DNA from: Arcobacter sp. FWKO B
GTDB lineage: Bacteria > Campylobacterota > Campylobacteria > Campylobacterales > Arcobacteraceae
Length of the DNA: 64,000 nucleotides
Assembly: GCF_014844135.1 (NCBI RefSeq)
Contig: NZ_CP041403.1
Span: 992,001 to 1,056,000 of the forward strand
Reading direction: 5' to 3'
The position numbers and the translations under genes were made by a program. This document shows positions 1 to 64,000 of this stretch, one piece after another. Position 1 is the stretch's first letter. Each line of letters starts with the position of its first letter. The notes under the pieces are model-generated. The model saw nothing but the letters and a program-made list of their open reading frames with translations. It made no database searches and had not been told where the DNA came from.

Positions 1-518
1 GAAAGTATTTTTACACCATCTATTGATCTTTTTTGCAAAATCTTATCATCATCTACAAAATATTTTACTTTGTACTCAGTACTTCTAAACTCTTCTTCAA
101 GCTTTATTCCAGCTTTTCCTGCACCATAGATCACGACAGACTTTGTTTTTTGGATATTGTTTTTGTTTATTAGATAATGATATGAATACATCAAGAAATT
201 GATACTAAAAAGGTATAAAAACAACTCACTAGCAAGCAATGCAAATCTAACTTCACCATAAAAAACAGGAAGATATACCAAAAATGCAACTATATAAACT
301 ATACTTTTAAGTAAAAAACTTCTTTGTGTTGCCTTACTCCAACTAAGTGAATAATCTTTTAGTATCAAAAATGAAGCAACAATACGAACTGCAATAACAC
401 CCAAAACAACACCAAGACAGAATGGCTCTTTAAAAATAAAAAATGTCCAAGCAAATGTAATAAATGTTAAAACTATTATTACAAGAAAATTAAGTATCCG
501 TTTGTCTATAAAAAACAC
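1..518 (-). CDS. wbpM: WbpM/PglF-type NDP-sugar 4,6-dehydratase, N-terminal part (runs off the window)
   Basis: This is the first ~172 residues of a membrane-bound nucleotide-sugar dehydratase of the FlaA1/CapD/WbpM group; the catalytic SDR domain lies outside the window. Seen: a GTG start at 518, four hydrophobic segments in the first ~110 residues, then a Rossmann-like motif YGAGKAG near residue 130 (the CoA-binding-like domain of this family). Family members dehydrate UDP-GlcNAc at C4/C6 on the way to QuiNAc or FucNAc sugars. The GTG overlaps a TAG stop (TAGTG) belonging to a duplicated fragment of the wbpL 3' end, which probably preserves the original wbpL-wbpM junction. Symbol is by family and context; a PglF-like role cannot be excluded. 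Confidence 0.8.
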   Translation of the reverse strand, partial: MFFIDKRILNFLVIIVLTFITFAWTFFIFKEPFCLGVVLGVIAVRIVASFLILKDYSLSWSKATQRSFLLKSIVYIVAFLVYLPVFYGEVRFALLASELFLYLFSINFLMYSYHYLINKNNIQKTKSVVIYGAGKAGIKLEEEFRSTEYKVKYFVDDDKILQKRSIDGVKIL

Positions 519-599
519 TATTCAAACCTTTTTTTATTATCTACATATTTTATACTGAGTGATAATACCATAATAGCTATAAAAAAAGCCAAAAATATA
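519..599 (-). repeat. 81-bp direct repeat, copy A (orphan 3' end of wbpL)
   Basis: This segment matches positions 2593-2673 at 79 of 81 bases. Read on the minus strand it encodes the last ~26 residues of the WbpL-like transferase, with one Ile-to-Met and one silent difference, and ends in TAG overlapping the wbpM GTG start. It is a detached copy of the wbpL 3' end. The two copies bracket the darG-darT pair, so the 2,074 bp from 600 to 2673 behaves like an inserted unit. Confidence 0.95.
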
Positions 600-628
600 A
601 ACCTAAAGCAACATGAATAAAGTTAATT

Positions 629-1618
629 TTATATATGTAATAAATTATGATAAGCGACAATATCATCAATTTTTATAGAAAGTTCAAACTGTCTGCTATT
701 AAAATCCATAGGTAAATTTATTTTTAGTGTAGAATTTGTAGGATACCAATTGGATTGTGTAAACTTTCTTATAGTTCCTGTGTGTATATTTTTAGCTTCT
801 ATCAACAAATAATATTTACTTTCACAATGTAAACTATTTGAACATTTATGCCAATCTATATGTATTTGATTTTCTACTATTGAGACTTTGTTTATATACA
901 ACCAATCATTAATAAAAATTCCCGTTTGAGGTTGTACATAAATTTTATTTTGATACTTTATTTTCAATTCATCAGGCAACTGATAAATAAGTGTTTCTTT
1001 TTCTGCTTCAGAGCGTGTAGCTATTAATCTTAAATTATTATCAAGACTCAAATCATCTTTAATCAAAACTTCAGAATGTCTTGCATTAATTATAGCATCC
1101 CTATCTTCAGGATAAAACCACGAACGATGATATATAAGATTAAAATTTAACCTATTTAAATCAAATATATTGTTATAGATATTAGGATTTTTTGATAAAT
1201 TTCCATCAGTAAATTTTATATCATCCAACATAAATATTTTTTTAAAATCAAATACAAACATTATAGGGATAGGACAATGAGCATTATTAAAAATTTGTTC
1301 TTTAGGTTTTATTCCCTCATTGTTTTTTTGAGTAGGTGTAGATGGACCAAAATATAATCTTACATACTGTTTATATTCATCGCATGTACGAGAAATAACA
1401 TCGTCATTTGCATTATCATTTTTCATTAAACCAAATTCTATAGTTTTTGCTCTACTAAATATGTGTTTATTGTTTATAATTGATACTGCATTTAAAATAT
1501 CAGTAAAATGAAATAATGATTTGGTCCACCAGTTTTGTGTACCTTTAAATTTACAACTAAGCTCGCTTTGAAATGTTTCTATGAATTCCAACTTATTCAA
1601 AGTCAAAAACCTCTGCAT
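629..1618 (-). CDS. darT: DarT-family DNA ADP-ribosyltransferase toxin (DUF4433 type)
   Basis: 329 residues. DarT toxins use NAD+ to ADP-ribosylate bases in single-stranded DNA, blocking replication; several act in phage defence. Seen: an NAD-binding start FHFTDILNAVSI near residues 36-47, YVRLYFGPSTPTQ near 86-98 with an NEGI stretch after it (the pattern I associate with the DarT1 branch), and NARHSEVLI near 178-186, whose Glu fits the catalytic residue. About 100 residues follow the toxin fold and form a C-terminal extension I do not recognise. The gene overlaps the upstream darG by 26 bp, so the two are co-translated. Antitoxin-first order is the reverse of the usual darT-darG order. Confidence 0.85.
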   Translation of the reverse strand: MQRFLTLNKLEFIETFQSELSCKFKGTQNWWTKSLFHFTDILNAVSIINNKHIFSRAKTIEFGLMKNDNANDDVISRTCDEYKQYVRLYFGPSTPTQKNNEGIKPKEQIFNNAHCPIPIMFVFDFKKIFMLDDIKFTDGNLSKNPNIYNNIFDLNRLNFNLIYHRSWFYPEDRDAIINARHSEVLIKDDLSLDNNLRLIATRSEAEKETLIYQLPDELKIKYQNKIYVQPQTGIFINDWLYINKVSIVENQIHIDWHKCSNSLHCESKYYLLIEAKNIHTGTIRKFTQSNWYPTNSTLKINLPMDFNSRQFELSIKIDDIVAYHNLLHI

Positions 1619-2462
1619 TTATAAGTTGTTTTGTATAATTAAGAACTATTTTATTATCATTTTTTACTATATAAGAAAGATGAGAAATAAAATCCAATAT
1701 CTCGTTACTATATTCTTGTGATTCACTATATAAATTCTCTTTACAAAGCTTACCTGTTGTTTTTAACACATAGAATAAAGTTTTAAGATCTTCTTTTGAA
1801 ATAACTCTTTTAATGCTTTTGTTATACATATAGAAAGCTTCATTTTCTATATCATATACAACTTCATAATTAATTCCGTTCAATAATACCGATTTAGGTA
1901 ACAATGAACCAGCATAAAACTCTTTTAAGTCTTCAAAAAATATTGAAAAAGTCAAATTATCAGCATCTGATTTTAACCACTCTTCTATATCCTTTTGCTT
2001 TAAATGCTCAGGAATTATATCCTTATCGAAATCATAAATAGAAACATTAATAGGAGCTTTTTTTAAATATTTTTCAACAACAGGCTTTACTTCCGTCTCC
2101 CAATCAAGACCGCCGTTGCCACATCCAAGCTTTGGCATAGCTATATCTGTAATCTGTAACTTAGCAGATTCCTCTAAAAGTCTTTTTAAGCCTTTTTCAA
2201 TATATTCTACGGTTGATGGATTTTTCCAATGTTTTTTTGTAGGAAAATTAAGTATCCACTTATTTGATGTTTTATAAAGATACAAATCACCAATATCAAA
2301 ACTATTATCGTCACATAACTTTTTGTATTCATCAAACATTTTTGGATATATCTTCTTAAAATCAGCAGCTATTCCCTTGCCCATCACGCCTACTGTATTT
2401 ACCGTATTGACCAAAACTTTTGCATTAGAAGTAAAAAGGTTACCTTGAATATAGTTAATCAT
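1593..2462 (-). CDS. darG: DarG-type macrodomain antitoxin
   Basis: 289 residues. DarG removes the ADP-ribose that DarT puts on DNA and can also bind the toxin. Seen: an N-terminal macrodomain (residues 1-~145) with GNLFTSNAKVLVNTVNTVGV and GKGIAADFKK, then PKLGCGNGGLDW near 109-120, all typical ADP-ribose-binding loops. Residues ~160-289 form a second region that I do not recognise and that may contact the toxin. It is transcribed first, with darT 26 bp inside its 3' end. The pair sits between wbpL and wbpM, flanked by 81-bp direct repeats, so it is a late arrival in this operon. Confidence 0.88.
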   Translation of the reverse strand: MINYIQGNLFTSNAKVLVNTVNTVGVMGKGIAADFKKIYPKMFDEYKKLCDDNSFDIGDLYLYKTSNKWILNFPTKKHWKNPSTVEYIEKGLKRLLEESAKLQITDIAMPKLGCGNGGLDWETEVKPVVEKYLKKAPINVSIYDFDKDIIPEHLKQKDIEEWLKSDADNLTFSIFFEDLKEFYAGSLLPKSVLLNGINYEVVYDIENEAFYMYNKSIKRVISKEDLKTLFYVLKTTGKLCKENLYSESQEYSNEILDFISHLSYIVKNDNKIVLNYTKQLINAEVFDFE

Positions 2463-2591
2463 ATTGATATATTATGTCCTATGAAATTTATAGTTTAATT
2501 TAATAGATTGTACTAAAAAAATACTTTACATATTATTTAAGTGACCTAAGCACACTACATAAATGATTATTGAAATACTTTTTATAGTTAA

Positions 2592-3554
2592 TTATTCAAA
2601 CCTTTTTTTATTATCTACATATTTTATACTGAGTGATAATACTATAATAGCGATAAAAAAAGCCAAAAATATATTATGTACGAAATAGACTATTGAAAAA
2701 AGTACAATATTTAAAGCGATAGAATAATTAGTCACTTTATAGTGACTCCAACCTGCTTGGGTTAGTCTTTGATAAGCGTGTTTTTTGTGAGCTTGCGATA
2801 GTTTCTCTCCGTTTAGCTTTCTTCTTATCAAAGTCACAGTAGCATCAAGCCAAAACAATCCAAACAAAATAATCCATAGCCATAGATTTGTTGATTGCTC
2901 ATTTGCATAGTACAATGTGATTATTGCTATATTGTATCCAAGAAGAGTACTTCCAACATCTCCCATAAAAATCTTAGCTTTATTCCAGTTCCAATACAAA
3001 AAACCAAGGACAGAAGCGATTAATACACCAAAATATACATCACCTACAAGTATAAGCCCTGCAACACCCAAAAATACAAACATACTACCCACATAGCCGT
3101 TGATACCGTCTATAAAATTGGTAAGATTGATATACCAAACTATAAGTAAAAAAGCAAAAAGATTTGTAATGAACTGATTTTCTATAGCAAATAATCCAAG
3201 GTCTATACTTTGAAGACCTCCAATAGCTATCAAACCTGTAATAGCAACAGATGATTGGACTATAAGCCTTATTTTTGGGCTTAGCTCATATAAATCATCA
3301 AAAAAACTCACTACAGATATCAAAATACCTGCACTAAATGCATAAAAAAGTGATGTATTGATACCATCTGTAATATACAAATAGCAAAGCCCTACAAACC
3401 AAGTAATTGCAATAGCAATACCTCCACCGTGAGGAGTAGGTACGGTATGACTACTTCGCTCATTTACTTGTGCTACAAGTGATTTTTTTATAGCATAGTT
3501 TTTTATAAGGTATGTAAGAGTGAAAGAAAGTATAAATAGTATTAAATATGTCAT
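2592..3554 (-). CDS. wbpL: WbpL-type undecaprenyl-phosphate sugar-1-phosphate transferase
   Basis: 320 residues, polytopic membrane protein of the MraY/WecA superfamily. It starts a repeat unit by moving a sugar-1-phosphate (FucNAc or QuiNAc type in WbpL relatives) from UDP to undecaprenyl phosphate on the cytoplasmic face. Seen: about nine to ten hydrophobic segments, NERSSHTVPTPHGGG at residues 36-50 (typical of WbpL rather than WecA), DDLYE near 86, NFIDGINGY near 146 and GDVGSTLLGY near 198. The wbpV-like epimerase lies upstream and wbpM-like downstream, the classic trio. Its last 26 codons are duplicated at 519-599. Confidence 0.9.
   Translation of the reverse strand: MTYLILFILSFTLTYLIKNYAIKKSLVAQVNERSSHTVPTPHGGGIAIAITWFVGLCYLYITDGINTSLFYAFSAGILISVVSFFDDLYELSPKIRLIVQSSVAITGLIAIGGLQSIDLGLFAIENQFITNLFAFLLIVWYINLTNFIDGINGYVGSMFVFLGVAGLILVGDVYFGVLIASVLGFLYWNWNKAKIFMGDVGSTLLGYNIAIITLYYANEQSTNLWLWIILFGLFWLDATVTLIRRKLNGEKLSQAHKKHAYQRLTQAGWSHYKVTNYSIALNIVLFSIVYFVHNIFLAFFIAIIVLSLSIKYVDNKKRFE
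2593..2673 (-). repeat. 81-bp direct repeat, copy B (3' end of intact wbpL)
   Basis: Counterpart of 519-599, lying within the 3' end of the intact wbpL gene. The two mismatches are at 2643/569 and 2652/578. The first non-matching base on the left (2592 versus 518) changes the stop from TAG in copy A to TAA here. Confidence 0.95.
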
Positions 3555-3596
3555 ATTCTATCTTTCAAGTTTTCATACACTTTATTATTTTCTCTT

Positions 3597-3851
3597 TTAC
3601 CTACACTCATCTAATTCTACTCTTATTGGTTTTTGATTGTCTTTGAGCCTTTCTTCAACTTCTTTACTCAGATAATACTCATCCATAACTTCCATCATCT
3701 TTTCATACATATGACTTGGTACAAGATATGCACTTACTACATTGTGATTTAGTATAGCTACTGCTTCATCTCCAGCATCTTTGAGTAGTTGAGTGGGTGA
3801 TTTTTTAAGCTCAGTTATACTTGCTGTATAGTTCGCTAATATTGGTTGCAT
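3597..3851 (-). CDS. Phd/YefM/StbD-type antitoxin, no toxin partner visible
   Basis: 84 residues. The N-terminal region (ITELKKSPTQLLKDAGDEAVAILNHN, read in pieces at residues 12-37) is the beta-alpha DNA-binding fold of Phd/YefM antitoxins, followed by YLVPSHMYEKMMEVM and a charged C-terminus that normally wraps the toxin. A RelE or Doc gene would be expected directly downstream, but only 42 bp separate it from wbpL, so it is an orphan. A good AGGAG-like site precedes the ATG. It may be a remnant of a module, a solitary anti-addiction antitoxin, or a regulator of wbpL. Confidence 0.8.
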   Translation of the reverse strand: MQPILANYTASITELKKSPTQLLKDAGDEAVAILNHNVVSAYLVPSHMYEKMMEVMDEYYLSKEVEERLKDNQKPIRVELDECR

Positions 3852-3901
3852 ATATCACTCCTTATTTAGTGCCTTTTATAATCCTATATTTATACTTTTT
3901 G

Positions 3902-4276
3902 TCAATTTTTTTCTAGTTCGCTGTTATCAGGAGTTAAAACAAGCCATCTAAATCCTATAGAATTTTTTAATTCAGAAGATAAGGATAAACAAAAAGAAAC
4001 AAGATATTCCGATATTTTTTTATTATCCAAATCAGAATATACAACTTTTCTATACTTTTCTACAACATGGATATAATCAATATTGATACAAGAAATATTA
4101 TCTATTTTACTGGCACTCAAACCTACAAATCCACAGATTTCATCATCTTGAGTTAAGTAGTAAATAACAGTATCACCTTTTTTGCAACTCTTTGACAAAA
4201 GCTTAATAAACTGCTTTTGCCTTTCATCTTTTGTAAGAGTGATAAATTTTGATGTTAAAGAACTTGAATATATTTT
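3902..4276 (-). pseudogene. decayed GNAT acetyltransferase (toxin-like), truncated
   Basis: A GNAT-fold reading frame, open from 4276 to the TGA at 3902 (~124 codons). Residues such as ICGFVGLSASKI and IDYIHVVEKYRK fit the beta4-alpha3 acetyl-CoA region of GNAT enzymes, and LVLTPDNSELEK fits the strand before the final helix, but the protein stops there and lacks the last beta-alpha unit. No ATG or GTG lies in the open part; the only usable start is TTG at 4198, which would drop ~26 residues. The frame upstream is the same as that of a 54-residue ORF, separated by two stops. I read it as a broken TacT/AtaT-like toxin gene. Confidence 0.6.
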
Positions 4277-4282
4277 TTAAGC

Positions 4283-4447
4283 TCAAAAAGCATATCTTAC
4301 ATTCGCCTTTTTTACACTTTTGATAGCTAAATCTATGATATGTTTTGACTCTTTATTTGAATCAACTTTTGCGACTATTCTTTGTGGAATCTTTACATCA
4401 CTTGTTGATATAGTTGTTATTTTCCCATCTTTAAATATATAAGCCAT
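4283..4447 (-). CDS. 54-residue small protein upstream of the GNAT remnant
   Basis: A short ORF: ATG at 4447 with an AAAGGA-like site just upstream, TGA at 4283. The peptide begins MAYIFKDGKITTISTSDVKI and ends in a basic stretch (IKSVKKANVRYAF). I do not recognise the family. Its size, its position immediately before a GNAT gene, and the strand-then-helix look of VKIPQRIVAKVDSNKESKHI (a ribbon-helix-helix could start like this) suggest an antitoxin partner, but that is inference. It shares the reading frame of the GNAT remnant, separated by TGA-GCT-TAA. Confidence 0.45.
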   Translation of the reverse strand: MAYIFKDGKITTISTSDVKIPQRIVAKVDSNKESKHIIDLAIKSVKKANVRYAF

Positions 4448-4479
4448 ATCAATATCCTTTCAGATTTTTTTAAATTATA

Positions 4480-4556
4480 TCATAAAATACTTAAGTTCTG
4501 AAACCAAACCAAATATGGGCTTGTCTTAAATATTACCAGATGAATCTGGCGTTCCA
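4480..4556. repeat. palindromic repeat element, copy 1 (right-arm version)
   Basis: This stretch resembles 6973-7060: both share a ttaagtt-containing segment and a 22-bp core (ggcttgt-ttaaa-attaccag with two differences). This copy keeps a right arm, atgaatctggcgttcca (4540-4556), which also pairs with the core end to make the palindrome ccagatgaatctgg (4536-4549). The other copy keeps the matching left arm. Together they imply a ~60-bp element with inverted ends. Confidence 0.6.
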
Positions 4557-4563
4557 CTCAACA

Positions 4564-4605
4564 CCAACACCAACAACTACAAACTATCCACTAACCACTA
4601 ATATC
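4564..4605. repeat. 7-bp degenerate tandem repeat at the 3' end of wbpV
   Basis: Six heptads in register: ccaacac, caacaac, tacaaac, tatccac, taaccac, taatatc. The tract overlaps the last codons and the TAG stop (4591-4593) of the wbpV-like gene. It belongs to the same class as the tracts inside ugd, manC and the uronate epimerase. Confidence 0.75.
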
Positions 4606-5454
4606 TTTAAGCATCAAAGATATCCCATTTTCCACACTGTATGGATTTTTTAAATTTAATCTCTCTTTTGTGATAGTATTATCAACTTCCAAGCTTCCAT
4701 AAAGTCTTTTGTGAAATGACGGTTTTAGCATTTTCAATAAAGTTTGGAAAAATGGTATTTTTATTAGATATATCTTCTTATGTAAATTCTTTGCTATTAG
4801 TTCAATAAGTTTTGATGTACTAAGTGGCTCATCATCACTAGCTAAAAATACCCCTGATTTTTGTTGGGATATCAAAACATCAACCAAATGACAAAGATTA
4901 CCAATATAAACCATACTTCTTCTATTTTCAATCCCACCAAAAGGCAATACTGGAACTTTATTTACTAGATTCACAAGAGATTTGATATTTGCTTTTACAC
5001 CATATCCATAAATAATAGGAGTTCGTATTATTGATACTCTAAACCCTAAGCCCTCATCACTAAGCTCTAGCAACTCATTCTCTGCTTTTAGTTTACTTTT
5101 ACCATATTCATCATCTGGATGACACTCACTATTTTCTGTATATTTACTATCAGTTTCTTCCCCATATACTTTAACCGTACTCATAAATACAAAGTGCTTT
5201 ACGCCAGATTCTTTTGCTTTTTTTGCGAGTTCCAAAGTCTGAGTGACATTTACCCTCTCATACTCTTGCTCACTTGCTCCACCCATTTGATGAACCAAAG
5301 CTGAGAGATGAAAAACTACATCTACACCACTACAATCCAAAGTATTTATATCATCTTTTCTAAAACTAAAAGTTTTTATCTCATATTTTGAACTATATTT
5401 CTCAACAAAATATGAGCCTACAAATCCATTAGCCCCTGTAATTATAATTTTCAA
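4591..5454 (-). CDS. wbpV: WbpV-type NAD-dependent UDP-sugar epimerase/reductase (SDR)
   Basis: 287 residues. Extended SDR of the WbpV/WbjF kind that acts on the 4-keto sugar made by WbpM, giving a UDP-FucNAc or UDP-QuiNAc type donor for WbpL. Seen: GANGFVGSYF at residues 7-16 (NAD binding), the catalytic STVKVYG near 91-97 and YGKSK near 115-119, and MVYIGNLCHLV near 182. The start is TTG, directly after the TAA of the upstream AlbA_2 gene (TAATTG), with no spacing. A non-ATG start fused to a neighbour's stop suggests that gene moved in later. The 3' end lies in a heptad repeat. Confidence 0.85.
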   Translation of the reverse strand: MKIIITGANGFVGSYFVEKYSSKYEIKTFSFRKDDINTLDCSGVDVVFHLSALVHQMGGASEQEYERVNVTQTLELAKKAKESGVKHFVFMSTVKVYGEETDSKYTENSECHPDDEYGKSKLKAENELLELSDEGLGFRVSIIRTPIIYGYGVKANIKSLVNLVNKVPVLPFGGIENRRSMVYIGNLCHLVDVLISQQKSGVFLASDDEPLSTSKLIELIAKNLHKKIYLIKIPFFQTLLKMLKPSFHKRLYGSLEVDNTITKERLNLKNPYSVENGISLMLKDISG

Positions 5455-6801
5455 TTATTTGACCTTTGCTTTATATTTTTGATTTGGACTTTTTGGTTTA
5501 TCTGGTATTGTGAGTTCCAAAAGTCCTTGTTCCAACAATGGATTTAAAACATTCTGCCTAAAATATGTTTTGTGCTTCATATCAATAAAGTTCATAATCT
5601 CTTTGGTTGTCTTTGGTTCTTTACAAAATTTCAATATAGCTTGGTCAGTAGCTTGGTCAGTAGCTTGGTCAGTAGCTTGGTCAGTAGCTTTAGCATCAAC
5701 TATTTTTTCACTGGAATAAAAAATATTTCTCATAAAATTTTGACTAACTTCAAAACTATCTTTTCCGTAAACTTCTAGTATTCTACCTAATCCAGAGCCT
5801 AGATGTTCCACTAACTCCACATCTTTAAATACTCTCATTAGTTCTCGATTTATAGGTTTTGAATATCCTGCAAAAAAGTCTTCAAGATTTTTAATAGTTG
5901 AAATACCACCACTTGATGTTATCTCTATTCTGTCACTGTATATCTCAAAAACAGGTGGTAATTCTGTAGTGTAATCATTGTGAACCATGGCATTTATAAC
6001 AGCTTCTCTAAGAGCCACTTTATTCCATAAAGGTGTTTCTACTCTAGTTTTATGAGTTATTTGTGCAGCTGTTTTGTTTTCTATATCTAGTTTATCTAAA
6101 ACTTTATGGGTAGCCTTTATGAGTGAACAATATCCATACTCATTGTTTTCTATCAAGTCTATTTTATTTTTACCTGCATATTTCGCCACTTTTATAGATG
6201 TTCCATTTGTGTCAGCAAGTAAATATGCTACATAGTTATAGTGTCCATCTTCGGTCAAAAGCTCCAGATTGGAAGCAAACTTATCATTTAGTTTCAAGCC
6301 CTTTTCTTCATAGTAAATCTTAAGTTGTTCAAATGTCAAATCTTGACGATGTGATTTGATTTTACTAAGTGAATTTCTAACTCTTCTTGCAAATAAATCT
6401 TCTATCATGACTTGACTCATAGGTTCACTACTACTTCCTACACGGATATAGCAACCTTTTTCTGACATACCATTTTTCTTGATGTAATAAGGAGTTTCTC
6501 TACCGCTTGCAACTATGATTTTTATAATATATTTGTTTTCTACAATTTCCAAGATAACTTCAAACAATCCTAGGCATGATGGCGAAATATTATGCTTTAG
6601 TCTATCTTTTATTTTAAGTTGATATTCATCTGGATTCTCACATCCAACTACAATACCATTTACATCCACACCAATATATATCAAACCACCCTCATGATAG
6701 TTCAAAAAAGCTACAACCTCTTTTTCTAAACTATCTGTTAAAGTTTTTTTGAATTCTACTCTGTGGGTTTCAGTAGTTTGTACCGTGTGTTTGTTTGTCA
6801 T
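5455..6801 (-). CDS. AlbA_2 (Schlafen-like) DNA-binding protein with HATPase_c_4 domain
   Basis: 448 residues. N-terminal AlbA_2 domain (residues ~13-125; VEFKKTLTDSLEKEVVAFLN, GGLIYIGVDVNGIVVG, YIRVGSSSEPM) and a central RecG-like/HATPase_c_4 region (ALREAVINAMVHNDY near 262, SDRIEITSSGG near 288). A 4-residue ATDQ motif is then repeated four times, followed by a winged-helix-like end (TTKEIMNFIDMK). Such proteins are commonly annotated as transcriptional regulators or ATP-dependent helicase-like; the true role is poorly known and some occur in defence islands. It is unrelated to sugar synthesis, which suggests it was inserted between the glycosyltransferases and wbpV. Confidence 0.8.
   Translation of the reverse strand: MTNKHTVQTTETHRVEFKKTLTDSLEKEVVAFLNYHEGGLIYIGVDVNGIVVGCENPDEYQLKIKDRLKHNISPSCLGLFEVILEIVENKYIIKIIVASGRETPYYIKKNGMSEKGCYIRVGSSSEPMSQVMIEDLFARRVRNSLSKIKSHRQDLTFEQLKIYYEEKGLKLNDKFASNLELLTEDGHYNYVAYLLADTNGTSIKVAKYAGKNKIDLIENNEYGYCSLIKATHKVLDKLDIENKTAAQITHKTRVETPLWNKVALREAVINAMVHNDYTTELPPVFEIYSDRIEITSSGGISTIKNLEDFFAGYSKPINRELMRVFKDVELVEHLGSGLGRILEVYGKDSFEVSQNFMRNIFYSSEKIVDAKATDQATDQATDQATDQAILKFCKEPKTTKEIMNFIDMKHKTYFRQNVLNPLLEQGLLELTIPDKPKSPNQKYKAKVK
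5639..5686. repeat. four perfect 12-bp tandem repeats inside the AlbA_2 gene
   Basis: The unit gcttggtcagta occurs four times with no mismatch and encodes ATDQ on the minus strand. Twelve is a multiple of three, so gain or loss of units keeps the frame. It probably acts as a variable-length linker between the ATPase-like region and the C-terminal winged helix. Confidence 0.95.
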
Positions 6802-7171
6802 CTATTTCCCTATCATGATGTAATTTCTTCAATCTCAATAAAACTATAAACCAATCACCAACAACTAATTTGACACCTTTTTATCCCTAGTAAGTCTTTA
6901 TTTGAAACAAAGTTATGCTTTGTGTTTTTTATTGGATACTTAGCTTTGCATTACTAAATTATAATTTATTGAATTATACAACAAAATGCTTAAGTTTTAA
7001 AATCAAATCTTTATTTATGGAACCCCAGATTCATTTAGGCTTGTATTAAAGATTACCAGTTAAAACTGCTCTTCCTTCTCAATACTATTTTCATAAATCT
7101 CAAAATGCTTTTCAACAACTTTTTGTATATCAAACTCTGTTTTAGCAAGTTCTCTTCCAGCTTCTAACATT
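6802..7171. other. 370-bp junction region: palindromic repeat copy plus glycosyltransferase stub
   Basis: There is no intact gene here. From 6973 to 7060 lies a second copy of the palindromic element seen at 4480-4556, with left arm tggaaccccagattcat (7019-7035) and core ending attaccag at 7059. From 7060 to 7170 a minus-strand stub matches the C-terminal end of a GT4 glycosyltransferase. The rest is AT-rich; a weak heptad-like run (accaatcaccaacaac) sits near 6850. It marks the edge of a swapped glycosyltransferase cassette. Confidence 0.6.
7060..7170 (-). pseudogene. C-terminal stub of a GT4 glycosyltransferase
   Basis: A 36-codon frame starting MLEAGRELAKTEFDIQKVV and ending EEQF before TAA. 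The pattern EAGRELAKTEFDIQKVVEKH is the usual last-helix region of GT4 enzymes, where residues after the nucleotide-sugar site fold back. No N-terminal part remains; the intact GT4 gene upstream (7172-8296) ends in a different frame right at its start. I read it as the leftover of a transferase that was replaced. Confidence 0.65.
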
Positions 7172-8296
7172 TCATTTCAGCAGCTCATTGTATAACTTAT
7201 AGATACTTTCCACCATAGTTTTTCTATGAAAATATTCTTCAAACCTATTTTTAGCTCCTTGTGAATATTTTGAATAAAGTTCTTTATCTAAAGTTACTTT
7301 CATAATTGCTTCAGCTAATTCTTTTCCATTCTTAGGAAGAACATTTATACCACTTTCGTGATGTTTATTAACCCAATCTACTCCTGAACCTTTAATTTGA
7401 GTTGCTACAATAGGTTTGGAAAAACTCATTGCTTCAATTTGGACTATTGCAAATGCTTCAGACTTTTCAACTGATGAAAGACAATAAATATCACATGCGG
7501 CATAATAATTTCCTAACTCCTTATCATCTATTCGTCCAAGTAATTTTACTTTATTTTCTAGATTATACAATTTAATTTTATGTACAAGTTTGGCATGAAG
7601 TGGACCAGTTCCACCAATTAATATAATATACTCTTCTGAAAGATACTTTGCAGCTTCAATTAAATACTCAAATCCTTTATAATAAACCAATCTGCCAAGA
7701 GAAAAAATGATTTTCTTATTTTTATATTTTTCTCTTATGCTATTCACTTCATGGACATCAATACTTAATTTATTTTTATCTATTCCAATAGGAATTGATA
7801 CACATTTATCTTTATATTTCTGTAAATATTTAGATTCATAGATATATTTTGGTGTTGTTGCGATTATTTTATTAGCTTTTTTCATCATCCAATCTTGAAA
7901 AGGCTCATATATCTTTAATAAATATTTTTGTTTTACAATATCACTATGCCAATGTAAAACAATTTTTTGCTTAGAACTATCAACAAACATTAACACAATA
8001 TTAGCCATAGGATCAGGCAAATGAATATGTAAAATATCATATTCTTTAATAATCTTTTTTAGTTTAAAAATCATTTGAGGTGTAATTGAGGTAGAAAAGT
8101 ATATCCCATAAGACTTAGTTCTTATAACTTTATATTTATCATAAATATTTTCTTCATAAGTATAATTTTTACTTGAACATAAAACATCACATGAAACATC
8201 TTTATAATTATTTAACCCTTCTGTAATGTCATACATTACAGTCTCTATTCCTCCTATACTTGGTGGATAAAATCTTCCTAATTGTAAAATTCTCAT
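7172..8296 (-). CDS. GT4 family glycosyltransferase
   Basis: 374 residues, GT-B fold. N-terminal acceptor domain opens MRILQLGRFYPPSIGGIETV (the GGIE loop); the C-terminal donor domain has IIFSLGRLVYYKGFEYLIEAA near 193, IGGTGPLHAKL near 226, and the catalytic EX7E-like stretch EKSEAFAIVQIEAMSFSKPIVA near 279-300. A retaining cytoplasmic transferase that adds one sugar to the lipid-linked unit; which sugar cannot be told. A clear AGGAG site precedes the ATG at 8296. It follows wzy by 7 bp and is the last intact transferase gene before the cassette junction. Confidence 0.88.
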   Translation of the reverse strand: MRILQLGRFYPPSIGGIETVMYDITEGLNNYKDVSCDVLCSSKNYTYEENIYDKYKVIRTKSYGIYFSTSITPQMIFKLKKIIKEYDILHIHLPDPMANIVLMFVDSSKQKIVLHWHSDIVKQKYLLKIYEPFQDWMMKKANKIIATTPKYIYESKYLQKYKDKCVSIPIGIDKNKLSIDVHEVNSIREKYKNKKIIFSLGRLVYYKGFEYLIEAAKYLSEEYIILIGGTGPLHAKLVHKIKLYNLENKVKLLGRIDDKELGNYYAACDIYCLSSVEKSEAFAIVQIEAMSFSKPIVATQIKGSGVDWVNKHHESGINVLPKNGKELAEAIMKVTLDKELYSKYSQGAKNRFEEYFHRKTMVESIYKLYNELLK

Positions 8297-8303
8297 ATGT
8301 CTC

Positions 8304-9530
8304 CTAAACTAATAAAATCATTAAAAAAGGTATAAAATATATTTCTCTTCTTGTCATATCACCCATATTAGGATTAAATGAGTATATAAATACACTTATC
8401 AGTACATAAAAAAACAAAAATGTATAAAGTTTATTAGTCCTAATTCGAATAATTATTTTTCTAAAATTTTTCATCGTTAAAAACACTATTAAAATTAAAA
8501 TTAGTACATTTTCAATACTAATAATAAACATAAATATACTATTAGCTTCCCAAGGAAAGGGTCTAAAAATCTGTAACATATGAAAAGGTACAATAAAAGG
8601 CTCTAGCATTAATGAACCACCAGCATATACATTAGCCAATGCTCCTGAAAAGCTCAAGTGTGAAAAATCAACATTACCTAAAAAATTTGCAATTATTAAA
8701 TTAAATAATATTATACTGCTTAAAACTGCAATAAAACAACCAATAAAAAACAAAAGTTTATTTTTACTAATAATTGTTAAATATAATGCTAATATAATTA
8801 TTGCTGCTTGATATGACCTAATAGAATATATTAAAAATAAACAAAAGAGAAATAAAAATATTTTAATAAAATTATATTTACTAAATAATTTTCGATAATT
8901 AATTTTTAAAAACAGCATAAATACAAAACTAGTTAAAAGTAACATATAAGCATCTTTGCCAAAAAAACTTGACTGTAAAGTAATAATAGGAATCATTAAT
9001 AAAAAAAGAAACAATAAGTTTTTATTAAAAGCAAATTCTGAAAATATTTTATATATTATTAAGTATGCAGACATACTTAGTGAAGCATAAAAAAACATCA
9101 TACCATATAAAGAATTTGGTAAAATATGAAATAAAATATAGTTAAACCATTGTATAACCATTACATTACTAAAACCTTGAATATCACTACCATGCTGAAT
9201 TGTTTCTATTACATGAAAATAATAACCATTTAAATCTCCTCCATCCCACTTATTAATTATCAAATAAAGCATTATGAATGATAATGGGATTTTATATAAT
9301 AAAAATACCGTAAATATCTTTATCTTGATATGTGTTAAATTTAATATATAAATTGTTAAGTACAAAAATAATAATGAGTATAAAAAATATACTCCTATAT
9401 ATTCTGTTCCTAATTTTGATTCACCAATGAAAAATATATTATTAAATATAGAAACTAGTGATAATGAAAAAAAAGTTATTATTAGAAAATTAATTTTTAC
9501 TTTATAAGATGTATTATGATTTAAGAACAT
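8304..9530 (-). CDS. wzy: Wzy-like O-antigen/capsule polymerase (polytopic membrane protein)
   Basis: 408 residues with about eleven hydrophobic segments and a larger periplasmic loop near residues 85-125 (KWDGGDLNGYYFHVIETIQH). There is no catalytic sequence motif, as is usual for Wzy proteins, which join lipid-linked repeat units in the periplasm. Identification rests on topology, size and location among glycosyltransferases with wzx and wzz in the same locus. Another basic loop holds SIRSYQAA near residue 237. It overlaps the upstream GT4 gene by 17 bp. The DNA is very AT-rich, as is common for wzy. Confidence 0.7.
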   Translation of the reverse strand: MFLNHNTSYKVKINFLIITFFSLSLVSIFNNIFFIGESKLGTEYIGVYFLYSLLFLYLTIYILNLTHIKIKIFTVFLLYKIPLSFIMLYLIINKWDGGDLNGYYFHVIETIQHGSDIQGFSNVMVIQWFNYILFHILPNSLYGMMFFYASLSMSAYLIIYKIFSEFAFNKNLLFLFLLMIPIITLQSSFFGKDAYMLLLTSFVFMLFLKINYRKLFSKYNFIKIFLFLFCLFLIYSIRSYQAAIIILALYLTIISKNKLLFFIGCFIAVLSSIILFNLIIANFLGNVDFSHLSFSGALANVYAGGSLMLEPFIVPFHMLQIFRPFPWEANSIFMFIISIENVLILILIVFLTMKNFRKIIIRIRTNKLYTFLFFYVLISVFIYSFNPNMGDMTRREIYFIPFLMILLV

Positions 9531-10608
9531 TAAAAATACCTCTACTTACTTTTTTATAATCAAAATGTTTAATATCAATATTTATATTATTATTTAATGC
9601 ATAATGAATAGATTCTCTTAAACGATTAGAAAAATCATCATAATTAAATACTAAATTACTATCTAAAGATTTTATGAATTCAGTTCCTCCTCCAGCTTTG
9701 TTACTAACTACAACAGGTAAACCTAAAGATAATGCCTCTAATATAACAAGTCCAAAACCTTCTAATTCTTTAGTTGGCAATACATATACATCAGATAATG
9801 ACATCAGTTCTACTAATTCGTTTTCTTTTACAAAATTAAAATAATTAATACTCCTTATATTTTTAATTTGCTTTTCTAGTTTATTTTGTAAATCACCTTT
9901 TCCTACAATTATTAAATGCCATTTAGCATTATCAAAATCTCTTATAAACTTTTCTGATAATTCTAATACACCAGTTCTATTTGTTAATCTTCTACTTGTA
10001 AACAACACTTTCTTATGTAATGGAATTTTATATTTTTTTCTTAATTCATCTTTAGAAATATTACACTTGAATTTTTCACTATCAAATATAGGTCCTACTT
10101 TAAAAATTTCCGCTTTTTTATGAATATGTAAAACTTTATCTTTCATAAAATCTGAAAGAACTAATATTTTATCAGCTTTAATCAAAACAACTTTTTGTAA
10201 TATAAACCTAATAAAGAATCCTATTTTTTTATTACAAGTTGACTTATATTCTTCATGAAATGGTCCATGAAAAAAATAAGTATTAACTTTAGTATGTTTA
10301 AAAAAACTATAAAAGACACCTAATATAGGGTGGTGTATATTTAGTATATCATCTTTATTTATATATTTAAAACTATTATATATATCACCAACTCCAGATA
10401 TCTCTATGACTTTATTTTTATTTTTAAGTTTTGTATAATATTTATCTTGTTCATTTTCTAACGAAAACACACCATGTTTTCTTCTAGTAATTAATAAAAA
10501 ATTTATATTATTATAGTCAAACCCTTTAATCATATCATATACATATCTTGCAGAACCACCAGTATAGTTTGGATATACAAAATCTGCGACTACTACAATT
10601 TTACTCAT
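9514..10608 (-). CDS. GT4 family glycosyltransferase
   Basis: 364 residues, GT-B fold. N-terminus MSKIVVVADFVYPNYTGGSA (GG loop); donor half with KVLFTSRRLTNRTGVLELSEKF near 200, IIVGKGDLQNKL near 233, and ELEGFGLVILEALSLGLPVV near 282-301, whose two Glu residues are the GT4 EX7E pair. Stop and start overlap with both neighbours (4 bp with the GT2 gene upstream, 17 bp with wzy), so it is translated as part of one operon. The transferred sugar is unknown. Confidence 0.87.
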   Translation of the reverse strand: MSKIVVVADFVYPNYTGGSARYVYDMIKGFDYNNINFLLITRRKHGVFSLENEQDKYYTKLKNKNKVIEISGVGDIYNSFKYINKDDILNIHHPILGVFYSFFKHTKVNTYFFHGPFHEEYKSTCNKKIGFFIRFILQKVVLIKADKILVLSDFMKDKVLHIHKKAEIFKVGPIFDSEKFKCNISKDELRKKYKIPLHKKVLFTSRRLTNRTGVLELSEKFIRDFDNAKWHLIIVGKGDLQNKLEKQIKNIRSINYFNFVKENELVELMSLSDVYVLPTKELEGFGLVILEALSLGLPVVVSNKAGGGTEFIKSLDSNLVFNYDDFSNRLRESIHYALNNNINIDIKHFDYKKVSRGIFNVLKS

Positions 10609-11522
10609 TTTGAAACTATTCCTTGTAGTTTTTTAAGATAATCCAATAAATATGGAGGATAAATTATTAATGAAATAACTAGAGGTGTGACCCATAAAAT
10701 TATATTTTTCTTTAATGTTCTATTAAACACATATTTTTTATAAAAGTACATTGAAGTATTATTAAGTATTCTATCAAGAAAAGAACTTCTAACCTTTAGT
10801 ATTGCAACTTCTTTTAAATCGATTTCATCTTTTCCACTTTCAAATCTTTGCTTATAGTATTTATAAGCATATCTTTGATATTGTCTTTGCAAATACCGTT
10901 TTTTTAATGTAATACCCTCAAGGTTTATTTCAGAAAATGTCAATGCTTCATCCAAGCAATAAAGTTTACCCAAAAAAGATATTCTTAGATATAAATCCAG
11001 ATCCTGAGAATATTGAAATTGTTCTCTATAATTTATTATATTTCTAAACATTATTGAAGAATGTTCAAAAATCCCCTCCTGAGATAAAAATCTTTTTCTA
11101 ACATCTTTATCTTCATTAGAAAACCAAGATTTATTTACAACACCATTATTGTCAAAATAATTAACCTGTGTACCACAGATAATATATTCTTTATTCTTTT
11201 CTAAAAAATCAATTTGTTTTTTTAATTTATCTTCAGCCCAATAATCACCAACATCAATTCTAGCTATATATTTACCTTTAGCTAAATTTACACCCTTAAT
11301 TAAATTTTTTGTAAGTCCCAAATTTTCTTCATTTTCTACAAATACTATTCTTTCATCATTACAATTTAAAACTTGAGATTTACTATCGTCTGTAGAACCA
11401 TCATCTATTATAATAAATTCAAAATCTTTGAAACTTTGTTCAAGAACAGATTTTATAGTATTATGTAATTTTTTAAAACCATTATAATTACTCATTATAA
11501 TACTTACAACTATGTTATTCAT
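10605..11522 (-). CDS. GT2 family glycosyltransferase
   Basis: 305 residues. An inverting GT-A enzyme: SIIMSNYNGFKKLHNTIKSV near residues 8-27, the nucleotide-binding IIIDDGSTDDS near 38-48, and the metal-binding DVGD in ARIDVGDYWAED near 88-99 in place of the usual DxD. A hydrophobic segment near 275-293 could tether the C-terminus to the membrane. It lies between two GT4 genes with 4-8 bp overlaps. Donor and acceptor are not evident from sequence. Confidence 0.87.
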   Translation of the reverse strand: MNNIVVSIIMSNYNGFKKLHNTIKSVLEQSFKDFEFIIIDDGSTDDSKSQVLNCNDERIVFVENEENLGLTKNLIKGVNLAKGKYIARIDVGDYWAEDKLKKQIDFLEKNKEYIICGTQVNYFDNNGVVNKSWFSNEDKDVRKRFLSQEGIFEHSSIMFRNIINYREQFQYSQDLDLYLRISFLGKLYCLDEALTFSEINLEGITLKKRYLQRQYQRYAYKYYKQRFESGKDEIDLKEVAILKVRSSFLDRILNNTSMYFYKKYVFNRTLKKNIILWVTPLVISLIIYPPYLLDYLKKLQGIVSK

Positions 11523-12636
11523 AATTCAGACACTCTTCTATTTTTTCTCTAAATTTACTGTATATTTTAGACTGTTCAAAATCTAAAGCCCTAATGTAAG
11601 CACTTTTAGATAACTCTTGTCTGTATTCATCATCACTCAACACTTTTACTATATCTTTAGTTAACTTATCTACATCTCCTACTTCTACTAATATCCCATT
11701 TTCATTTGGTTTATTTATTATCTCATTTGGTCCTGATGGACAATCAAATGATATTACTGGGCATTTACAAGCCATTGACTCTATTACTACATTTGGCATA
11801 CCTTCCCAAAGAGATGTTAATACAAACACATCACTATTTTGCAACCAATAAAAAGGATTATCTTGCCATCCTAAAAACTTTACATCATTCTCTATTTTTA
11901 ATTGTTTAGTTAAAGCTTTCAATTCTTCTTCTCTCTCACCTTTTCCTATTATCAACAATTCAACATCTTCTACCTGCTCTTTTACTTTTGCAAAACTCTC
12001 TAGTAAATAGTGTTGGGCTTTTTGCTTATCAAGTCTTCCAATATTGATTATTCTCTTCTTTTCTCGTTCATCTTTCTCTAAATTATTTACAATAGAAACT
12101 GGATTGTATACAACTTCAATATTTTTTCTCACATAGATATGATCTATCAAATCTCTCTTATTACCATTTGAATTTGTCAGTATCAGATCTGCTTTATTAT
12201 ACATATACTTCATACTTAGTTTAATCAAGCTTCCAAATTGTGCTTTTTCCAAAAAAAGAGACTCACTATTTCTAATATTTATAATTACTTTTGATTTGGA
12301 TTTTTTAAATATTTTTAATAGAAGTACTAAAAAGTTTGGAATTTCTCCAAATGTCAAAACTATATCAGGTTTTATCTCTTCTAAAATACTATTCGTGCTT
12401 TTTATCCAAGATACATATCTATTAATCTTATTTTTGAATTCATATTTATTAATAAAGTTATTTTCAATAACTATATTCCTGTTTGAAACATACTCATATT
12501 TCAAATCATTTTTACAAAGTGTAACTAAAGTTAATTCATAGTCATCATTAAAATACTTAGATAATATTGATATAACTCTTTCCGTTCCACCTTGTTCGCA
12601 GTTTGGGAAAAAAATTAATAACTTTTTATGCTTCAT
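11515..12636 (-). CDS. GT4 family glycosyltransferase (shares a donor domain with 15394-16458)
   Basis: About 373 residues from the ATG at 12636, which overlaps the asnB stop as TAATG; a second ATG 9 bp upstream is less likely. N-terminus MKHKKLLIFFPNCEQGGTER; donor half with INIGRLDKQKAQHYLLESF, LLIIGKGEREEELKAL and SLWEGMPNVVIESMACKCPV (EX7E). From codon ~204 to ~341 the DNA is identical to the GT4 gene at 15394-16458, while the N-terminal halves differ. Both enzymes are thus predicted to use the same nucleotide sugar on different acceptors. Confidence 0.88.
   Translation of the reverse strand: MKHKKLLIFFPNCEQGGTERVISILSKYFNDDYELTLVTLCKNDLKYEYVSNRNIVIENNFINKYEFKNKINRYVSWIKSTNSILEEIKPDIVLTFGEIPNFLVLLLKIFKKSKSKVIINIRNSESLFLEKAQFGSLIKLSMKYMYNKADLILTNSNGNKRDLIDHIYVRKNIEVVYNPVSIVNNLEKDEREKKRIINIGRLDKQKAQHYLLESFAKVKEQVEDVELLIIGKGEREEELKALTKQLKIENDVKFLGWQDNPFYWLQNSDVFVLTSLWEGMPNVVIESMACKCPVISFDCPSGPNEIINKPNENGILVEVGDVDKLTKDIVKVLSDDEYRQELSKSAYIRALDFEQSKIYSKFREKIEECLNYE
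11612..12024 (-). repeat. 413-bp identical block, copy 1 (GT4 donor domain)
   Basis: Positions 11612-12024 and 15476-15888 match at every base I compared, at a constant offset of 3,864. Outside the block the two genes diverge sharply on both sides. This is the mark of recent gene conversion or recombination between two related glycosyltransferase genes. Confidence 0.93.
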
Positions 12637-14528
12637 TACATCCATCTTTCATACCACATCTGAAACATAAACAATGTCCATATTTTATTAAAGCTTATTT
12701 TCTCTCCATTAAAATATCTTTCTAGTTCTCCGCCTATAACTTCATAGTCAAATATTCCATCTTTTTCAATTCTTTCTTTTGATAGTTGTTCTTTTACAAG
12801 TTTTGAAAGCCTTTTATCTTCTCTACACCAAGTTTCAAGAGGAATTCCAAAGCCCATTTTAGGTCTTTCAACCATCTCTTTTGGAATGTATTTGTATAAT
12901 ATTTCTCTTAAAATTCTTTTTGTTACCCCATCTTTATATTTGTATGCAAATGGTAATCTTGCTACAAACTCAAAAATATCTTGATCCAAAAATGGTTCTC
13001 TTCCTTCCAAACTTACAGCCATTGTAGCTCTATCTACTTTAGTTAAAATATCATCTGGAAGATATGTTTTAAAGTCAACCAAAAGCATTTTTTCTTCGTC
13101 TGAAATATTTGCATTTTCAAATTGTTTGAAATTATTTTTGATATCTTTTTCAAATTTTTTATTAAACATCTTATCTTGATAGTGTTCAGTATAAATATGC
13201 TGTCCTATATCAAATGCATTTGCATAAATAGAACCCTCTTTTTTAAGAAGTTTTTTTGTTTTTAAAAGCTTATCGCCTATATTTAGCTTATGTCCAACTT
13301 TAACCAAAATATCATCTGATAACAATGAAGCTATAGAAAACAAACCTTTATACTTTTCTATAGTTTTTACTCTATTTTTTGTCAACCAATATTTTGGATA
13401 TCCAAAAAAAAGTTCATCTCCACCGTCTGCTGAGAGTGATACTGTAACATGCGCTTTTGTAAACTTTGATACAAGATATGTAGGAATCTGGGATGCATCC
13501 GCAAAAGGTTCATCCCAAATATCAGGCAATTTTGGGATAATATCTAAAGAATCTTGCTTTGATAGATAATGCTCATGATGTTCAGTACCTAAATGTTTTG
13601 CATACTCCTTTGCAAATACTGCTTCATTAAACTCATTTTCTTCAAAACCTATCGTAAAAGTCTTTATCTCTCTTTTTTTATCTTTACTAAGAAGAGCTAA
13701 AAGTGTTGAAGAATCAATTCCACCACTTAAAAACATCCCAATAGGAACATCAGAGACCATTCTAAGCTCAAAAGACTTTGTAAGTATCTCTTCGAGCTTT
13801 TCTTTTGCTTCTTCATAAGATATATCAAGTTTTGGCATATCATAAAAGGTTTGGGGGTCCCAATAACATTTTTTATCTATATCCAAAGTCTCTATGTTTA
13901 CATTCATATAGTGCCCTGGTTCAAGCTTATAACAATCTTCAAATATAGTATATGGTGCAGGTATATAGCTATATTTTAAATATTGGCTAAGTCCCTCATA
14001 AGATAATTTTTTATCAAATGAAGGATGCTTGTGAAATGCTTTGATTTCTGATGAAAATAGAAAAATATCCTCTGTTTTATAGAAGTATAATGGCTTTACA
14101 CCTACTCTATCTCTTGCTATAAAAAGAGTTTTTTCTTTTTTAGAATATATAACAAAAGAAAACATACCATGGAACTTATCTAAACATTTTTCTTTCCACT
14201 GTATAAAGCTTTTTAGAATCACTTCTGTATCACTATGACTTTTAAATATATATCCATTTTGAATAAGCTCTTTTCTAACTTCTTCATGGTTATAAACTTC
14301 ACCATTATAAGAAATAATGTAATTTTCATCTTCACTTATCATAGGTTGATGACCAAGTTTAGAAAGCTCTATAATTGATAATCTTCTGTGTCCTAATGCA
14401 ATATTACTATCAATATATTGTCCTGCATCATCTGGACCACCAGATATCATTGTATCTCGCATAGCAACTAAAACTTCTTTTTTACTATACTCTTTATTTT
14501 TATCAATAAAACCTACTATTCTACACAT
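12636..14528 (-). CDS. asnB: glutamine-dependent asparagine synthetase-like amidotransferase
   Basis: 630 residues. Class II glutamine amidotransferase domain with the catalytic Cys2 (MCRIVGFIDK), GHRRLSIIEL near 47 and SYNGEVYNHEEV near 73, then an ATP-pyrophosphatase domain with the SGGIDSS loop near 268 and SLSADGGDELFFGYPKYW near 363. Within polysaccharide loci, AsnB paralogues (such as WbpS in Pseudomonas) amidate uronic acids. With ugd and a uronate epimerase in the same locus, amide formation on a GalA- or GlcA-type sugar is the best guess; ordinary asparagine synthesis is possible. It overlaps its neighbours at both ends. Confidence 0.9.
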   Translation of the reverse strand: MCRIVGFIDKNKEYSKKEVLVAMRDTMISGGPDDAGQYIDSNIALGHRRLSIIELSKLGHQPMISEDENYIISYNGEVYNHEEVRKELIQNGYIFKSHSDTEVILKSFIQWKEKCLDKFHGMFSFVIYSKKEKTLFIARDRVGVKPLYFYKTEDIFLFSSEIKAFHKHPSFDKKLSYEGLSQYLKYSYIPAPYTIFEDCYKLEPGHYMNVNIETLDIDKKCYWDPQTFYDMPKLDISYEEAKEKLEEILTKSFELRMVSDVPIGMFLSGGIDSSTLLALLSKDKKREIKTFTIGFEENEFNEAVFAKEYAKHLGTEHHEHYLSKQDSLDIIPKLPDIWDEPFADASQIPTYLVSKFTKAHVTVSLSADGGDELFFGYPKYWLTKNRVKTIEKYKGLFSIASLLSDDILVKVGHKLNIGDKLLKTKKLLKKEGSIYANAFDIGQHIYTEHYQDKMFNKKFEKDIKNNFKQFENANISDEEKMLLVDFKTYLPDDILTKVDRATMAVSLEGREPFLDQDIFEFVARLPFAYKYKDGVTKRILREILYKYIPKEMVERPKMGFGIPLETWCREDKRLSKLVKEQLSKERIEKDGIFDYEVIGGELERYFNGEKISFNKIWTLFMFQMWYERWM

Positions 14529-15390
14529 TTCTAAACCTACTTAATATTTTATTTTTTACTATAAAAAATAAATTTTTGATATTGTATGCCTCTTGTTTCA
14601 TAGTTAAATAATTAGCTTTTATATTATTATTTTTTAGTCTAGCATTGGGGTTGTGTCTAAATAAAGCTGCTATACTAAGCATTGAATTACCAAATCCATT
14701 TATTGTTTCAACACAAATGATATTACCTCCTAATAATTTAACAAAATTCTCTAAAGATTGTTTGCTAAAATAGTTTATATGTTCATAATGCCCAGCTGTT
14801 TTAAGTAATAAATAATGTGATATCTCGAAAGGTACTTCTATATAAACTAAACATTCATTGTGAATATTATTTAAGATATCATCAATAAAAACATATGGAT
14901 TATTTAAATGCTCTACAATATGATTGAAAAATATAATATCAGGCTGATTTACAGATTTTATATCTGATGTCAATCTTAAATTGTCATTTATATTGTGATT
15001 CGGTATATCAAACTCTAAAACTGTGCAATAGTTTTTTTGTGAGAAATAATGAGTTATCTCTCCCTTTCCTCCTCCAACATCTAGAATATTCATATGTTCT
15101 ATTTTTTTATTTAATTTACTTGTTAAATACTCCTCTAAATGCTTACTCCTATTCTCATAACGAGCATATTCAACATTATCAACTTCTTTTGAATACATCA
15201 GGCTAAGTTCATCATTTGAAAACCTTGTATTTCGATACAAAAGTCCACAATTTTCACAAAATACTATTGAGTAATTATGAATTTGATTATCTATAACTTT
15301 ACTAATTTCTAATTGTTCATTAATTTCTATAGAATAAAGATTTTTATTTTTATTTTTTTCACAAATTGGACATTTATCTATAACATACAC
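14521..15390 (-). CDS. class I SAM methyltransferase with N-terminal zinc ribbon
   Basis: 289 residues. Two Cys pairs at the start (CPIC near residue 8 and CENC near 45) form a probable zinc ribbon. This is followed by a Methyltransf_23-type Rossmann domain: MNILDVGGGKGEITHYFS near 97-114 binds S-adenosylmethionine, and IIFFNHIVEHLNNPYVFIDD near 152 carries the usual HxxEH-like motif. Proteins of this layout often methylate sugars or act as C-methyltransferases on NDP-keto-sugars. It overlaps asnB by 8 bp and is 3 bp from a GT4 gene. The substrate is unknown. Confidence 0.82.
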   Translation of the reverse strand: MYVIDKCPICEKNKNKNLYSIEINEQLEISKVIDNQIHNYSIVFCENCGLLYRNTRFSNDELSLMYSKEVDNVEYARYENRSKHLEEYLTSKLNKKIEHMNILDVGGGKGEITHYFSQKNYCTVLEFDIPNHNINDNLRLTSDIKSVNQPDIIFFNHIVEHLNNPYVFIDDILNNIHNECLVYIEVPFEISHYLLLKTAGHYEHINYFSKQSLENFVKLLGGNIICVETINGFGNSMLSIAALFRHNPNARLKNNNIKANYLTMKQEAYNIKNLFFIVKNKILSRFRNV

Positions 15391-15393
15391 AAC

Positions 15394-16458
15394 TTAACCC
15401 TCCAATACTTCTAAATATTTTTTACTTATTTTACCTATATCAAAATCCAAAGCTCTTAAATAAGCATTTTCAGACAACTCTTGTCTGTATTCATCATCAC
15501 TCAACACTTTTACTATATCTTTAGTTAACTTATCTACATCTCCTACTTCTACTAATATCCCATTTTCATTTGGTTTATTTATTATCTCATTTGGTCCTGA
15601 TGGACAATCAAATGATATTACTGGGCATTTACAAGCCATTGACTCTATTACTACATTTGGCATACCTTCCCAAAGAGATGTTAATACAAACACATCACTA
15701 TTTTGCAACCAATAAAAAGGATTATCTTGCCATCCTAAAAACTTTACATCATTCTCTATTTTTAATTGTTTAGTTAAAGCTTTCAATTCTTCTTCTCTCT
15801 CACCTTTTCCTATTATCAACAATTCAACATCTTCTACCTGCTCTTTTACTTTTGCAAAACTCTCTAGTAAATAGTGTTGGGCTTTTTGTTCTACTAATTG
15901 TCCTATATGAATAATTCTTTTTTTATCTCGTTTTTCCTTTTTATATATCTCTATTTTTTGAATGTCTAGAAAATTATAAATTGTATTTACTTTTGCATCT
16001 ATTCCAAAGAAGTCTTGTAATTCGTTTTCCAAATACCTAGCTGGTGTAATAATCATATCAAGTTTTCTATAAAAAAGCTTAGTAAGTAAATAAACCAACC
16101 AGTTTTTTATTGTTAAGCTTGAAAAAGAGTTTGTAATCCTAGCTATCTTCTTTACATCTTGCCCCATAAGGGCATTTAAAATATTTGGATATTCTCCCAT
16201 ACTTATGATATGAGTTATTTTCTCATCTTGCACTATTTTTTTTAACTTCTTATAAGAACTTATAAATCTACTAAGTTTATTTCCGCTAGTTTCAAGATGA
16301 TAATGTTTGCCCTCATATTTATATGGCAACTGATTATCACACAATGTAACAATACAATTTTCAATATTTTCATCTGAAAACATTTCACTTAATCTTATAG
16401 CAACTCTTTCTGTACCACCTTGATTACAGTTTGGCACAAATATCAAAATATTATTCAT
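15394..16458 (-). CDS. GT4 family glycosyltransferase (shares a donor domain with 11515-12636)
   Basis: 354 residues. N-terminus MNNILIFVPNCNQGGTERVA; the donor half from residue ~190 to 328 is identical in DNA to the GT4 gene 3.9 kb downstream in the operon, including SLWEGMPNVVIESMACKCPV (EX7E). The N-terminal half aligns with that paralogue only loosely, so the acceptors probably differ. It overlaps wzx by 4 bp. The last ~25 residues diverge again after the block ends. Confidence 0.88.
   Translation of the reverse strand: MNNILIFVPNCNQGGTERVAIRLSEMFSDENIENCIVTLCDNQLPYKYEGKHYHLETSGNKLSRFISSYKKLKKIVQDEKITHIISMGEYPNILNALMGQDVKKIARITNSFSSLTIKNWLVYLLTKLFYRKLDMIITPARYLENELQDFFGIDAKVNTIYNFLDIQKIEIYKKEKRDKKRIIHIGQLVEQKAQHYLLESFAKVKEQVEDVELLIIGKGEREEELKALTKQLKIENDVKFLGWQDNPFYWLQNSDVFVLTSLWEGMPNVVIESMACKCPVISFDCPSGPNEIINKPNENGILVEVGDVDKLTKDIVKVLSDDEYRQELSENAYLRALDFDIGKISKKYLEVLEG
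15476..15888 (-). repeat. 413-bp identical block, copy 2 (GT4 donor domain)
   Basis: Partner of 11612-12024, offset 3,864 bases, same orientation. Homologous recombination between the copies would delete asnB, the zinc-ribbon methyltransferase and one glycosyltransferase N-terminus, leaving a chimeric transferase. Confidence 0.93.
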
Positions 16459-17714
16459 TTATTTCCTTTAAAATATTTAAAGACATAATAAGACATAATT
16501 AACATAGAAATTATATATCCTACTGACCATCCTATTACTACACCTAATAGTTCAAAATACAAAGCTAAAATATAACATAGTACAACATTTATTAATGCTG
16601 TAATAAACATTGCCATAGAGACAATTTTTGCTTTTCCTATACTTACTAATAAAATACCATTAAACCAATTGGGTATACCAATAAACATTGCTACTGAAAA
16701 AATTTGCAAGATATATGCACTTTTTATTGCCATTTCTTGATCTATCCAAAAAGATATTATAAGTTCTGCAAATATAAAAAAAAATATTGTTAATACACCA
16801 CCTGTTCCATATCCCAATAAGAGTGTTTTTTTATATATTCTTTTTATTTCAGTAATATCATCAATAACAGCATTAAATCTAGGATATGTAGCTGAAGAAA
16901 TAGCATTTACTACATCCCAAATCCTTGCAGCTATTGTATATGCTATTGTATATGGGGTAACAAAAGCGGCACCCAATACATTAGCAATAATAAATTTATC
17001 CATATGCTGAGCTAATTCACCACTTGCATTTGCAGAAAATAGATGTAAAGATAGTTTTATAATATTCTTTGCCAATGATTTACTAAAAAATAAAATATTA
17101 GCTAATTCTATATAGATTAATTTATTTATATATTTTACATAAATAAATAGAGTTATAATAAAAGAAACTATATAAACAGCGATTGCCACAGATATTGAAT
17201 ATCCCAAATAGATTAAATATGTAGATAAAAGTAGCCTAAACACAGTAGCATATATATTACCTATATTGACTTCATGTAGTCTTTCATATCCACTTAATAT
17301 CGCACCAAAAAAGATTGTAAATAATTTAAATGGCAGTGCTATTGCAATCATAATTAAAGCATCGACCGTTTCTAAATAATTTTCTTTACTTACATTGAAC
17401 AATTCAGTTGATATAAAGTCTTTTGAAAAAAATATAACTATAAATGCTAATAAACTTAAAGTTAAATAGAGCCAAAATGCTGTTTGGTAAACCTCTTGTT
17501 TATTTTTAATGTTGCTATCAGCAAAAAGTTTTACTAGACTAGAACCAAGTCCTAATTCAAACAATGACCCATACCCTAGAACTGTAATAACTAAAATAAA
17601 TATACCATATTTTTCATCACCAAAAACTTTTACGATAATGGGTGTTACCGCTAGTGCAATAAGAAGTAGCAAACCTCTCGTAAAAAAATTCGATATAATA
17701 TTTCGCTTTAACAT
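16455..17714 (-). CDS. wzx: Wzx-type lipid-linked oligosaccharide flippase
   Basis: 419 residues with about twelve hydrophobic segments, of the MATE/PST superfamily. N-terminus MLKRNIISNFFTRGLLLLIA and the early FGDEKYGIFILVITVLGY (residues ~31-48) are typical of Wzx, followed by LGLGSSLVKLFAD. It moves the undecaprenyl-PP repeat unit across the inner membrane for polymerisation by Wzy. It overlaps the upstream TIGR04372-type gene by 7 bp and the downstream GT4 gene by 4 bp, so it is tightly coupled in the operon. Confidence 0.9.
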   Translation of the reverse strand: MLKRNIISNFFTRGLLLLIALAVTPIIVKVFGDEKYGIFILVITVLGYGSLFELGLGSSLVKLFADSNIKNKQEVYQTAFWLYLTLSLLAFIVIFFSKDFISTELFNVSKENYLETVDALIMIAIALPFKLFTIFFGAILSGYERLHEVNIGNIYATVFRLLLSTYLIYLGYSISVAIAVYIVSFIITLFIYVKYINKLIYIELANILFFSKSLAKNIIKLSLHLFSANASGELAQHMDKFIIANVLGAAFVTPYTIAYTIAARIWDVVNAISSATYPRFNAVIDDITEIKRIYKKTLLLGYGTGGVLTIFFFIFAELIISFWIDQEMAIKSAYILQIFSVAMFIGIPNWFNGILLVSIGKAKIVSMAMFITALINVVLCYILALYFELLGVVIGWSVGYIISMLIMSYYVFKYFKGNK

Positions 17715-18913
17715 ATCAGATCTATATTATCTTTTAAAAATTTATTTGATATTCTATATTTATATTCAAATAGTATCTTTTCAACATCTTCTTTAGAATT
17801 TCCAAGTGACCAAAACCTTTTTTGAAGTTCTAACTCTTCTTTTGTTTCAACATAACCATCATCTATGAATAAATTCATTTGTATAGCAGCTTGTAAAATA
17901 TCCTCTTCTGTATTTTCTATAAATTCAACATCACCGAAATGATCTTTTAATGCATTTAAAAAAACATCTTCTCCACCCATATGTGATTCTATATTCCATA
18001 TCTGTGAAAAAGTCATTAGTTTATTTGTTGATTTAATTAAAATTTTCTTAGGTAATATTACTGATCCATAAGAGAAATATTGCCATGTTTCCATCTCAAT
18101 TGGCAAAAAATTTACAAAAACCCCAGGTTTTCTAAAAAGTGGGCCTATAGCATTTACCCCAGTATTTGAGACTATATAAAACTTACATTTATAGAATAAA
18201 GCAATATCTAAAAATTCTGATTGGTATTTACTTGAAGCATATTCAAAATAATATTGATCCTCTATCTTTAAACTTTCTTCTACTCCTTTTCCCATTCTTA
18301 ATGTATATATTGATTGATTTGCAAAATAATCTATTGATTTTATATAGTTTTTAGGATTTGAGTTCCTAAAGTTTTGAAAGCTCCAATCCAATGAAGGCAT
18401 AAAATTCTTTTTATAAGAACTATCTCTATTATGCACACATATAAAAATTTTATCATTTAATTGAAGTTCTTGTAAACTTTTTTCTAAACTCTTTATATCT
18501 TCTTCAGAAAAAAAAATATTACTTGCATATTTATTACATTCCCAAATATGATATGTTGAAGGAATTGCATTAAATTTATTATGAAATCCTAATAATTTCA
18601 TATTAAGCCTGTAAGGGTATTCAAACCATGTATTAATATTATTTAACAAACCTGTTTTCTTAAATAACTCAAGTAATTTTTTATTAGATATAAAATATAA
18701 TGACCGATAAGTTAAAAAAAACAAATCAAGACTAAAAAAACTTTGCTTCTTTTTTAAGGTAATGTAACTATCAGTCGCTCGTATAAAATCACCTAAAGCA
18801 TTTGAATTTAGATTACCTATACGAATCAATAAAAAAGGTGATACAATCCACATGAATAGGACAAAAGGGACTGCACTTATTAATCCTAGTAGATCTATAA
18901 TTTTCCTTGTCAT
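17708..18913 (-). CDS. TIGR04372-family putative glycosyltransferase
   Basis: 401 residues with one N-terminal membrane segment (residues ~10-32). The middle reads KIFICVHNRDSSYKKN near 155, FRNSNPKNYIKSIDYF near 182, and FYIVSNTGVNAIGPLFRKP near 245, which fits the TIGR04372 group found in polysaccharide loci. That group is annotated as glycosyltransferase mainly from context and a GT-B-like fold; no member's reaction is known to me. It overlaps wzx by 7 bp and abuts the sugar-nucleotide synthesis genes, so a transferase acting on the special sugar made here is plausible. Confidence 0.7.
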   Translation of the reverse strand: MTRKIIDLLGLISAVPFVLFMWIVSPFLLIRIGNLNSNALGDFIRATDSYITLKKKQSFFSLDLFFLTYRSLYFISNKKLLELFKKTGLLNNINTWFEYPYRLNMKLLGFHNKFNAIPSTYHIWECNKYASNIFFSEEDIKSLEKSLQELQLNDKIFICVHNRDSSYKKNFMPSLDWSFQNFRNSNPKNYIKSIDYFANQSIYTLRMGKGVEESLKIEDQYYFEYASSKYQSEFLDIALFYKCKFYIVSNTGVNAIGPLFRKPGVFVNFLPIEMETWQYFSYGSVILPKKILIKSTNKLMTFSQIWNIESHMGGEDVFLNALKDHFGDVEFIENTEEDILQAAIQMNLFIDDGYVETKEELELQKRFWSLGNSKEDVEKILFEYKYRISNKFLKDNIDLIC

Positions 18914-19627
18914 TTAAAATATATCCTTTTTTTCTAATGTATCGATTTGTGCTAAACTATAACTTTCTAAAGTCCCTATATCACGGTGGTACACATCATT
19001 ATGAAATACATATATTTTACCAATATAATGAGGTATAACCTCGGTACTTAAATCAATCATTTTTTTATTTAGACTTTCCAAAAAAGATATTATACAAGGT
19101 TCCATAATATATACGGCAGCATTTGCTAAATTTGTCGGTGGATTTTTTACCTTCTCAAAAAATTCTTGAACTAACCCTTCACTATCTTTAGATATAACTC
19201 CACACTGTGTAGGATTATCTGTTTCAAATGTCATCATAGTAATTTCACATCTCTTGGGTTTACATTTATGAGCATTAATAAAAGCAGAGAAATCACATAC
19301 ACTTAAATTATCAGCATGTACGACCATAAAACTATCATCGTTCAGATGGTCTTTTACATTTAATATTGTTCCAGCTGTTAATAATAATTCTTCTTCATAC
19401 ACAAGTGTGACTTTCTCTCTATAGATTGATTCCTCTATAAACTTATCAACTTTTTCACTAAAATAGTGTGTATTTATAATAAATCTTGTGATACCAGCTT
19501 TAGTAAGATTTTCAAGCCAATACTCTAATAATACTTTTCCATTGATTGGAACTAAACATTTAGGTATATGATTTGTCACAGGTCGCAATCTTGTCCCTAA
19601 TCCTGCTGATAAAAGTAATGCTGTCAT
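18914..19627 (-). CDS. NDP-sugar pyrophosphorylase (HddC/RmlA-like nucleotidyltransferase)
   Basis: 237 residues. MTALLLSAGLGTRLRPVTNH carries the GxGTRLRP signature, PKCLVPINGKVLLEY the K-P motif, VVHADNLSVCDF near 97 the metal-binding Asp, and FFEKVKNPP near 155 the sugar-binding EKP-like loop. It activates a sugar-1-phosphate with an NTP. Length and sequence suit HddC-like or mannose-1-phosphate guanylyltransferase-like enzymes. It overlaps the kinase-nucleotidyltransferase fusion by 4 bp, so the two probably work on one sugar, but the sugar and base are not readable. Confidence 0.85.
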   Translation of the reverse strand: MTALLLSAGLGTRLRPVTNHIPKCLVPINGKVLLEYWLENLTKAGITRFIINTHYFSEKVDKFIEESIYREKVTLVYEEELLLTAGTILNVKDHLNDDSFMVVHADNLSVCDFSAFINAHKCKPKRCEITMMTFETDNPTQCGVISKDSEGLVQEFFEKVKNPPTNLANAAVYIMEPCIISFLESLNKKMIDLSTEVIPHYIGKIYVFHNDVYHRDIGTLESYSLAQIDTLEKKDIF

Positions 19628-21096
19628 TGTCGTAACTCTTTATTCAATTCATCAATATTTAAAGGAATATTCCCAACTCTCCCAACTTGGCATGCTGCTG
19701 CTATAGAACCTATATATGCCGCTTCTATAACACTGGCACCTGATGCAATAGCCATGGATGAAGATATTAGTAAAGAATCCCCTGCCCCTGCTACATCTTT
19801 AGGTGCACTATTTAATGCCTTAATTTGATCAGTGATCCATTTTTCACTTTTTTCTTCTGAATCATTTTCAGAATGTATTAAAATTCCTTCTGAACCTAAT
19901 GTAATAAATATATTTTTTATATCTGACTTACTTCTTAACTTTTCAGCAAGTACAATAAGACCCGATTCAAAATCATTTACTCCCAATCGAGCTTCCCTTT
20001 CTGTAGGGGTAACTAAAGTCATACCTTTAAACTTTGAAATATCACCTGTTTGTGATGAAGATTGACTATCAGCGACCATCATTATATTATTTTCTTTACC
20101 TAAGTTCGTAATTTTCTCTATTAAACTAATGGGTAAACACCCATAACTAAAATCAGAAAATACTATCAAATCTTTATTTTTTATTACTTTTTCCAAATCA
20201 TTGAAGATTTGATCTTGCATCTCTTTACTCATATGATGTTGTTTAAGATGATTTACTCTTAATAAAGTTTTACTATTAGCACGAAATCTTTGCTTTAAAG
20301 TAGTAGGTCTACTATTATCAGAATACAGATATGCATTCACTTTATATTCTTTTAATTTATCTTCAACTAAGTTTGCATAATTATCATTTCCAATAATAGA
20401 AATAAAATCAACATTTGCACCCAATCCAGCTGAATGTGCTGCAACAATACCTGCACCACCTAAAAATATATTTGACGATATAGGACTAACTACTATTGTT
20501 GGATCTTCTTGACTCATTCCAAGCGGTTCACAAGTGATGTATTCATCAACAATTACATCTCCTATCACTAATACATTTAAATCTTTAAACTTTTCTAAAG
20601 TAGACAAAAGTTTGTTATAATCAATTTGATGCCTATTAAGATATGATAAAGGTTTTTTAATGGCTGTATGCTCTAACTGATTTATCTCATCTTGTAACAA
20701 AGACAATGATGAAAACTTGATATCTCCTGAACTAAAGATCAACTTACCACCATATGATTCTATCAACTCTTTTTCAGAATTAACTTTATCTTCATGTTCA
20801 CTACCTTTTACAACAATCTCTGGTTTAAGCCTGGCTATAAAATCTATAGGTTCATCTTGTAAAATAAAGGCATAGTCAACATACATAGAATGATTTACAC
20901 TTTCTAGTCTAATATTAGCATCCAAAAGTTTTACATTTTTATCTTCTTGATTTACCCCAACGACTAAAAAATCACTACTTTCTTTTGCAAATTTTAAAAA
21001 TCTTAAATGACCAGGATGTAATATATTGAAATTTCCAGAAACAAATGCTATCTTTTTACCATCAGCTTCTTTTTTTATTTGCTTAATAAGAGTCAT
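19624..21096 (-). CDS. bifunctional nucleotidyltransferase-PfkB kinase, HldE domains in reversed order
   Basis: 490 residues. Residues ~14-135 form a cytidylyltransferase-like domain (KIAFVSGNFNILHPGHLRFL with the HPGH motif); residues ~165-490 form a PfkB/ribokinase domain (LVIGDVIVDEYI, FLGGAGIVAAHSAGLGANV, and the catalytic DVAGAGDSLL near 441). In HldE/RfaE the kinase precedes the nucleotidyltransferase; here the order is swapped. HldE phosphorylates heptose-7-phosphate at C1 and adenylylates it. With a GmhA-like isomerase and transketolase in the operon, a heptose-type substrate is plausible. Family assignment of each domain is firm; the substrate is inferred. Confidence 0.85.
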   Translation of the reverse strand: MTLIKQIKKEADGKKIAFVSGNFNILHPGHLRFLKFAKESSDFLVVGVNQEDKNVKLLDANIRLESVNHSMYVDYAFILQDEPIDFIARLKPEIVVKGSEHEDKVNSEKELIESYGGKLIFSSGDIKFSSLSLLQDEINQLEHTAIKKPLSYLNRHQIDYNKLLSTLEKFKDLNVLVIGDVIVDEYITCEPLGMSQEDPTIVVSPISSNIFLGGAGIVAAHSAGLGANVDFISIIGNDNYANLVEDKLKEYKVNAYLYSDNSRPTTLKQRFRANSKTLLRVNHLKQHHMSKEMQDQIFNDLEKVIKNKDLIVFSDFSYGCLPISLIEKITNLGKENNIMMVADSQSSSQTGDISKFKGMTLVTPTEREARLGVNDFESGLIVLAEKLRSKSDIKNIFITLGSEGILIHSENDSEEKSEKWITDQIKALNSAPKDVAGAGDSLLISSSMAIASGASVIEAAYIGSIAAACQVGRVGNIPLNIDELNKELRQ

Positions 21097-21099
21097 AAA

Positions 21100-22146
21100 T
21101 CAACCAATATTTTTATTTATTTCAATTAACGGACGAGTCACTTTTCTATTTTCAAGATCATCCAATGCAAAATTGATTTCATCTAAAGTATAACGTTTTT
21201 CTAATAATCTATCCAAAGGTAGTTTACCTTCTAAATATAGGTCAAAGAACTTAGGAAGATCTCTATCAGGGTAGCATCCACCACCCCAACTACCTTTAAT
21301 GTTTTTCCCACAAATCAAATCAAAAGGATCTATTTTAATTAACTCACCTGCTTTAGGATGAGAAGCAAACACGCTTAGTCCACCATTGTTTTTTACCGAC
21401 TTAAATGCTGTTTCGATGACCATAGTTATTCCAGATGCTTCAACTGCGTAATCTACACCTTTTCCATCTGTCAAATCTAATATCTTTTTTAAAGAATCTT
21501 CTTTTAATGAATTGATAGTATCTGTTGCACCAAACTCTTTGGCCAATTCTAATTTATTATCTTCAATGTCAATAGCAATAATTTTTGAACATTTATAAAG
21601 TTTTGTTGCCATTAATGCACTTAGTCCTATACCTCCCAGTCCAAAAATTGCTATTGTTGAGTTTTCTTCTGGTTGAATTTCATTTGTAACAATACCTGAA
21701 CCTGTCGGAATTGCACAACCGAATAAGACTCCTATATCTAACGGTACATCATCAGGTAACTTCACTAATCTATTCTCTGATACTACAGAATATTCATTAA
21801 ATGTCGTAACGCCACCTGAATTAACTATAATCTTATCGTCATTTAGATACTTTGCTCCTTCGGCATTGATACCATCACCTTTAATCCAGCCTAAGACTAC
21901 TTTATCTCCAACTTTAACTTTCGTCACATCTGGACCAATCTCTTTAACAATTCCTGTAGCTTCATGCCCCAAAAGATGTGGTAAAAATTTATCTTCACCT
22001 CTTTTACCTCTTACTTCCATAAGTTGAGAGTGGCAAACCCCACTGTAAGCTAATTCTACTAATACTTGTCCTCTCAGAAGTGTACTCCACTGAATCTCTT
22101 CAACTTTCAACGGTTTTGCTAATTCATATAAAACGGCTGCTTTCAA
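21100..22146 (-). CDS. zinc-type alcohol dehydrogenase (MDR superfamily)
   Basis: 348 residues. Catalytic-zinc residues: Cys in YSGVCHSQLM near 38 and GHEATG near 60. The NAD-binding loop is AIFGLGGIGLSALMATKLY near 168. The segment after VGDKVVLGW that normally carries four structural-zinc cysteines has none, so the structural zinc is absent. It oxidises an alcohol or reduces a carbonyl with NAD(P). Within this locus a polyol, a sugar phosphate or an NDP-keto-sugar is the likely substrate; I cannot choose. It is 3 bp after the reversed-HldE gene in genome order and just downstream of a broken epimerase gene. Confidence 0.85.
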   Translation of the reverse strand: MKAAVLYELAKPLKVEEIQWSTLLRGQVLVELAYSGVCHSQLMEVRGKRGEDKFLPHLLGHEATGIVKEIGPDVTKVKVGDKVVLGWIKGDGINAEGAKYLNDDKIIVNSGGVTTFNEYSVVSENRLVKLPDDVPLDIGVLFGCAIPTGSGIVTNEIQPEENSTIAIFGLGGIGLSALMATKLYKCSKIIAIDIEDNKLELAKEFGATDTINSLKEDSLKKILDLTDGKGVDYAVEASGITMVIETAFKSVKNNGGLSVFASHPKAGELIKIDPFDLICGKNIKGSWGGGCYPDRDLPKFFDLYLEGKLPLDRLLEKRYTLDEINFALDDLENRKVTRPLIEINKNIG

Positions 22147-22148
22147 CT

Positions 22149-22930
22149 CTAGTCCTTTCTGTTATTTAAATATTTTAATATTCTATTTTTTGTATTTGAC
22201 AATTCAATATATTGTTTGAGCTTACTAATGTCATGTAATCCACTACAACTACCAGTAACTGTATTTTCTATTTTAGGTAAGTGTAATTTTACAGTGTCAG
22301 ATATTAAAGGTAATATGTCTTCAAGAAGAATATATTCATCCAATGCAATATTATAGACCCATGATGGTAACTTCTTTTTTAAAACCGATGAAACAATAAT
22401 ATTAACAAGATTGGCTACATGAATAATTGAATTAAATTTATTTTTTGGATTATAGATATTAATATTAAAATCTATAACATCATTCACTAGATTTACAATA
22501 AATGTATGTGTGGAATCTTTACCTACAACTGTAGGCAATCTTAATATTATATTATTTTCATTAGTCATTATTGTTCTTTCAGCTGAATACTTGAACATGC
22601 CGTAAATAGAACTATTACATATTTCGACCTCTTCAGAAATATATTCAATATTTTGTTTTCCATATACATCTCTAGTAGATAAATAAATAATCTATGAATC
22701 AGGATATTTTTCAACAATCTTTCATGTAAGTATAATATTTGTATCAATATATATTCTAGTTCATTTTTTATATTTGAAGTAGTAAATGCGGCTGCTTGAA
22801 TAATGCAATCATATTTTACATTTTTTAAGCTATCGCCTCTGGAATATCCATCAACATCAAACTCCCTCTTCAAATAAAAATATTTTTGAATACCAATAAA
22901 ACCTTTATATCCAGTCACCAAAATTTTCAT
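22149..22930 (-). pseudogene. broken NAD-dependent epimerase/dehydratase
   Basis: Two ORFs (22568-22930 and 22149-22598) are halves of one SDR gene. The first begins MKILVTGYKGFIG and is colinear to NELEYI, where a TATATATT run near 22747-22756 carries an extra AT and shifts the frame. In the restored frame the text runs DTNIILT-stop-KIVEKYPDS-stop-IIYLSTRDVYGKQN, with nonsense codons at 22723-22725 (TGA) and 22693-22695 (TAG), then YGMFKYSAERTIM and ILRLPTVVG to the natural end. Three lesions make a sequencing artefact unlikely. The gene would have supplied an NDP-sugar reductase or epimerase step now lost or done elsewhere. Confidence 0.85.
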
Positions 22931-22939
22931 TAAAAAACC

Positions 22940-23599
22940 TTAAGGTATAAACCAATAATAGTCTCCAGTATATCCTACTTCATCAAAAAACTCTTTCCAC
23001 TCATCAGTATGCATCATAGTTAAAGCTGTCAAGTTCCATGCTTCCATTCTTTTTTTCTCTTCATCATTTCTATATGCATCAAGTGTAATAAAAGCATCCT
23101 TTTTAGTAACTCTCATAATCTCTTTTAAAGCAATTTTCATATCTTCTTTTGTTAGGTTATGTAATGTAGTTACTGAAATAACTAAATCAAAGCTATTATC
23201 AGGAAATGGAAGTTTTCTTGCATCTGCAACTTGTAAAAACTCTTTTACTTCCTCTTTTGAATTTTCAATCGCATACTCTGATACATCAATACCTGCAATT
23301 TCAATTCCAGGAATTTGATTTTGTAAATCAAATAACATAAAACCTTTTGCACATCCTATATCTAAAACTTTGCTATTTTCATTTAAATTATAATATTCTT
23401 TAAATGTAGGGATTACCGGTCCCCAAAATCTTTCATTGTAACCAAAACCACCATAACCATGACTTCTATCACCATCAAAAAACTCTTTTCCAAATTTTCT
23501 AGCAAGTGCTCTATCTTCTGATGTTTTCTCTTCAAGTCTTTTAGTTAAATCTCTTTTCGACTTTGGATAATTTTCCATTAAATCAATTTCTTTTCCCAT
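22940..23599 (-). CDS. class I SAM-dependent methyltransferase
   Basis: 219 residues. SAM-binding motif VLDIGCAKGFMLFDL near 80-94, acidic IAGIDVSEYAIE near 103, then ADARKLPFPDNSFDLVISV near 127 (Methyltransf_11 pattern). An N-terminal helical part (residues 1-60) contains EKTSEDRALARKFGKEFFDG and GYGGFGYNERFWG. Small methyltransferases of this kind in polysaccharide loci O-methylate or N-methylate a sugar. It lies between the SDR dehydratase and the broken epimerase, with 9-10 bp gaps. The substrate is unknown. Confidence 0.8.
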   Translation of the reverse strand: MGKEIDLMENYPKSKRDLTKRLEEKTSEDRALARKFGKEFFDGDRSHGYGGFGYNERFWGPVIPTFKEYYNLNENSKVLDIGCAKGFMLFDLQNQIPGIEIAGIDVSEYAIENSKEEVKEFLQVADARKLPFPDNSFDLVISVTTLHNLTKEDMKIALKEIMRVTKKDAFITLDAYRNDEEKKRMEAWNLTALTMMHTDEWKEFFDEVGYTGDYYWFIP

Positions 23600-23608
23600 T
23601 TTTCACCT

Positions 23609-24595
23609 TTATTTTTTATGTATATAATAATCTGGATATGTTAAGAGTTCATCATAATCTCTCTCAATCCACTCTATCACTTCACGAATTCCTTCTTTTA
23701 ATGTTACTTCAGGCTTAAGATTTAATTCTTTTAAAGCTTTTTCATTACTCATTAAATATAAAGAATCTTGACCTACTCTATCTTCAGTAATGTCAATACA
23801 ATCATTAATATCTACATTCAATTGATTAGCAATCATATTGACAAGATCATAAATAGATATAAGTTTGTCATTTGTTAAATGATATACCTCACCTATCGGT
23901 GCTTTTTTTATAATCTCCAATGTAATTCTTGATACATCATCAATATGTATAAAGTTTCTTACAGCTTTACCTCCACCGTGCAAAGGCAAGTTAACACCTT
24001 TTTTGATAGATAAAATAGTTTTAGGAATAATTCTATATAATTGCTGATATGAACCATAAACATTTGAAGCTCTTGTATAATTTATCGGAAACTTATGTGT
24101 TTTAAAATAAGCATATAGAGCTAAATCTGCACTTGCTTTTGATGCAGCATAAGGAGAAGATGGAGCAAGATTCATTGATTCAGTTATATTATTGCAATCA
24201 CCATAAACTTCTGGTGTTGAGACTTGCAAAAATTTTTTTATAAATTTAAATTTATAAATTCTATTTAATAAGTTAACCAATGCTAATGTATTTGTTTCAA
24301 ACCATTGTTCTGGTGCATTCCAACTTTGAGCAACCATTCCTTGTGCTGCAAAATTTACAATATACTCTATCTTATTATCTTCAATAAGTTCTACAATTTG
24401 ATCAATATCATTATTCATATCTAATTTATGAAACTTTACTCTATTTTTATTTATATTATTTTTATAAGATAATAAAATTCTACTATATTCATCTGAGCGA
24501 CTTACTGCAAATATTTCAGAATTATCATTATCAAGAATATAATTTATAAATGATCCTGCTGAGAACGAATTACTTCCAAGTACTAGATAGCTCAT
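23609..24595 (-). CDS. SDR-type NDP-sugar 4,6-dehydratase/epimerase
   Basis: About 328 residues from the ATG at 24595, which overlaps the transketolase stop as TAATG; a GTG 9 bp upstream is the alternative. Extended SDR with a modified nucleotide loop (LGSNSFSAGSF instead of GxxGxxG), STPEVYG near 125-131 with the Glu typical of 4,6-dehydratases, and the catalytic YAASKAS near 149. NFIHIDDVSRI and the C-terminal sugar-binding part are normal. It most likely makes a 4-keto-6-deoxy NDP-sugar, which the neighbouring transketolase, methyltransferase or dehydrogenase could then modify. Confidence 0.8.
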   Translation of the reverse strand: MSYLVLGSNSFSAGSFINYILDNDNSEIFAVSRSDEYSRILLSYKNNINKNRVKFHKLDMNNDIDQIVELIEDNKIEYIVNFAAQGMVAQSWNAPEQWFETNTLALVNLLNRIYKFKFIKKFLQVSTPEVYGDCNNITESMNLAPSSPYAASKASADLALYAYFKTHKFPINYTRASNVYGSYQQLYRIIPKTILSIKKGVNLPLHGGGKAVRNFIHIDDVSRITLEIIKKAPIGEVYHLTNDKLISIYDLVNMIANQLNVDINDCIDITEDRVGQDSLYLMSNEKALKELNLKPEVTLKEGIREVIEWIERDYDELLTYPDYYIHKK

Positions 24596-25083
24596 TAGAT
24601 ACACCTAATATACGTAGGTCCTGGATATTCTAGCATCTCTTTAATATTTTCAGCGAGAGTTTTTTTCGTGGGTGAATAAACTTTGATATTTTTCAATATT
24701 TTCATAAGCTCTAGATCATCACTATCCATACAATGACTTCTGCCTAAAGTAGCAAAATAATTTTCAGCACCAACACCTATTAACTTCACATTCATATTAT
24801 GCTCATTTAAATCATATCTAATTTGCTCATATGCTCTCATTGTTAAAAAAGGAACTTGAGAATAAATAATTGGTTTTAGTCCTGTTAAAACCATACCTGC
24901 AGAAATACTTACTGTTGCTTGTTCATTGATTCCTGTATTAAAAACTCTATTTGGATGATTATTAAAAAAATCATCTAAAACAGCAAATCCCATATCCCCA
25001 ACAAGTAAAGTCATTTTTTCATCTGTACTAAAATATTTATACACCTCTGCCATAACATCTTTTTTTGAGATTAATTTATTCAT
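24595..25083 (-). CDS. transketolase-like subunit, pyrimidine-binding domain only
   Basis: 162 residues. Pyr domain of a thiamine-diphosphate enzyme: FNTGINEQATVSISAGMVLT near 68-87 carries the catalytic Glu that activates the cofactor, and PFLTMRAYEQIRYDL near 98 is standard. The protein ends at residue 162, right after the Pyr domain; usual C-terminal transketolase subunits are ~300 residues with a third domain. The stop overlaps the SDR start, so the short form is real and not a broken end. It works with the subunit encoded just upstream (8 bp overlap). Confidence 0.85.
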   Translation of the reverse strand: MNKLISKKDVMAEVYKYFSTDEKMTLLVGDMGFAVLDDFFNNHPNRVFNTGINEQATVSISAGMVLTGLKPIIYSQVPFLTMRAYEQIRYDLNEHNMNVKLIGVGAENYFATLGRSHCMDSDDLELMKILKNIKVYSPTKKTLAENIKEMLEYPGPTYIRCI

Positions 25084-25873
25084 TATTTAACTCCAATACA
25101 TATCCATCTTCTGTAGGACATCTAAAATGATGATCTTCAGAATGTTCTATAAAGTCTATTCCTTTACCTTTTATAGTTCTTGCGACTATAATAGAAAAAT
25201 TACTATTTTTATTTTCATAAAATGCTTTTACACATTTATTGATTTCCTCTTCATTATGACCATCAATATCATAGAAACCGTCATCAATAAATGAATTTAA
25301 AACTTTAGAAAGTCTATCATTATCCAATGCAATATTTTCAACTCTTCCCATAGCTTGAATATCATTTGCATCTATTATTACCAATAAATTATCAAGTTTA
25401 AATCTATATGCTAGCATTAATGCCTCGAAATTACTACCCTCTTGCATCTCACCATCACCAACGATACAAACTACCTTATTTGGCATATTTTGCATTTTAA
25501 ATGACTGAGCCATACCTACTGCAATTGGTAAACCATGTCCTAAAGAACCCGTTGATGCTTCAATCATAAAATCTTTATTGTATGTCAAACAACCTTTGAT
25601 TCTTGCTTTTTCTGTATAAAAATTATCTAATTCCTCTTTGGGTAAAAAACCTAATTCATTTAATACTATATAATAAGCATATGCTCCATGACCTTTACTA
25701 AGTATAAATCTATCTCTTTTTAGAGAATAAGGATTTCCTTTTTCGTATTTTAAGTATTTATCAAATAAAACGGTTAAAAGCTCCACTGTGGATAATGCTG
25801 GTGCTAGATGTCCTGCACCAGTTTTACAGGACAATTCAATTGTTTTTTTTCTTATATCTTCAGATTTTAACAT
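25076..25873 (-). CDS. transketolase-like subunit, diphosphate-binding domain
   Basis: 265 residues from the ATG at 25873, preceded by AGGAAG; a longer frame to 25924 would overlap the radical SAM gene and has no site. ThDP-binding signature GDGEMQEGSNFEALMLA near 137-153 ending in ANDIQAMG, with SKGHGAYAYYIVLNE near 62 and GSLGHGLPIAVGMA near 104. N-terminal half of a split transketolase; with the following Pyr subunit it should move a two-carbon ketol unit. Split transketolases in sugar loci may make a heptulose phosphate or attach a two-carbon branch to a keto-sugar; which applies here is open. Confidence 0.87.
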   Translation of the reverse strand: MLKSEDIRKKTIELSCKTGAGHLAPALSTVELLTVLFDKYLKYEKGNPYSLKRDRFILSKGHGAYAYYIVLNELGFLPKEELDNFYTEKARIKGCLTYNKDFMIEASTGSLGHGLPIAVGMAQSFKMQNMPNKVVCIVGDGEMQEGSNFEALMLAYRFKLDNLLVIIDANDIQAMGRVENIALDNDRLSKVLNSFIDDGFYDIDGHNEEEINKCVKAFYENKNSNFSIIVARTIKGKGIDFIEHSEDHHFRCPTEDGYVLELNNE

Positions 25874-25881
25874 TACACTTC

Positions 25882-26976
25882 CTAAATAAAATTTACATGA
25901 GAATTCGGGTTTTTTAAATTCCATAGATATCTATTAATTTCATCCATTCTACAATTTTTTCTGCACATAGATATATCTAAACTATCTTTTACATAAACAA
26001 TATTTTCTTTTCGTTTATCACCTTCCCAAATCTCTTGAAAAGTTTGTTCATTTATATTTCCCAAATTGAATTTTTCATTCTGTAAAAATGCACTACAACT
26101 ATATAAAGAGCCATCAGCCATCAAATAAGCCCAAAAATTTGGAGTAGAATAACATTTTTCATAAGGCTGTTTATCTTCTTCTAACTTTTTCATTGTATTT
26201 GCTCTAAAAATAACTTTAAAACTATCAGTTTCATATTTTTTCAATTCTTCTTCTAATTTCATCATATTATTGTATGTTAAACCTTCATATTTTCTCGATT
26301 CTCCATACAAGCTTTGAGTATAAGGTTTAATAACTAAATAATCTATTTCAATTTCAGCCATTTTTTTTGCTAGAGATACAGCTGTATCTTTATTTTCTGG
26401 AAGTAATAACATCTGTGCACCAATTGTGCAATCATAATTATTTTCTTTTTTAATTTTAGATGCCAAAGCTAAGTTGTCAATTACTTTATCAAAATCTTCT
26501 GCTTTTGTTTGATGAACATCAGCATATACATCTCGTGTTCCTGCATTGATACTTACTTTTATCCACTTACAATTTTTTACATAATTTGTTGTTGTTTTTT
26601 CATTCATAGCAACTGCATTTGTTGTTAAAGAAGTATCAATACCAACTTCCGAACATACATCTAAAATATTTGGCAATGGCTTGTAAAGGGTGGGTTCACC
26701 CTCTCCAGCGAACATAATACTTTTTACTCCTAGCTTTGCCATTTCTCTTATTCTATCTGATAAAACTTCTTCATCTTGTTTAATACTTTTATATCCAATA
26801 TAATCAACAGAACAAAAAGTACACCTATGATTACACGAGCCTATTGGTGTGATTTCTACATATATCGGATATACTTTTTTTAACTTTTCCCAATCATCAC
26901 AAGCTTCATACCAATGAGATACTCTAGTTGGATGGAATATCATTTTATGACTATCGATATTATATTTATCTGACAT
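25882..26976 (-). CDS. radical SAM enzyme with SPASM-like C-terminus
   Basis: 364 residues. The 4Fe-4S/SAM motif is CNHRCTFC near residues 48-55, followed by FAGEGEPTLY near 94 (SAM binding). The C-terminal part has Cys residues at CYSTPNF, LYSCSAF and CRKNC, as in SPASM/twitch domains that hold extra clusters. Enzymes of this plan modify peptides or sugars (dehydrogenation, epimerisation). It overlaps the SIS gene by 11 bp and is 8 bp from the transketolase gene, so it belongs to the same sugar pathway. A radical step on a sugar phosphate or NDP-sugar is inferred. No precursor-peptide ORF is evident nearby. Confidence 0.82.
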   Translation of the reverse strand: MSDKYNIDSHKMIFHPTRVSHWYEACDDWEKLKKVYPIYVEITPIGSCNHRCTFCSVDYIGYKSIKQDEEVLSDRIREMAKLGVKSIMFAGEGEPTLYKPLPNILDVCSEVGIDTSLTTNAVAMNEKTTTNYVKNCKWIKVSINAGTRDVYADVHQTKAEDFDKVIDNLALASKIKKENNYDCTIGAQMLLLPENKDTAVSLAKKMAEIEIDYLVIKPYTQSLYGESRKYEGLTYNNMMKLEEELKKYETDSFKVIFRANTMKKLEEDKQPYEKCYSTPNFWAYLMADGSLYSCSAFLQNEKFNLGNINEQTFQEIWEGDKRKENIVYVKDSLDISMCRKNCRMDEINRYLWNLKNPNSHVNFI

Positions 26977-27544
26977 TGCATTTACCTTTCTCTATATAAT
27001 ATGAATAAATCATGTGATCTAATATCATATGAACATCTTCTACAAGTCCATATTCACCTTTTGGAGCATCTACATGAAAATTGACATCACTTAACTCTTT
27101 CAATTTTCCACCATCAAAACCTGTTACACCAATTACTTTTGCACCAACTTCTTTTGCATACTCTATAGCCTTTGTAATATTTGAAGAGTTTCCACTACAA
27201 GATATTGCTATAATCACATCATCAGGTTGTAAAATACCTTTTAATTGCATATAAAATATATTTTCAAAACCAATATCATTGGCAATTGCACTAGTTACAG
27301 CAGAATTATCTCCTAAACTAACTATATTTATATTTCTAATATCTCTTCTTCTAAGTCCTATACCTAAATCATTTGCCATGTGTGATGCAGTTGCACTGCT
27401 TCCGCCGTTTCCAACAACATACACTTTTGATTTTTTTTCACTCGTTCTTTCTAATGTACTTATTATTTCTTCTAAAATACTTACATCTATTTGATCTAGT
27501 AAGTTTTTTAAGCTATTTATATAACCATTAAAAAAGTTATTCAT
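26966..27544 (-). CDS. GmhA-like SIS-domain phosphosugar isomerase
   Basis: 192 residues from the ATG at 27544, which has AAGGA upstream; the frame extends 15 codons further without a site. YVVGNGGSSATASHMANDL near 36-54 is the SIS phosphate loop, and ISCSGNSSNI near 105 the second. EDVHMILDHM near 170 carries the His matching the GmhA catalytic His, while the position of the E. coli Glu65 is Asp here. GmhA converts sedoheptulose-7-phosphate to heptose-7-phosphate. With a transketolase in the operon (a source of sedoheptulose-7-phosphate) and an HldE-like fusion, a heptose route is attractive. Confidence 0.85.
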   Translation of the reverse strand: MNNFFNGYINSLKNLLDQIDVSILEEIISTLERTSEKKSKVYVVGNGGSSATASHMANDLGIGLRRRDIRNINIVSLGDNSAVTSAIANDIGFENIFYMQLKGILQPDDVIIAISCSGNSSNITKAIEYAKEVGAKVIGVTGFDGGKLKELSDVNFHVDAPKGEYGLVEDVHMILDHMIYSYYIEKGKCNVR

Positions 27545-27816
27545 TTTATTTTTCCTTATTGTAATATTTTGTAACAGTCTCAATATCAAGAATATATTTG
27601 ACCTTTATGACATTAATGCTTGAAGGAATTTTATTTTTTAGTATTATACATAAATAACACTAAATTCTCAACACATTATTTTATTAACAAAAATTTTAAA
27701 AAATACTTAACATCGTTTTTAATTGACTGATTCAAAATACATTTATTAAGCATTAATTTTTTTATATCTTTTAAATATACCTTTCGTTGATACTTGCAAT
27801 AACACTATATTGCGTT

Positions 27817-28161
27817 TTAAACAACTCTTTGTACTCTTACACCAGTCATACTATCTATTCCTATATCTAAAGGAGGAATTTTCCATGGTTCTGATGAGTT
27901 GTTTAATACTTCCATTTTCCTTGTTTGCATATCAATAGTAACATCACTTTGATGTAAAAAGTAATTTGTAAAATACTCTTTTATATAATAACCTTTATAC
28001 CCTAGCAATAATACAAATTCATTAAATCCATATGAAAAGTATATTTTTATAATATGCCATAAAATATGCTTACCACCTATTTCTACCATAGGCTTTGGTC
28101 TTATATCTATTTCTTCTGCTAGTCTTGTTCCCAATCCACCTGCTACTAATAATACTTTCAT
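27817..28161 (-). pseudogene. rfbF: truncated glucose-1-phosphate cytidylyltransferase (rfbF fragment)
   Basis: 114 residues. LLVAGGLGTRLAEEIDIRPK and PMVEIGGKHILWHIIKIYF are the start of RfbF, and the frame stays colinear through EPWKIPPLDIGIDSMTGVRV, then ends at VQRVV. Full enzymes are ~257 residues, so the second half, including much of the sugar site, is gone, and the 227 bp that follow contain no recognisable remainder. A leftover of a former CDP-glucose pathway, cut when another sugar block was inserted. Confidence 0.85.
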
Positions 28162-28164
28162 TTT

Positions 28165-29571
28165 TTAATTCCTTTTAAAGTCATCTTCAACCCTTATTAT
28201 ATCATCTTCACCAGTATAATCACCAACTTGTACTTCTATTAAAACTACTATAACTTTACCTTCATTTGCAAGTCTATGTAATTCTCCAGCTTTTATATAT
28301 GTACTTTCATTTGGTTTCAACAATATTTTTTTATCTCCAATAGTAACTGTTGCTATTCCTGATAAAACCACCCAATGTTCATTTCTATGAAAATGCTTTT
28401 GTAATGACAACCTTTTGCCTGGCTTTACTTCTATTCTTTTTATTTTATAACCTAAACTATCCTCAAGAATGGTATATGTACCCCAAGGGCGATGACCTGT
28501 TAAATGTATTGTACTAAGTGATAAATTCTGAATATTTAATTCTTTTACAACCTCTTTGACTTTTTGACTTGAACCCTTTTTAGAGATAAGAAGAGCATCG
28601 CCTGTGTCAACTATAATACATTCTTCAATATCTACAGTTGCAATTTTTCTTTCACTCCCATAGATTAGATTGTTTTTACTATCAATTGAAATATGATTTT
28701 TATTTTGAGTGTTACCATTTTCATCTTTTTGCAACTCTTCATAAAGTGCATCAAAGCTTCCAACATCTGACCAATTTATATCACTAGGTACTATTTTTAC
28801 TTTAGTTGATTTTTCCATCACTGCATAATCGACACTATTTTCAGGAATAGCATTCATAAACTCTTGAGTGATTCGAAATTGGTTATTTGTTATTAGTTGT
28901 TTGTTATCAAATGCTATCTTTGAAGCTTCATAAATCTCAGGTGAGTATTTCTTAAGTTCATCTAAGAATATCCCAGCTTTAAACATAAACATACCACTAT
29001 TCCAGTAATAATTTCCAGCTTCTAAGTATCTTTTAGCTGTTTTGAAGTCTGGTTTTTCATGGAAAGCTTTTACATCATAACTATTTTCGCTTTCAATATA
29101 CCCAAATCCAGTTTCTGCAAATGTTGGAGTTATACCAAAAGTCACAAGATTATCTTGCTGTGCTAATTCTTCAGCAATTTTAAGAACTTTTTCATATTCA
29201 ACTTCATCTTTGATTAAGTGATCTGATGGAGTAACTAATACCAGCTCTTCACTTTTCAGTGCAAGACAAGCTAAAGCAATAGCAGGAGCTGTGTTTCTTC
29301 CCACAGGTTCTAGTAAATATTTATTATTAAATAAAGCAAAATACTCTGCATTGTGTGATTTATTTAACTCTTCTAGTTGGTCTATAGCTAGGAAATATTG
29401 TTCCGCATTTGAAACTATAAATTGACTATCACATACTTTTGAGTTTCTCATAACTGTTAATTGAAATAGTGATTTATTATTGAATAGCTTAACAAATTGT
29501 TTAGGCATAAGTGTTCTACTTATTGGCCACAATCTGGTACCACTACCACCACATAATATTATGTTAGTCAT
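28165..29571 (-). CDS. manC: mannose-1-phosphate guanylyltransferase / mannose-6-phosphate isomerase
   Basis: 468 residues. Type II ManC/AlgA: N-terminal nucleotidyltransferase with LCGGSGTRLWPISR near 6-19 and the EKP-type FHEKPDF near 151, and a C-terminal cupin isomerase with RPWGTYTILED near 355, GKRLSLQKHFHRNEHW near 380-395 and EVQVGDYTGEDDIIR at the end. It makes GDP-mannose for the polysaccharide. A 28-bp heptad repeat (28881-28908) lies within the gene and encodes part of DNKQLITNNQFRI, a loop likely longer than in relatives. It overlaps the epimerase gene by 8 bp. Confidence 0.93.
   Translation of the reverse strand: MTNIILCGGSGTRLWPISRTLMPKQFVKLFNNKSLFQLTVMRNSKVCDSQFIVSNAEQYFLAIDQLEELNKSHNAEYFALFNNKYLLEPVGRNTAPAIALACLALKSEELVLVTPSDHLIKDEVEYEKVLKIAEELAQQDNLVTFGITPTFAETGFGYIESENSYDVKAFHEKPDFKTAKRYLEAGNYYWNSGMFMFKAGIFLDELKKYSPEIYEASKIAFDNKQLITNNQFRITQEFMNAIPENSVDYAVMEKSTKVKIVPSDINWSDVGSFDALYEELQKDENGNTQNKNHISIDSKNNLIYGSERKIATVDIEECIIVDTGDALLISKKGSSQKVKEVVKELNIQNLSLSTIHLTGHRPWGTYTILEDSLGYKIKRIEVKPGKRLSLQKHFHRNEHWVVLSGIATVTIGDKKILLKPNESTYIKAGELHRLANEGKVIVVLIEVQVGDYTGEDDIIRVEDDFKRN
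28881..28908. repeat. 7-bp degenerate tandem repeat inside manC
   Basis: Four units in register: ggttatt, tgttatt, agttgtt, tgttatc. On the coding strand the segment encodes an Asn/Gln-rich loop (KQLITNNQF) before the nucleotidyltransferase core resumes. Confidence 0.75.
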
Positions 29572-30640
29572 TTTTTACTCCATAAAACTCTTCATACCAC
29601 TTCACAAATCTCTCAATTCCTACTTCTAGAGTTGTATCAGGCTTATATCCAAAGTCATTGATAAGATCACTCACATCTGCATAGGTAGATACTACATCAC
29701 CATCTTGCATATCCATGAAGTTTTTTGTGGCAGCTTTACCTAAAGCAATTTCTAGTGTCCTAATAAAATCTAAGAGTTGTACAGGGGAATTATTTCCAAT
29801 GTTGTATATTCTATATGGTGCTGTGGAAACTTGTGGTGGCAAGTTTGTTGATGGTTGATAGTTACTAGTTGATAGTGGTTTGGCTGGGTTATCTATAACA
29901 TTAATAATACCATCTACTATATCACCTACATAGGTAAAGTCTCTACTCATATTTCCATGGTTAAATACTTTTATTGGTATATCGTTTAATATAGCATCAG
30001 CAAACAGCATAGGAGCCATATCTGGTCGTCCCCATTCACCATAAACAGTAAAGAACCTAAGACCAATACAACTTATACCATACAGATGTGCATAAGTGTG
30101 TGCCATCATTTCATTACTCTTTTTAGTTGCTGCATAAAGAGATACTGGATGGTCTGTATGGTCACTAGTCTTAAATGGTTGTGATTTATTTAGTCCATAT
30201 ACAGAACTACTACTTGCATATGATAGATTTTTGACATCATAGTGTCTACACGCTTCTAAGATATTCATAAACCCTACTACATTTGACTGGATATATGCAT
30301 GTGGATTTTCTATAGAGTATCTTACCCCTGCTTGAGCTGCTAGGTTGCATACTGCATCAAAGTTCTCTGTTTCAAAAAGTTTATTTATAGTTTGACTATC
30401 TTCTAGGTTTGCTTTGATGAATTTATGGCTTGGATAAGTTTTTGAAGATACTAACACATGGTCTTTTAGCTCATCTTTATTTATTCCAAGTTCATTTAGT
30501 CTTGCATATTTAAGGTTTACATCATAGTAGTCATTGATATTATCAAGACCTACTACTTCATCACCTCTCTCGAGAAGTTTTTTTGATAAATGGTAGCCTA
30601 TGAATCCAGCTGTTCCTGTAACTAATATCTTCACTATCAA
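29564..30640 (-). CDS. UDP-glucuronate 4-epimerase-type SDR
   Basis: 358 residues. GTAGFIGYHLSKKL near 9-22 (NAD), NDYYDVNLKYARL near 41 (typical of UDP-GlcA epimerases), AAQAGVRYSIENPHAY near 122, SSSSVYG near 158 and YAATKKSNE near 183 for catalysis, then MSRDFTYVGDIV near 242. It interconverts UDP-GlcA and UDP-GalA, the step after ugd (which lies just upstream in the operon). Residues ~264-280, PLSTSNYQPSTNLPPQV, come from a heptad repeat and look like an insert in a surface loop. It overlaps manC by 8 bp and the RelE gene by 4 bp. Confidence 0.88.
   Translation of the reverse strand: MIVKILVTGTAGFIGYHLSKKLLERGDEVVGLDNINDYYDVNLKYARLNELGINKDELKDHVLVSSKTYPSHKFIKANLEDSQTINKLFETENFDAVCNLAAQAGVRYSIENPHAYIQSNVVGFMNILEACRHYDVKNLSYASSSSVYGLNKSQPFKTSDHTDHPVSLYAATKKSNEMMAHTYAHLYGISCIGLRFFTVYGEWGRPDMAPMLFADAILNDIPIKVFNHGNMSRDFTYVGDIVDGIINVIDNPAKPLSTSNYQPSTNLPPQVSTAPYRIYNIGNNSPVQLLDFIRTLEIALGKAATKNFMDMQDGDVVSTYADVSDLINDFGYKPDTTLEVGIERFVKWYEEFYGVKND
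29847..29881. repeat. 7-bp degenerate tandem repeat inside the uronate epimerase gene
   Basis: Five units in register: gttgatg, gttgata, gttacta, gttgata, gtggttt. On the coding strand they give KPLSTSNYQPSTN. The same unit, gttgata, recurs in ugd at 32220-32254. Confidence 0.85.
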
Positions 30641-30951
30641 TTCACCTCTCTATATGCTAAAAATTTTTCAATATTTTTTGGATCTTGTCTTAAATCTAAA
30701 ATTGCTATAATAATTATCACATCATCTTTTAAATCATAATAAATACCATATGGGAACCTTTTAGATAATAATCTATATAAACCAAAAACTTTACTATGGA
30801 TACCACCATATAACCATAAAGACTCAATATCAGATATCAAACTATCTCTAAAATAACCACCAAGACCAAAATTTTGTTTTTCATAAAAATCTTCTGCTAT
30901 TTTTAAATCAAATGAAACTTCCTCTAAAGCAATAATATTTTTTATTTTCAT
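30637..30951 (-). CDS. RelE/ParE-superfamily toxin
   Basis: 104 residues. EEVSFDLKIAEDFYEKQNFG is the usual first helix pair, FRDSLISDIESLW follows, and RLLSKRFPYGIYYDLKDDVI with a terminal IAILDLRQDP is the sheet characteristic of ParE/RelE toxins. RelE types cut ribosome-bound mRNA, ParE types poison gyrase; the sequence favours ParE-like but does not decide. It overlaps its antitoxin by 4 bp and the epimerase gene by 4 bp, so it is embedded in the sugar operon between ugd and the epimerase. Confidence 0.85.
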   Translation of the reverse strand: MKIKNIIALEEVSFDLKIAEDFYEKQNFGLGGYFRDSLISDIESLWLYGGIHSKVFGLYRLLSKRFPYGIYYDLKDDVIIIIAILDLRQDPKNIEKFLAYREVN

Positions 30952-31145
30952 CTAGATTTCAGCTCTTCCAATGAAATATATTTTGCAGTATTTTTTTTTA
31001 TTTTTTCCATTCTTGCTTCTAAAACTTCATTATGCCAAGTTGGAGATTCTATTGTTGGATTTTCATATTCTAAAGTAGCCCAAATATCATTCATAAGAAT
31101 AATTCTATCTTTTATATCTAATTTTTTTATTTCATCAATACTCAT
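30948..31145 (-). CDS. addiction-module antitoxin (TIGR02574 type)
   Basis: 65 residues. SIDEIKKLDIKDRIILMNDI and WATLEYENPTIESPTWHNEV followed by VLEARMEKIKKN is the standard short antitoxin of the TIGR02574 group, which pairs with ParE/RelE toxins. It lies 29 bp after ugd and overlaps its toxin by 4 bp. The ATG is preceded by AAGAGGAG. It should both neutralise the toxin and repress the pair if a separate promoter exists; none is obvious in the short gap. Confidence 0.85.
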   Translation of the reverse strand: MSIDEIKKLDIKDRIILMNDIWATLEYENPTIESPTWHNEVLEARMEKIKKNTAKYISLEELKSR

Positions 31146-31174
31146 ATAGCATACTCCTCTTACTTTAATTATAA

Positions 31175-32467
31175 CTAGCTATCACTATTAAAAATATCTC
31201 TAGTGTATATTTTATCTAAAACATCTTTTAAGTCATCTGAGATACGATTTGCTACTATTACATCACTTATTGTTTTGAACTCATCAAGATTTTTGATGAC
31301 TTTTGAGTTAAAAAAAGTCTCTTCATGCAGTGCTGGTTCATATATGACTACTTCTATTCCTTTAGCTTTGATTCTTTTCATGATACCTTGGATGGCACTT
31401 GACCTAAAGTTGTCACTTCCACTTTTCATCACAAGTCTATAGACTCCTACCTTTTTAGTGGATAGTGGATAGTTTGTATTGGATAGAGATAGTTTTTTTA
31501 TGATTGAATCAGCTATGAAATCTTTTCTTGTACTATTGGCTTTTACTATCGCTTCTATCATATTTGATGGGACATCACGATAGTTAGCTAAGAGTTGTTT
31601 GGTATCTTTTGGTAAGCAGTACCCTCCATATCCAAAGCTAGGGTTGTTGTAATGTGTTCCTATTCTTGGATCTAGTCCTACACCTTTGATGATCTGCTCA
31701 GTATTTAAATCATTAGTTTGTGCATAGCTATCAAGCTCATTAAAATATGCTACTCTCATAGCAAGGTAAGTATTTGCAAAGAGTTTGATGGCTTCTGCTT
31801 CAGTAGAGTCTGTGAAAAGTATAGGTATATCTTTTTTTATAGCACCTTGGGCGAGAAGGTTTGCAAATATTGTGGCTCTTTCGCTTTTTTCACCTACTAT
31901 TATCCTACTTGGGTATAGATTGTCATATAGTGCTTTTCCTTCTCTTAGGAACTCTGGAGAGAAGATAATTGAGAATTGAGAATTTAGAGTTGAGAATTTT
32001 TCTCTTAAGCTTGCTGTGTATCCTACAGGGACTGTTGATTTTATTATCATTGTTACTGTAGGATTTATTTCTATAACATCTTTTATAACTGCTTCTATAG
32101 ATTTGGTATTAAAATAGTTTGTATCTGGGTCATAGTCTGTTGGAGTTGCTATGATTACATAGTCAGCATCTTTGTAAGCTTCTTCCTTATCTAATGTGGC
32201 TTTGAAACTGCCAGCTTCAGTTGTTAGTTGATGGTTGATAGTTGATAGTTTGGTGAGGTATTCTTCTATTTCTTTGTCTTCTATTGGGCTTATGCCTTTG
32301 TTTATCATTTCTACTTTTTCAGGGATAATATCTAGTGCTACTACTTCATTATGCTGTGCTAATAAAAGCCCATTGCTTAGTCCTACATATCCTGTTCCTG
32401 CAATAGCAATCTTGAAAGATTGCAATGGAGAGTTGATAATGGAGGATTGAGAATTATTTTGATTCAT
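31175..32467 (-). CDS. ugd: UDP-glucose 6-dehydrogenase carrying four repeat-encoded inserts
   Basis: 430 residues. [20 protein letters not shown] near 19-38 (NAD), STVPVGYT near 145, the substrate region [15 protein letters not shown] near 169, and the catalytic Cys in [15 protein letters not shown] near 275-289. It oxidises UDP-glucose to UDP-glucuronate. Four stretches have no counterpart in the usual protein and coincide with heptad repeats: the first ~17 residues ([17 protein letters not shown]), [20 protein letters not shown] and [11 protein letters not shown]. All fall in predicted loops and keep the frame, so the enzyme is probably still active. Confidence 0.93.
31458..31492. repeat. 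7-bp degenerate tandem repeat in ugd (insert 4)
   Basis: Units: gtggata, gtggata, gtttgta, ttggata, gagatag. It encodes [11 protein letters not shown] before KKVGVYRL, which begins the C-terminal UDP-binding domain. Confidence 0.88.
31967..31999. repeat. 7-bp degenerate tandem repeat in ugd (insert 3)
   Basis: Units: aattgag, aattgag, aatttag, agttgag, then aattt. It encodes [11 protein letters not shown] just before [11 protein letters not shown]. Confidence 0.88.
32220..32254. repeat. 7-bp degenerate tandem repeat in ugd (insert 2)
   Basis: Units: gttgtta, gttgatg, gttgata, gttgata, gtttggt. It encodes [11 protein letters not shown], between the helix IEEYL and the strand [11 protein letters not shown]. 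Confidence 0.9.
32423..32457. repeat. 7-bp degenerate tandem repeat in ugd (insert 1, N-terminus)
   Basis: Units: caatgga, gagttga, taatgga, ggattga, gaattat. It encodes the extra N-terminal residues before the NAD-binding strand KIAIAGTG, so the tract supplies a new start region. Confidence 0.85.
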
Positions 32468-32576
32468 TGTTTTATATTTTCCTTTTCATCTAATCTTCTT
32501 AAATCTATTTTCAATTCCTTACTAGTTTGTGATAGCACTTGCTCAACCTGTGATTAGAATTTGTATATATTTAAGT

Positions 32577-33341
32577 TTATTCTTTTCTCATACTGCTAAT
32601 AAATTGCATAAAAAACAATAAAAAAATTGATAAAATAAAACCTGTCACAAATGCAACTGTGACTATTAGTGATTTTTTTGGTTTTATTGGTGATTTATTT
32701 ACGATAAAGGAGCCTATTATGTCAGTTTCTTTTATATTATGTGAAGATATTAGTAGTTCCAACTCATTTATTTTTGAAGTTAATTGATATTTGATAGCTA
32801 AACTACCATCAAACTTATTATTTTCTTTTTCAAGCTCAATCTTTTGTTGTTTGAGATTATTTATATTTTCACTTATTAGTAATCTATATCTATTGATAAG
32901 CTCCTTATGCTCTAATTTTATTTTATCTACTATCACTGAGAGTTTTTGGATAGCTTTTTCATTTGTATCAGAAAGGACACTTATTTCTATTAAGTTTAAT
33001 GTATTTCTAACTACTGTGATTTGATTTACTATTGCAATATCATCTTTTGAAGCATTATTTATATATACAACTTCAAGTCTTTTGATAAGATTTTGGGTAT
33101 TTTCAATTAAGTTACTTGTGGGATTTATATTGTTTGTATTGCTGTTACTTTGTGAATAAGAACCTATTTCTAAAACTGCTTTTACTTCATATGTAGGTGT
33201 TAATAATAAAGCATACACAGCAGCTCCAAAAGTAACTAATATACTAAATATTGATACAAAAATCCTCTTATCCCAAATAGTCTTAAATAATTCTTTTAAA
33301 TCTATCTCATCTTCTTGAATGTATTGTCTGTTTTCTTGCAT
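32577..33341 (-). CDS. wzz: Wzz-type polysaccharide chain-length regulator
   Basis: 254 residues. Two membrane segments (residues ~30-50 and ~225-246) flank a periplasmic coiled-coil-rich domain (NNLKQQKIELEKENNKFDG). The N-terminus has IDLKELFKTIWDKRIFV, typical of Wzz/polysaccharide copolymerases; SPIKPKKSLIVTVAFVTGF precedes the second membrane segment with its Pro-rich motif. It sets the number of repeat units joined by Wzy. First gene of the locus in transcription order; 109 bp separate it from ugd. Confidence 0.88.
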   Translation of the reverse strand: MQENRQYIQEDEIDLKELFKTIWDKRIFVSIFSILVTFGAAVYALLLTPTYEVKAVLEIGSYSQSNSNTNNINPTSNLIENTQNLIKRLEVVYINNASKDDIAIVNQITVVRNTLNLIEISVLSDTNEKAIQKLSVIVDKIKLEHKELINRYRLLISENINNLKQQKIELEKENNKFDGSLAIKYQLTSKINELELLISSHNIKETDIIGSFIVNKSPIKPKKSLIVTVAFVTGFILSIFLLFFMQFISSMRKE

Positions 33342-33371
33342 ATAACCTCATCGATATAATTTTATAATAAT

Positions 33372-33533
33372 CTTGTGTTATTATATAAAAAATATCTTTC
33401 AGCTATACTTAAAACAACAATCTTATCATGTGGTGCTCTTGGTCATAATGACTCAAATACAATAACAAAATATTTGAGTTTGAATTATTATCAAAGTGCT
33501 AAAATAGGACTTGAAAAAATCAAAGATATTTAA
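33372..33533 (+). pseudogene. tyrosine-recombinase (phage integrase) C-terminal remnant
   Basis: A plus-strand frame, open from about 33372 to TAA at 33531, reads LKTTILSCGALGHNDSNTI then TKYLSLNYYQSAKIGL. LGHNDSNTITKYL matches the last conserved box of tyrosine recombinases (LGHxxxxTTxxY, the Tyr being catalytic). The N-terminal 250-odd residues are absent. It is the only plus-strand coding trace in this part and sits between wzz and hipA, 2 kb from tRNA-Arg, so it looks like the tail of an integrase that once drove insertion here. Confidence 0.65.
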
Positions 33534-33591
33534 GTATTGAAAGAATTATAGTATTATGCTTAAACAAAAAGCCTTTTAGAATGCTTTGCCT

Positions 33592-34908
33592 TTAAATTAC
33601 ATCAAGTCTTAAATTCCCACGAACAGTATTGAAAAGTTCTTTACCTACATTAAATTTTGGAGCAAGTTGCTCAAATTGAGAGAAATTATGGATTGTATGT
33701 TTTAAAATTTCAGTAGATTTTTTCTCATTAAGATTACAATATTTGCCAAATGATATAATATCATCTTTTAAAAACTTGTCTTGTTTGCCATTTAGTCTAA
33801 TTTGATGCATATTTGTCCATTTGCCCTTTGGATCATATGAATATGTCATATCAAATGCTGGAGCTAAGTGCCATTTTCCACTTTTGTCCATTAAAAATCC
33901 GAAGTTTTTAGTGTGGTCGTCTTGATTTCTTCCTATTATATTAAATATAGCCCTTTTAAATAGCTCAGTTATGCTATCTTGTCCAAGACCTAATTCTCTT
34001 GCAGTCATAATAAGTTGTTCATAACTGTATGCACCTGTTGTTTCTCTATGTGCGTGTGATAAGCCACACCATGAAACATAGTGTAGTTTTTCTAGCTTAT
34101 TACTATTGTGTTTTTTAACTCTATCAAACCTTTGGCTTAAAAAGTGAAAATCATCACCAAGTTCAATATATGATGTATTAGCAATGTCTATACCACACTC
34201 TTTAGCAATAAGTGAATAAATATATTCTATTCTTGTCATACCTTTTGGGTCTTTGTTGTCCCTATCACTATTATCAATACTATCAAACTTTAAAATATAA
34301 TACTTACACATATTAGTTTGCTCAACCGTTCCATCATATATGTTGTCATCTTCATCAATAGCAACCAATGCCTTGCTTCTAGCTCCACCTGCACTTGAAC
34401 CTATTTTTAGTAAACTTATTGCATCATCTCTATGGGTCTGTTTTAATTTATGTGCAAAAGCTTCTTTGTTACTTAAAACCATTTGTGCAAGTTGTGATAA
34501 GGAGTCTAAATCAAGTGCTATATTTGATTTTCTTGATTTTAAAGTTTGTGATGGTTCAAACTCCAATGCACCCATAGCTCTAAAACCAACATAAAGTAAC
34601 CTATCAAGTGCTGTTATTTCACTTTGTTGTTTTCCAATTGATGCAAAATATTGGTCTATTAGCTGGTTACCAAATTTATCTGGCAAAGAGTCTGCTATAA
34701 AGCCAGGAAGTCCATGGAATGTTTTTTTACTAATATCATCAAATGTATAAATAGATGAATTGGTAGGAAGTTTTAGTGGCGATGGAGATATACCCATTTT
34801 TAAGAAATTATCATCATACTCAAATGTTGCAATTTCACTTTGTCCTGGTTCATACCCAAGTACCCCTATGTGAGTACCCCAAAGTTTTACATTGACAATT
34901 TTACTCAT
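33592..34908 (-). CDS. hipA: HipA-family kinase toxin
   Basis: 438 residues. N-terminal HipA_N part (LWGTHIGVLGYEPGQSEIAT; FHGLPGFIADSLPDKFGN near 54-71) and a C-terminal kinase fold with the ATP-site SSAGGARSKALVAI near 171, TGAYSYEQLIMTARELG near 291, and the catalytic NIIGRNQDDHTKNFGF near 318 with AFDMTYSYD near 344. HipA kinases phosphorylate a translation target (glutamyl-tRNA synthetase in E. coli) and cause persistence. It overlaps its HTH partner by 4 bp. Length is that of a full toxin, so it should be functional. Confidence 0.88.
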   Translation of the reverse strand: MSKIVNVKLWGTHIGVLGYEPGQSEIATFEYDDNFLKMGISPSPLKLPTNSSIYTFDDISKKTFHGLPGFIADSLPDKFGNQLIDQYFASIGKQQSEITALDRLLYVGFRAMGALEFEPSQTLKSRKSNIALDLDSLSQLAQMVLSNKEAFAHKLKQTHRDDAISLLKIGSSAGGARSKALVAIDEDDNIYDGTVEQTNMCKYYILKFDSIDNSDRDNKDPKGMTRIEYIYSLIAKECGIDIANTSYIELGDDFHFLSQRFDRVKKHNSNKLEKLHYVSWCGLSHAHRETTGAYSYEQLIMTARELGLGQDSITELFKRAIFNIIGRNQDDHTKNFGFLMDKSGKWHLAPAFDMTYSYDPKGKWTNMHQIRLNGKQDKFLKDDIISFGKYCNLNEKKSTEILKHTIHNFSQFEQLAPKFNVGKELFNTVRGNLRLDVI

Positions 34909-35240
34909 TTATCATCTCCCCATTTTATTTCATCTATTTGGGTACGCTTTTTAAAAACTCTTTTAGGTAGTTTATCATATTTGCCAGATGGACTAAAAGG
35001 TTTTTTATAGGTTAATACACTTTGTAGTTTATCTAGTTCACCTATTCCTCTAAACATTTGAATCAAAGTACCTAGTCTGATATTAGTTCCTCTATTAATA
35101 AAGTTACTATATGTTTGTGAATTATGTCCACCTTTTTGTGCCATATCTTCACTACTTATTTGTTTAGCAATTCTCATTTGCTCAATACTTTTTGCGATTT
35201 CTTGCAGTATTTGTTCATCTGACATAAAATTAAAATCCAT
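34905..35240 (-). CDS. hipB: HipB-like HTH antitoxin/regulator
   Basis: About 111 residues from the ATG at 35240, which has GGTGGG 7 bp upstream; an ATG 12 bp earlier (35252) is possible. Helix-turn-helix region around QISSEDMAQKGGHNSQTYSN and FINRGTNIRLGTLIQMFRGI, then a basic tail (LPKRVFKKRTQ). It pairs with HipA by gene overlap and should bind operators upstream of its own gene; a short palindrome lies 7-22 bp before the frame start. Confidence 0.8.
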   Translation of the reverse strand: MDFNFMSDEQILQEIAKSIEQMRIAKQISSEDMAQKGGHNSQTYSNFINRGTNIRLGTLIQMFRGIGELDKLQSVLTYKKPFSPSGKYDKLPKRVFKKRTQIDEIKWGDDK

Positions 35241-35258
35241 AACACCCACCATATCAAG

Positions 35259-35274
35259 TATAATTATTATTATA
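35259..35274. promoter_or_regulatory. palindrome upstream of hipB, possible operator
   Basis: TATAAT-tatt-ATTATA is a perfect 6-bp inverted repeat with a 4-base spacer, just upstream of the hipB start region on the minus strand. HTH antitoxins repress their own promoters through such sites, and the sequence also overlaps a possible -10. It is AT-only and so could occur by chance. Confidence 0.35.
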
Positions 35275-35505
35275 TCAATAAATTTAATATAATCTATAAA
35301 ATAAGTATGATTATAGTATTTTTAGTGAATATTGTCAAGACAATGATTAAAATAATATAACTATCATAATATAATTAATCTTTAATGTGTTAATAATACT
35401 TCTACTTTAGCAAGATATCTTTCATTGAATTATATTTAAGGTTAAGAAGTTGTTTAATTGTAGTTACATACTCTTCAATGGGTGTTAGATGTTAGTAGAT
35501 TATAG

Positions 35506-35582
35506 TGGCGCGCCCAAAGGGATTCGAACCCCTGACCCACAGTACCGCAAACTGTTGCTCTATCCAGCTGAGCTATGGACGC
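35506..35582 (-). tRNA. tRNA-Arg (anticodon GCG)
   Basis: Cloverleaf on the minus strand: acceptor GCGTCCA with TGGGCGC, D-stem GCTC/GAGC, anticodon stem ACAGT/ACTGT around the loop TTGCGGT (anticodon GCG, codon CGC and by wobble CGU), T-stem AGGGG/CCCTT with TTCGAAT, discriminator G and encoded CCA. It separates the polysaccharide/TA island from the mfd region and is a plausible integration site for the island. Confidence 0.95.
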
Positions 35583-35643
35583 AAATAGGGTGGAATTATA
35601 CACCCTATTAGATTAAGAATTGTTTATATCCTTCTATTTTAAT

Positions 35644-38622
35644 CTAACTATTCAAAAACTTCATAGTAGTATTGATAATATCATCGTCATCTTTACTTGG
35701 AGTTTTGATAGTCTCTTTTTTGCCATCATTGTATACTATTGTTATATTTTGTTCGTAGTTACTTATTGTTTTTATCCCTTTATCTAGGGCTTTTATTTTG
35801 ATAAGTATCAGTTCCAAAAACTGTCTTGTGGTAATATCAATTTTGCCAAATCTATCTTCCATTTCGTTTTCTATTTCGTATACTTCTTCTTTGGTTTTAG
35901 CACGGCTTAGCCTTCTATATAGCTCAAGTCTAAGCCTATCTTCACTTATATAATCACTACTAATATATGCACTAATAGTAAGTTTTATATCTACTGATTT
36001 TTCTTCCACCTTTGACTCACCACTTAAGAGACTTATAGCATCTTCAAGCATTTTGATATATAAAGCATATCCTATTTGTTTGATTTGTCCACTTTGTGCT
36101 TCACCTATGATGTTTCCACCACCTCTGATTTCAAGGTCATGAAATGCTAAAGCTGTACCACTTCCTAGATATGAGTTGGATTCAAGTGCAACTAGCCTTT
36201 TTATAGCATCGCTTGTGATTTTGCTTTTATCTTCTACTAAGAAGTAACAAAAGCCCTCTTTGTCACTTCGCCCCACCCTACCACGAAGCTGGTGAAGATC
36301 AGCTATACCAAACCTATCTGCACCATCAATAATAATAGAGTTCGCATTAGGAAGATGAAGTCCAGATTCTACTATAGAAGTAGCTAGTAGTATATCTGAT
36401 TTTCCATTTGTAAAGTTTTCTAGTATCTCTTCAGATTCTTTTTGTGGTATTTGTGAGTGGATAATATCTATTTTTAGATTTGGTACTATTTTTGATATTT
36501 CATATTGTTTATCTTTTATGGTAGCAATGTTATTGTACACATAAAAAAGCTGTCCACCTCTTCTCTTTTCTCTTAAGATTATCTCTTTTATTAGCTTGTC
36601 ATCATACTCTTTTACAAATGTTCTTGTACCTATTCTCTCTTTTGGTGGAGTTGATAATGCACTCATCCCTTTTATTTTAGATAGTGCAAGATTTAGAGTT
36701 CTTGGGATTGGGGTAGCACTCATAGAAAAGAGGTGTACATTTTTTGTGATGGATTTTAGCTTTTCTTTTTGTTTTACACCAAATTTATGTTCTTCATCTA
36801 TGATAACAAGAGCTAGATTTGGTGGTGTGATATTTAGTAGTGAGTGGGTACCAACTACTACTTGTACTTCACCACTACCAAGTCTTTGCATAAGGAGTGA
36901 TTTTTCTTTAGCTGTTGTTTTGCCATCAAGTTTGGCTACTTTTATCCCAAATGGCTCAAATCTGTTTTTTATTGAGTGGTAGTGTTGATTTGCTAGCAAA
37001 GAAGTAGGACATACAAAAATACTTTGGTAACCACTATTTGCCACTAAATACATAGCATTCATAGCCACTTCTGTCTTACCAAATCCAACATCACCACTAA
37101 GTAATCTATCCATCACAAGACCACTACCTAAATCAGCTACAAGTTCATTGATAGAGCGGATTTGATCAGCTGTATATTCAAAGCCACAACTTTGCTGAAA
37201 CTCTTGTAGTTTTAGTGTGTCTATTTTTATTTTTATGCCATGTTCTAACTCTCTAGTAGCAGCTAAAGCTATAATATCTTTTGCTATAGCAAAAAGCTTA
37301 TCTTTTACACTCTCTTTTATTTTAGCAAAGCTACCTTTTCCTAGCTTATCTAAAACTGCTACACTTCCACTATCAGCTACAAATCTATCTATACTATCAA
37401 GGTTTTCTACAGGTATTAAAAGTCTATCTTCTCCTGCATAAGTAATCACTACAAAATCCCTAGTACTTCCAAGTATTCTAACAGGTTCTACACCTATAAA
37501 CTTCCCAATACCATGGGTTTGATGAACTACAAAATCTCCCACTTGAAGCTCATCTATGACTAGTCTTGCTCTTTTTGCTTTTTTCTTCTTGTGTACAGTA
37601 TTTAAAGATATGATTACCTCATCTTTTGAGACAAGGTTGATTATCATATCATCATAGATGTATTTTATGTTTTCATCATCAAGAGATAGTTCTACCCCTT
37701 TTATCTTCGCTTCAGAAGAGCTTATTAGGGTAACTTTTTTATCCGTATGAAAAGATAAAAATTCTTTTATATTCGCTGGTTTTACTTCATTGTATTCTTG
37801 AGTTAGTGGGATATGCTTAAGTGCTGATATATCATCTTTGGGAACTCTTTTATCATCAAAAATATATACTTCTTCAAGCTCCATCAGAGCTTTGGGTGTA
37901 ATTGAACTTAAAAGCTCTTTTGTATAATAAATCCCCAGTTCATCAAGATGCCAAAACCCTAATGAGTGTATATCTTTTACAAATGCATTTGAAGTGTCAT
38001 TTTGTACTTTTTGGTTGATTGTCTCATAATTTTCTTCATTTAGTGACAAAAATGAAGGTGTGATTGTAATAGTTTCTAGCTCATCTTTGTTTGACTTTTG
38101 ATCTTCAAGGCTAAACCTTCTTATACTTTCACATTCATCATCAAAAAGTGATATTCTATATCCATCTTCATCATCTATAGCAATATCAATAATATCACCT
38201 CTAAAAGAGACCTCTCCTCCACTTGTAACAATATCAACAAAATAGTATCCCCAATTAAAAAGCTTTGATTTAAGTTCATTTAAGTCTAGTTTATCACCAA
38301 AATTTATATCAAATGAATCAAAACACTCAGATTTCGGAAGTTTATGAGTTATTGTTCTTATTGGAGATATTAAGAGTTTATTTGCTTTTTTGTATTTGTG
38401 ATAGTTTCCAAGTTCTTTTGTGATGGATACCAATTCACCACTAAAGGAAAGTAAGTCATCACCATAGTTTGCTCTAAAATCTGGCAATAAAAAAGGTTCA
38501 TATCCAAAAAACTTAGCACAATCTCTAGCAACAAGTGCTTCTTTTTCATCACTGACTATTAGTAAATCTAACTTTTGCTTACTGTTTTTAATATTTTTTA
38601 AAAAGGGGAAGATATTTTTCAT
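35644..38622 (-). CDS. mfd: transcription-repair coupling factor
   Basis: 992 residues, shorter than the ~1,150 of E. coli, mainly in the N-terminal UvrB-like part. The RNA-polymerase-interacting domain has VGDFVVHQTHGIGKFIGVEP near 360; the RecG-like translocase has LSGDVGFGKTEVAMNAMYLV near 502, VIIDEEHKFGVKQ near 606, SATPIPRTLNLALS near 633, and LRGRVGRSDKEGFCYFLVED near 775. The C-terminal TRCF domain holds LRLELYRRLSRAKTKEEV. Mfd displaces stalled RNA polymerase and recruits UvrA. It starts the conserved chromosomal part of the window and lies head-to-tail with lnt. Confidence 0.96.
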   Translation of the reverse strand: MKNIFPFLKNIKNSKQKLDLLIVSDEKEALVARDCAKFFGYEPFLLPDFRANYGDDLLSFSGELVSITKELGNYHKYKKANKLLISPIRTITHKLPKSECFDSFDINFGDKLDLNELKSKLFNWGYYFVDIVTSGGEVSFRGDIIDIAIDDEDGYRISLFDDECESIRRFSLEDQKSNKDELETITITPSFLSLNEENYETINQKVQNDTSNAFVKDIHSLGFWHLDELGIYYTKELLSSITPKALMELEEVYIFDDKRVPKDDISALKHIPLTQEYNEVKPANIKEFLSFHTDKKVTLISSSEAKIKGVELSLDDENIKYIYDDMIINLVSKDEVIISLNTVHKKKKAKRARLVIDELQVGDFVVHQTHGIGKFIGVEPVRILGSTRDFVVITYAGEDRLLIPVENLDSIDRFVADSGSVAVLDKLGKGSFAKIKESVKDKLFAIAKDIIALAATRELEHGIKIKIDTLKLQEFQQSCGFEYTADQIRSINELVADLGSGLVMDRLLSGDVGFGKTEVAMNAMYLVANSGYQSIFVCPTSLLANQHYHSIKNRFEPFGIKVAKLDGKTTAKEKSLLMQRLGSGEVQVVVGTHSLLNITPPNLALVIIDEEHKFGVKQKEKLKSITKNVHLFSMSATPIPRTLNLALSKIKGMSALSTPPKERIGTRTFVKEYDDKLIKEIILREKRRGGQLFYVYNNIATIKDKQYEISKIVPNLKIDIIHSQIPQKESEEILENFTNGKSDILLATSIVESGLHLPNANSIIIDGADRFGIADLHQLRGRVGRSDKEGFCYFLVEDKSKITSDAIKRLVALESNSYLGSGTALAFHDLEIRGGGNIIGEAQSGQIKQIGYALYIKMLEDAISLLSGESKVEEKSVDIKLTISAYISSDYISEDRLRLELYRRLSRAKTKEEVYEIENEMEDRFGKIDITTRQFLELILIKIKALDKGIKTISNYEQNITIVYNDGKKETIKTPSKDDDDIINTTMKFLNS

Positions 38623-38642
38623 AGGTGCAATTGTATCAAAAT

Positions 38643-39905
38643 TTAATTAAAGATAATTTCATTTGATGAATTGTTTGCTACACTATATATCACACTTTTA
38701 TATTTTCTTGAATAATACTTCATCAAAAGTTTTTGTAAATTTGGCTCTATACTTGGGGTAAACCACGCATTATTTGAAATTGCTATCACATATGGTGGTG
38801 AGTCTTTATATATTTCACTACTTGTAGCTTCATAACATATTGCATTTCTAAATTTTATCCCATTTATCTCAAAATCACTAGGTTTATCAGCTGGTACAAA
38901 ATCACTTGCTCCTCCATAAAAAGTATCATTTATAAAATCCACAAGCACCTTTGGTAAAGGTATAGCTTCACCAAAAGGGACAAGTACTACCTTATTTGCT
39001 ATTTGTACCTTGCCATTATCAAAGAAAAATGTTGAGTTATTACTAATTTCACCATCATAATAAAGCCCACCAGTAATTATCTTGATATCAAAGCTTAGTT
39101 CTTCTAGTCTCTGCATTAATAGCGTGTTTTTATTTAGTACCATAGGAAATGCAACTTCAGGAAGTACAACTAAATCATACCCATCATCTATAGCACTTTT
39201 TATTTCATTTAGATTAGTCTGTATGATATTTGATAAATTTTCTTTATCCCACTTTTTATCTTGAGTTATATTTATATTGGCTAATTTGATATTTAACTGT
39301 GGCAACTCTTTTTCATAATCTTTTAAATCAATAAAAAACACCAAAGGAAGAAGCAATAAAAAAGCATACCTTTTTTTTGGAATATTTATAGCAACATATG
39401 CCAAAAAAAGAGAAGCAAAAAGGGTAAACTTATCAGCACTAAAATAAGTATTTATAAATATAAGCTCCATTTTAAACCAGTTAAACCCAAGTGGCTCAAA
39501 AAATGAGAGCAAAAATAGTGCCAAAAATCTGATATTCCATCTATCAAAAATTGTACTTACATAAAACAACACCCCATAAAGCAAAGCAAAAAAAAGAACA
39601 ACCAAAGGTATCATAAAAGAAAGTTCATAGTATATAAAACTTATACTAATCCACCAAAACCAAAATAACCCAATAAAAAAACCATACCAAAAAATTGACT
39701 TTTTATCCAAATAAATAAGCATAAACAAACCAATAAGGGCAAAAAGTGTGTTAAAAGCCCTATTTTCAAGACCAAAAAAATCAAGATAAATAAACAAAGA
39801 AAAAAACAAAGCTCCAAAAAAGCCTTTTATTATATTAGTTTTGCTAAAATTACCCAAATTTCTAAAAAAAAGGATATTAAATGGATGGAAGCTTAATTGG
39901 CTCAT
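38643..39905 (-). CDS. lnt: apolipoprotein N-acyltransferase
   Basis: About 420 residues. N-terminal half with six hydrophobic segments; C-terminal nitrilase domain with LVVLPEVAFPMVLNKN (catalytic Glu), the Lys in ANKVVLVPFGEAIPLP, and FRNAICYEATSSEIY (catalytic Cys). It adds the third acyl chain to lipoproteins at the inner membrane. Start uncertain: ATGs at 39932 and 39905 overlap the divergent yajC gene, while a TTG at 39857 would not. Lipoprotein substrates include LptE, encoded 6 kb away. Confidence 0.9.
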   Translation of the reverse strand: MSQLSFHPFNILFFRNLGNFSKTNIIKGFFGALFFSLFIYLDFFGLENRAFNTLFALIGLFMLIYLDKKSIFWYGFFIGLFWFWWISISFIYYELSFMIPLVVLFFALLYGVLFYVSTIFDRWNIRFLALFLLSFFEPLGFNWFKMELIFINTYFSADKFTLFASLFLAYVAINIPKKRYAFLLLLPLVFFIDLKDYEKELPQLNIKLANINITQDKKWDKENLSNIIQTNLNEIKSAIDDGYDLVVLPEVAFPMVLNKNTLLMQRLEELSFDIKIITGGLYYDGEISNNSTFFFDNGKVQIANKVVLVPFGEAIPLPKVLVDFINDTFYGGASDFVPADKPSDFEINGIKFRNAICYEATSSEIYKDSPPYVIAISNNAWFTPSIEPNLQKLLMKYYSRKYKSVIYSVANNSSNEIIFN

Positions 39906-40156
39906 TATTACCTCTGATTGTGTTATTCGCAATTTTTTATTTTCTTATCATCAGACCGCAACAACAAACTGCGAAAAAACATAAAGAGATGATAGAAAAT
40001 ATGAAAAAAGGTGATAAAATTGTAACAAGTGGTGGCTTAATAGCAGAAGTAGTAAAAGTAGAAGATGAGTTCTTTAGAATAAAACTAGCTGATAATACTG
40101 AAGTTAAGATCATAAAAGAGTATGTTGCAAGATTAGTTGAAGAAAATGCGAAGTAA
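39881..40156 (+). CDS. yajC: preprotein translocase subunit YajC
   Basis: 91 residues. One N-terminal membrane segment (LPLIVLFAIFYFLIIRPQQQ with the RPQQQ motif) and a small soluble domain (HKEMIENMKKGDKIVTSGG). It accompanies SecDF in protein export. A clean AAAAGGAT site precedes the ATG. It starts a plus-strand operon with secD and secF; a strong hairpin spans its stop codon. Confidence 0.95.
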   Translation: MDGSLIGSLLPLIVLFAIFYFLIIRPQQQTAKKHKEMIENMKKGDKIVTSGGLIAEVVKVEDEFFRIKLADNTEVKIIKEYVARLVEENAK

Positions 40157-40178
40157 GCGTATCAACGCTTGCTTCGCA
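40147..40178 (+). promoter_or_regulatory. 14-bp hairpin across the yajC stop, before secD
   Basis: TGCGAAGTAAGCGT (40147-40160) pairs with ACGCTTGCTTCGCA (40165-40178) through 13 Watson-Crick pairs and one T-G, with a four-base loop. The yajC stop lies in the left arm. No T-run follows, so it is not a normal terminator; it could slow read-through, protect the yajC transcript end, or tune secD translation (GTG start 16 bp downstream). Confidence 0.7.
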
Positions 40179-40193
40179 TAATTAAGGATTAGC

Positions 40194-41768
40194 GTGAAGT
40201 TTTTTAATTATAGAGTAGTGATATTTTTATTGTGTAGTGCTTTTGGTATAGTTTTTACGATGCCATCACTTTTACAAACAGAGTTTGGACAAAAAGTTTC
40301 CCTTGGGCTTGATTTACAAGGCGGGATGCATATAAGGCTTGGTGTAAAAACAGATGAGGCAGTGCAGAATAAAATCAAATCAATCTCTACAAGCTTGAAA
40401 TATTTTGCCCAAAAAGAGGGTATCTTAATTGAAGATTTTAGATTTGATGAGAGTAGTTTAAGATTTATATTACTTGATAGTGATGAGATCTCAAAATTAG
40501 AGACTGAAATAGCTACAATAAAAGGGCTTGTAGTCAATAAAGATAGCGAACTTAATTATGTTATCACCTTAAGTGAGCCAGAAATTGAGGTAGTAAAAGA
40601 TATGGCAGTTGCTCAAGCTGTTGAAACTATAAGAAACAGACTTGATCAGTTTGGTTTGGCTGAGCCTACTGTTATAAGACAAGGGTTAAGTGATATAGTA
40701 GTAGAACTTCCAGGTATCAAAACTGCTGAAGAAGAGAGACAAGCAAGAGAGCTTATAGCAAGACCTGCAAACTTAGAACTTATGGCTGTTGATGAAATAA
40801 GAGCTGATCAAGTATATGTACTTAGTGAACAAAAAGCAAGAGAGTATGGATCGGTTATCATGCCAGATTCTAGAGGAGATGAGATAAAACATCTTCTAAA
40901 AGAACTCCCTATACTTACAGGTGAAGATGTTGTAGATGCAAGAGTTGTATTTGATGAAACAAATCAGCCAGTTATCAACTTTACACTAAGTAGTGCTGGT
41001 GCTAGGATATTTGGTGACTTTACTGCCAAAAATATAGGTAACCGTCTAGCAATCGTTCTTGATGGAAAAGTTTATTCATCCCCAGTAATTAGAGAAAGAA
41101 TTGGTGGAGGAAGTGGACAAATAAGTGGTGGTTTTAGTGTAATGGAAGCTGGAAATGTCGCAATAGCTCTAAGAAGTGGTGCACTGCCAGCTAGTGTAGA
41201 GATGCTTGAGAAAAGATCAGTTGGTCCAAGTCTTGGGGCTGATTCTATAAAAGCATCTATGATAGCACTAATAAGTGGTTTTGCACTTGTTATTATTTTT
41301 ATGATTTTTTACTATGGGTATGCTGGTATTATCTCTAATCTTGCGTTAATTTCAAATATATTTATAATTTTGGCTGTAATGGCAATGTTTGGTGCAACCT
41401 TGACACTACCTGGTATGGCTGGTATAGTATTAACTGTTGGTATGGCAGTTGATGCAAATGTTATTATAAATGAAAGAATAAGAGAATTTTTAAAAGAGGG
41501 TAAATCAATAGCAAAAGCTATAGAAGATGGTTATTCAAATGCAATGAGAGCTATTTTGGATGCAAACATCACTACACTTTTGGCTGCTGTTATACTATAT
41601 GCATATGGAACTGGTCCTATAAAAGGGTTTGCTATTACTATATCTATAGGTATTTTAGCTTCTATGATCACAGCAATACTTGGAACTCATGGTGTATACT
41701 TAGCACTATCACAAAAAATATCAAGAGATAAAAACCATAAAAAATGGTTTGGCATAAGAGAAGGATAA
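40194..41768 (+). CDS. secD: protein translocase subunit SecD
   Basis: 524 residues. One N-terminal membrane segment, then GLDLQGGMHIRLGVKTDEA near 37-55 (the SecD signature), the periplasmic P1 region with VETIRNRLDQFGLAEPTVIR near 143, and five C-terminal membrane segments with VGMAVDANVIINERIREFL near 421-439. SecDF uses the proton gradient to help pull proteins through SecYEG. The start is GTG with AAGGA upstream. secF follows after 3 bp. Confidence 0.96.
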   Translation: MKFFNYRVVIFLLCSAFGIVFTMPSLLQTEFGQKVSLGLDLQGGMHIRLGVKTDEAVQNKIKSISTSLKYFAQKEGILIEDFRFDESSLRFILLDSDEISKLETEIATIKGLVVNKDSELNYVITLSEPEIEVVKDMAVAQAVETIRNRLDQFGLAEPTVIRQGLSDIVVELPGIKTAEEERQARELIARPANLELMAVDEIRADQVYVLSEQKAREYGSVIMPDSRGDEIKHLLKELPILTGEDVVDARVVFDETNQPVINFTLSSAGARIFGDFTAKNIGNRLAIVLDGKVYSSPVIRERIGGGSGQISGGFSVMEAGNVAIALRSGALPASVEMLEKRSVGPSLGADSIKASMIALISGFALVIIFMIFYYGYAGIISNLALISNIFIILAVMAMFGATLTLPGMAGIVLTVGMAVDANVIINERIREFLKEGKSIAKAIEDGYSNAMRAILDANITTLLAAVILYAYGTGPIKGFAITISIGILASMITAILGTHGVYLALSQKISRDKNHKKWFGIREG

Positions 41769-41771
41769 ATA

Positions 41772-42743
41772 ATGGAATTTTTCAAAAGTGATAGAGTTTA
41801 TGATTTTATGAAATACAAAATCCCTTTTTTGGGATTGTCTGTGTTTTTGGTTATAGCATCATTAGTACTTCTTAGCACAAAAGGGTTAAATTTTGGTATT
41901 GACTTTTCTGGTGGTACTATTATACAAGTAAAATATACCCAAGAAGCACCAATAACTGATATAAGAAACGAATTGGCAAAATCAGAACAATTTAAAAATG
42001 CAACTGTTACTGAGTTTGGTACTAAAGATGAAGTAGTTATAAAAATAACAAACACAACCACAGACCTTGGTAGCGATATAGGAGATCAAATAACTTCATT
42101 ATTGGTATCTACTGGTGAATTTGAGCTTCGTCGTGTAGATATGGTAGGACCAAAAGTAGGTGGTGAGCTAAAAGAAAAAGGGATAACTGCACTTATATTA
42201 GCACTAAGTGTAATCCTTATTTATGTAAGCTATAGATTTGAGTGGAGATTTGCTGTTGCTTCTATTGTTGCACTTATTCATGATATTGTTATTGCTCTAG
42301 GGGTTATATCTCTTTTTAGTGTAGAGGTAAACCTTGATATTCTTGCAGCTCTTCTTACTATACTTGGATATTCGTTAAATGATACTATTATTGTATTTGA
42401 TAGAGTAAGAGAAGGTGTAAGTAAATCAAATTCAAATGACTTAAATGAAATGATAAACTCATCTGTTTCAAATACACTATCAAGAACTACTCTTACATCT
42501 TTAACGACATTTTTTGTTGTATTTACCCTTTATGTGTTTGGAAGTGAAATTATAAGTGGTTTTTCATTTACATTACTTGTTGGTATAGTAGTAGGAACTT
42601 ATAGTTCAATTTTTGTTGCTTCAACATTTTTGGTACAATTACAATTTAGTATTGCAAACTTTAGAGCTAAAGAGGCAGAAAAAGTAAAAAAACAAAAAGA
42701 GAAAGAAAGAATAAGAGCAATGTATGAAAAAGGGATAGTTTAA
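41772..42743 (+). CDS. secF: protein translocase subunit SecF
   Basis: 323 residues. GLNFGIDFSGGTIIQVKYTQ near 37 is the SecF signature; DIGDQITSLLVSTGEFELRR leads to five C-terminal membrane segments with ILGYSLNDTIIVFDRVREG near 199-217. It ends in a basic tail (KVKKQKEKERIRAMYEKG). It partners SecD, 3 bp upstream. Downstream, heptad repeats start 7 bp after its stop. Confidence 0.96.
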   Translation: MEFFKSDRVYDFMKYKIPFLGLSVFLVIASLVLLSTKGLNFGIDFSGGTIIQVKYTQEAPITDIRNELAKSEQFKNATVTEFGTKDEVVIKITNTTTDLGSDIGDQITSLLVSTGEFELRRVDMVGPKVGGELKEKGITALILALSVILIYVSYRFEWRFAVASIVALIHDIVIALGVISLFSVEVNLDILAALLTILGYSLNDTIIVFDRVREGVSKSNSNDLNEMINSSVSNTLSRTTLTSLTTFFVVFTLYVFGSEIISGFSFTLLVGIVVGTYSSIFVASTFLVQLQFSIANFRAKEAEKVKKQKEKERIRAMYEKGIV

Positions 42744-42749
42744 TTCTAA

Positions 42750-42879
42750 GTAAAAGGTAAAATCTAAAATCTAAAAGGTAAAGACAAGAAAATTAGTTAT
42801 TCTAGGTTTATCTGGGCTTATTTTATTTGGATTTTATTTCTACCTATACTTCTTAGATTTTACTTTTTAGATTTTAGAT
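42750..42879. repeat. pair of inverted 7-bp repeat tracts between secF and DUF6394 gene
   Basis: Left tract 42750-42784: gtaaaag, gtaaaat, ctaaaat, ctaaaag, gtaaaga. Right tract 42852-42879 read on the other strand: atctaaa, atctaaa, aagtaaa, atctaag. The tracts face each other across ~67 bp that I do not recognise. They belong to the same heptad class as those in ugd but use a different unit. Confidence 0.85.
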
Positions 42880-42896
42880 ATAAACAGGAGGTATTT

Positions 42897-43241
42897 ATGG
42901 ATTGGGGTAAGGTTATATATGTTTTCTTTTCGTTGATGTCACTGACAACAACAGCTGGTTTTTTATATGAGCCTGATGTAATAATGCTTTTTATTGCAGC
43001 AAGTGTCAATGTGATATCAACAATACTAAAAATTGGTGTTAAAAATCTACTTTCAGCTGAACTATTAGCAAGTTCACTAGTAGCTGATTTACATCTAATT
43101 CCAGCATTTGTTGTAATGACATCAACTGATAATTTAGCCCTTGCAATTTCACTTGCTATTGGAGCTATTGTAGCAAACTTATTTGCTGTAGCACTTGCAT
43201 TAATTGAAAGTGCTAAAACACAAGAAAAAGAAGAATATTAA
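42897..43241 (+). CDS. small membrane protein (DUF6394-like), conserved in Campylobacterota
   Basis: 114 residues with three to four hydrophobic segments: VIYVFFSLMSLTTTAGFLY, VIMLFIAASVNVISTILKIG, and ADLHLIPAFVVMTSTDNLAL near 62-81. AACAGGAGG precedes the ATG at 42897. I associate this protein with the secF-leuS interval of Campylobacterota and with the DUF6394 label, from memory. Function unknown; no enzymatic motif is visible. Confidence 0.7.
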   Translation: MDWGKVIYVFFSLMSLTTTAGFLYEPDVIMLFIAASVNVISTILKIGVKNLLSAELLASSLVADLHLIPAFVVMTSTDNLALAISLAIGAIVANLFAVALALIESAKTQEKEEY

Positions 43242-43253
43242 AAAAGGAGGAAA

Positions 43254-43324
43254 GTGCTGAGTGCTGAGTGCTAAGTGCTGAGTTTTAAGACTTAGTACCT
43301 AAGCACCTCAGTCACACAGTGCTT
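43254..43324. repeat. 7-bp repeat tract with inverted partner, upstream of leuS
   Basis: Units gtgctga, gtgctga, gtgctaa, gtgctga run from 43254 to 43281; a tract of opposite sense (cttagta, cctaagc, acctcag) follows and can fold back on it. The tract fills the gap before leuS, so any leuS 5' leader would contain this hairpin. Confidence 0.8.
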
Positions 43325-43332
43325 CAAAAAAT

Positions 43333-45774
43333 ATGCAATATAATCCACAAGAGATTGAAAAGAAATGGCAAAATTTTTGGGCTGAAAATAATAGTTTTGA
43401 GCCAAGTAACGATAAAACAAAAGAGAAAAAATATATATTAAGTATGTTCCCTTATCCAAGCGGAAGAATACATATGGGGCATGTGAGAAACTATGCTATT
43501 GGTGATGCTTTTGCTAGATATTATAGAAAAAACGGCTTTAATGTACTTCATCCAATAGGTTGGGATAGTTTTGGTATGCCTGCTGAAAATGCAGCAATAA
43601 AACTAAAACTCCATCCAAAAAAATGGACTTATGAAAATATAGACTATATGAGAAGTGAGTTGAACTCTCTAGGACTCTCTTTTAGTAAAAACCAAGAGTT
43701 TGCTACAAGTGATGAGCTTTATACAAAGTGGGAACAAGAGTTTATTATCAAGATGTATGAAGCAGGTATTTTGTATAGAAAACTTACTACCGTAAACTGG
43801 TGTCCACATGACTTGACAGTACTAGCAAATGAGCAAGTAGAAGATGAGTGTTGTTGGAGATGCGGTACAAAAGTAGTTCAAAGAGAGATGCCTGGGTATT
43901 ATGTGGCTATTACAAAATATGCAGATGAACTTCTTACATCTTTAGAGGGTCTAAAAGAAGGGTGGCCATCACAAGTTCTTACTATGCAAGAAAACTGGAT
44001 AGGTAAAAGTAGCGGTTTGGAGTTTGATTTTGCATTAAGTGAAGATTCAAAAGCAAAACTTGGCAATAACTTTGATAAATTTTCAGTATTTACCACAAGA
44101 CCTGATACTATATATGGTGTGAGTTATACGGCTTTAGCCCCTGATCATGAGATAGTAAAATATATAGTTAAAAACTCACTGGTTGATGATACAAAACTAG
44201 CAAAACTAACAACTATGATGAACACTCCTGAAAAACAAAGAATGACGGAAGATAAAGACGGCATTGATTTAGAAATCACGGTAGTTCATCCATTGACAAA
44301 AAAAATTGTACCTGTATTTGTGGCAAACTTTGTACTAGGAAGCTATGGAAGTGGAGCTGTTATGGCTGTTCCTGCCCATGATGAGAGAGACTTTGAGTTT
44401 GCAACTAAATTTGCTCTTCCAATTCATAGAGTAATTATCGCTGATGATATGGGCGATGGGTGCTACATAGGTGAAGGGAAACTAACCGATAGTGACAAAT
44501 TCAACGGTATGTCTAATGTTGAAGCAAAAGAGGCTATTATAAACCACTTTGAAGCTGAAAATTTAGGTAAAAGAACAATCAACTATAAGCTAAGAGATTG
44601 GGGAATAAGCAGACAAAGATATTGGGGAGCTCCAATTCCTTTTGTACACTGTGATGAGTGTGGACTTGTCCCTGAAAAATTAGAAAATCTACCTATTGCA
44701 TTACCGCAAGATGTAGAAATAACAGGTGAAGGAAATCCTCTTGATACTCACCCAACTTGGAAACATTGCAAATGTCCAAAATGTGGAAAAGATGCATTAA
44801 GAGAAACAGATACTATGGATACTTTTGTACAATCAAGCTGGTATTTCCTAAGATATGCAACAGACCATAAAAAATGGCAAACAACAGGTATTGACAAAGG
44901 TGATAGTGAGTATTGGATGGATGTTGACCATTACATAGGTGGTATCGAACACGCTATTTTACACCTTTTGTATGCTAGATTTTTCACAAAAGCACTAAGA
45001 GATGTTGGATATACCACTTCAAGTGAGCCTTTTAAAAACCTTTTAACACAAGGTATGGTTCTAAAAGACGGTGCTAAGATGAGTAAATCAAAAGGAAATG
45101 TAGTAGACCCTGATAGCATTATCAAAGAGTTTGGTGCTGATACTGCAAGGTTATTTATGCTTTTTGCTGCACCTCCTACAAAAGAGCTTGAGTGGAATGA
45201 TAGTGCGGTTGAAGGGGCTTATAGATTTTTGAGAAGATTTTATGATAAGTCTTTTGGATTTGAGCTGAAAGAATTTTCAAATATTGCGCATGGTGCCTTA
45301 TCAAAAGAGGAAAAATTTGCTAGAAAAAAAGTGTATGAAGCACTAAAAAAAGCAAATGAAGTATATACAAAAACATATACATTCAATACTCTAATAGCAG
45401 CTGTTATGGAAGCTATGAATGCACTAAACGACCAATCAAACGATATGGTATGGAGTGAGGGTTATTATATCCTTACAAATATCTTAGAGCCTATCGTTCC
45501 ACATGTTTGTAGCGAAGTTGCCGATAGATTATTTGGCAGAGCAAATTTTGATAAACTACTTGATATTAAAGAAGAGGTGTTTGAAGAGTCGTTTATAAAC
45601 TATGCCGTTACAATAAACGGTAAAAAAAGAGCAGAACTTCAAATAGATAAAACCTTTACAAAAGAGCAAACACTTGAATTTGCAAAAAAAGAGTGTGCAA
45701 AGTGGCTTGATGGTAAAGAGATAATAAAAGAGATATTAGTTCCAAATAAACTAATAAATATCGTAATAAAGTAG
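43333..45774 (+). CDS. leuS: leucyl-tRNA synthetase
   Basis: 813 residues, class I synthetase. [20 protein letters not shown] near 38-57 carries the HIGH-type motif; the CP1 editing domain has [20 protein letters not shown] near 255; [18 protein letters not shown] near 578 is the KMSKS loop. Anticodon-binding helices follow. Full length for the family. No strong Shine-Dalgarno is visible; the start lies 8 bp after the end of a heptad repeat tract. Confidence 0.97.
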
Positions 45775-45779
45775 AAATC

Positions 45780-46298
45780 ATGAAAAAGAAAACTTTTTAT
45801 TTATTGGTATTTGTAGTGACTTTTTTTACTGCTTGTGGGTATAAGCCAATTAGTCATTATACTACTGATCAAATAAATGGTTTGGTTTATGTAACAAGTG
45901 TAACTTCACTACAAGATCCACGAAATAGTGTAATCTTACAAGATGCTATTACCCAAATGGTAGTGGCAAATCTTGGCTTGCCTATCACAAATGATAAAGC
46001 AAAAGCAGATACAGTAGTAACTGTTTCTATGGGTAGCTTATCTTTAAGTGCACTCCAATACGATACACAAGGATATGTCCAACTATATAGAGCAAGTGTA
46101 AATATAACCTTACACTATAAAAACCAACAAAATTCTGGAAGTGTAAGTAGCAGTGGTGAGTATGACTTTAATGTAGGTGGGGTTACAAATATATCTGATA
46201 CAGAAAGATTTAATGCTATAAAAAAAGCAACAGAAAGGGCACTTGAAGAAATTTTAGGAAAATTAGCCGTACAAAGCTTTAAAAATGATAAAAGATAA
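45780..46298 (+). CDS. lptE: LPS-assembly lipoprotein LptE-like
   Basis: 172 residues. Lipoprotein signal with lipobox FTAC (Cys19), then GYKPISHYTTDQI, the typical LptE start, and a small alpha/beta domain. LptE plugs LptD in the outer membrane and helps deliver LPS to the surface, the endpoint of the polysaccharide made by the first region of this window. It starts 5 bp after leuS and overlaps folC by 14 bp. Confidence 0.85.
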   Translation: MKKKTFYLLVFVVTFFTACGYKPISHYTTDQINGLVYVTSVTSLQDPRNSVILQDAITQMVVANLGLPITNDKAKADTVVTVSMGSLSLSALQYDTQGYVQLYRASVNITLHYKNQQNSGSVSSSGEYDFNVGGVTNISDTERFNAIKKATERALEEILGKLAVQSFKNDKR

Positions 46299-47439
46299 GA
46301 CACTAGAAGAGTTTTTAGAACATAAAACCCTATACTATGACAAAATTGACTACAACACCATACAAGATGCATGGGATATAGTAGAACAATATACTAAACC
46401 AAAATATGTAATACATATAGTTGGAACAAATGGCAAGGGAAGTACAGGAAGAATTCTTGCCACATATTTGCATAAGTCAAATTTTAAAGTTTTTCATTAT
46501 ACATCACCACATATCATAAAATTTAATGAACGAATCTGGATAAATGGGAAAGATATCACAGATGATGAGCTTGAAAATGGGCACAAAAAACTTTTGTCTG
46601 TACTTACGCATAAACTTTTAGAAAAACTTACATATTTTGAATACACAACACTCTTGGCACTACTACTTAGTGATGGATGTGATTACTTAGTACTTGAAGC
46701 TGGACTTGGTGGTGAATTTGATGCTACAAATGTAATAAAAAATGATTTGTCATTGATTACAACTATAGATTATGACCATCAAGAGTTTTTAGGTAATACC
46801 ATAGAAGAGATAACTTCAACAAAAGTAAGAAGTGCTGATACTACAATGATAGTAGCACCTCAAGTTCATCAAGAAGTATATAATACAGCAAAAAACATTG
46901 CTTCACTCAAGAAAATAAAGTACTATACTACAGATGACTTTATATTAGCAAGAAAATCACATACAATTTTTGAAGCAGAGTTTTTAAACACAAATTTAAA
47001 GACTGTTTTGGCAGCACTGGAATACTTAGAAATCACAATAGATTTTGAACTTTTTAAAGATATAAAGATCAAAGGAAGATGTGAAAAACTAACTCCACTT
47101 ATTACTATAGATGTGGGACATAACCCACTTGCAGCAAAAATGTTAGCAAAAGAATTCAAAAATAAAAAGATAAATTTGGTATATAACACCCTAAAAGATA
47201 AAGATTATAAACAAATATTGGGTATACTAAAGCCAGTAATTAATCATTTATATATCATACCTATAAATGATAAAAGATCTTTGGATATTGCACTACTAGA
47301 GCAGTATTTTGACGAAAATGAAATAAACTACAGTAATTTTTCAGATATTCCTGAAAATAAAGAGCTATTAGTCTTTGGTTCTTTCAAAGTTGTAGAGGAA
47401 TTTTTACATATATTTAACAAAGGAAATAATGAAGAATAG
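46285..47439 (+). CDS. folC: folylpolyglutamate/dihydrofolate synthase
   Basis: 384 residues, Mur-ligase fold. HIVGTNGKGSTGRILATYLH near 48-67 is the ATP loop, YTSPHIIKFNERIWINGKDI follows, LVLEAGLGGEFDATNV near 133 is the FolC signature, and DVGHNPLAAKMLA near 273 lies in the C-terminal domain. It adds glutamates to folates. The start lies inside lptE, and the end overlaps the M23 peptidase gene by 11 bp. Confidence 0.93.
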   Translation: MIKDKTLEEFLEHKTLYYDKIDYNTIQDAWDIVEQYTKPKYVIHIVGTNGKGSTGRILATYLHKSNFKVFHYTSPHIIKFNERIWINGKDITDDELENGHKKLLSVLTHKLLEKLTYFEYTTLLALLLSDGCDYLVLEAGLGGEFDATNVIKNDLSLITTIDYDHQEFLGNTIEEITSTKVRSADTTMIVAPQVHQEVYNTAKNIASLKKIKYYTTDDFILARKSHTIFEAEFLNTNLKTVLAALEYLEITIDFELFKDIKIKGRCEKLTPLITIDVGHNPLAAKMLAKEFKNKKINLVYNTLKDKDYKQILGILKPVINHLYIIPINDKRSLDIALLEQYFDENEINYSNFSDIPENKELLVFGSFKVVEEFLHIFNKGNNEE

Positions 47440-48280
47440 ATTAATCATTACCATATCTGATGCTAAAGGAACAAAGTCATATACTGTCTCCAAACTTGTA
47501 AGAAAGTTGCTAATTTGGATTTTATTAGTAGTTGTAGTTATTGCTACTATTAGTATATTTGTTATACCATTTTTGGGACAAAAATTATATGAACTTGATA
47601 ATGAAAACAAAACATACTACCAAGAACTAGAAGGTAAAAATCAAGATTTAGAACTCCTTGATAGTAAACTTCAAGAAATAGAATCACAAATGAATATCTT
47701 ACTTGATCCTAGCCAATCTCCAATAGAAAGGGCTAAAGTAGCAAGAATAACTGCTGCAAACAGAGCCTATACACTAAGGGTAATACCAAGTGGTTCACCA
47801 CTAGATGAAGTATATGTAACATCACCTTTTGGTAATAGAATACACCCAACTTTAAAAGTCAGACAATTTCATAGGGGAATAGATTTAAGAGCATCTGTAG
47901 GAACACCTGTTTATTCCACTGCTGATGGTGTAGTAAGACAAATTCACAACACAACAAGTGGTGCTTTTGGTAGAGTAATCACAATATCACATAGCTATGG
48001 TTTTGAAACTGTTTATGCTCATCTTAGTAAAATTAATGTTAAAATAGGGGAAGTAGTTAGAAAAGGTGATATAATAGCACTAAGTGGAAATAGTGGCAGA
48101 AGTAGTGGACCACATCTACATTATGAGGTGCGTTATGCCACACAACATCTAAATCCATATGATTTTATAAAATGGGATGTTGCCAACTATGAGGGTATTT
48201 TTGAAAAACAAAGGAGCGTTTCGTGGGAATCTTTAATAAATCTAATAGAACTTCAAAACAAACTTACACTGCAACAATAA
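47429..48280 (+). CDS. M23-family (LytM) peptidoglycan endopeptidase
   Basis: 283 residues. One membrane segment near 29-49, a coiled coil (YYQELEGKNQDLELLDSKLQ), then the M23 domain: YVTSPFGNRIHPTLKVRQFH with FHRGIDLRA (zinc ligands H and D) and GPHLHYEVRYAT near 225 (HxH). It cuts peptide cross-links. It overlaps the bactofilin gene by 58 bp. In Helicobacter a paired M23 enzyme (Csd1) and bactofilin (CcmA) set cell curvature; this pair probably does the same. Confidence 0.9.
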   Translation: MKNRLIITISDAKGTKSYTVSKLVRKLLIWILLVVVVIATISIFVIPFLGQKLYELDNENKTYYQELEGKNQDLELLDSKLQEIESQMNILLDPSQSPIERAKVARITAANRAYTLRVIPSGSPLDEVYVTSPFGNRIHPTLKVRQFHRGIDLRASVGTPVYSTADGVVRQIHNTTSGAFGRVITISHSYGFETVYAHLSKINVKIGEVVRKGDIIALSGNSGRSSGPHLHYEVRYATQHLNPYDFIKWDVANYEGIFEKQRSVSWESLINLIELQNKLTLQQ

Positions 48281-48648
48281 TAGCACCAGATAGTTTTTTG
48301 ATTGGTGGAATCGATACAAATGGTGATGTAGTAATTGATGGAAAATTTGAAGGTGTTATCGTATCTAAAGAATCAGTAACTATTGGTGAAAAAGGTGAAG
48401 TATTTGGCGAAGTAAAAGCTGATAGTGTTATAGTAAGTGGCTTACTTGATGGTGTAGTTGATGCTAGTAGTGTACATATATTATCAACTGGCAAGATAAT
48501 AGGAAAACTAATATATAGTAGTCTAACTGTTGAAGAAAATGGTTTTTTTGATGGAGAAGTAAAAGTGAAAAATTCTTCTCAAAAAAGTAGATACGCAGAA
48601 ATAAAACATAAATTCAACTTTTTATCCCAAGAACCTTCTAAAAGTTAG
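48223..48648 (+). CDS. ccmA: bactofilin (CcmA-like cell-shape protein)
   Basis: 141 residues. Beta-helix polymer protein: GGIDTNGDVVIDGKFEGVIV near 27, GEKGEVFGEVKADSVIVSG, and further short beta repeats up to FDGEVKVKNSS. The N-terminus (GIFNKSNRTSKQTYTA) is the flexible end. GTG start with AAGGAG upstream, inside the M23 gene. It forms membrane-associated filaments that place the peptidase. Confidence 0.9.
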   Translation: MGIFNKSNRTSKQTYTATIIAPDSFLIGGIDTNGDVVIDGKFEGVIVSKESVTIGEKGEVFGEVKADSVIVSGLLDGVVDASSVHILSTGKIIGKLIYSSLTVEENGFFDGEVKVKNSSQKSRYAEIKHKFNFLSQEPSKS

Positions 48649-50592
48649 ATGAATCAAGAGTTAAAGCAAAGGTTACAAGAGCTTTATATTCAAAAAGCAG
48701 ATATTGAAAAAGAGATTAGAAAAATAGAGTTTGAGTTATCTCAAACTTTTTCTACTAATGAAAAGATAGAGATATTTGCAAACACTTTTTTACACAATTT
48801 CACACAACAAAACAAATATGAAACAATAAAAAATCATCTTTTGGGGATAGAAACTATTTTATTTGATTTTTCGCAATATGCTAAAATAAATTTTATTAAT
48901 TTTAGTATTGACTCAAGGTATACGGATAAAGCAGTATCTAAACTAGCTCAAAAAGGGGTATTTGTTCACTATGAACATATCTCTACAAATACATCTTTGT
49001 GTTGGATTTTTTTTGAATATGATTATGATATAAGTATGCTTGAGTCTGTAAAAACTCTTATTTTAGAATATCTAAATCACTCTATTTTAGAATTTTATCC
49101 AAAGCTAATATTACCACTTAGTTTAAATGATATTCAAAAAAACTATCGTCTTTTTATAGATAGCAAAACACAAAAACCTTACAACCCTCAATGGAATTTT
49201 TTAAAAAATATCAAAAAAACTCCCCATTATACACTTCAAACAATGCAAAATAAAGCTCCATCGATAATACTAAACAACAGTATTATTATCCCAAATAATA
49301 TAAATTTTGAGATATTAAATGAAATAAAATCATATCTTACATTTGACAACCCTATGTATGAGACCCTTTTAAAACTAAGAAAACCTATTTTTAATACACC
49401 TAAAAAACTCAAAAACTTCACCCATACAAAAACAGAGCTTATTGTGCCAAGAGGTATAAAAGATAAGGTTTTAGAAATATTTCACCATCACAAACAACCT
49501 TATAAACTAATAGACAAAAGAGTGAACGAACCACAAACTTTTTGGAATGTAGTATTTACCCTTAGAGATGACCAAAATCGTGCTATAAATGCAATTTCTT
49601 CAAAAGAATATGGTATATGTGTGGCACCACCAGGTTTTGGAAAGACCCTAATTGGGGCAAAAATGATAGAACTAAGAAGCTGTAGTACACTTATTTTAGT
49701 GAATAAAAATATGCTTTTAGACCAATGGATACAAAGGCTCAGTGAATATTTTTGGGTAGATAAAAGTTTATTTGGATTTTTGGGTAAAGGTAAAAACTCA
49801 CTAAATGGCAAACTTGATATAGCAACAATACAAAGTCTAAAAAATAATGAAAGCTTAATAGCAAAATACTCATTTTTAATAATAGATGAGTGTCACCATA
49901 TTCCTGCATATAGTTTTGAAAGTATTATCAAAAAATTTTGTGGAAAATATGTACTAGGGCTTAGTGCTACACCACATAGAAAAGATGCTCTAGAGCCACT
50001 GCTTTTTCATCAAGTTGGAAATATTGTATATTCAAATGAAACGAAATCAAAATCAAAAAACCAAATTGTTATGCTATTAAAAAGTGATTTTTCAACACAA
50101 TCAACAGACTATACTCAAATCTTAGCTGAACTAATAAATGATAAAAATAGAAATACCCTTATAATAGAACAGGTAAAAAAATATAAAAATAGAAATATTA
50201 TTCTTCTAAGTGACAGGGTAGAACATTTACAAACTTTAGAAGAACTTCTTAGGGTTGAAAATATTGAATTTACTACAATCCATGGTAGCCAAAGTAAAAA
50301 AGAACAAAATATTAATAAAACAAAACTTGACACTTCTAGACTTATTCTATCAAGTAGCTCTTATTTTGGTGAAGGGGTGGATTTGGAACACCTTGATACT
50401 ATAATATTTGCTACACCAATATCTTACTATGGTAGAATAATACAATATCTTGGAAGAGTTGGAAGAAGTGATGAAATAAGTGATACCTTATGTATAGATA
50501 TACTTGATGCAAACTCCCCTATTTTACTAAGTACTTACAAAAAAAGAAAAGAAGGTTTTATAAAACTAGGATATAAAATACAAAACCATTAA
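48649..50592 (+). CDS. SF2 helicase with a degenerate TOTE-type primase-like N-terminus
   Basis: 647 residues. Helicase core: APPGFGKTLIGAKMIEL near 325 (Walker A), LIIDECHHIPAYSFE near 407 (DECH), LGLSATPHRKDAL near 435, SSSSYFGEGVDLEHLDTIIF near 565 and IQYLGRVGRSDE near 600. Residues ~50-190 resemble the archaeo-eukaryotic primase part of TOTE conflict proteins (LCWIFFEYD, then LILPLSLN, FIDSKTQKPYNPQWNFLKNI), but I cannot find a clear DxD catalytic pair. A coiled coil opens the protein. It starts right after the bactofilin stop. Confidence 0.75.
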   Translation: MNQELKQRLQELYIQKADIEKEIRKIEFELSQTFSTNEKIEIFANTFLHNFTQQNKYETIKNHLLGIETILFDFSQYAKINFINFSIDSRYTDKAVSKLAQKGVFVHYEHISTNTSLCWIFFEYDYDISMLESVKTLILEYLNHSILEFYPKLILPLSLNDIQKNYRLFIDSKTQKPYNPQWNFLKNIKKTPHYTLQTMQNKAPSIILNNSIIIPNNINFEILNEIKSYLTFDNPMYETLLKLRKPIFNTPKKLKNFTHTKTELIVPRGIKDKVLEIFHHHKQPYKLIDKRVNEPQTFWNVVFTLRDDQNRAINAISSKEYGICVAPPGFGKTLIGAKMIELRSCSTLILVNKNMLLDQWIQRLSEYFWVDKSLFGFLGKGKNSLNGKLDIATIQSLKNNESLIAKYSFLIIDECHHIPAYSFESIIKKFCGKYVLGLSATPHRKDALEPLLFHQVGNIVYSNETKSKSKNQIVMLLKSDFSTQSTDYTQILAELINDKNRNTLIIEQVKKYKNRNIILLSDRVEHLQTLEELLRVENIEFTTIHGSQSKKEQNINKTKLDTSRLILSSSSYFGEGVDLEHLDTIIFATPISYYGRIIQYLGRVGRSDEISDTLCIDILDANSPILLSTYKKRKEGFIKLGYKIQNH

Positions 50593-50642
50593 TATTGTGT
50601 TAATATAGAGTTTACAAGTAGTTAATTTTGTAGTGTTATAAT
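50589..50642 (+). promoter_or_regulatory. spy promoter with an 11-bp-spaced direct repeat
   Basis: TATAAT at 50637-50642 lies 28 bp before the ATG of the Spy-like gene. Upstream, ttaatat occurs at 50589-50595 and 50600-50606, an exact direct repeat with an 11-bp step, centred about 40 bp upstream of the -10. OmpR-family regulators bind such tandem half-sites, and one is encoded two genes downstream. The first half-site overlaps the stop of the preceding helicase gene. Confidence 0.55.
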
Positions 50643-50670
50643 TTCACTATATAAATTATAGGAGAAAAAA

Positions 50671-51234
50671 ATGACAAAAGAAAACAATATCCTTTTTAGA
50701 GGAAAAAAATTAGCTGTAGCTACGGTTTTGATAGGGGTACTTGGTCTTGGTTCATCACTGTTTGCTTGTGGAAACAAAGCTTACGCAAAAGGGTGTGGTG
50801 AGTATTCACAAAAAAGTATGAGCTGTGGCTCACAAAAAAGTGGTTGTGAAATGAAAGGTAATAAAATGTCTATGAGATATATCATGGATACTATTATGGC
50901 GATGAATCTAACACAAGATCAAGAGACTAAAATAGAAGCTATTATAAAAGAACATAGAGATAATGTCTCTGCAAAGACTGATGTATCTTCAGCATTTACA
51001 ACTGATAAGTTTGACAAAAAGAAATTTGTTGAAGTACAAAATCAAAGAGATATTATGCTAAAATCAAAGGCAGATATGCTTGAGAAAATGTACAAACTTC
51101 TTACAAAAGAACAAAAAGCTGAGCTAAAAACTGAACTTGATAAGTTTGTAAAAGATACTCAAAATAGAAGTTGTGGTACAAAAAATAAAGGTTGTCCAAC
51201 TCCAGATAACAAGAGATTAAAAGGATGCAATTAA
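50671..51234 (+). CDS. Cys-rich Spy/CpxP-like periplasmic protein
   Basis: 187 residues with a signal segment (AVATVLIGVLGLGSSLFAC), probable cleavage after AYA. The body has two LTxxQ motifs (NLTQDQETKIEAIIKEHRDN and LLTKEQKAELKTEL) that define the Spy/CpxP/ZraP group: periplasmic chaperones or metal-binding stress sensors. Seven cysteines, in CGE/CGS/CEM-type pairs before and after the core, are unusual and hint at metal binding or disulfides. It lies 4 bp upstream of a response regulator and kinase, as cpxP and zraP do with their own two-component systems. Confidence 0.82.
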   Translation: MTKENNILFRGKKLAVATVLIGVLGLGSSLFACGNKAYAKGCGEYSQKSMSCGSQKSGCEMKGNKMSMRYIMDTIMAMNLTQDQETKIEAIIKEHRDNVSAKTDVSSAFTTDKFDKKKFVEVQNQRDIMLKSKADMLEKMYKLLTKEQKAELKTELDKFVKDTQNRSCGTKNKGCPTPDNKRLKGCN

Positions 51235-51238
51235 ATAA

Positions 51239-51925
51239 ATGATAAATATTGCCATGATTGAAGATGATATGGAGTTGGCTTCTATGCTAACTTCATATCT
51301 AAAACAATTTAATATACAAGTTACAAATTACGATGACCCTTTTTTGGCACTTGCCAAACTAAATATTACAAAATATGAGCTTATCATACTAGATCTGACA
51401 CTCCCAGGACTTGATGGACTTGAAGTATGTAAAGAGATAGTAAAAAAACACAAAATTCCTATCATAATATCAAGTGCAAGAAGTGATATCACAGATAAAG
51501 TAACAGCACTTGAACTTGGTGCTGATGACTATCTACCAAAACCTTATGACCCAAGAGAGCTTGAAGTAAGGATAAAAACAATACTAAGACGATATAATAT
51601 ACTTATCAATCAAGAAAATTCAAATAATTTACAAAACAAAATCTTTAAGCTAGATCAAGAAAAAAAAGAGATTACAAAAAATGGTGAGTTTATAAAATTT
51701 ACCGCTGCTGAATATGAGATATTTTCACTATTTTTACAAAGAGAAGGTTTTGTAATAAGTAGAGAAGATATATATGAAAACTGCACTATTTTGAACAATG
51801 AAGATGAATCTAGTGGTTCCCTAGCAGTTATCATAAATCGGATAAGACAAAAAATCGAAAATTCACCAAAAAATCCTAACTACCTTCATACAATAAGAGG
51901 AATGGGATACAGATTTATTCAATAA
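51239..51925 (+). CDS. OmpR-family response regulator (CpxR-like)
   Basis: 228 residues. Receiver domain with acidic EDDMEL near 8-13, phospho-acceptor Asp in LIILDLTLPGLDGLEV near 50, Lys in YLPKPYDPRELEVRI near 98; winged-helix effector with KFTAAEYEIFSLFLQREGFV near 145 and GMGYRFIQ at the end. It starts 4 bp after the Spy-like gene and 15 bp before the kinase. Predicted to bind the tandem repeat upstream of the Spy-like gene. Confidence 0.93.
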   Translation: MINIAMIEDDMELASMLTSYLKQFNIQVTNYDDPFLALAKLNITKYELIILDLTLPGLDGLEVCKEIVKKHKIPIIISSARSDITDKVTALELGADDYLPKPYDPRELEVRIKTILRRYNILINQENSNNLQNKIFKLDQEKKEITKNGEFIKFTAAEYEIFSLFLQREGFVISREDIYENCTILNNEDESSGSLAVIINRIRQKIENSPKNPNYLHTIRGMGYRFIQ

Positions 51926-51940
51926 CTATTAAGGCAAATT

Positions 51941-53167
51941 ATGAAAAAAGATTCAATATTTTTTACTTTAGGTGTCACTTTTCTTGTCTCACTTAGTATT
52001 TTGGTTATAAGTTTTTTTGTACTAATTACTTCAAACTATAACCAAAAAATTCAAAATCTTGAACATAAATATTTTGGAATAACAAAAATGGTAAACAATG
52101 AGTGTAGAAAAAGGGGCATCACACAAGAACTAATACAGCACCTTGAAGCTATGAATCTTGAAATAATACCAGACCAAAAGAATATAGAAAATATTATTTC
52201 ATCAAATGATACAAAACTAATCTTCCACAAAATGCATAGAGCATTTGAGTTTAGACTATTAGAACATGGTGGATTTTATTATCTATATTTTATGACACCA
52301 AGAGAGTCTAGTTTACTAATAAAAGACAATGATACACAAATAGATAGTAGCCATCTGTATATCATGACTATTTTTGCAATGATATTCTTTGCTTTAGTTT
52401 TATCAGCACTTGCAACATTAAAAAAACTATATCCACTAAAAATCCTAAAAAACAAAGTACAAAGCTTGGGAGATGAAGAGTTTGACTTTGAGTGCTGTAA
52501 TACAAAATCAAAAGATGAAGTGAGTCTTTTGGCACAAGAGTTCAAAAAAAGTGCAAATAAACTAAAAAAACTAAAAGAATCAAGAAATGTATTTATACGA
52601 AATATTATGCATGAACTTAAAACACCTATTACTAAAGGTAAATTCTTAGTAGAGTTAGACAATGCAAAAAAAGAGGATTTTGCAAAGGTATTTTATAGAC
52701 TTGAAAGTCTTATAAATGAATTTGCTTCTATTGAAGAGGTAATCGCAACAAAAAATAAAATAGAGAAAAAAGAGTACTTTTTATCTGATATTATAGATAA
52801 TGCTGTAGATTTATTATATATTGATGATGATAGGATAGAAATAAATATAACTGATACAAAATTAAAAGTAAATTTCAAGCTTTTTAGTATAGCTATAAAA
52901 AATCTACTTGATAATGGTATAAAATATTCCCCAGATGCAAAAGTTCAAATATCAAATGATATAGAAGCTATTATTATCTCAAATAATAGTGAACCATTAA
53001 AATATGAACTCAAAGAATATTTTGAGCCTTTTTTCAAAGATAAAGAACAAATAGAGAGTTTTGGACTTGGATTATATATCACCAAACACCTTCTTGATGC
53101 AAATGGATATTCACTAGAATATGAGCATATCGATGGTAAAAATATATTTAAAGTAAAATCTAAATGA
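51941..53167 (+). CDS. sensor histidine kinase
   Basis: 408 residues. Two membrane segments (~8-30 and ~145-165) enclose a ~115-residue periplasmic sensor region; HAMP-like linker, then the H-box FIRNIMHELKTPITKGKFLV near 222-241, N-box KNLLDNGIKYSP near 320, and SFGLGLYITKHLLDANGYS near 372. It phosphorylates the regulator encoded 15 bp upstream. By analogy with CpxA/CpxP the Spy-like protein may modulate it. It overlaps the next gene by 4 bp (ATGA). Confidence 0.92.
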   Translation: MKKDSIFFTLGVTFLVSLSILVISFFVLITSNYNQKIQNLEHKYFGITKMVNNECRKRGITQELIQHLEAMNLEIIPDQKNIENIISSNDTKLIFHKMHRAFEFRLLEHGGFYYLYFMTPRESSLLIKDNDTQIDSSHLYIMTIFAMIFFALVLSALATLKKLYPLKILKNKVQSLGDEEFDFECCNTKSKDEVSLLAQEFKKSANKLKKLKESRNVFIRNIMHELKTPITKGKFLVELDNAKKEDFAKVFYRLESLINEFASIEEVIATKNKIEKKEYFLSDIIDNAVDLLYIDDDRIEINITDTKLKVNFKLFSIAIKNLLDNGIKYSPDAKVQISNDIEAIIISNNSEPLKYELKEYFEPFFKDKEQIESFGLGLYITKHLLDANGYSLEYEHIDGKNIFKVKSK

Positions 53168-54309
53168 TTTTTAATACAGCGATAATAGGGGCAGGTGCTA
53201 GCGGAATGGCTTGTGCAATGAGACTTAATAGTACTGATACAGCAATACTAGAGGTAAATGAAACTATAGCAAAAAAAGTAGCCATTAGTGGTGGTGGAAA
53301 ATGTAATATCACCAATAGATATATGGATAGTAGCCACTTTTTAGGTAATAATGATTTTATAAAAAATGCACTAAAGAAGTTTAATGAAAAAGATCTTTTA
53401 AATACTCTAAAAAAGAATAATATAGAACCTATTTTAAATCCAAAAATAGTAAAAGGGACTTATTTTTGTAAATCAAGTAAAGAGATCTTAGAATTTTATG
53501 CTAAGAATACAACAAAATGTAAAAAACTTTTAAACCAAAAAGTTATAGATGTAGATTATATAGATGAGTTCTTTGTAATAAAAACTAATACTTCAATGGT
53601 AAAAACAAAAAATCTTATAGTTGCTAGTGGTGGACTAAGCTACCCATCACTTGGAAGTAGTGATATTGGTTTTTATATAGCAAAAAAATTTAACCATCCT
53701 ATTAAAACTTTACAACCAGCTCTTGTTGGATTTACAGTACAAAAAGAACAGTTTTGGTTCAAGGATTTAAGTGGTTTGAGTATTGATGTAAGAATATCTC
53801 TAAAAGATAAGACTTTAGAGGGAAGTCTACTTTTCGCCCATAAAGGGATAAGTGGTCCAGTAGTACTTAGTAGCTCACTATACTGGGATAAAGGTCAGAT
53901 TAGTGTTGATTTTATGCCACATCACAGTATCAAAAAGTTCATACACTCAAAACAGACCATATCAAATGCTCTCCCTTTACCAAAAAGATTTATATCCTCA
54001 TTTTTAAAAAGTATTAAGTTAGAAGACAAACCATTATCTTCTCTATCTAAAGATGAAATAACTCTTTTATCGACAATTCATAACTATTCTTTTGCCCCTG
54101 CTGGCAACTTTGGATATACAAAAGCTGAAGTCACAAAAGGGGGAGTTGATACAGCATATATTGATGAAAATATGCAAAGTACATTACAAAAAGGGCTCTA
54201 TTTCATAGGTGAAGTACTTGATGTTACTGGAGAATTAGGAGGGTACAACCTCCAATGGGCAATAACAAGTGGCTACATCTGTGGTAGCCACATAAATAAG
54301 ACTCTATGA
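53164..54309 (+). CDS. BaiN/HI0933-type FAD-dependent oxidoreductase
   Basis: 381 residues. FAD motif AIIGAGASGMACAMRL near 5-20, the family hallmark KKVAISGGGKCNITNRY near 37-53, LIVASGGLSYPSLGSSDIGF near 147 and GEVLDVTGELGGYNLQWAIT near 352-371. HI0933-like flavoproteins are conserved in bacteria with no firmly agreed role (reductive steps; BaiN in bile-acid metabolism). It overlaps the kinase stop as ATGA but is probably not part of the stress response. Confidence 0.88.
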   Translation: MIFNTAIIGAGASGMACAMRLNSTDTAILEVNETIAKKVAISGGGKCNITNRYMDSSHFLGNNDFIKNALKKFNEKDLLNTLKKNNIEPILNPKIVKGTYFCKSSKEILEFYAKNTTKCKKLLNQKVIDVDYIDEFFVIKTNTSMVKTKNLIVASGGLSYPSLGSSDIGFYIAKKFNHPIKTLQPALVGFTVQKEQFWFKDLSGLSIDVRISLKDKTLEGSLLFAHKGISGPVVLSSSLYWDKGQISVDFMPHHSIKKFIHSKQTISNALPLPKRFISSFLKSIKLEDKPLSSLSKDEITLLSTIHNYSFAPAGNFGYTKAEVTKGGVDTAYIDENMQSTLQKGLYFIGEVLDVTGELGGYNLQWAITSGYICGSHINKTL

Positions 54310-54322
54310 AAATGGTCTCTTA

Positions 54323-55069
54323 TTATTTCTTCTGTGCATCAAAGAATTTACTCAAATCACTAGAAAATGGGAATATGATAGTATTTGATTTGTCATTTGA
54401 TATATCATTCAATGTTTGAAGATATCTAAGCTGTATAGCACTAGGGTTTTGAGATAGTATATTTGCTGCTTCAAGTAGGTTTTGGCTTGCTTCTAGTTCC
54501 CCTTTTGAGTTGATAACTTTTGCTCTTCTTTGCCTTTCAGCTTCTGCTTGTTTTGCAATAGCTCTTACCATACTCTCATCCAAATCTATATGTTTGATCT
54601 CTACATTTGATATTTTTATACCCCATGCATCTGTTTGTTTATCAAGAATTTCTTGTATATCGTAGTTCAGTTTTTCCCTCTCTGCTAGCATTTCATCAAG
54701 CTCATGTCCACCAAGTACGGATCTTAGTGTAGTTTGTGCAAGCTGTGATGTTGCATCGTTATAATCTTCCACTTGTAAAATACATTTTTGTGGATCTATT
54801 ACCCTATAATATACTACTGCATTTACATGTACTGATACATTATCGTGTGATATGACATCTTGTGTTGGAACATCAAGAACTATTGTTCTTAAATCAACTC
54901 TTTCCATTTTCTGAATATATGGTATCACTACTATAAGTCCAGGTCCTTTTACTCCAGTAAATCTACCCAAAGTAAATATTACTCCCCTTTCATACTCTTT
55001 TAGTATTCTAATTGAAGCTGCTATTATAGCAACTATAATAAAAACACTATACACTATAGTCATAAACAT
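54323..55069 (-). CDS. slipin (stomatin/prohibitin family)
   Basis: 248 residues. N-terminal membrane hairpin ([18 protein letters not shown]), then the SPFH domain: [20 protein letters not shown] near 26-45, [19 protein letters not shown] near 67, and [20 protein letters not shown] near 163-182. It forms membrane assemblies and is usually paired with an NfeD protease, here 3 bp upstream. The NfeD enzyme is reported to cut stomatin-like partners in archaea. Confidence 0.92.
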
Positions 55070-55072
55070 TTC

Positions 55073-56353
55073 TTACTCCTTTGGTTTTAGATGAAGGACT
55101 AAACCTTTTATATCTTCTACAATAACAATTTGATTTTGCTGTAATGGTTGAGATGATACACCTTCCCATGTCTCACCATGACAATGTACGAAATAACCAT
55201 TTTCACTTTTTTTCAAAACTGTAGCTTCTGAGCCTATCATCTCTTCAATACCTGTTTTTGCTTTGATATTCCTAGATTTTAAAAGAGTTCTTAAAATATA
55301 TATGAAAAAAATCAAAGATAATATTGAAAAAGAGATTATCAAAGGAATTGATATATCATCCCCTAGTGTCTGTGAATCAAATAATAGTAATGAACCAGTA
55401 ACAAAAGATACAATTCCAGCAAATCCAAATATACCAAACCCTGGTGCAAAAATCTCAGCTGTCATAAATGCTATCCCTATAAAAATAAGAATCAATCCAG
55501 CATAATTAAAAGGGATAATATTAAGAGAGTACAAAACTACTATAGCACAAATAATACCAACAGAACCTGGCAAAATCGACCCTGGATTTAGGAATTCAAA
55601 AAATATCCCATATATTGCAACCAACATCAAGATGTATATTGTATTAGGATTAGTCAAAATTGATAAAATCTTTGTTTTGTAGTCCATCTCAAAACTCTTG
55701 ATATCTACATGTTTCATATCAAGTGTCTTAGATGTATTATCATCTATTTTTATTGTTTTTTGATCTAGTTGTGTATAAAGTTCTACAATATTATCTGCTA
55801 TCATATCAATCACCCCAAGCTCAAGTGCCTCAATAGCACTAATACTTACACCTTCTTGTACTGATTTTATAGCCCAATTTACATCTCTTTGTCTTAATTC
55901 TGCAAGACTTTTTATATAAGCTGTAGCATCTGTTAGTGCTTTGTTTTGCATAGTAATTACATTTTCATCATCTTTTGAAAATGAAAAACCAAACATAGAT
56001 ACAGGGGTAGTCGCACCTATATTTGTCCCTGGTGCCATAACTGCAATGTGAGAAGAATATAAAATATATGTACCAGCACTTGCGGCATGTGAACCTTTTG
56101 GTGATACATAAACAGCTACTGGGATTTTACTTGCTGTAATAGATTGGATTATTTCCCTTGTTGAGTCCAATAAGCCACCAGATGTATTTAGTTCCAATAT
56201 AATAAGTTCTGAATTAAGAGCACTAGCGTAATCTATACCATCTTTTATATATTGTGCACTTGCTACGGAGATAGGTCCATCTACCTTCATATGAGTAATA
56301 TTAGACGCAAATGCCATAAGTGGCAAGAGTATCAAAAAAAGGAGTCTTTTCAT
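55073..56353 (-). CDS. NfeD-family membrane serine protease
   Basis: 426 residues. Signal peptide, then a ClpP-like domain (LNTSGGLLDSTREIIQSI near 55 and the catalytic Ser in GSHAASAGTYILYSS near 87, Lys in TDATAYIKSLAEL near 141); four membrane segments (~231-350) and a C-terminal NfeD OB-fold (IEEMIGSEATVLKKSENGYF). Full-length 1510-N type. It works with the slipin gene 3 bp downstream in the operon. Confidence 0.92.
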   Translation of the reverse strand: MKRLLFLILLPLMAFASNITHMKVDGPISVASAQYIKDGIDYASALNSELIILELNTSGGLLDSTREIIQSITASKIPVAVYVSPKGSHAASAGTYILYSSHIAVMAPGTNIGATTPVSMFGFSFSKDDENVITMQNKALTDATAYIKSLAELRQRDVNWAIKSVQEGVSISAIEALELGVIDMIADNIVELYTQLDQKTIKIDDNTSKTLDMKHVDIKSFEMDYKTKILSILTNPNTIYILMLVAIYGIFFEFLNPGSILPGSVGIICAIVVLYSLNIIPFNYAGLILIFIGIAFMTAEIFAPGFGIFGFAGIVSFVTGSLLLFDSQTLGDDISIPLIISFSILSLIFFIYILRTLLKSRNIKAKTGIEEMIGSEATVLKKSENGYFVHCHGETWEGVSSQPLQQNQIVIVEDIKGLVLHLKPKE

Positions 56354-56504
56354 CTTCTACTCCTAGTATATTAACTATCTGATATGATAACTAAGTTTAA
56401 TAATAAATGTCAAGTTTTATCATAAATAGTAAATATTCCATACATCATAATAGTTTAAGCTTACTTTAATAAGACATAGAGTATAATTTCACTCCTTAAA
56501 AGAT

Positions 56505-56580
56505 GGCTCGGTAGCTCAGTCGGTAGAGCAAAGGACTGAAAATCCTTGTGTCGGCGGTTCGATTCCGCCCCGCGCCACCA
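56505..56580 (+). tRNA. tRNA-Phe (anticodon GAA)
   Basis: Cloverleaf on the plus strand: D-stem GCTC/GAGC, anticodon stem AAGGA/TCCTT around CTGAAAA (anticodon GAA), T-stem GGCGG/CCGCC, A73 and encoded CCA. Acceptor GGCTCGG against CCGCGCC pairs at six of seven positions; position 4:69 is a T-C mismatch where A would be expected. Confidence 0.95.
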
Positions 56581-56627
56581 CCTAACGATATCCTCCCCCA
56601 TTCAACACTCAAGTGCGACAGTATTTT

Positions 56628-57125
56628 TTATCTCATATTTTCAAAAACTAATGGTGCTTCCCAAGTCATAGAACGAATTTTGGCAATAACAGCTTGTAAA
56701 TCATCTATTTTTGCCCCTTTTACCCTAATAGTATCCCCTTCTATTTGAGCTGTAACTTTTAGTTTGAGATTTTTGATTTCTGCTACGATTTTTTTGGCTT
56801 CTTTTGACTCAATATAATCAACAATCTTAAAAGTAGCCTTTCTCATACCACCACTTGCATCTTCTACCTTTTGCTCTGATAAAACCTGAGAAGAAAGCCC
56901 TTGTTTGAGAAGTTTGGCTATAACTATATCTTTGAGAGCATCTAATTTATAATCACTTTGAGTCACTAAAACAAGTAACTTATCTTTTTCTTTATAATCA
57001 ACTTCAGAATTAGTCCCTTTGAAATCAAACCTATTGGTCACTTCCCTATCCACCAAATTGATAGCATCTTTAAAACTTTGCATATTTATCTTCGCGCTAA
57101 TATCAAATGAATATTCTTTTGCCAT
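56628..57125 (-). CDS. yajQ: YajQ-family nucleotide-binding protein
   Basis: 165 residues from the ATG at 57125, with AGAGGA upstream; the frame extends 13 codons further but those precede the family's usual MAKEYSFDIS start. VDREVTNRFDFKGTNSEVDY near 25-44 and the C-terminal VKGAKIDDLQAVIAKIRS are diagnostic. YajQ proteins bind RNA or nucleotides; some (XC_3703) bind cyclic di-GMP. A diguanylate cyclase is encoded 5 kb away, though the link is only suggestive. Confidence 0.93.
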   Translation of the reverse strand: MAKEYSFDISAKINMQSFKDAINLVDREVTNRFDFKGTNSEVDYKEKDKLLVLVTQSDYKLDALKDIVIAKLLKQGLSSQVLSEQKVEDASGGMRKATFKIVDYIESKEAKKIVAEIKNLKLKVTAQIEGDTIRVKGAKIDDLQAVIAKIRSMTWEAPLVFENMR

Positions 57126-57500
57126 ATTTTTTCCTCTGTAGTTTAATTGTGTAGATTGTAACATATTTCAAATGTTAGTTTTATTAGTTTTGCTTTAAGT
57201 TTACAAGATTGTTGATTTATCAATATTTGAAGTGTGTACATAGTGTGGATGAGAGTATAACCATAGTGTTGTAATGCCCAATTTGTCTATAATTTAGTCA
57301 TTTTAGTCTTTTCAATTTAAGTTTCACAGTTTTCAAAATACATTATATAGCGACCATCATTAAAGTGTACTTGTTATGATATACTATATCCTAATTTTAT
57401 ATTTAATGGAAACGAAAAATATTCGTTTTTACATTAGTATAAATCTCTTTTATCTATAAATTGATATAATGCACTATATTATTAAAAAGGATAGCTTATA
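57126..57500. other. 375-bp AT-rich gap with a promoter for the DUF3800 gene
   Basis: No gene is seen. Near the right end a TATAAT box (57465-57470) lies 31 bp before the DUF3800 ATG, and AAAGGATAG gives a ribosome site. A small hairpin (aacgaa-aaata-ttcgtt, near 57412-57428) sits upstream of the promoter. The gap marks the left edge of an accessory islet between yajQ and the tRNA cluster. Confidence 0.45.
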
Positions 57501-58214
57501 ATGTATAGTGATTTTATTGTATATGTTGATGAAAGTGGTGACCATTCTTTGGTTTCTATTGATACTGATTACCCAGTTTTTGTATTGACTTTTTGTATTT
57601 TTAATAAGCAAACATATACTAATAAAATTGTCCCTAATTTTCAAAACTTTAAGTTTAAATATTTTGGACACGATATTATCATATTTCATGAAAATGAAAT
57701 AAGAAGAAAGAAAAACAACTTCAAATTTTTAAATCACCCAACTACCAATAATGTATTTATGAGCGAACTTAATGAGATAATAAGTCAATCTGATTTTAAA
57801 GTTCTAAGTTGCATAATACATAAAGAAAAATTAAAACAAAGATTTTCAAAGAATGACAATCCCTACCATATAGCTTTAGGAATTTGTTTGGATATGCTAC
57901 AAAAATTTCTAAAAGAGTATAATCAAGCAGATTTAAAGACATATATTGTTGTGGAAAAAAGAGGACATAAAGAAGATACTGAATTGGAATCTGAATTTAA
58001 TCAAATATGTACATCAAATAATTATCATTTTGAGATTATTTTGGCAGATAAAAAAACAAATTCAACAGGTTTACAATTATCAGATATGATAGCTCGACCA
58101 ATTGGTAGAAATTTACTAAATTCAAAAGAACCAAACCGTGCCTATGAGATAATAAAAACCAAGTTTTATGGTAATGGCGTATCAAAAGGTATAGGACTAA
58201 AAATATACCCATAA
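57501..58214 (+). CDS. DUF3800-domain protein
   Basis: 237 residues. IVYVDESGDHSLVSID near 6-21 carries the DESGD motif typical of DUF3800, with further conserved acidics (VVEKRGHKEDTELESEF near 152) and STGLQLSDMIARPIGRNL near 191. The family has an RNase H-like look and is frequent on mobile elements and near defence genes; biochemical function is unclear. It lies alone on the plus strand in an islet bounded by yajQ and a tRNA cluster and ends 1 bp before a 16-bp perfect hairpin. Confidence 0.82.
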   Translation: MYSDFIVYVDESGDHSLVSIDTDYPVFVLTFCIFNKQTYTNKIVPNFQNFKFKYFGHDIIIFHENEIRRKKNNFKFLNHPTTNNVFMSELNEIISQSDFKVLSCIIHKEKLKQRFSKNDNPYHIALGICLDMLQKFLKEYNQADLKTYIVVEKRGHKEDTELESEFNQICTSNNYHFEIILADKKTNSTGLQLSDMIARPIGRNLLNSKEPNRAYEIIKTKFYGNGVSKGIGLKIYP

Positions 58215-58215
58215 A

Positions 58216-58252
58216 GCATTTAACCTCAGAGGTTCACTCTGAGGTTAAATGC
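58216..58252. terminator. 16-bp perfect hairpin after the DUF3800 gene
   Basis: GCATTTAACCTCAGAG (58216-58231) and CTCTGAGGTTAAATGC (58237-58252) pair at all 16 positions with a 5-base loop. The position right after the stop suggests a terminator, but no T-run follows (ccgaccgcg), so it may be an RNA-stability element or a mobile-element end. Confidence 0.6.
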
Positions 58253-58334
58253 CGACCGCGATCCCGCAATCCAATTAACAAATTTTACTATGTTAAAACA
58301 TAAAGTTTTATTAAATAGATATATTAATCCTTAT

Positions 58335-58460
58335 TCAAGCTTTAATCTCTTGAATGGGCGTGATAAACTCAAAATTTAGTTGGCACATTTTTAGCACAAT
58401 TTTGACACAGTCTTTGATTTTGTCTTTAAGAAGTTCGATAAAATGGGGATTGATTGTATA
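58335..58460 (-). pseudogene. unrecognised 3' coding remnant abutting tRNA-Leu
   Basis: A minus-strand frame runs from the tRNA-Leu end to a TGA at 58335 and reads NPHFIELLKDKIKDC then VKIVLKMCQLNFEF and TPIQEIKA. It has no start of its own. The protein-like, helix-rich composition suggests the tail of a lost gene, perhaps one that inserted at the tRNA, but I cannot name the family. Confidence 0.3.
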
Positions 58461-58546
58461 TGGTGCGGATGAGAGGAGTCGAACCTCCACACCTTTCGGC
58501 ACCAGATCCTAAGTCTGGCGTGTCTGCCAATTTCACCACATCCGCA
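58461..58546 (-). tRNA. tRNA-Leu (anticodon TAG)
   Basis: Cloverleaf with a long variable arm (class II): acceptor TGCGGAT/ATCCGCA, anticodon stem CCAGA/TCTGG around CTTAGGA (anticodon TAG), T-loop TTCGACT, CCA encoded. Last of a four-tRNA cluster on the minus strand. Confidence 0.96.
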
Positions 58547-58554
58547 TATATAAG

Positions 58555-58631
<77 letters not shown>

Positions 58632-58681
58632 ATAAAAAAGAAATGATATTTTAACAAAAGATTGCTAAAATCTAAATTAAA

Positions 58682-58759
58682 TGGGGTAGATAATGGGGCT
58701 CGAACCCACGACCCTCGGAACCACAACCCGATGCTCTAACCGACTGAGCTATATCTACC
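58682..58759 (-). tRNA. tRNA-His (anticodon GTG)
   Basis: Acceptor GTAGATA/TATCTAC with an extra G at -1 opposite C73, the identity mark of tRNA-His; anticodon stem TCGGG/TCCGA around TTGTGGT (anticodon GTG); CCA encoded. Confidence 0.96.
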
Positions 58760-58768
58760 ATCAAAAAG

Positions 58769-58846
58769 TGGTCGGGGCGAGAGGATTCGAACCTCCGGCC
58801 CCCTGGTCCCAAACCAGGTGCGCTAACCAGACTGCGCTACGCCCCG
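58769..58846 (-). tRNA. tRNA-Pro (anticodon TGG)
   Basis: Acceptor CGGGGCG/CGCCCCG, anticodon stem CCTGG/CCAGG around TTTGGGA (anticodon TGG), T-loop TTCGAAT, encoded CCA. First gene of the Pro-His-Arg-Leu cluster. Confidence 0.97.
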
Positions 58847-58992
58847 AAAAAAATCGCTACATACATTTAAAATGGAGTGGAATTATACCCTAAAGTTTTG
58901 TATTTGTCAATAGGTTTTGTAAGAAATTTTCAAAATATTGATTTATTTTAGAGTTATTTGTAATTAAAACCTACAAACAACCCTAAAAAATA

Positions 58993-59772
58993 CTAAAACT
59001 GTATCAAACCATCCACAGGACTTGAAGCTGTAGCATAAGGTTTTTTAGGAATTCTTCCAGCTTTATACCCAAGTCTTCCAGCAATTACAGCATATTTCAT
59101 AGCTTCTGCCATCATAATTGGATTTTGTGCACAAGCTATTGCTGTATTTGTAAGAACTGCTTCAGCACCTAGTTCCATAGCGATACTTGCGTCACTCGCA
59201 CACCCAACACCTGCATCAACAATAACTGGTACTTTTACAGCATCTTTGATAAATGCAATATTATATCTATTTTGAATACCAAGTCCACTTCCAATTGGAG
59301 CAGCTAAAGGCATGATAGCATCAGCACCTGCATCTTCAAGTTTTTTGGCAATGATTGGGTCATCACTAGTATATGCCATGATAGTAAAACCATCTTTTTT
59401 GAGGATTTCACAAGCTTTTATTGTCTCTATTACATCTGGGTATAGTGTTTTTTGTGCATCACCTATTACTTCTAGCTTGATTATATCTATCCCTGTAGCT
59501 TCTCTCATTAGTCTAAAAGTCGTGATTGCTTCTTCAGCAGTAAAACACCCTGCACTATTTGGTAATAGTTTTACATTTGTGTCTTTGAAATAATCAAGTA
59601 GATTCTCTTCATTTGGGTTTGTAATATTTACTCTTCTAATAGCAACAGTTATAAGCTCACTTCCACTTGCAAGTGTTGCTTCTCTTGTCGTTTGAAAATC
59701 TTTATATTTTCCACTACCTACTATTAGTCTACTATTAAATTCATATTTACCTATTTTTAGTATATCACTCAT
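58993..59772 (-). CDS. thiG: thiazole synthase
   Basis: 259 residues from the ATG at 59772, which overlaps the cutA stop (ATGA) with AGAGGAG upstream. [20 protein letters not shown] near 12-31, the catalytic Lys in IIKLEVIGD near 100, [19 protein letters not shown] near 150, [20 protein letters not shown] near 187. It makes the thiazole phosphate of thiamin from DXP, dehydroglycine and the ThiS thiocarboxylate. No other thi gene is seen here. Thiamin diphosphate is the cofactor of the transketolase pair in this window. Confidence 0.95.
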
Positions 59773-60080
59773 TCTACATTCTCCTCTATCCATTGTAAGT
59801 ATTCTTCACTAGCATTTGTTATATCTATACATATAATTTCAGGCAAATTATAAGGATGTGTTGCTTTGATAAAGCTTTGTATTTCATCATACTTTGATTT
59901 TTTAGTTTTTATGCTAAGTATGTACTCACTATCTTTATGTAGCTTATTTTCATATGTATAAAATGATTTTATTTTATTTAACTGTATACAAGCTGCTAAC
60001 TTCTTAGCTAACAACATAGTAGCCACTTTACTTGCTATCTTTTTCTTATCATATGTTGTTTGTATTATGCAATAATTCAT
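59769..60080 (-). CDS. cutA: CutA-family divalent-cation tolerance protein
   Basis: 103 residues. [20 protein letters not shown] near 16-35, [20 protein letters not shown] near 40, and [20 protein letters not shown] near 76 match CutA1, a PII-like trimer. Its link to copper tolerance is debated. Overlaps of 4 bp on both sides tie it to nnr and thiG in one transcript. Confidence 0.92.
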
Positions 60081-61459
60081 ATATTTTTTACCCCTTCTAT
60101 CAAATCTTGTGGTTTTAGACTATAGTTATTATATTGGTAGTTTCTACTACTTAAGGTAAGTGCTAGTGAGCCATTGATTGCACTATGAAGTGGCGTGTAA
60201 CCTTGTGCTAAATAAGCTCCTATAAAACCACTCAATACATCCCCACTACCACCTTGTGATAATATACTACTGCCTAATGTATTAATATATATATTATCTC
60301 CATTACCAATCAGTATGTTTGCACCTTTTAAAAGTATTGTAATATCTGGATACTTCTTACAAAATTTTTGTAAGTAAAAGAATCTATTTTGCTGTAATGT
60401 AGCCACGCTTATATCATCTATCTGGCATATTTTTAATAAACTTACAAACTCTTTTGGATGTGGAGTAAGTACACATTTACTATCATTTAAAACTTCCAAT
60501 ATTACATCGCTATAAAATAAATCAGCATCACATACCTTTGCAATATCTAGAGATAAAATATGTTTTATCTCATCTTCTTCAAAATTACCTAAACCCATCC
60601 CAATAGCAACTGATGTTAAATTATATGGTATATGATGGGTATGCATAATATGCGGTGGTAAAAATATTTTATCATCATGAGTCATTATACTAACAAGTCC
60701 ACATCCAAGTGCAAAACCAGCTTCACTTGCTAATATGCCAGCACCTAGTTTTTCACCAGAGACAACTAAAAGGTGTCCATAATTACCCTTATGTGTAGAG
60801 AGTTTGTTTCTAAATGGAAGAGTTATATCAGTTTCTTCCAAAAGGAAAAAACTACTATTATCTTCATATAATTTACTATTTAATCCTAAATTTGCTACTA
60901 TGATTTCACCAGTAATATCTTTTACATCATCATTAAAAAGTGCTAATTTCAAACCACCCATCGTAATTGTTATATCTGCAATAAAACAACCATTTTTAAA
61001 TCCAAGTCCACTTGGGATATCACATGCTATTTTGTATCCGTTTATATTGTTTAGTATTTCTATAGCATTAATATAAAAATCACTTAACTCTTTGTTAAGT
61101 CCTGTTCCAAAAATAGCATCTACAACTACATCATAATCTCTAAGCTCTATTGAATTTTGGATATCGATTCCAAGATTTTTTGCTCTTTGAAGTTGTAGTT
61201 TTGCCATAGTAGTTTTTGGCTCTGATAAGGTTACTAAAGTTACATTATATTCTTCATCCGCTAATCTAGCCAGTGCCATGCCATCAGCACCATTGTTACC
61301 ACTTCCACTAACTATCAAAATAGTTTTTATATTTGGTAAGCTTTTTATATGATTATACATACCTAAAGCTGCATGCTCTTGAAGTAAGTCTTCACTTAAA
61401 TCATACTTCTCATAGCATTTCTTATCTAATTTTTCTACACTTTTATAAACTTTTTTCAT
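60077..61459 (-). CDS. nnr: bifunctional NAD(P)HX epimerase / dehydratase
   Basis: 460 residues. N-terminal YjeF epimerase domain (SGSGNNGADGMALARLA near 51-67; VDAIFGTGLNKEL near 112) and C-terminal YjeF dehydratase domain with ribokinase fold (KGNYGHLLVVSGEKLGAGIL near 225, TPHPKEFVSLL near 336, and LSQGGSGDVLSGFIGAYLAQ near 411). It repairs hydrated NADH and NADPH. It overlaps cutA by 4 bp. Confidence 0.94.
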   Translation of the reverse strand: MKKVYKSVEKLDKKCYEKYDLSEDLLQEHAALGMYNHIKSLPNIKTILIVSGSGNNGADGMALARLADEEYNVTLVTLSEPKTTMAKLQLQRAKNLGIDIQNSIELRDYDVVVDAIFGTGLNKELSDFYINAIEILNNINGYKIACDIPSGLGFKNGCFIADITITMGGLKLALFNDDVKDITGEIIVANLGLNSKLYEDNSSFFLLEETDITLPFRNKLSTHKGNYGHLLVVSGEKLGAGILASEAGFALGCGLVSIMTHDDKIFLPPHIMHTHHIPYNLTSVAIGMGLGNFEEDEIKHILSLDIAKVCDADLFYSDVILEVLNDSKCVLTPHPKEFVSLLKICQIDDISVATLQQNRFFYLQKFCKKYPDITILLKGANILIGNGDNIYINTLGSSILSQGGSGDVLSGFIGAYLAQGYTPLHSAINGSLALTLSSRNYQYNNYSLKPQDLIEGVKNI

Positions 61460-61476
61460 GCGTAGTTCCTTAATTA

Positions 61477-61815
61477 TTACTTCCTAAATTTCCAGCCATT
61501 GTCACTTAATACAACTTTTACTTTTTCTTGCAATTCACCTTGAAGTTCTAACCACTCACTATCTATTGTACCACCACAACCAAGCTTAGTTTTAAGAAGT
61601 TTTAAAACTTTTTTCTTTTCATCATCATCACATACAAATCTTCCAACGATAGTAACCACTTTGCCATTTCTTTTTTCTCTTTTAAATACAAGTGGTTCTT
61701 GATGTGAAGATAAAGATGATTTATTTATACAATCAGTTGTAAGGAGTTTCCCTTTTTTATCTGATTGCATACTATCAAGCTTGGCACCTATTTCAAATAA
61801 GTTTTTTTTCATCAA
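61477..61815 (-). CDS. SUI1/eIF1-like translation factor (YciH family)
   Basis: 112 residues. The SUI1 domain occupies the C-terminal half: GKVVTIVGRFVCDDDEKKK near 50, LKTKLGCGGTIDSEWLELQG near 73-92 (the GCGG loop). YciH-type proteins bind the small ribosomal subunit and may fine-tune initiation. It is 17 bp upstream of nnr in the transcript and probably part of the same operon. Confidence 0.9.
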   Translation of the reverse strand: MMKKNLFEIGAKLDSMQSDKKGKLLTTDCINKSSLSSHQEPLVFKREKRNGKVVTIVGRFVCDDDEKKKVLKLLKTKLGCGGTIDSEWLELQGELQEKVKVVLSDNGWKFRK

Positions 61816-61938
61816 ATACTACTCCATTTTATAGTGAATTTATTCTACCATAAAAATAGTTATTTTAAAGTTTTTATTAGGTATCATTAGTTTAAGAAAG
61901 TGTTATCACTTGGTTAATCTTATTCAAAAAGAGTTTTT

Positions 61939-63429
61939 ATGAAGGATTTAAGTGTAAAAAATAGGACTTTAATTTTTATATTTTTTATAATGGTTATGTC
62001 ACTTGTTGCCCTTTTTTATTTACTCGATAACTATGAACATCAAAGACTTGAACATACAAAACATAGTAATTACTTATCTATCAAAACATCTTATGATAAA
62101 AATATAATTCAAAACTTACAAACATTCTATAATATCCAAGCACAAAGTATTTTATCAGATGAGATTATTGAAGCATTTGCCAAAAGAGATAGAGAAACTT
62201 TATTTTTATTGGTTCAAAACAAATATAAACTTCTGCGAGATCAAGATGAGTTTTTTTATCAAATGCACTTTCATTCAAGTGATGGAACATCTTTTTTAAG
62301 AGCCCACAAACCAGAGCTATTTGGAGAAGATATTACAAAACTTAGACCCATGGCAAAAGCAATACATATCGAACAAAAACCAATATCTGGATTTGAAATG
62401 GGTTTACATGCCCTCTCATACAGAATATTTGTCCCAGTATTTCATAATAGCACATATATAGGTGCGTTAGAACTTGGTATCTTACCTAATAAAGTTCTTC
62501 ACTTAGTAACATACTTTAACGAAATTTATGGATTATTATTTATATATAAAGAGAGCCTAAAATCAAATATAAACTCTATCCAATTTACTAATATAACAGA
62601 TAAAGATTTGATTGATATTTTACCAATAGGGTTGGAAAAAGCATCTGAATATAGTGAATTAACATACAATGATAAATTTTATAGTATCTATAAATTTCCA
62701 TTAATTGACTTTGTGGGCAACAATGTTGGTGAATTTATATTTTTTAATGATCTATCAGCTGAACATAAACTTCATAATGACACAAAAATTAATTTTTATA
62801 TCATCATTTTTATATCTGCTATTTTTGTATTTTTTATCATAAATTATGGATTCAATCAAATAATATCAAAGCTACAAGATGCACATATTGCACTAAAAGA
62901 GTATACTAAAATAATAGAAGAGATATCAATAACAGATGCCCTTACAAATCTATATAATAGAAGATATTTTAATGAAATACTACCAAGGCTTACAAATAGT
63001 TGCAAACGAGATGATGATTATATTTCATTTTTAATACTTGATATTGACTATTTCAAACAATACAATGATACATATGGACACAAAGCTGGAGATATCGTAC
63101 TACAAGATGTCGCAAATGTACTAAAAGATTCACTCAAACGGGGGACTGATTATGCATTTAGAATAGGTGGTGAAGAGTTTTGTATATTGTTTAAAGGATT
63201 AAACCCTAATGAAGCATTTTTATTTTCAGATAAAATAAGACAAAATATTGAGAATTTAAAAATACCCCATATTGGTAGCAAAACTAGTAAATATGTGACA
63301 GCCTCTTTTGGACTTGTTGTATTTAAAGGAACTACAATACCTGATGAAACAAAATTATATACTCTTGCAGATGAAGAGCTTTATCATGCAAAAGAAAATG
63401 GAAAAAACCAAGTAAGTATAAAAAAATAG
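61939..63429 (+). CDS. membrane diguanylate cyclase with periplasmic double-Cache sensor
   Basis: 496 residues. Membrane segments ~10-30 and ~284-306 enclose a periplasmic double-Cache domain (FHSSDGTSFLRAHKPELFGE near 114; FVPVFHNSTYIGALELG near 165; dCache_3-like). The GGDEF domain follows: SITDALTNLYNRRYFNEIL near 332 and the active site RIGGEEFCILF near 407 (GGEEF). It makes cyclic di-GMP on a ligand signal. An RxxD inhibitory site upstream of GGEEF is not evident. It is single-standing with a DsrE gene 16 bp downstream. Confidence 0.92.
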   Translation: MKDLSVKNRTLIFIFFIMVMSLVALFYLLDNYEHQRLEHTKHSNYLSIKTSYDKNIIQNLQTFYNIQAQSILSDEIIEAFAKRDRETLFLLVQNKYKLLRDQDEFFYQMHFHSSDGTSFLRAHKPELFGEDITKLRPMAKAIHIEQKPISGFEMGLHALSYRIFVPVFHNSTYIGALELGILPNKVLHLVTYFNEIYGLLFIYKESLKSNINSIQFTNITDKDLIDILPIGLEKASEYSELTYNDKFYSIYKFPLIDFVGNNVGEFIFFNDLSAEHKLHNDTKINFYIIIFISAIFVFFIINYGFNQIISKLQDAHIALKEYTKIIEEISITDALTNLYNRRYFNEILPRLTNSCKRDDDYISFLILDIDYFKQYNDTYGHKAGDIVLQDVANVLKDSLKRGTDYAFRIGGEEFCILFKGLNPNEAFLFSDKIRQNIENLKIPHIGSKTSKYVTASFGLVVFKGTTIPDETKLYTLADEELYHAKENGKNQVSIKK

Positions 63430-63445
63430 ATATTTAAGGATAATA

Positions 63446-63784
63446 ATGACAAACAAACTTTTAATAGTATGGTCAAGTAGTGATATAGAAGTAGCTCGAA
63501 AACTTGTGTTATTATATGGCAGTGTGATATTGCCTCGTGGATATTGGGATGAGGCTACTATTATGATATGGGGTCCTAGTGCTAAGCTTTTGGCTGAAAG
63601 TAGTGAGCTTCAAGAAAAAGTAAAAGCTATCATGGCTACAGGGGTGAAGTTTAATGTATGTGTTGTATGTAGTGATGAGTATGGTGTATCTGATACTTTA
63701 GCAAGCTTAGGGGTAGAGCTTACTCATACTGGTGAAATGCTAACTCACGCACTGCAAAGTGATTGGAAAGTAATCACTTTTTAA
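63446..63784 (+). CDS. DsrE-family protein
   Basis: 112 residues. MTNKLLIVWSSSDIEVARKL, ATIMIWGPSAKLLAESSELQ near 38 and VCVVCSDEYGVSDTLASLGV near 71, with a Cys pair in the last segment, match the DsrE/YchN fold. Some members relay sulfur, but many small ones have unknown roles. AAGGATAATAATG gives the start. Its stop overlaps the convergent tsaD stop. Confidence 0.8.
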   Translation: MTNKLLIVWSSSDIEVARKLVLLYGSVILPRGYWDEATIMIWGPSAKLLAESSELQEKVKAIMATGVKFNVCVVCSDEYGVSDTLASLGVELTHTGEMLTHALQSDWKVITF

Positions 63785-64000
63785 AAGCTACTTCTTGGGC
63801 TGATATCAAGGCTATTTATATCACTAAAATCCCCTAGATTGTATTGCTCTATTGCACATCTTCCTATCATTGCTGCATTATCACTACAAAATTCTAGTGG
63901 TGATAATAGTAGCTTACAATCATACTCATGGCAAAGCTTTTCAAGTTCTCCTCGAAGTCTAATATTAGCACTTGCCCCTCCAACTATAGCAAAAATCTTT
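63781..64000 (-). CDS. tsaD: tRNA N6-threonylcarbamoyladenosine synthase, C-terminal end (runs off the window)
   Basis: The last ~72 residues: IVGGASANIRLRGELEKLC, LLLSPLEFCSDNAAMIGRCA, then ISPRSSF and TAA. The VGGASAN loop and FCSDNAAMIG (iron/nucleotide site) are diagnostic of TsaD/Gcp. The stop overlaps the DsrE stop by 4 bp in a convergent arrangement. The start is outside the window. Confidence 0.95.
   Translation of the reverse strand, partial: KIFAIVGGASANIRLRGELEKLCHEYDCKLLLSPLEFCSDNAAMIGRCAIEQYNLGDFSDINSLDISPRSSF

Follow-up and report, generated by a model that had tools for sequence, protein, structure and literature searches.

A modular cassette with a split transketolase and a radical SAM enzyme as a candidate route to a C-branched activated sugar in Arcobacter sp. 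FWKO B

Enzymes of the E1 type and split transketolases have been described or proposed as makers of two-carbon branches on keto-sugars, and transketolase branching is listed for Streptomycetes only, with none shown in vitro (PMC12247030). Two-subunit ThDP enzymes of the alphaKADH2 type (E1-alpha/beta) are also present in sugar clusters, such as those of aldgamycin and kibdelomycin, and the branches they add are subsequently reduced, methylated or transaminated (PMC12247030). In the LPS O-antigen, the decarboxylase-type enzyme YerE carries out ThDP-dependent two-carbon branching in the synthesis of yersiniose A, using pyruvate and CDP-3,6-dideoxy-4-keto-glucose.

A sequence-only reading of a 64,000-nucleotide stretch of the Arcobacter sp. 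FWKO B genome (contig NZ_CP041403.1, positions 992,001 to 1,056,000; hereafter the window) had proposed an undescribed sugar pathway encoded in one tight operon, and all the genes it named were found, on the minus strand and with spacing between -11 and +9 bp. The cluster comprises ten intact genes and one broken gene, all in that orientation, in an O-antigen/capsule-type locus. The TIGR04372-family glycosyltransferase (17708..18913, minus strand; E 6.8e-48) reported to lie beside the biosynthetic genes is confirmed by a score of 162.9 bits against a cut-off of 45. Two decayed genes were missing from the earlier gene list: an SDR pseudogene with a frameshift and two in-frame stops (22149..22930, minus strand), whose C-terminal part is 33% identical to an intact gene in the same place in locus L038, and a remnant of RfbF, the glucose-1-phosphate cytidylyltransferase (27817..28161, minus strand; residues 1-113 of 257), with 73% identity to the RfbF of L071. 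Because of this decay, the product of the window copy may be simpler, or there may be none.

The cassette has a second copy in the same genome and is present in more than 12 other Campylobacterota genomes, the scan of genome contigs having contributed just four further loci. A split transketolase lies within 10 kb in 28 of the 29 rSAM1 loci (rSAM1 being the radical SAM enzyme of the cluster), and the remaining locus is divided between contigs. A looser related combination is found on plasmids of two other phyla. The search for the gene set in other genomes that had been called for thus speaks against a feature of this strain only, and the proposal of a conserved pathway is further sustained by a literature search that returned no account of this gene set, most subscription journals lying outside that search. 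Chance or a one-strain oddity was ruled out by the conservation of the cassette.

The ThDP enzyme, with conserved catalytic motifs and located in a nucleotide-sugar cluster, is encoded by two genes. The transketolase N (ThDP-binding) subunit (25076..25873, minus strand; the ORF reaches 25924, longer than in its relatives, which begin at an inner ATG) matched PF00456 in a profile search with 113.9 bits against a cut-off of 22 (E 1e-32); its GDG motif is kept in an alignment of 20 relatives, and the closest solved protein is the split transketolase 6yak. The second subunit (24595..25083, minus strand), 162 aa long, matched PF02779 alone, with 49.4 bits against a cut-off of 27, its GI-EQ motif being conserved in 18 relatives and the catalytic Glu assigned by motif. 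The C-terminal domain PF02780 is absent from this subunit and from the cluster, and genome-wide just four distant ORFs have it. The two-subunit transketolase of the sequence-only reading is therefore present as N and pyrimidine (Pyr) subunits, but the latter is a Pyr domain and nothing else. Its relatives in 15 of 397 genomes stop at the same point, their N partners form a single clade, and in one genome (L048) both subunits are naturally fused; the AlphaFold model of this fusion was good over the N domain only, and its Pyr part was disregarded. A frameshifted full-length C-subunit was discarded, since the 18 aligned relatives are pyrimidine-only and PF02780 is confined to unrelated genes, as was a phage origin of the Pyr subunit, phage matches being at most 36% identical.

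In rSAM1 (25882..26976, minus strand; PF04055, PF13186), C48, C52 and C55 (CX3CX2C) along with C275, C294, C338 and C342 are invariant in 23 sequences. Its description as a SPASM-type enzyme holds for the radical SAM motif and the existence of auxiliary cysteines, but the four invariant C-terminal cysteines, plus C183, do not make up the full SPASM set for two auxiliary clusters; as judged from sequence, they are compatible with a single one, of the twitch kind (PMC9012708). The structure model (pLDDT 87.8) has SuiB and DesII as nearest folds, the latter being an NDP-sugar enzyme. Similarly, the predicted 4,6-dehydratase, SDR1 (23609..24604, minus strand), is a dehydratase-like short-chain dehydrogenase, but scored 218.2 bits with the RmlB equivalog TIGR01181, under the cut-off of 365.1, and TPE replaces the TDE triad in six of six relatives. 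The type-B SDR resembles an epimerase. Given this resemblance and the loss of the dehydratase Asp in SDR1, neither SDR is an evident source of the ketone. The class I SAM methyltransferase (22940..23599, minus strand; PF08241) is 77-86% identical to its copies in L034, L038 and L039, and the zinc-dependent alcohol dehydrogenase (21100..22146, minus strand; PF00107, PF08240) is 64-74% identical to those in L034, L038 and L070.

The heptose-type enzymes are distant from their curated families. The GmhA-like SIS sugar-phosphate isomerase (26966..27544, minus strand, or up to 27589 with a TTG start; PF13580, E 1.1e-19) gave 113.2 bits with the equivalog TIGR00441, under its cut-off of 209.45, and its metal-site residues H70, D74, E184 and H192 (numbering of the 207-aa ORF) are invariant in 15 relatives. 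In the nucleotidyltransferase-kinase (19624..21096, minus strand; hereafter NT-kinase), the cytidylyltransferase domain (PF01467, residues 19-111) precedes the PfkB domain (PF00294, 174-477), which bears out the reversed HldE order noted earlier, and both HldE equivalogs scored under cut-off (TIGR02198, 203.8 against 345 bits; TIGR02199, 71.4 against 181.5). The NTP_transferase gene, for a sugar-1-phosphate nucleotidyltransferase (18914..19627, minus strand; PF00483, E 3.4e-35), directly follows the NT-kinase gene in nearly all intact cassettes; the HddC guanylyltransferase equivalog NF049965 reached 74.2 bits, below its cut-off of 300. No GmhB phosphatase is encoded in the cluster, the sole above-cut-off match being at 645926, beside canonical gmhA and hldE. 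As the cell has its canonical gmhA, hldE and gmhB elsewhere, the GmhA- and HldE-like enzymes of the cluster are specialised paralogues; for the same reason, the main heptose pathway of the cell was ruled out as the role of the cluster.

Natural replacements of the ThDP enzyme bear directly on its function. In two genomes, its place is taken by a full-length split transketolase and in another, L070, where the cluster otherwise matches, by a pyruvate-type E1-alpha/beta enzyme; a phylum-wide search found no other close relative of the L070 E1-alpha. E1-alpha/beta is also present in a related cluster on an Azospirillum plasmid, with isomerase and kinase just 28-33% identical. The E1 swap is thus seen twice, at a single locus in Campylobacterota and on this one plasmid. 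Because such E1 enzymes add two-carbon branches, this exchange favours the second of the two models in the sequence-only reading, in which the transketolase adds a two-carbon branch to a keto-sugar. The other split transketolases of the phylum adjoin RfbF and a CDP-glucose-dehydratase-like gene, a pair that would supply a 4-keto acceptor. L070 is devoid of a radical SAM enzyme of the rSAM1 kind, which means that rSAM1 cannot be the source of the ketone in every such cluster.

The best overall explanation, to which we give slightly less than an even chance, is that the cassette builds a C-branched activated sugar through ThDP-dependent two-carbon branching, and that it is a modular, horizontally shared unit dedicated to a single unusual activated sugar destined for a surface polysaccharide. 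An NDP-aldose, probably heptose-like, would be made by the GmhA-like isomerase and the NT-kinase together with the separate nucleotidyltransferase, and rSAM1 and/or the SDR would create a ketone on an activated sugar. With a ketose phosphate (or hydroxypyruvate) as donor, the two-subunit, two-domain transketolase would then attach a ketol unit of two carbons to this ketone, so that the sugar gains a C-branch and a tertiary alcohol. The branch or the ring would next be reduced by the alcohol dehydrogenase and methylated by the methyltransferase, and a glycosyltransferase and the flippase would carry the unit into the polysaccharide. A more specific version, in which a new kind of transketolase, with two domains over two subunits and the third lost, acts with rSAM1 as its constant partner and maker of the ketone acceptor to give branched higher-carbon NDP-sugars for Gram-negative surface polysaccharides, is possible but on balance unlikely.

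A less likely rival of the branching explanation is that the operon houses two independent sugar pathways, with the GmhA-like enzyme, NT-kinase and nucleotidyltransferase producing one residue and the transketolase and rSAM1 making or modifying another of the same repeat unit. The modules are indeed separable, as rSAM1 and transketolase occur without GmhA-like or NT-kinase genes in L060-L062, L064, L065, L067 and L077, L070 shows the reverse, and GmhA-like relatives are found in further contexts (L098, L099). However, rSAM1 is present in 14 of the 16 genomes (among 397) that have the NT-kinase, the genes are interleaved in a single operon, and the related combination recurs on the plasmids of two other phyla. 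That same separability, along with the E1 swap in L070, weakens the first model of the sequence-only reading, since a GmhA-type enzyme would be unable to isomerise what the E1 enzyme is expected to make (a 1-deoxy ketose or an acetyl branch). According to that model, which we consider improbable, the transketolase forms either sedoheptulose-7-phosphate or some less common or longer-chain ketose phosphate, such as an octulose phosphate, which is isomerised by the GmhA-like enzyme and activated by the NT-kinase, the NDP-sugar being altered by rSAM and SDR enzymes. The gene set fits this order of chemistry, GmhA-like and NT-kinase genes co-occur in 15 of the 16 genomes, their closest curated families are heptose enzymes, and the octose of lincosamides, made from octulose-8-phosphate, would offer an analogue (PMC12945683); against it, the cluster has no phosphatase, and the full transketolase, gmhA, hldE and gmhB of the cell are located outside it.

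Some natural-product pathways load two-carbon ThDP units on carriers, and aminotransferases are encoded next to the NT-kinase of L076 as well as in the cluster from Azospirillum. Transfer of the acyl or ketol group to a carrier or to a sugar amino group, with no carbon-carbon branch, nevertheless seems very improbable, no lipoyl or acyl-carrier protein being found among the assigned genes of the examined neighbourhoods.

If the branching explanation is true, bacteria would have a way of making branched sugars for their surface polysaccharides by means of a transketolase, to which a radical SAM enzyme is linked. As three ThDP enzyme types are naturally swapped in one cassette, matched enzymes allow donor specificity (hydroxyacetyl or acetyl) to be tested directly. 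The purpose of the C-terminal domain could likewise be probed with the two-domain transketolase, and a product search is possible in Malaciobacter halophilus DSM 18005, which is in culture and bears a cassette.

Among known systems, miharamycin and amipurimycin likewise have a split transketolase in the biosynthetic cluster, with a proposed hydroxyacetyl addition to a keto-sugar (PMC12247030). They are streptomycete antibiotics, in contrast to the polysaccharide considered here, and neither system is proven in vitro; in the window, the second subunit is devoid of the C-terminal domain and the constant partner is a radical SAM enzyme. The alphaKADH2 enzymes use pyruvate as donor and leave an acetyl branch, whereas the window enzyme is of the transketolase type, and no radical SAM or heptose-type enzymes are named for YerE, which shares with our proposal the branching of an activated keto-sugar. 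With the ADP-/GDP-heptose pathway (GmhA, HldE, GmhB, HddC) the cluster has isomerase, kinase and nucleotidyltransferase folds in common, but its enzymes all fall under the curated cut-offs, the domains are reversed and there is no GmhB. In the lincosamide octose route, a higher-carbon ketose phosphate is also converted to an NDP-octose by products of isomerase, phosphatase and nucleotidyltransferase genes (PMC12945683), although in an actinomycete antibiotic cluster and with a transaldolase instead of a transketolase. Finally, the Carboxydothermus split transketolase (PDB 6yaj/6yak) also divides the N and Pyr domains between two chains, but its C-chain has 341 aa, of which the match spans just residues 51-190, while the window subunit ends after the Pyr domain.

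Within the window (bases 992001-1056000 of a single contig of 2,243,170 bases), every gene between 17708 and 27544 lies on the minus strand, with intergenic spacings of -11 to +9 bp. Pfam and NCBIfam profiles bore out the gene list of the sequence-only reading with corrections, including two elements absent from it: a damaged SDR gene (22149-22930), interrupted by a frameshift and two more stops, and, at 27817-28161, what remains of RfbF, just the first 113 of 257 residues. The surrounding genes identify the setting of this cassette as a polysaccharide locus, and include a Wzx-type flippase (16455-17714), a Glycos_transf_4 protein (2592-3554), GT4- and GT2-type glycosyltransferases, and ManC-like and UDP-sugar dehydrogenase genes. 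A Schlafen/AlbA_2 domain protein is encoded at the locus edge (5455-6801, minus strand). Also on the minus strand, a DarT-like ADP-ribosyltransferase gene overlaps a macro-domain gene (629-2462), the layout of a DarTG toxin-antitoxin pair, and at 33592-35252 a small gene overlaps the upstream end of a HipA-type kinase gene (PF07804, PF13657), the two probably forming a HipBA pair.

The set, put forward earlier as an undescribed sugar pathway, is indeed conserved, and the earlier interpretation of it is borne out in part. A second copy in the same genome (L034), with 55-85% protein identity, comprises the GmhA-like isomerase, the radical SAM enzyme rSAM1, both transketolase subunits (N and Pyr), SDR1, methyltransferase, alcohol dehydrogenase, a cytidylyltransferase-PfkB fusion (NT-kinase) and a nucleotidyltransferase, and more copies occur in many other genomes (L035-L052, L063, L066), among them Malaciobacter halophilus DSM 18005 (L050). 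At the cassette loci compared, SDR1 (window, L034, L038, L040, L041 and L070) alternates with a GalE-like SDR (L035-L037, L039, L042, L044, L049-L052, L063, L066), and the two were never found near one transketolase. Homologues of rSAM1 are present in 28 of 397 Campylobacterota genomes, with a split transketolase within 10 kb in 28 of 29 loci, the exception being split between contigs; in the same collection NT-kinase was found in 16 genomes, 14 of them with rSAM1 and 15 with a GmhA-like gene. Since Fisher values for co-occurrence ignore relatedness and horizontal transfer, weight is placed on co-localisation only. Three loci also encode B12-binding radical SAM proteins related to P- or C-methyltransferase families (L035:11366-12805, L038:16988-18499, L039:6556-7986), which could C-methylate the sugar. 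Inside the L038 cassette, a relative of the 2OG-Fe(II) oxygenase TIGR04324 (11186-11989; 93.8 bits against a cut-off of 150) may link the cassette to the NCBI-defined 'sporadic carbohydrate cluster' type.

Scores against the curated equivalogs stay under the cut-offs for the GmhA-like protein, for the kinase and NT, and for the nucleotidyltransferase, and canonical gmhA, hldE and gmhB are grouped at 642882-646423 of the genome. The heptose-type enzymes of the cluster are therefore specialised paralogues; their substrate is probably heptose-like. Gfo/Idh/MocA oxidoreductases and 2-hydroxyacid dehydrogenases are neighbours of two more GmhA-like relatives (genomes G294 and G103), joined in G103 by a CTP_transf_3 gene, so the GmhA-like substrate is not necessarily sedoheptulose-7-phosphate.

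Two roles had been proposed for the transketolase, namely supplying sedoheptulose-7-phosphate to the GmhA-like and HldE-like enzymes, or adding a two-carbon branch to a 4-keto NDP-sugar. The locus L070 (genome G243) bears on this choice, as it retains the GmhA-like gene, SDR1, another SDR, methyltransferase, alcohol dehydrogenase, NT-kinase and nucleotidyltransferase, while neither transketolase nor rSAM1 was found in the stretch read and genes for E1-alpha (PF00676) and E1-beta (PF02779 and PF02780) stand in their place. In L063 and L066 the same slot is held by a full-length split transketolase, which brings to three the types of ThDP enzyme that it accepts. Pyruvate-derived acetyl branches are put on keto-sugars by E1-type enzymes (alphaKADH2), and split transketolases have been proposed to put on hydroxyacetyl branches, none of these transketolases being proven in vitro (PMC12247030). 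A ketose derived from pyruvate would be 1-deoxy, hence not isomerisable by a GmhA-type enzyme, and for this reason branching is favoured over sedoheptulose-7-phosphate supply, which becomes the less likely of the two. In other Campylobacterota (L071-L074), split transketolases adjoin RfbF and a CDP-glucose-4,6-dehydratase-like gene, a pair that is a textbook source of a 4-keto acceptor; this set may be a simpler way to make a branched CDP-sugar. A shorter module also recurs in this phylum (L060, L061, L062, L067, L077), consisting of an rSAM1 homologue, a full split transketolase, a methyltransferase and another radical SAM protein (rSAM358), with no GmhA-like or NT-kinase genes in these modules.

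The protein rSAM1 (25882-26976) has a CX3CX2C motif and four more invariant cysteines, which by the definition of auxiliary clusters in SPASM and twitch domains (PMC9012708) are too few for a two-cluster SPASM and would fit a single auxiliary cluster. In comparisons with its structural model (pLDDT 87.8), SuiB and DesII come nearest; BlsE likewise scores high, and BtrN lower. The substrates of DesII and BlsE are nucleotide-linked sugars. This likeness, together with that to BtrN, a radical SAM alcohol dehydrogenase (PMC9012708), makes it plausible that rSAM1 helps to make the keto acceptor; at L070, which lacks a radical SAM of this kind, the ketone would have to come from another source. In the branching scheme, the mechanism with the best support, heptose-type enzymes would activate the sugar and the ThDP enzyme would add a two-carbon branch to its ketone, with the radical SAM as partner. 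We infer every chemical step, and give the whole scheme slightly less than an even chance.

Related arrangements exist in other phyla. An Azospirillum oryzae plasmid (L079) encodes E1-alpha (47% identity to L070), E1-beta (40%), a SIS protein (33%), an NT-PfkB fusion (28%) and a GalE-like SDR (56%), and its rSAM2, a second kind of radical SAM, is 66% identical to the Campylobacterota version. A Solidesulfovibrio plasmid (L078) carries rSAM1 (45%), SIS, NT-PfkB fusion, split transketolases and a TIGR04372 glycosyltransferase. An orphan protein adjoins rSAM2 in several cassettes (L040:8447-8746, L042:9020-9727, L044:9008-9727, L051, L052, L079:14251-15333); that of L042 has no match in Pfam, and BLAST finds relatives in L044, L051, L052 and, at 19% identity, Azospirillum, the short L040 protein being likened to it by eye only.

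The two transketolase subunits described earlier are present, the second being a pyrimidine domain alone (162 aa). The C-terminal domain PF02780 expected of it is not near the cluster, and the only four ORFs with it genome-wide are all far off. Relatives of this subunit in 15 of 397 Campylobacterota genomes (57-73% identity) are nearly all short frames and stop at the same point in the alignment, so the short form is no local truncation. In G346 (L048, 9704-11161) the N and Pyr subunits are fused, and the fusion also stops after the Pyr domain. A quick tree, in which long-branch placement is unsure, gathers all 20 N-subunit partners of short Pyr subunits into a single clade (SH-aLRT 100, one change). 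Both the ThDP motif GDG and the catalytic Glu motif (GI-EQ) are conserved among the relatives. Among solved proteins the nearest is the split transketolase of Carboxydothermus; its C-chain has 341 aa, against 162 aa for the second subunit in the window.
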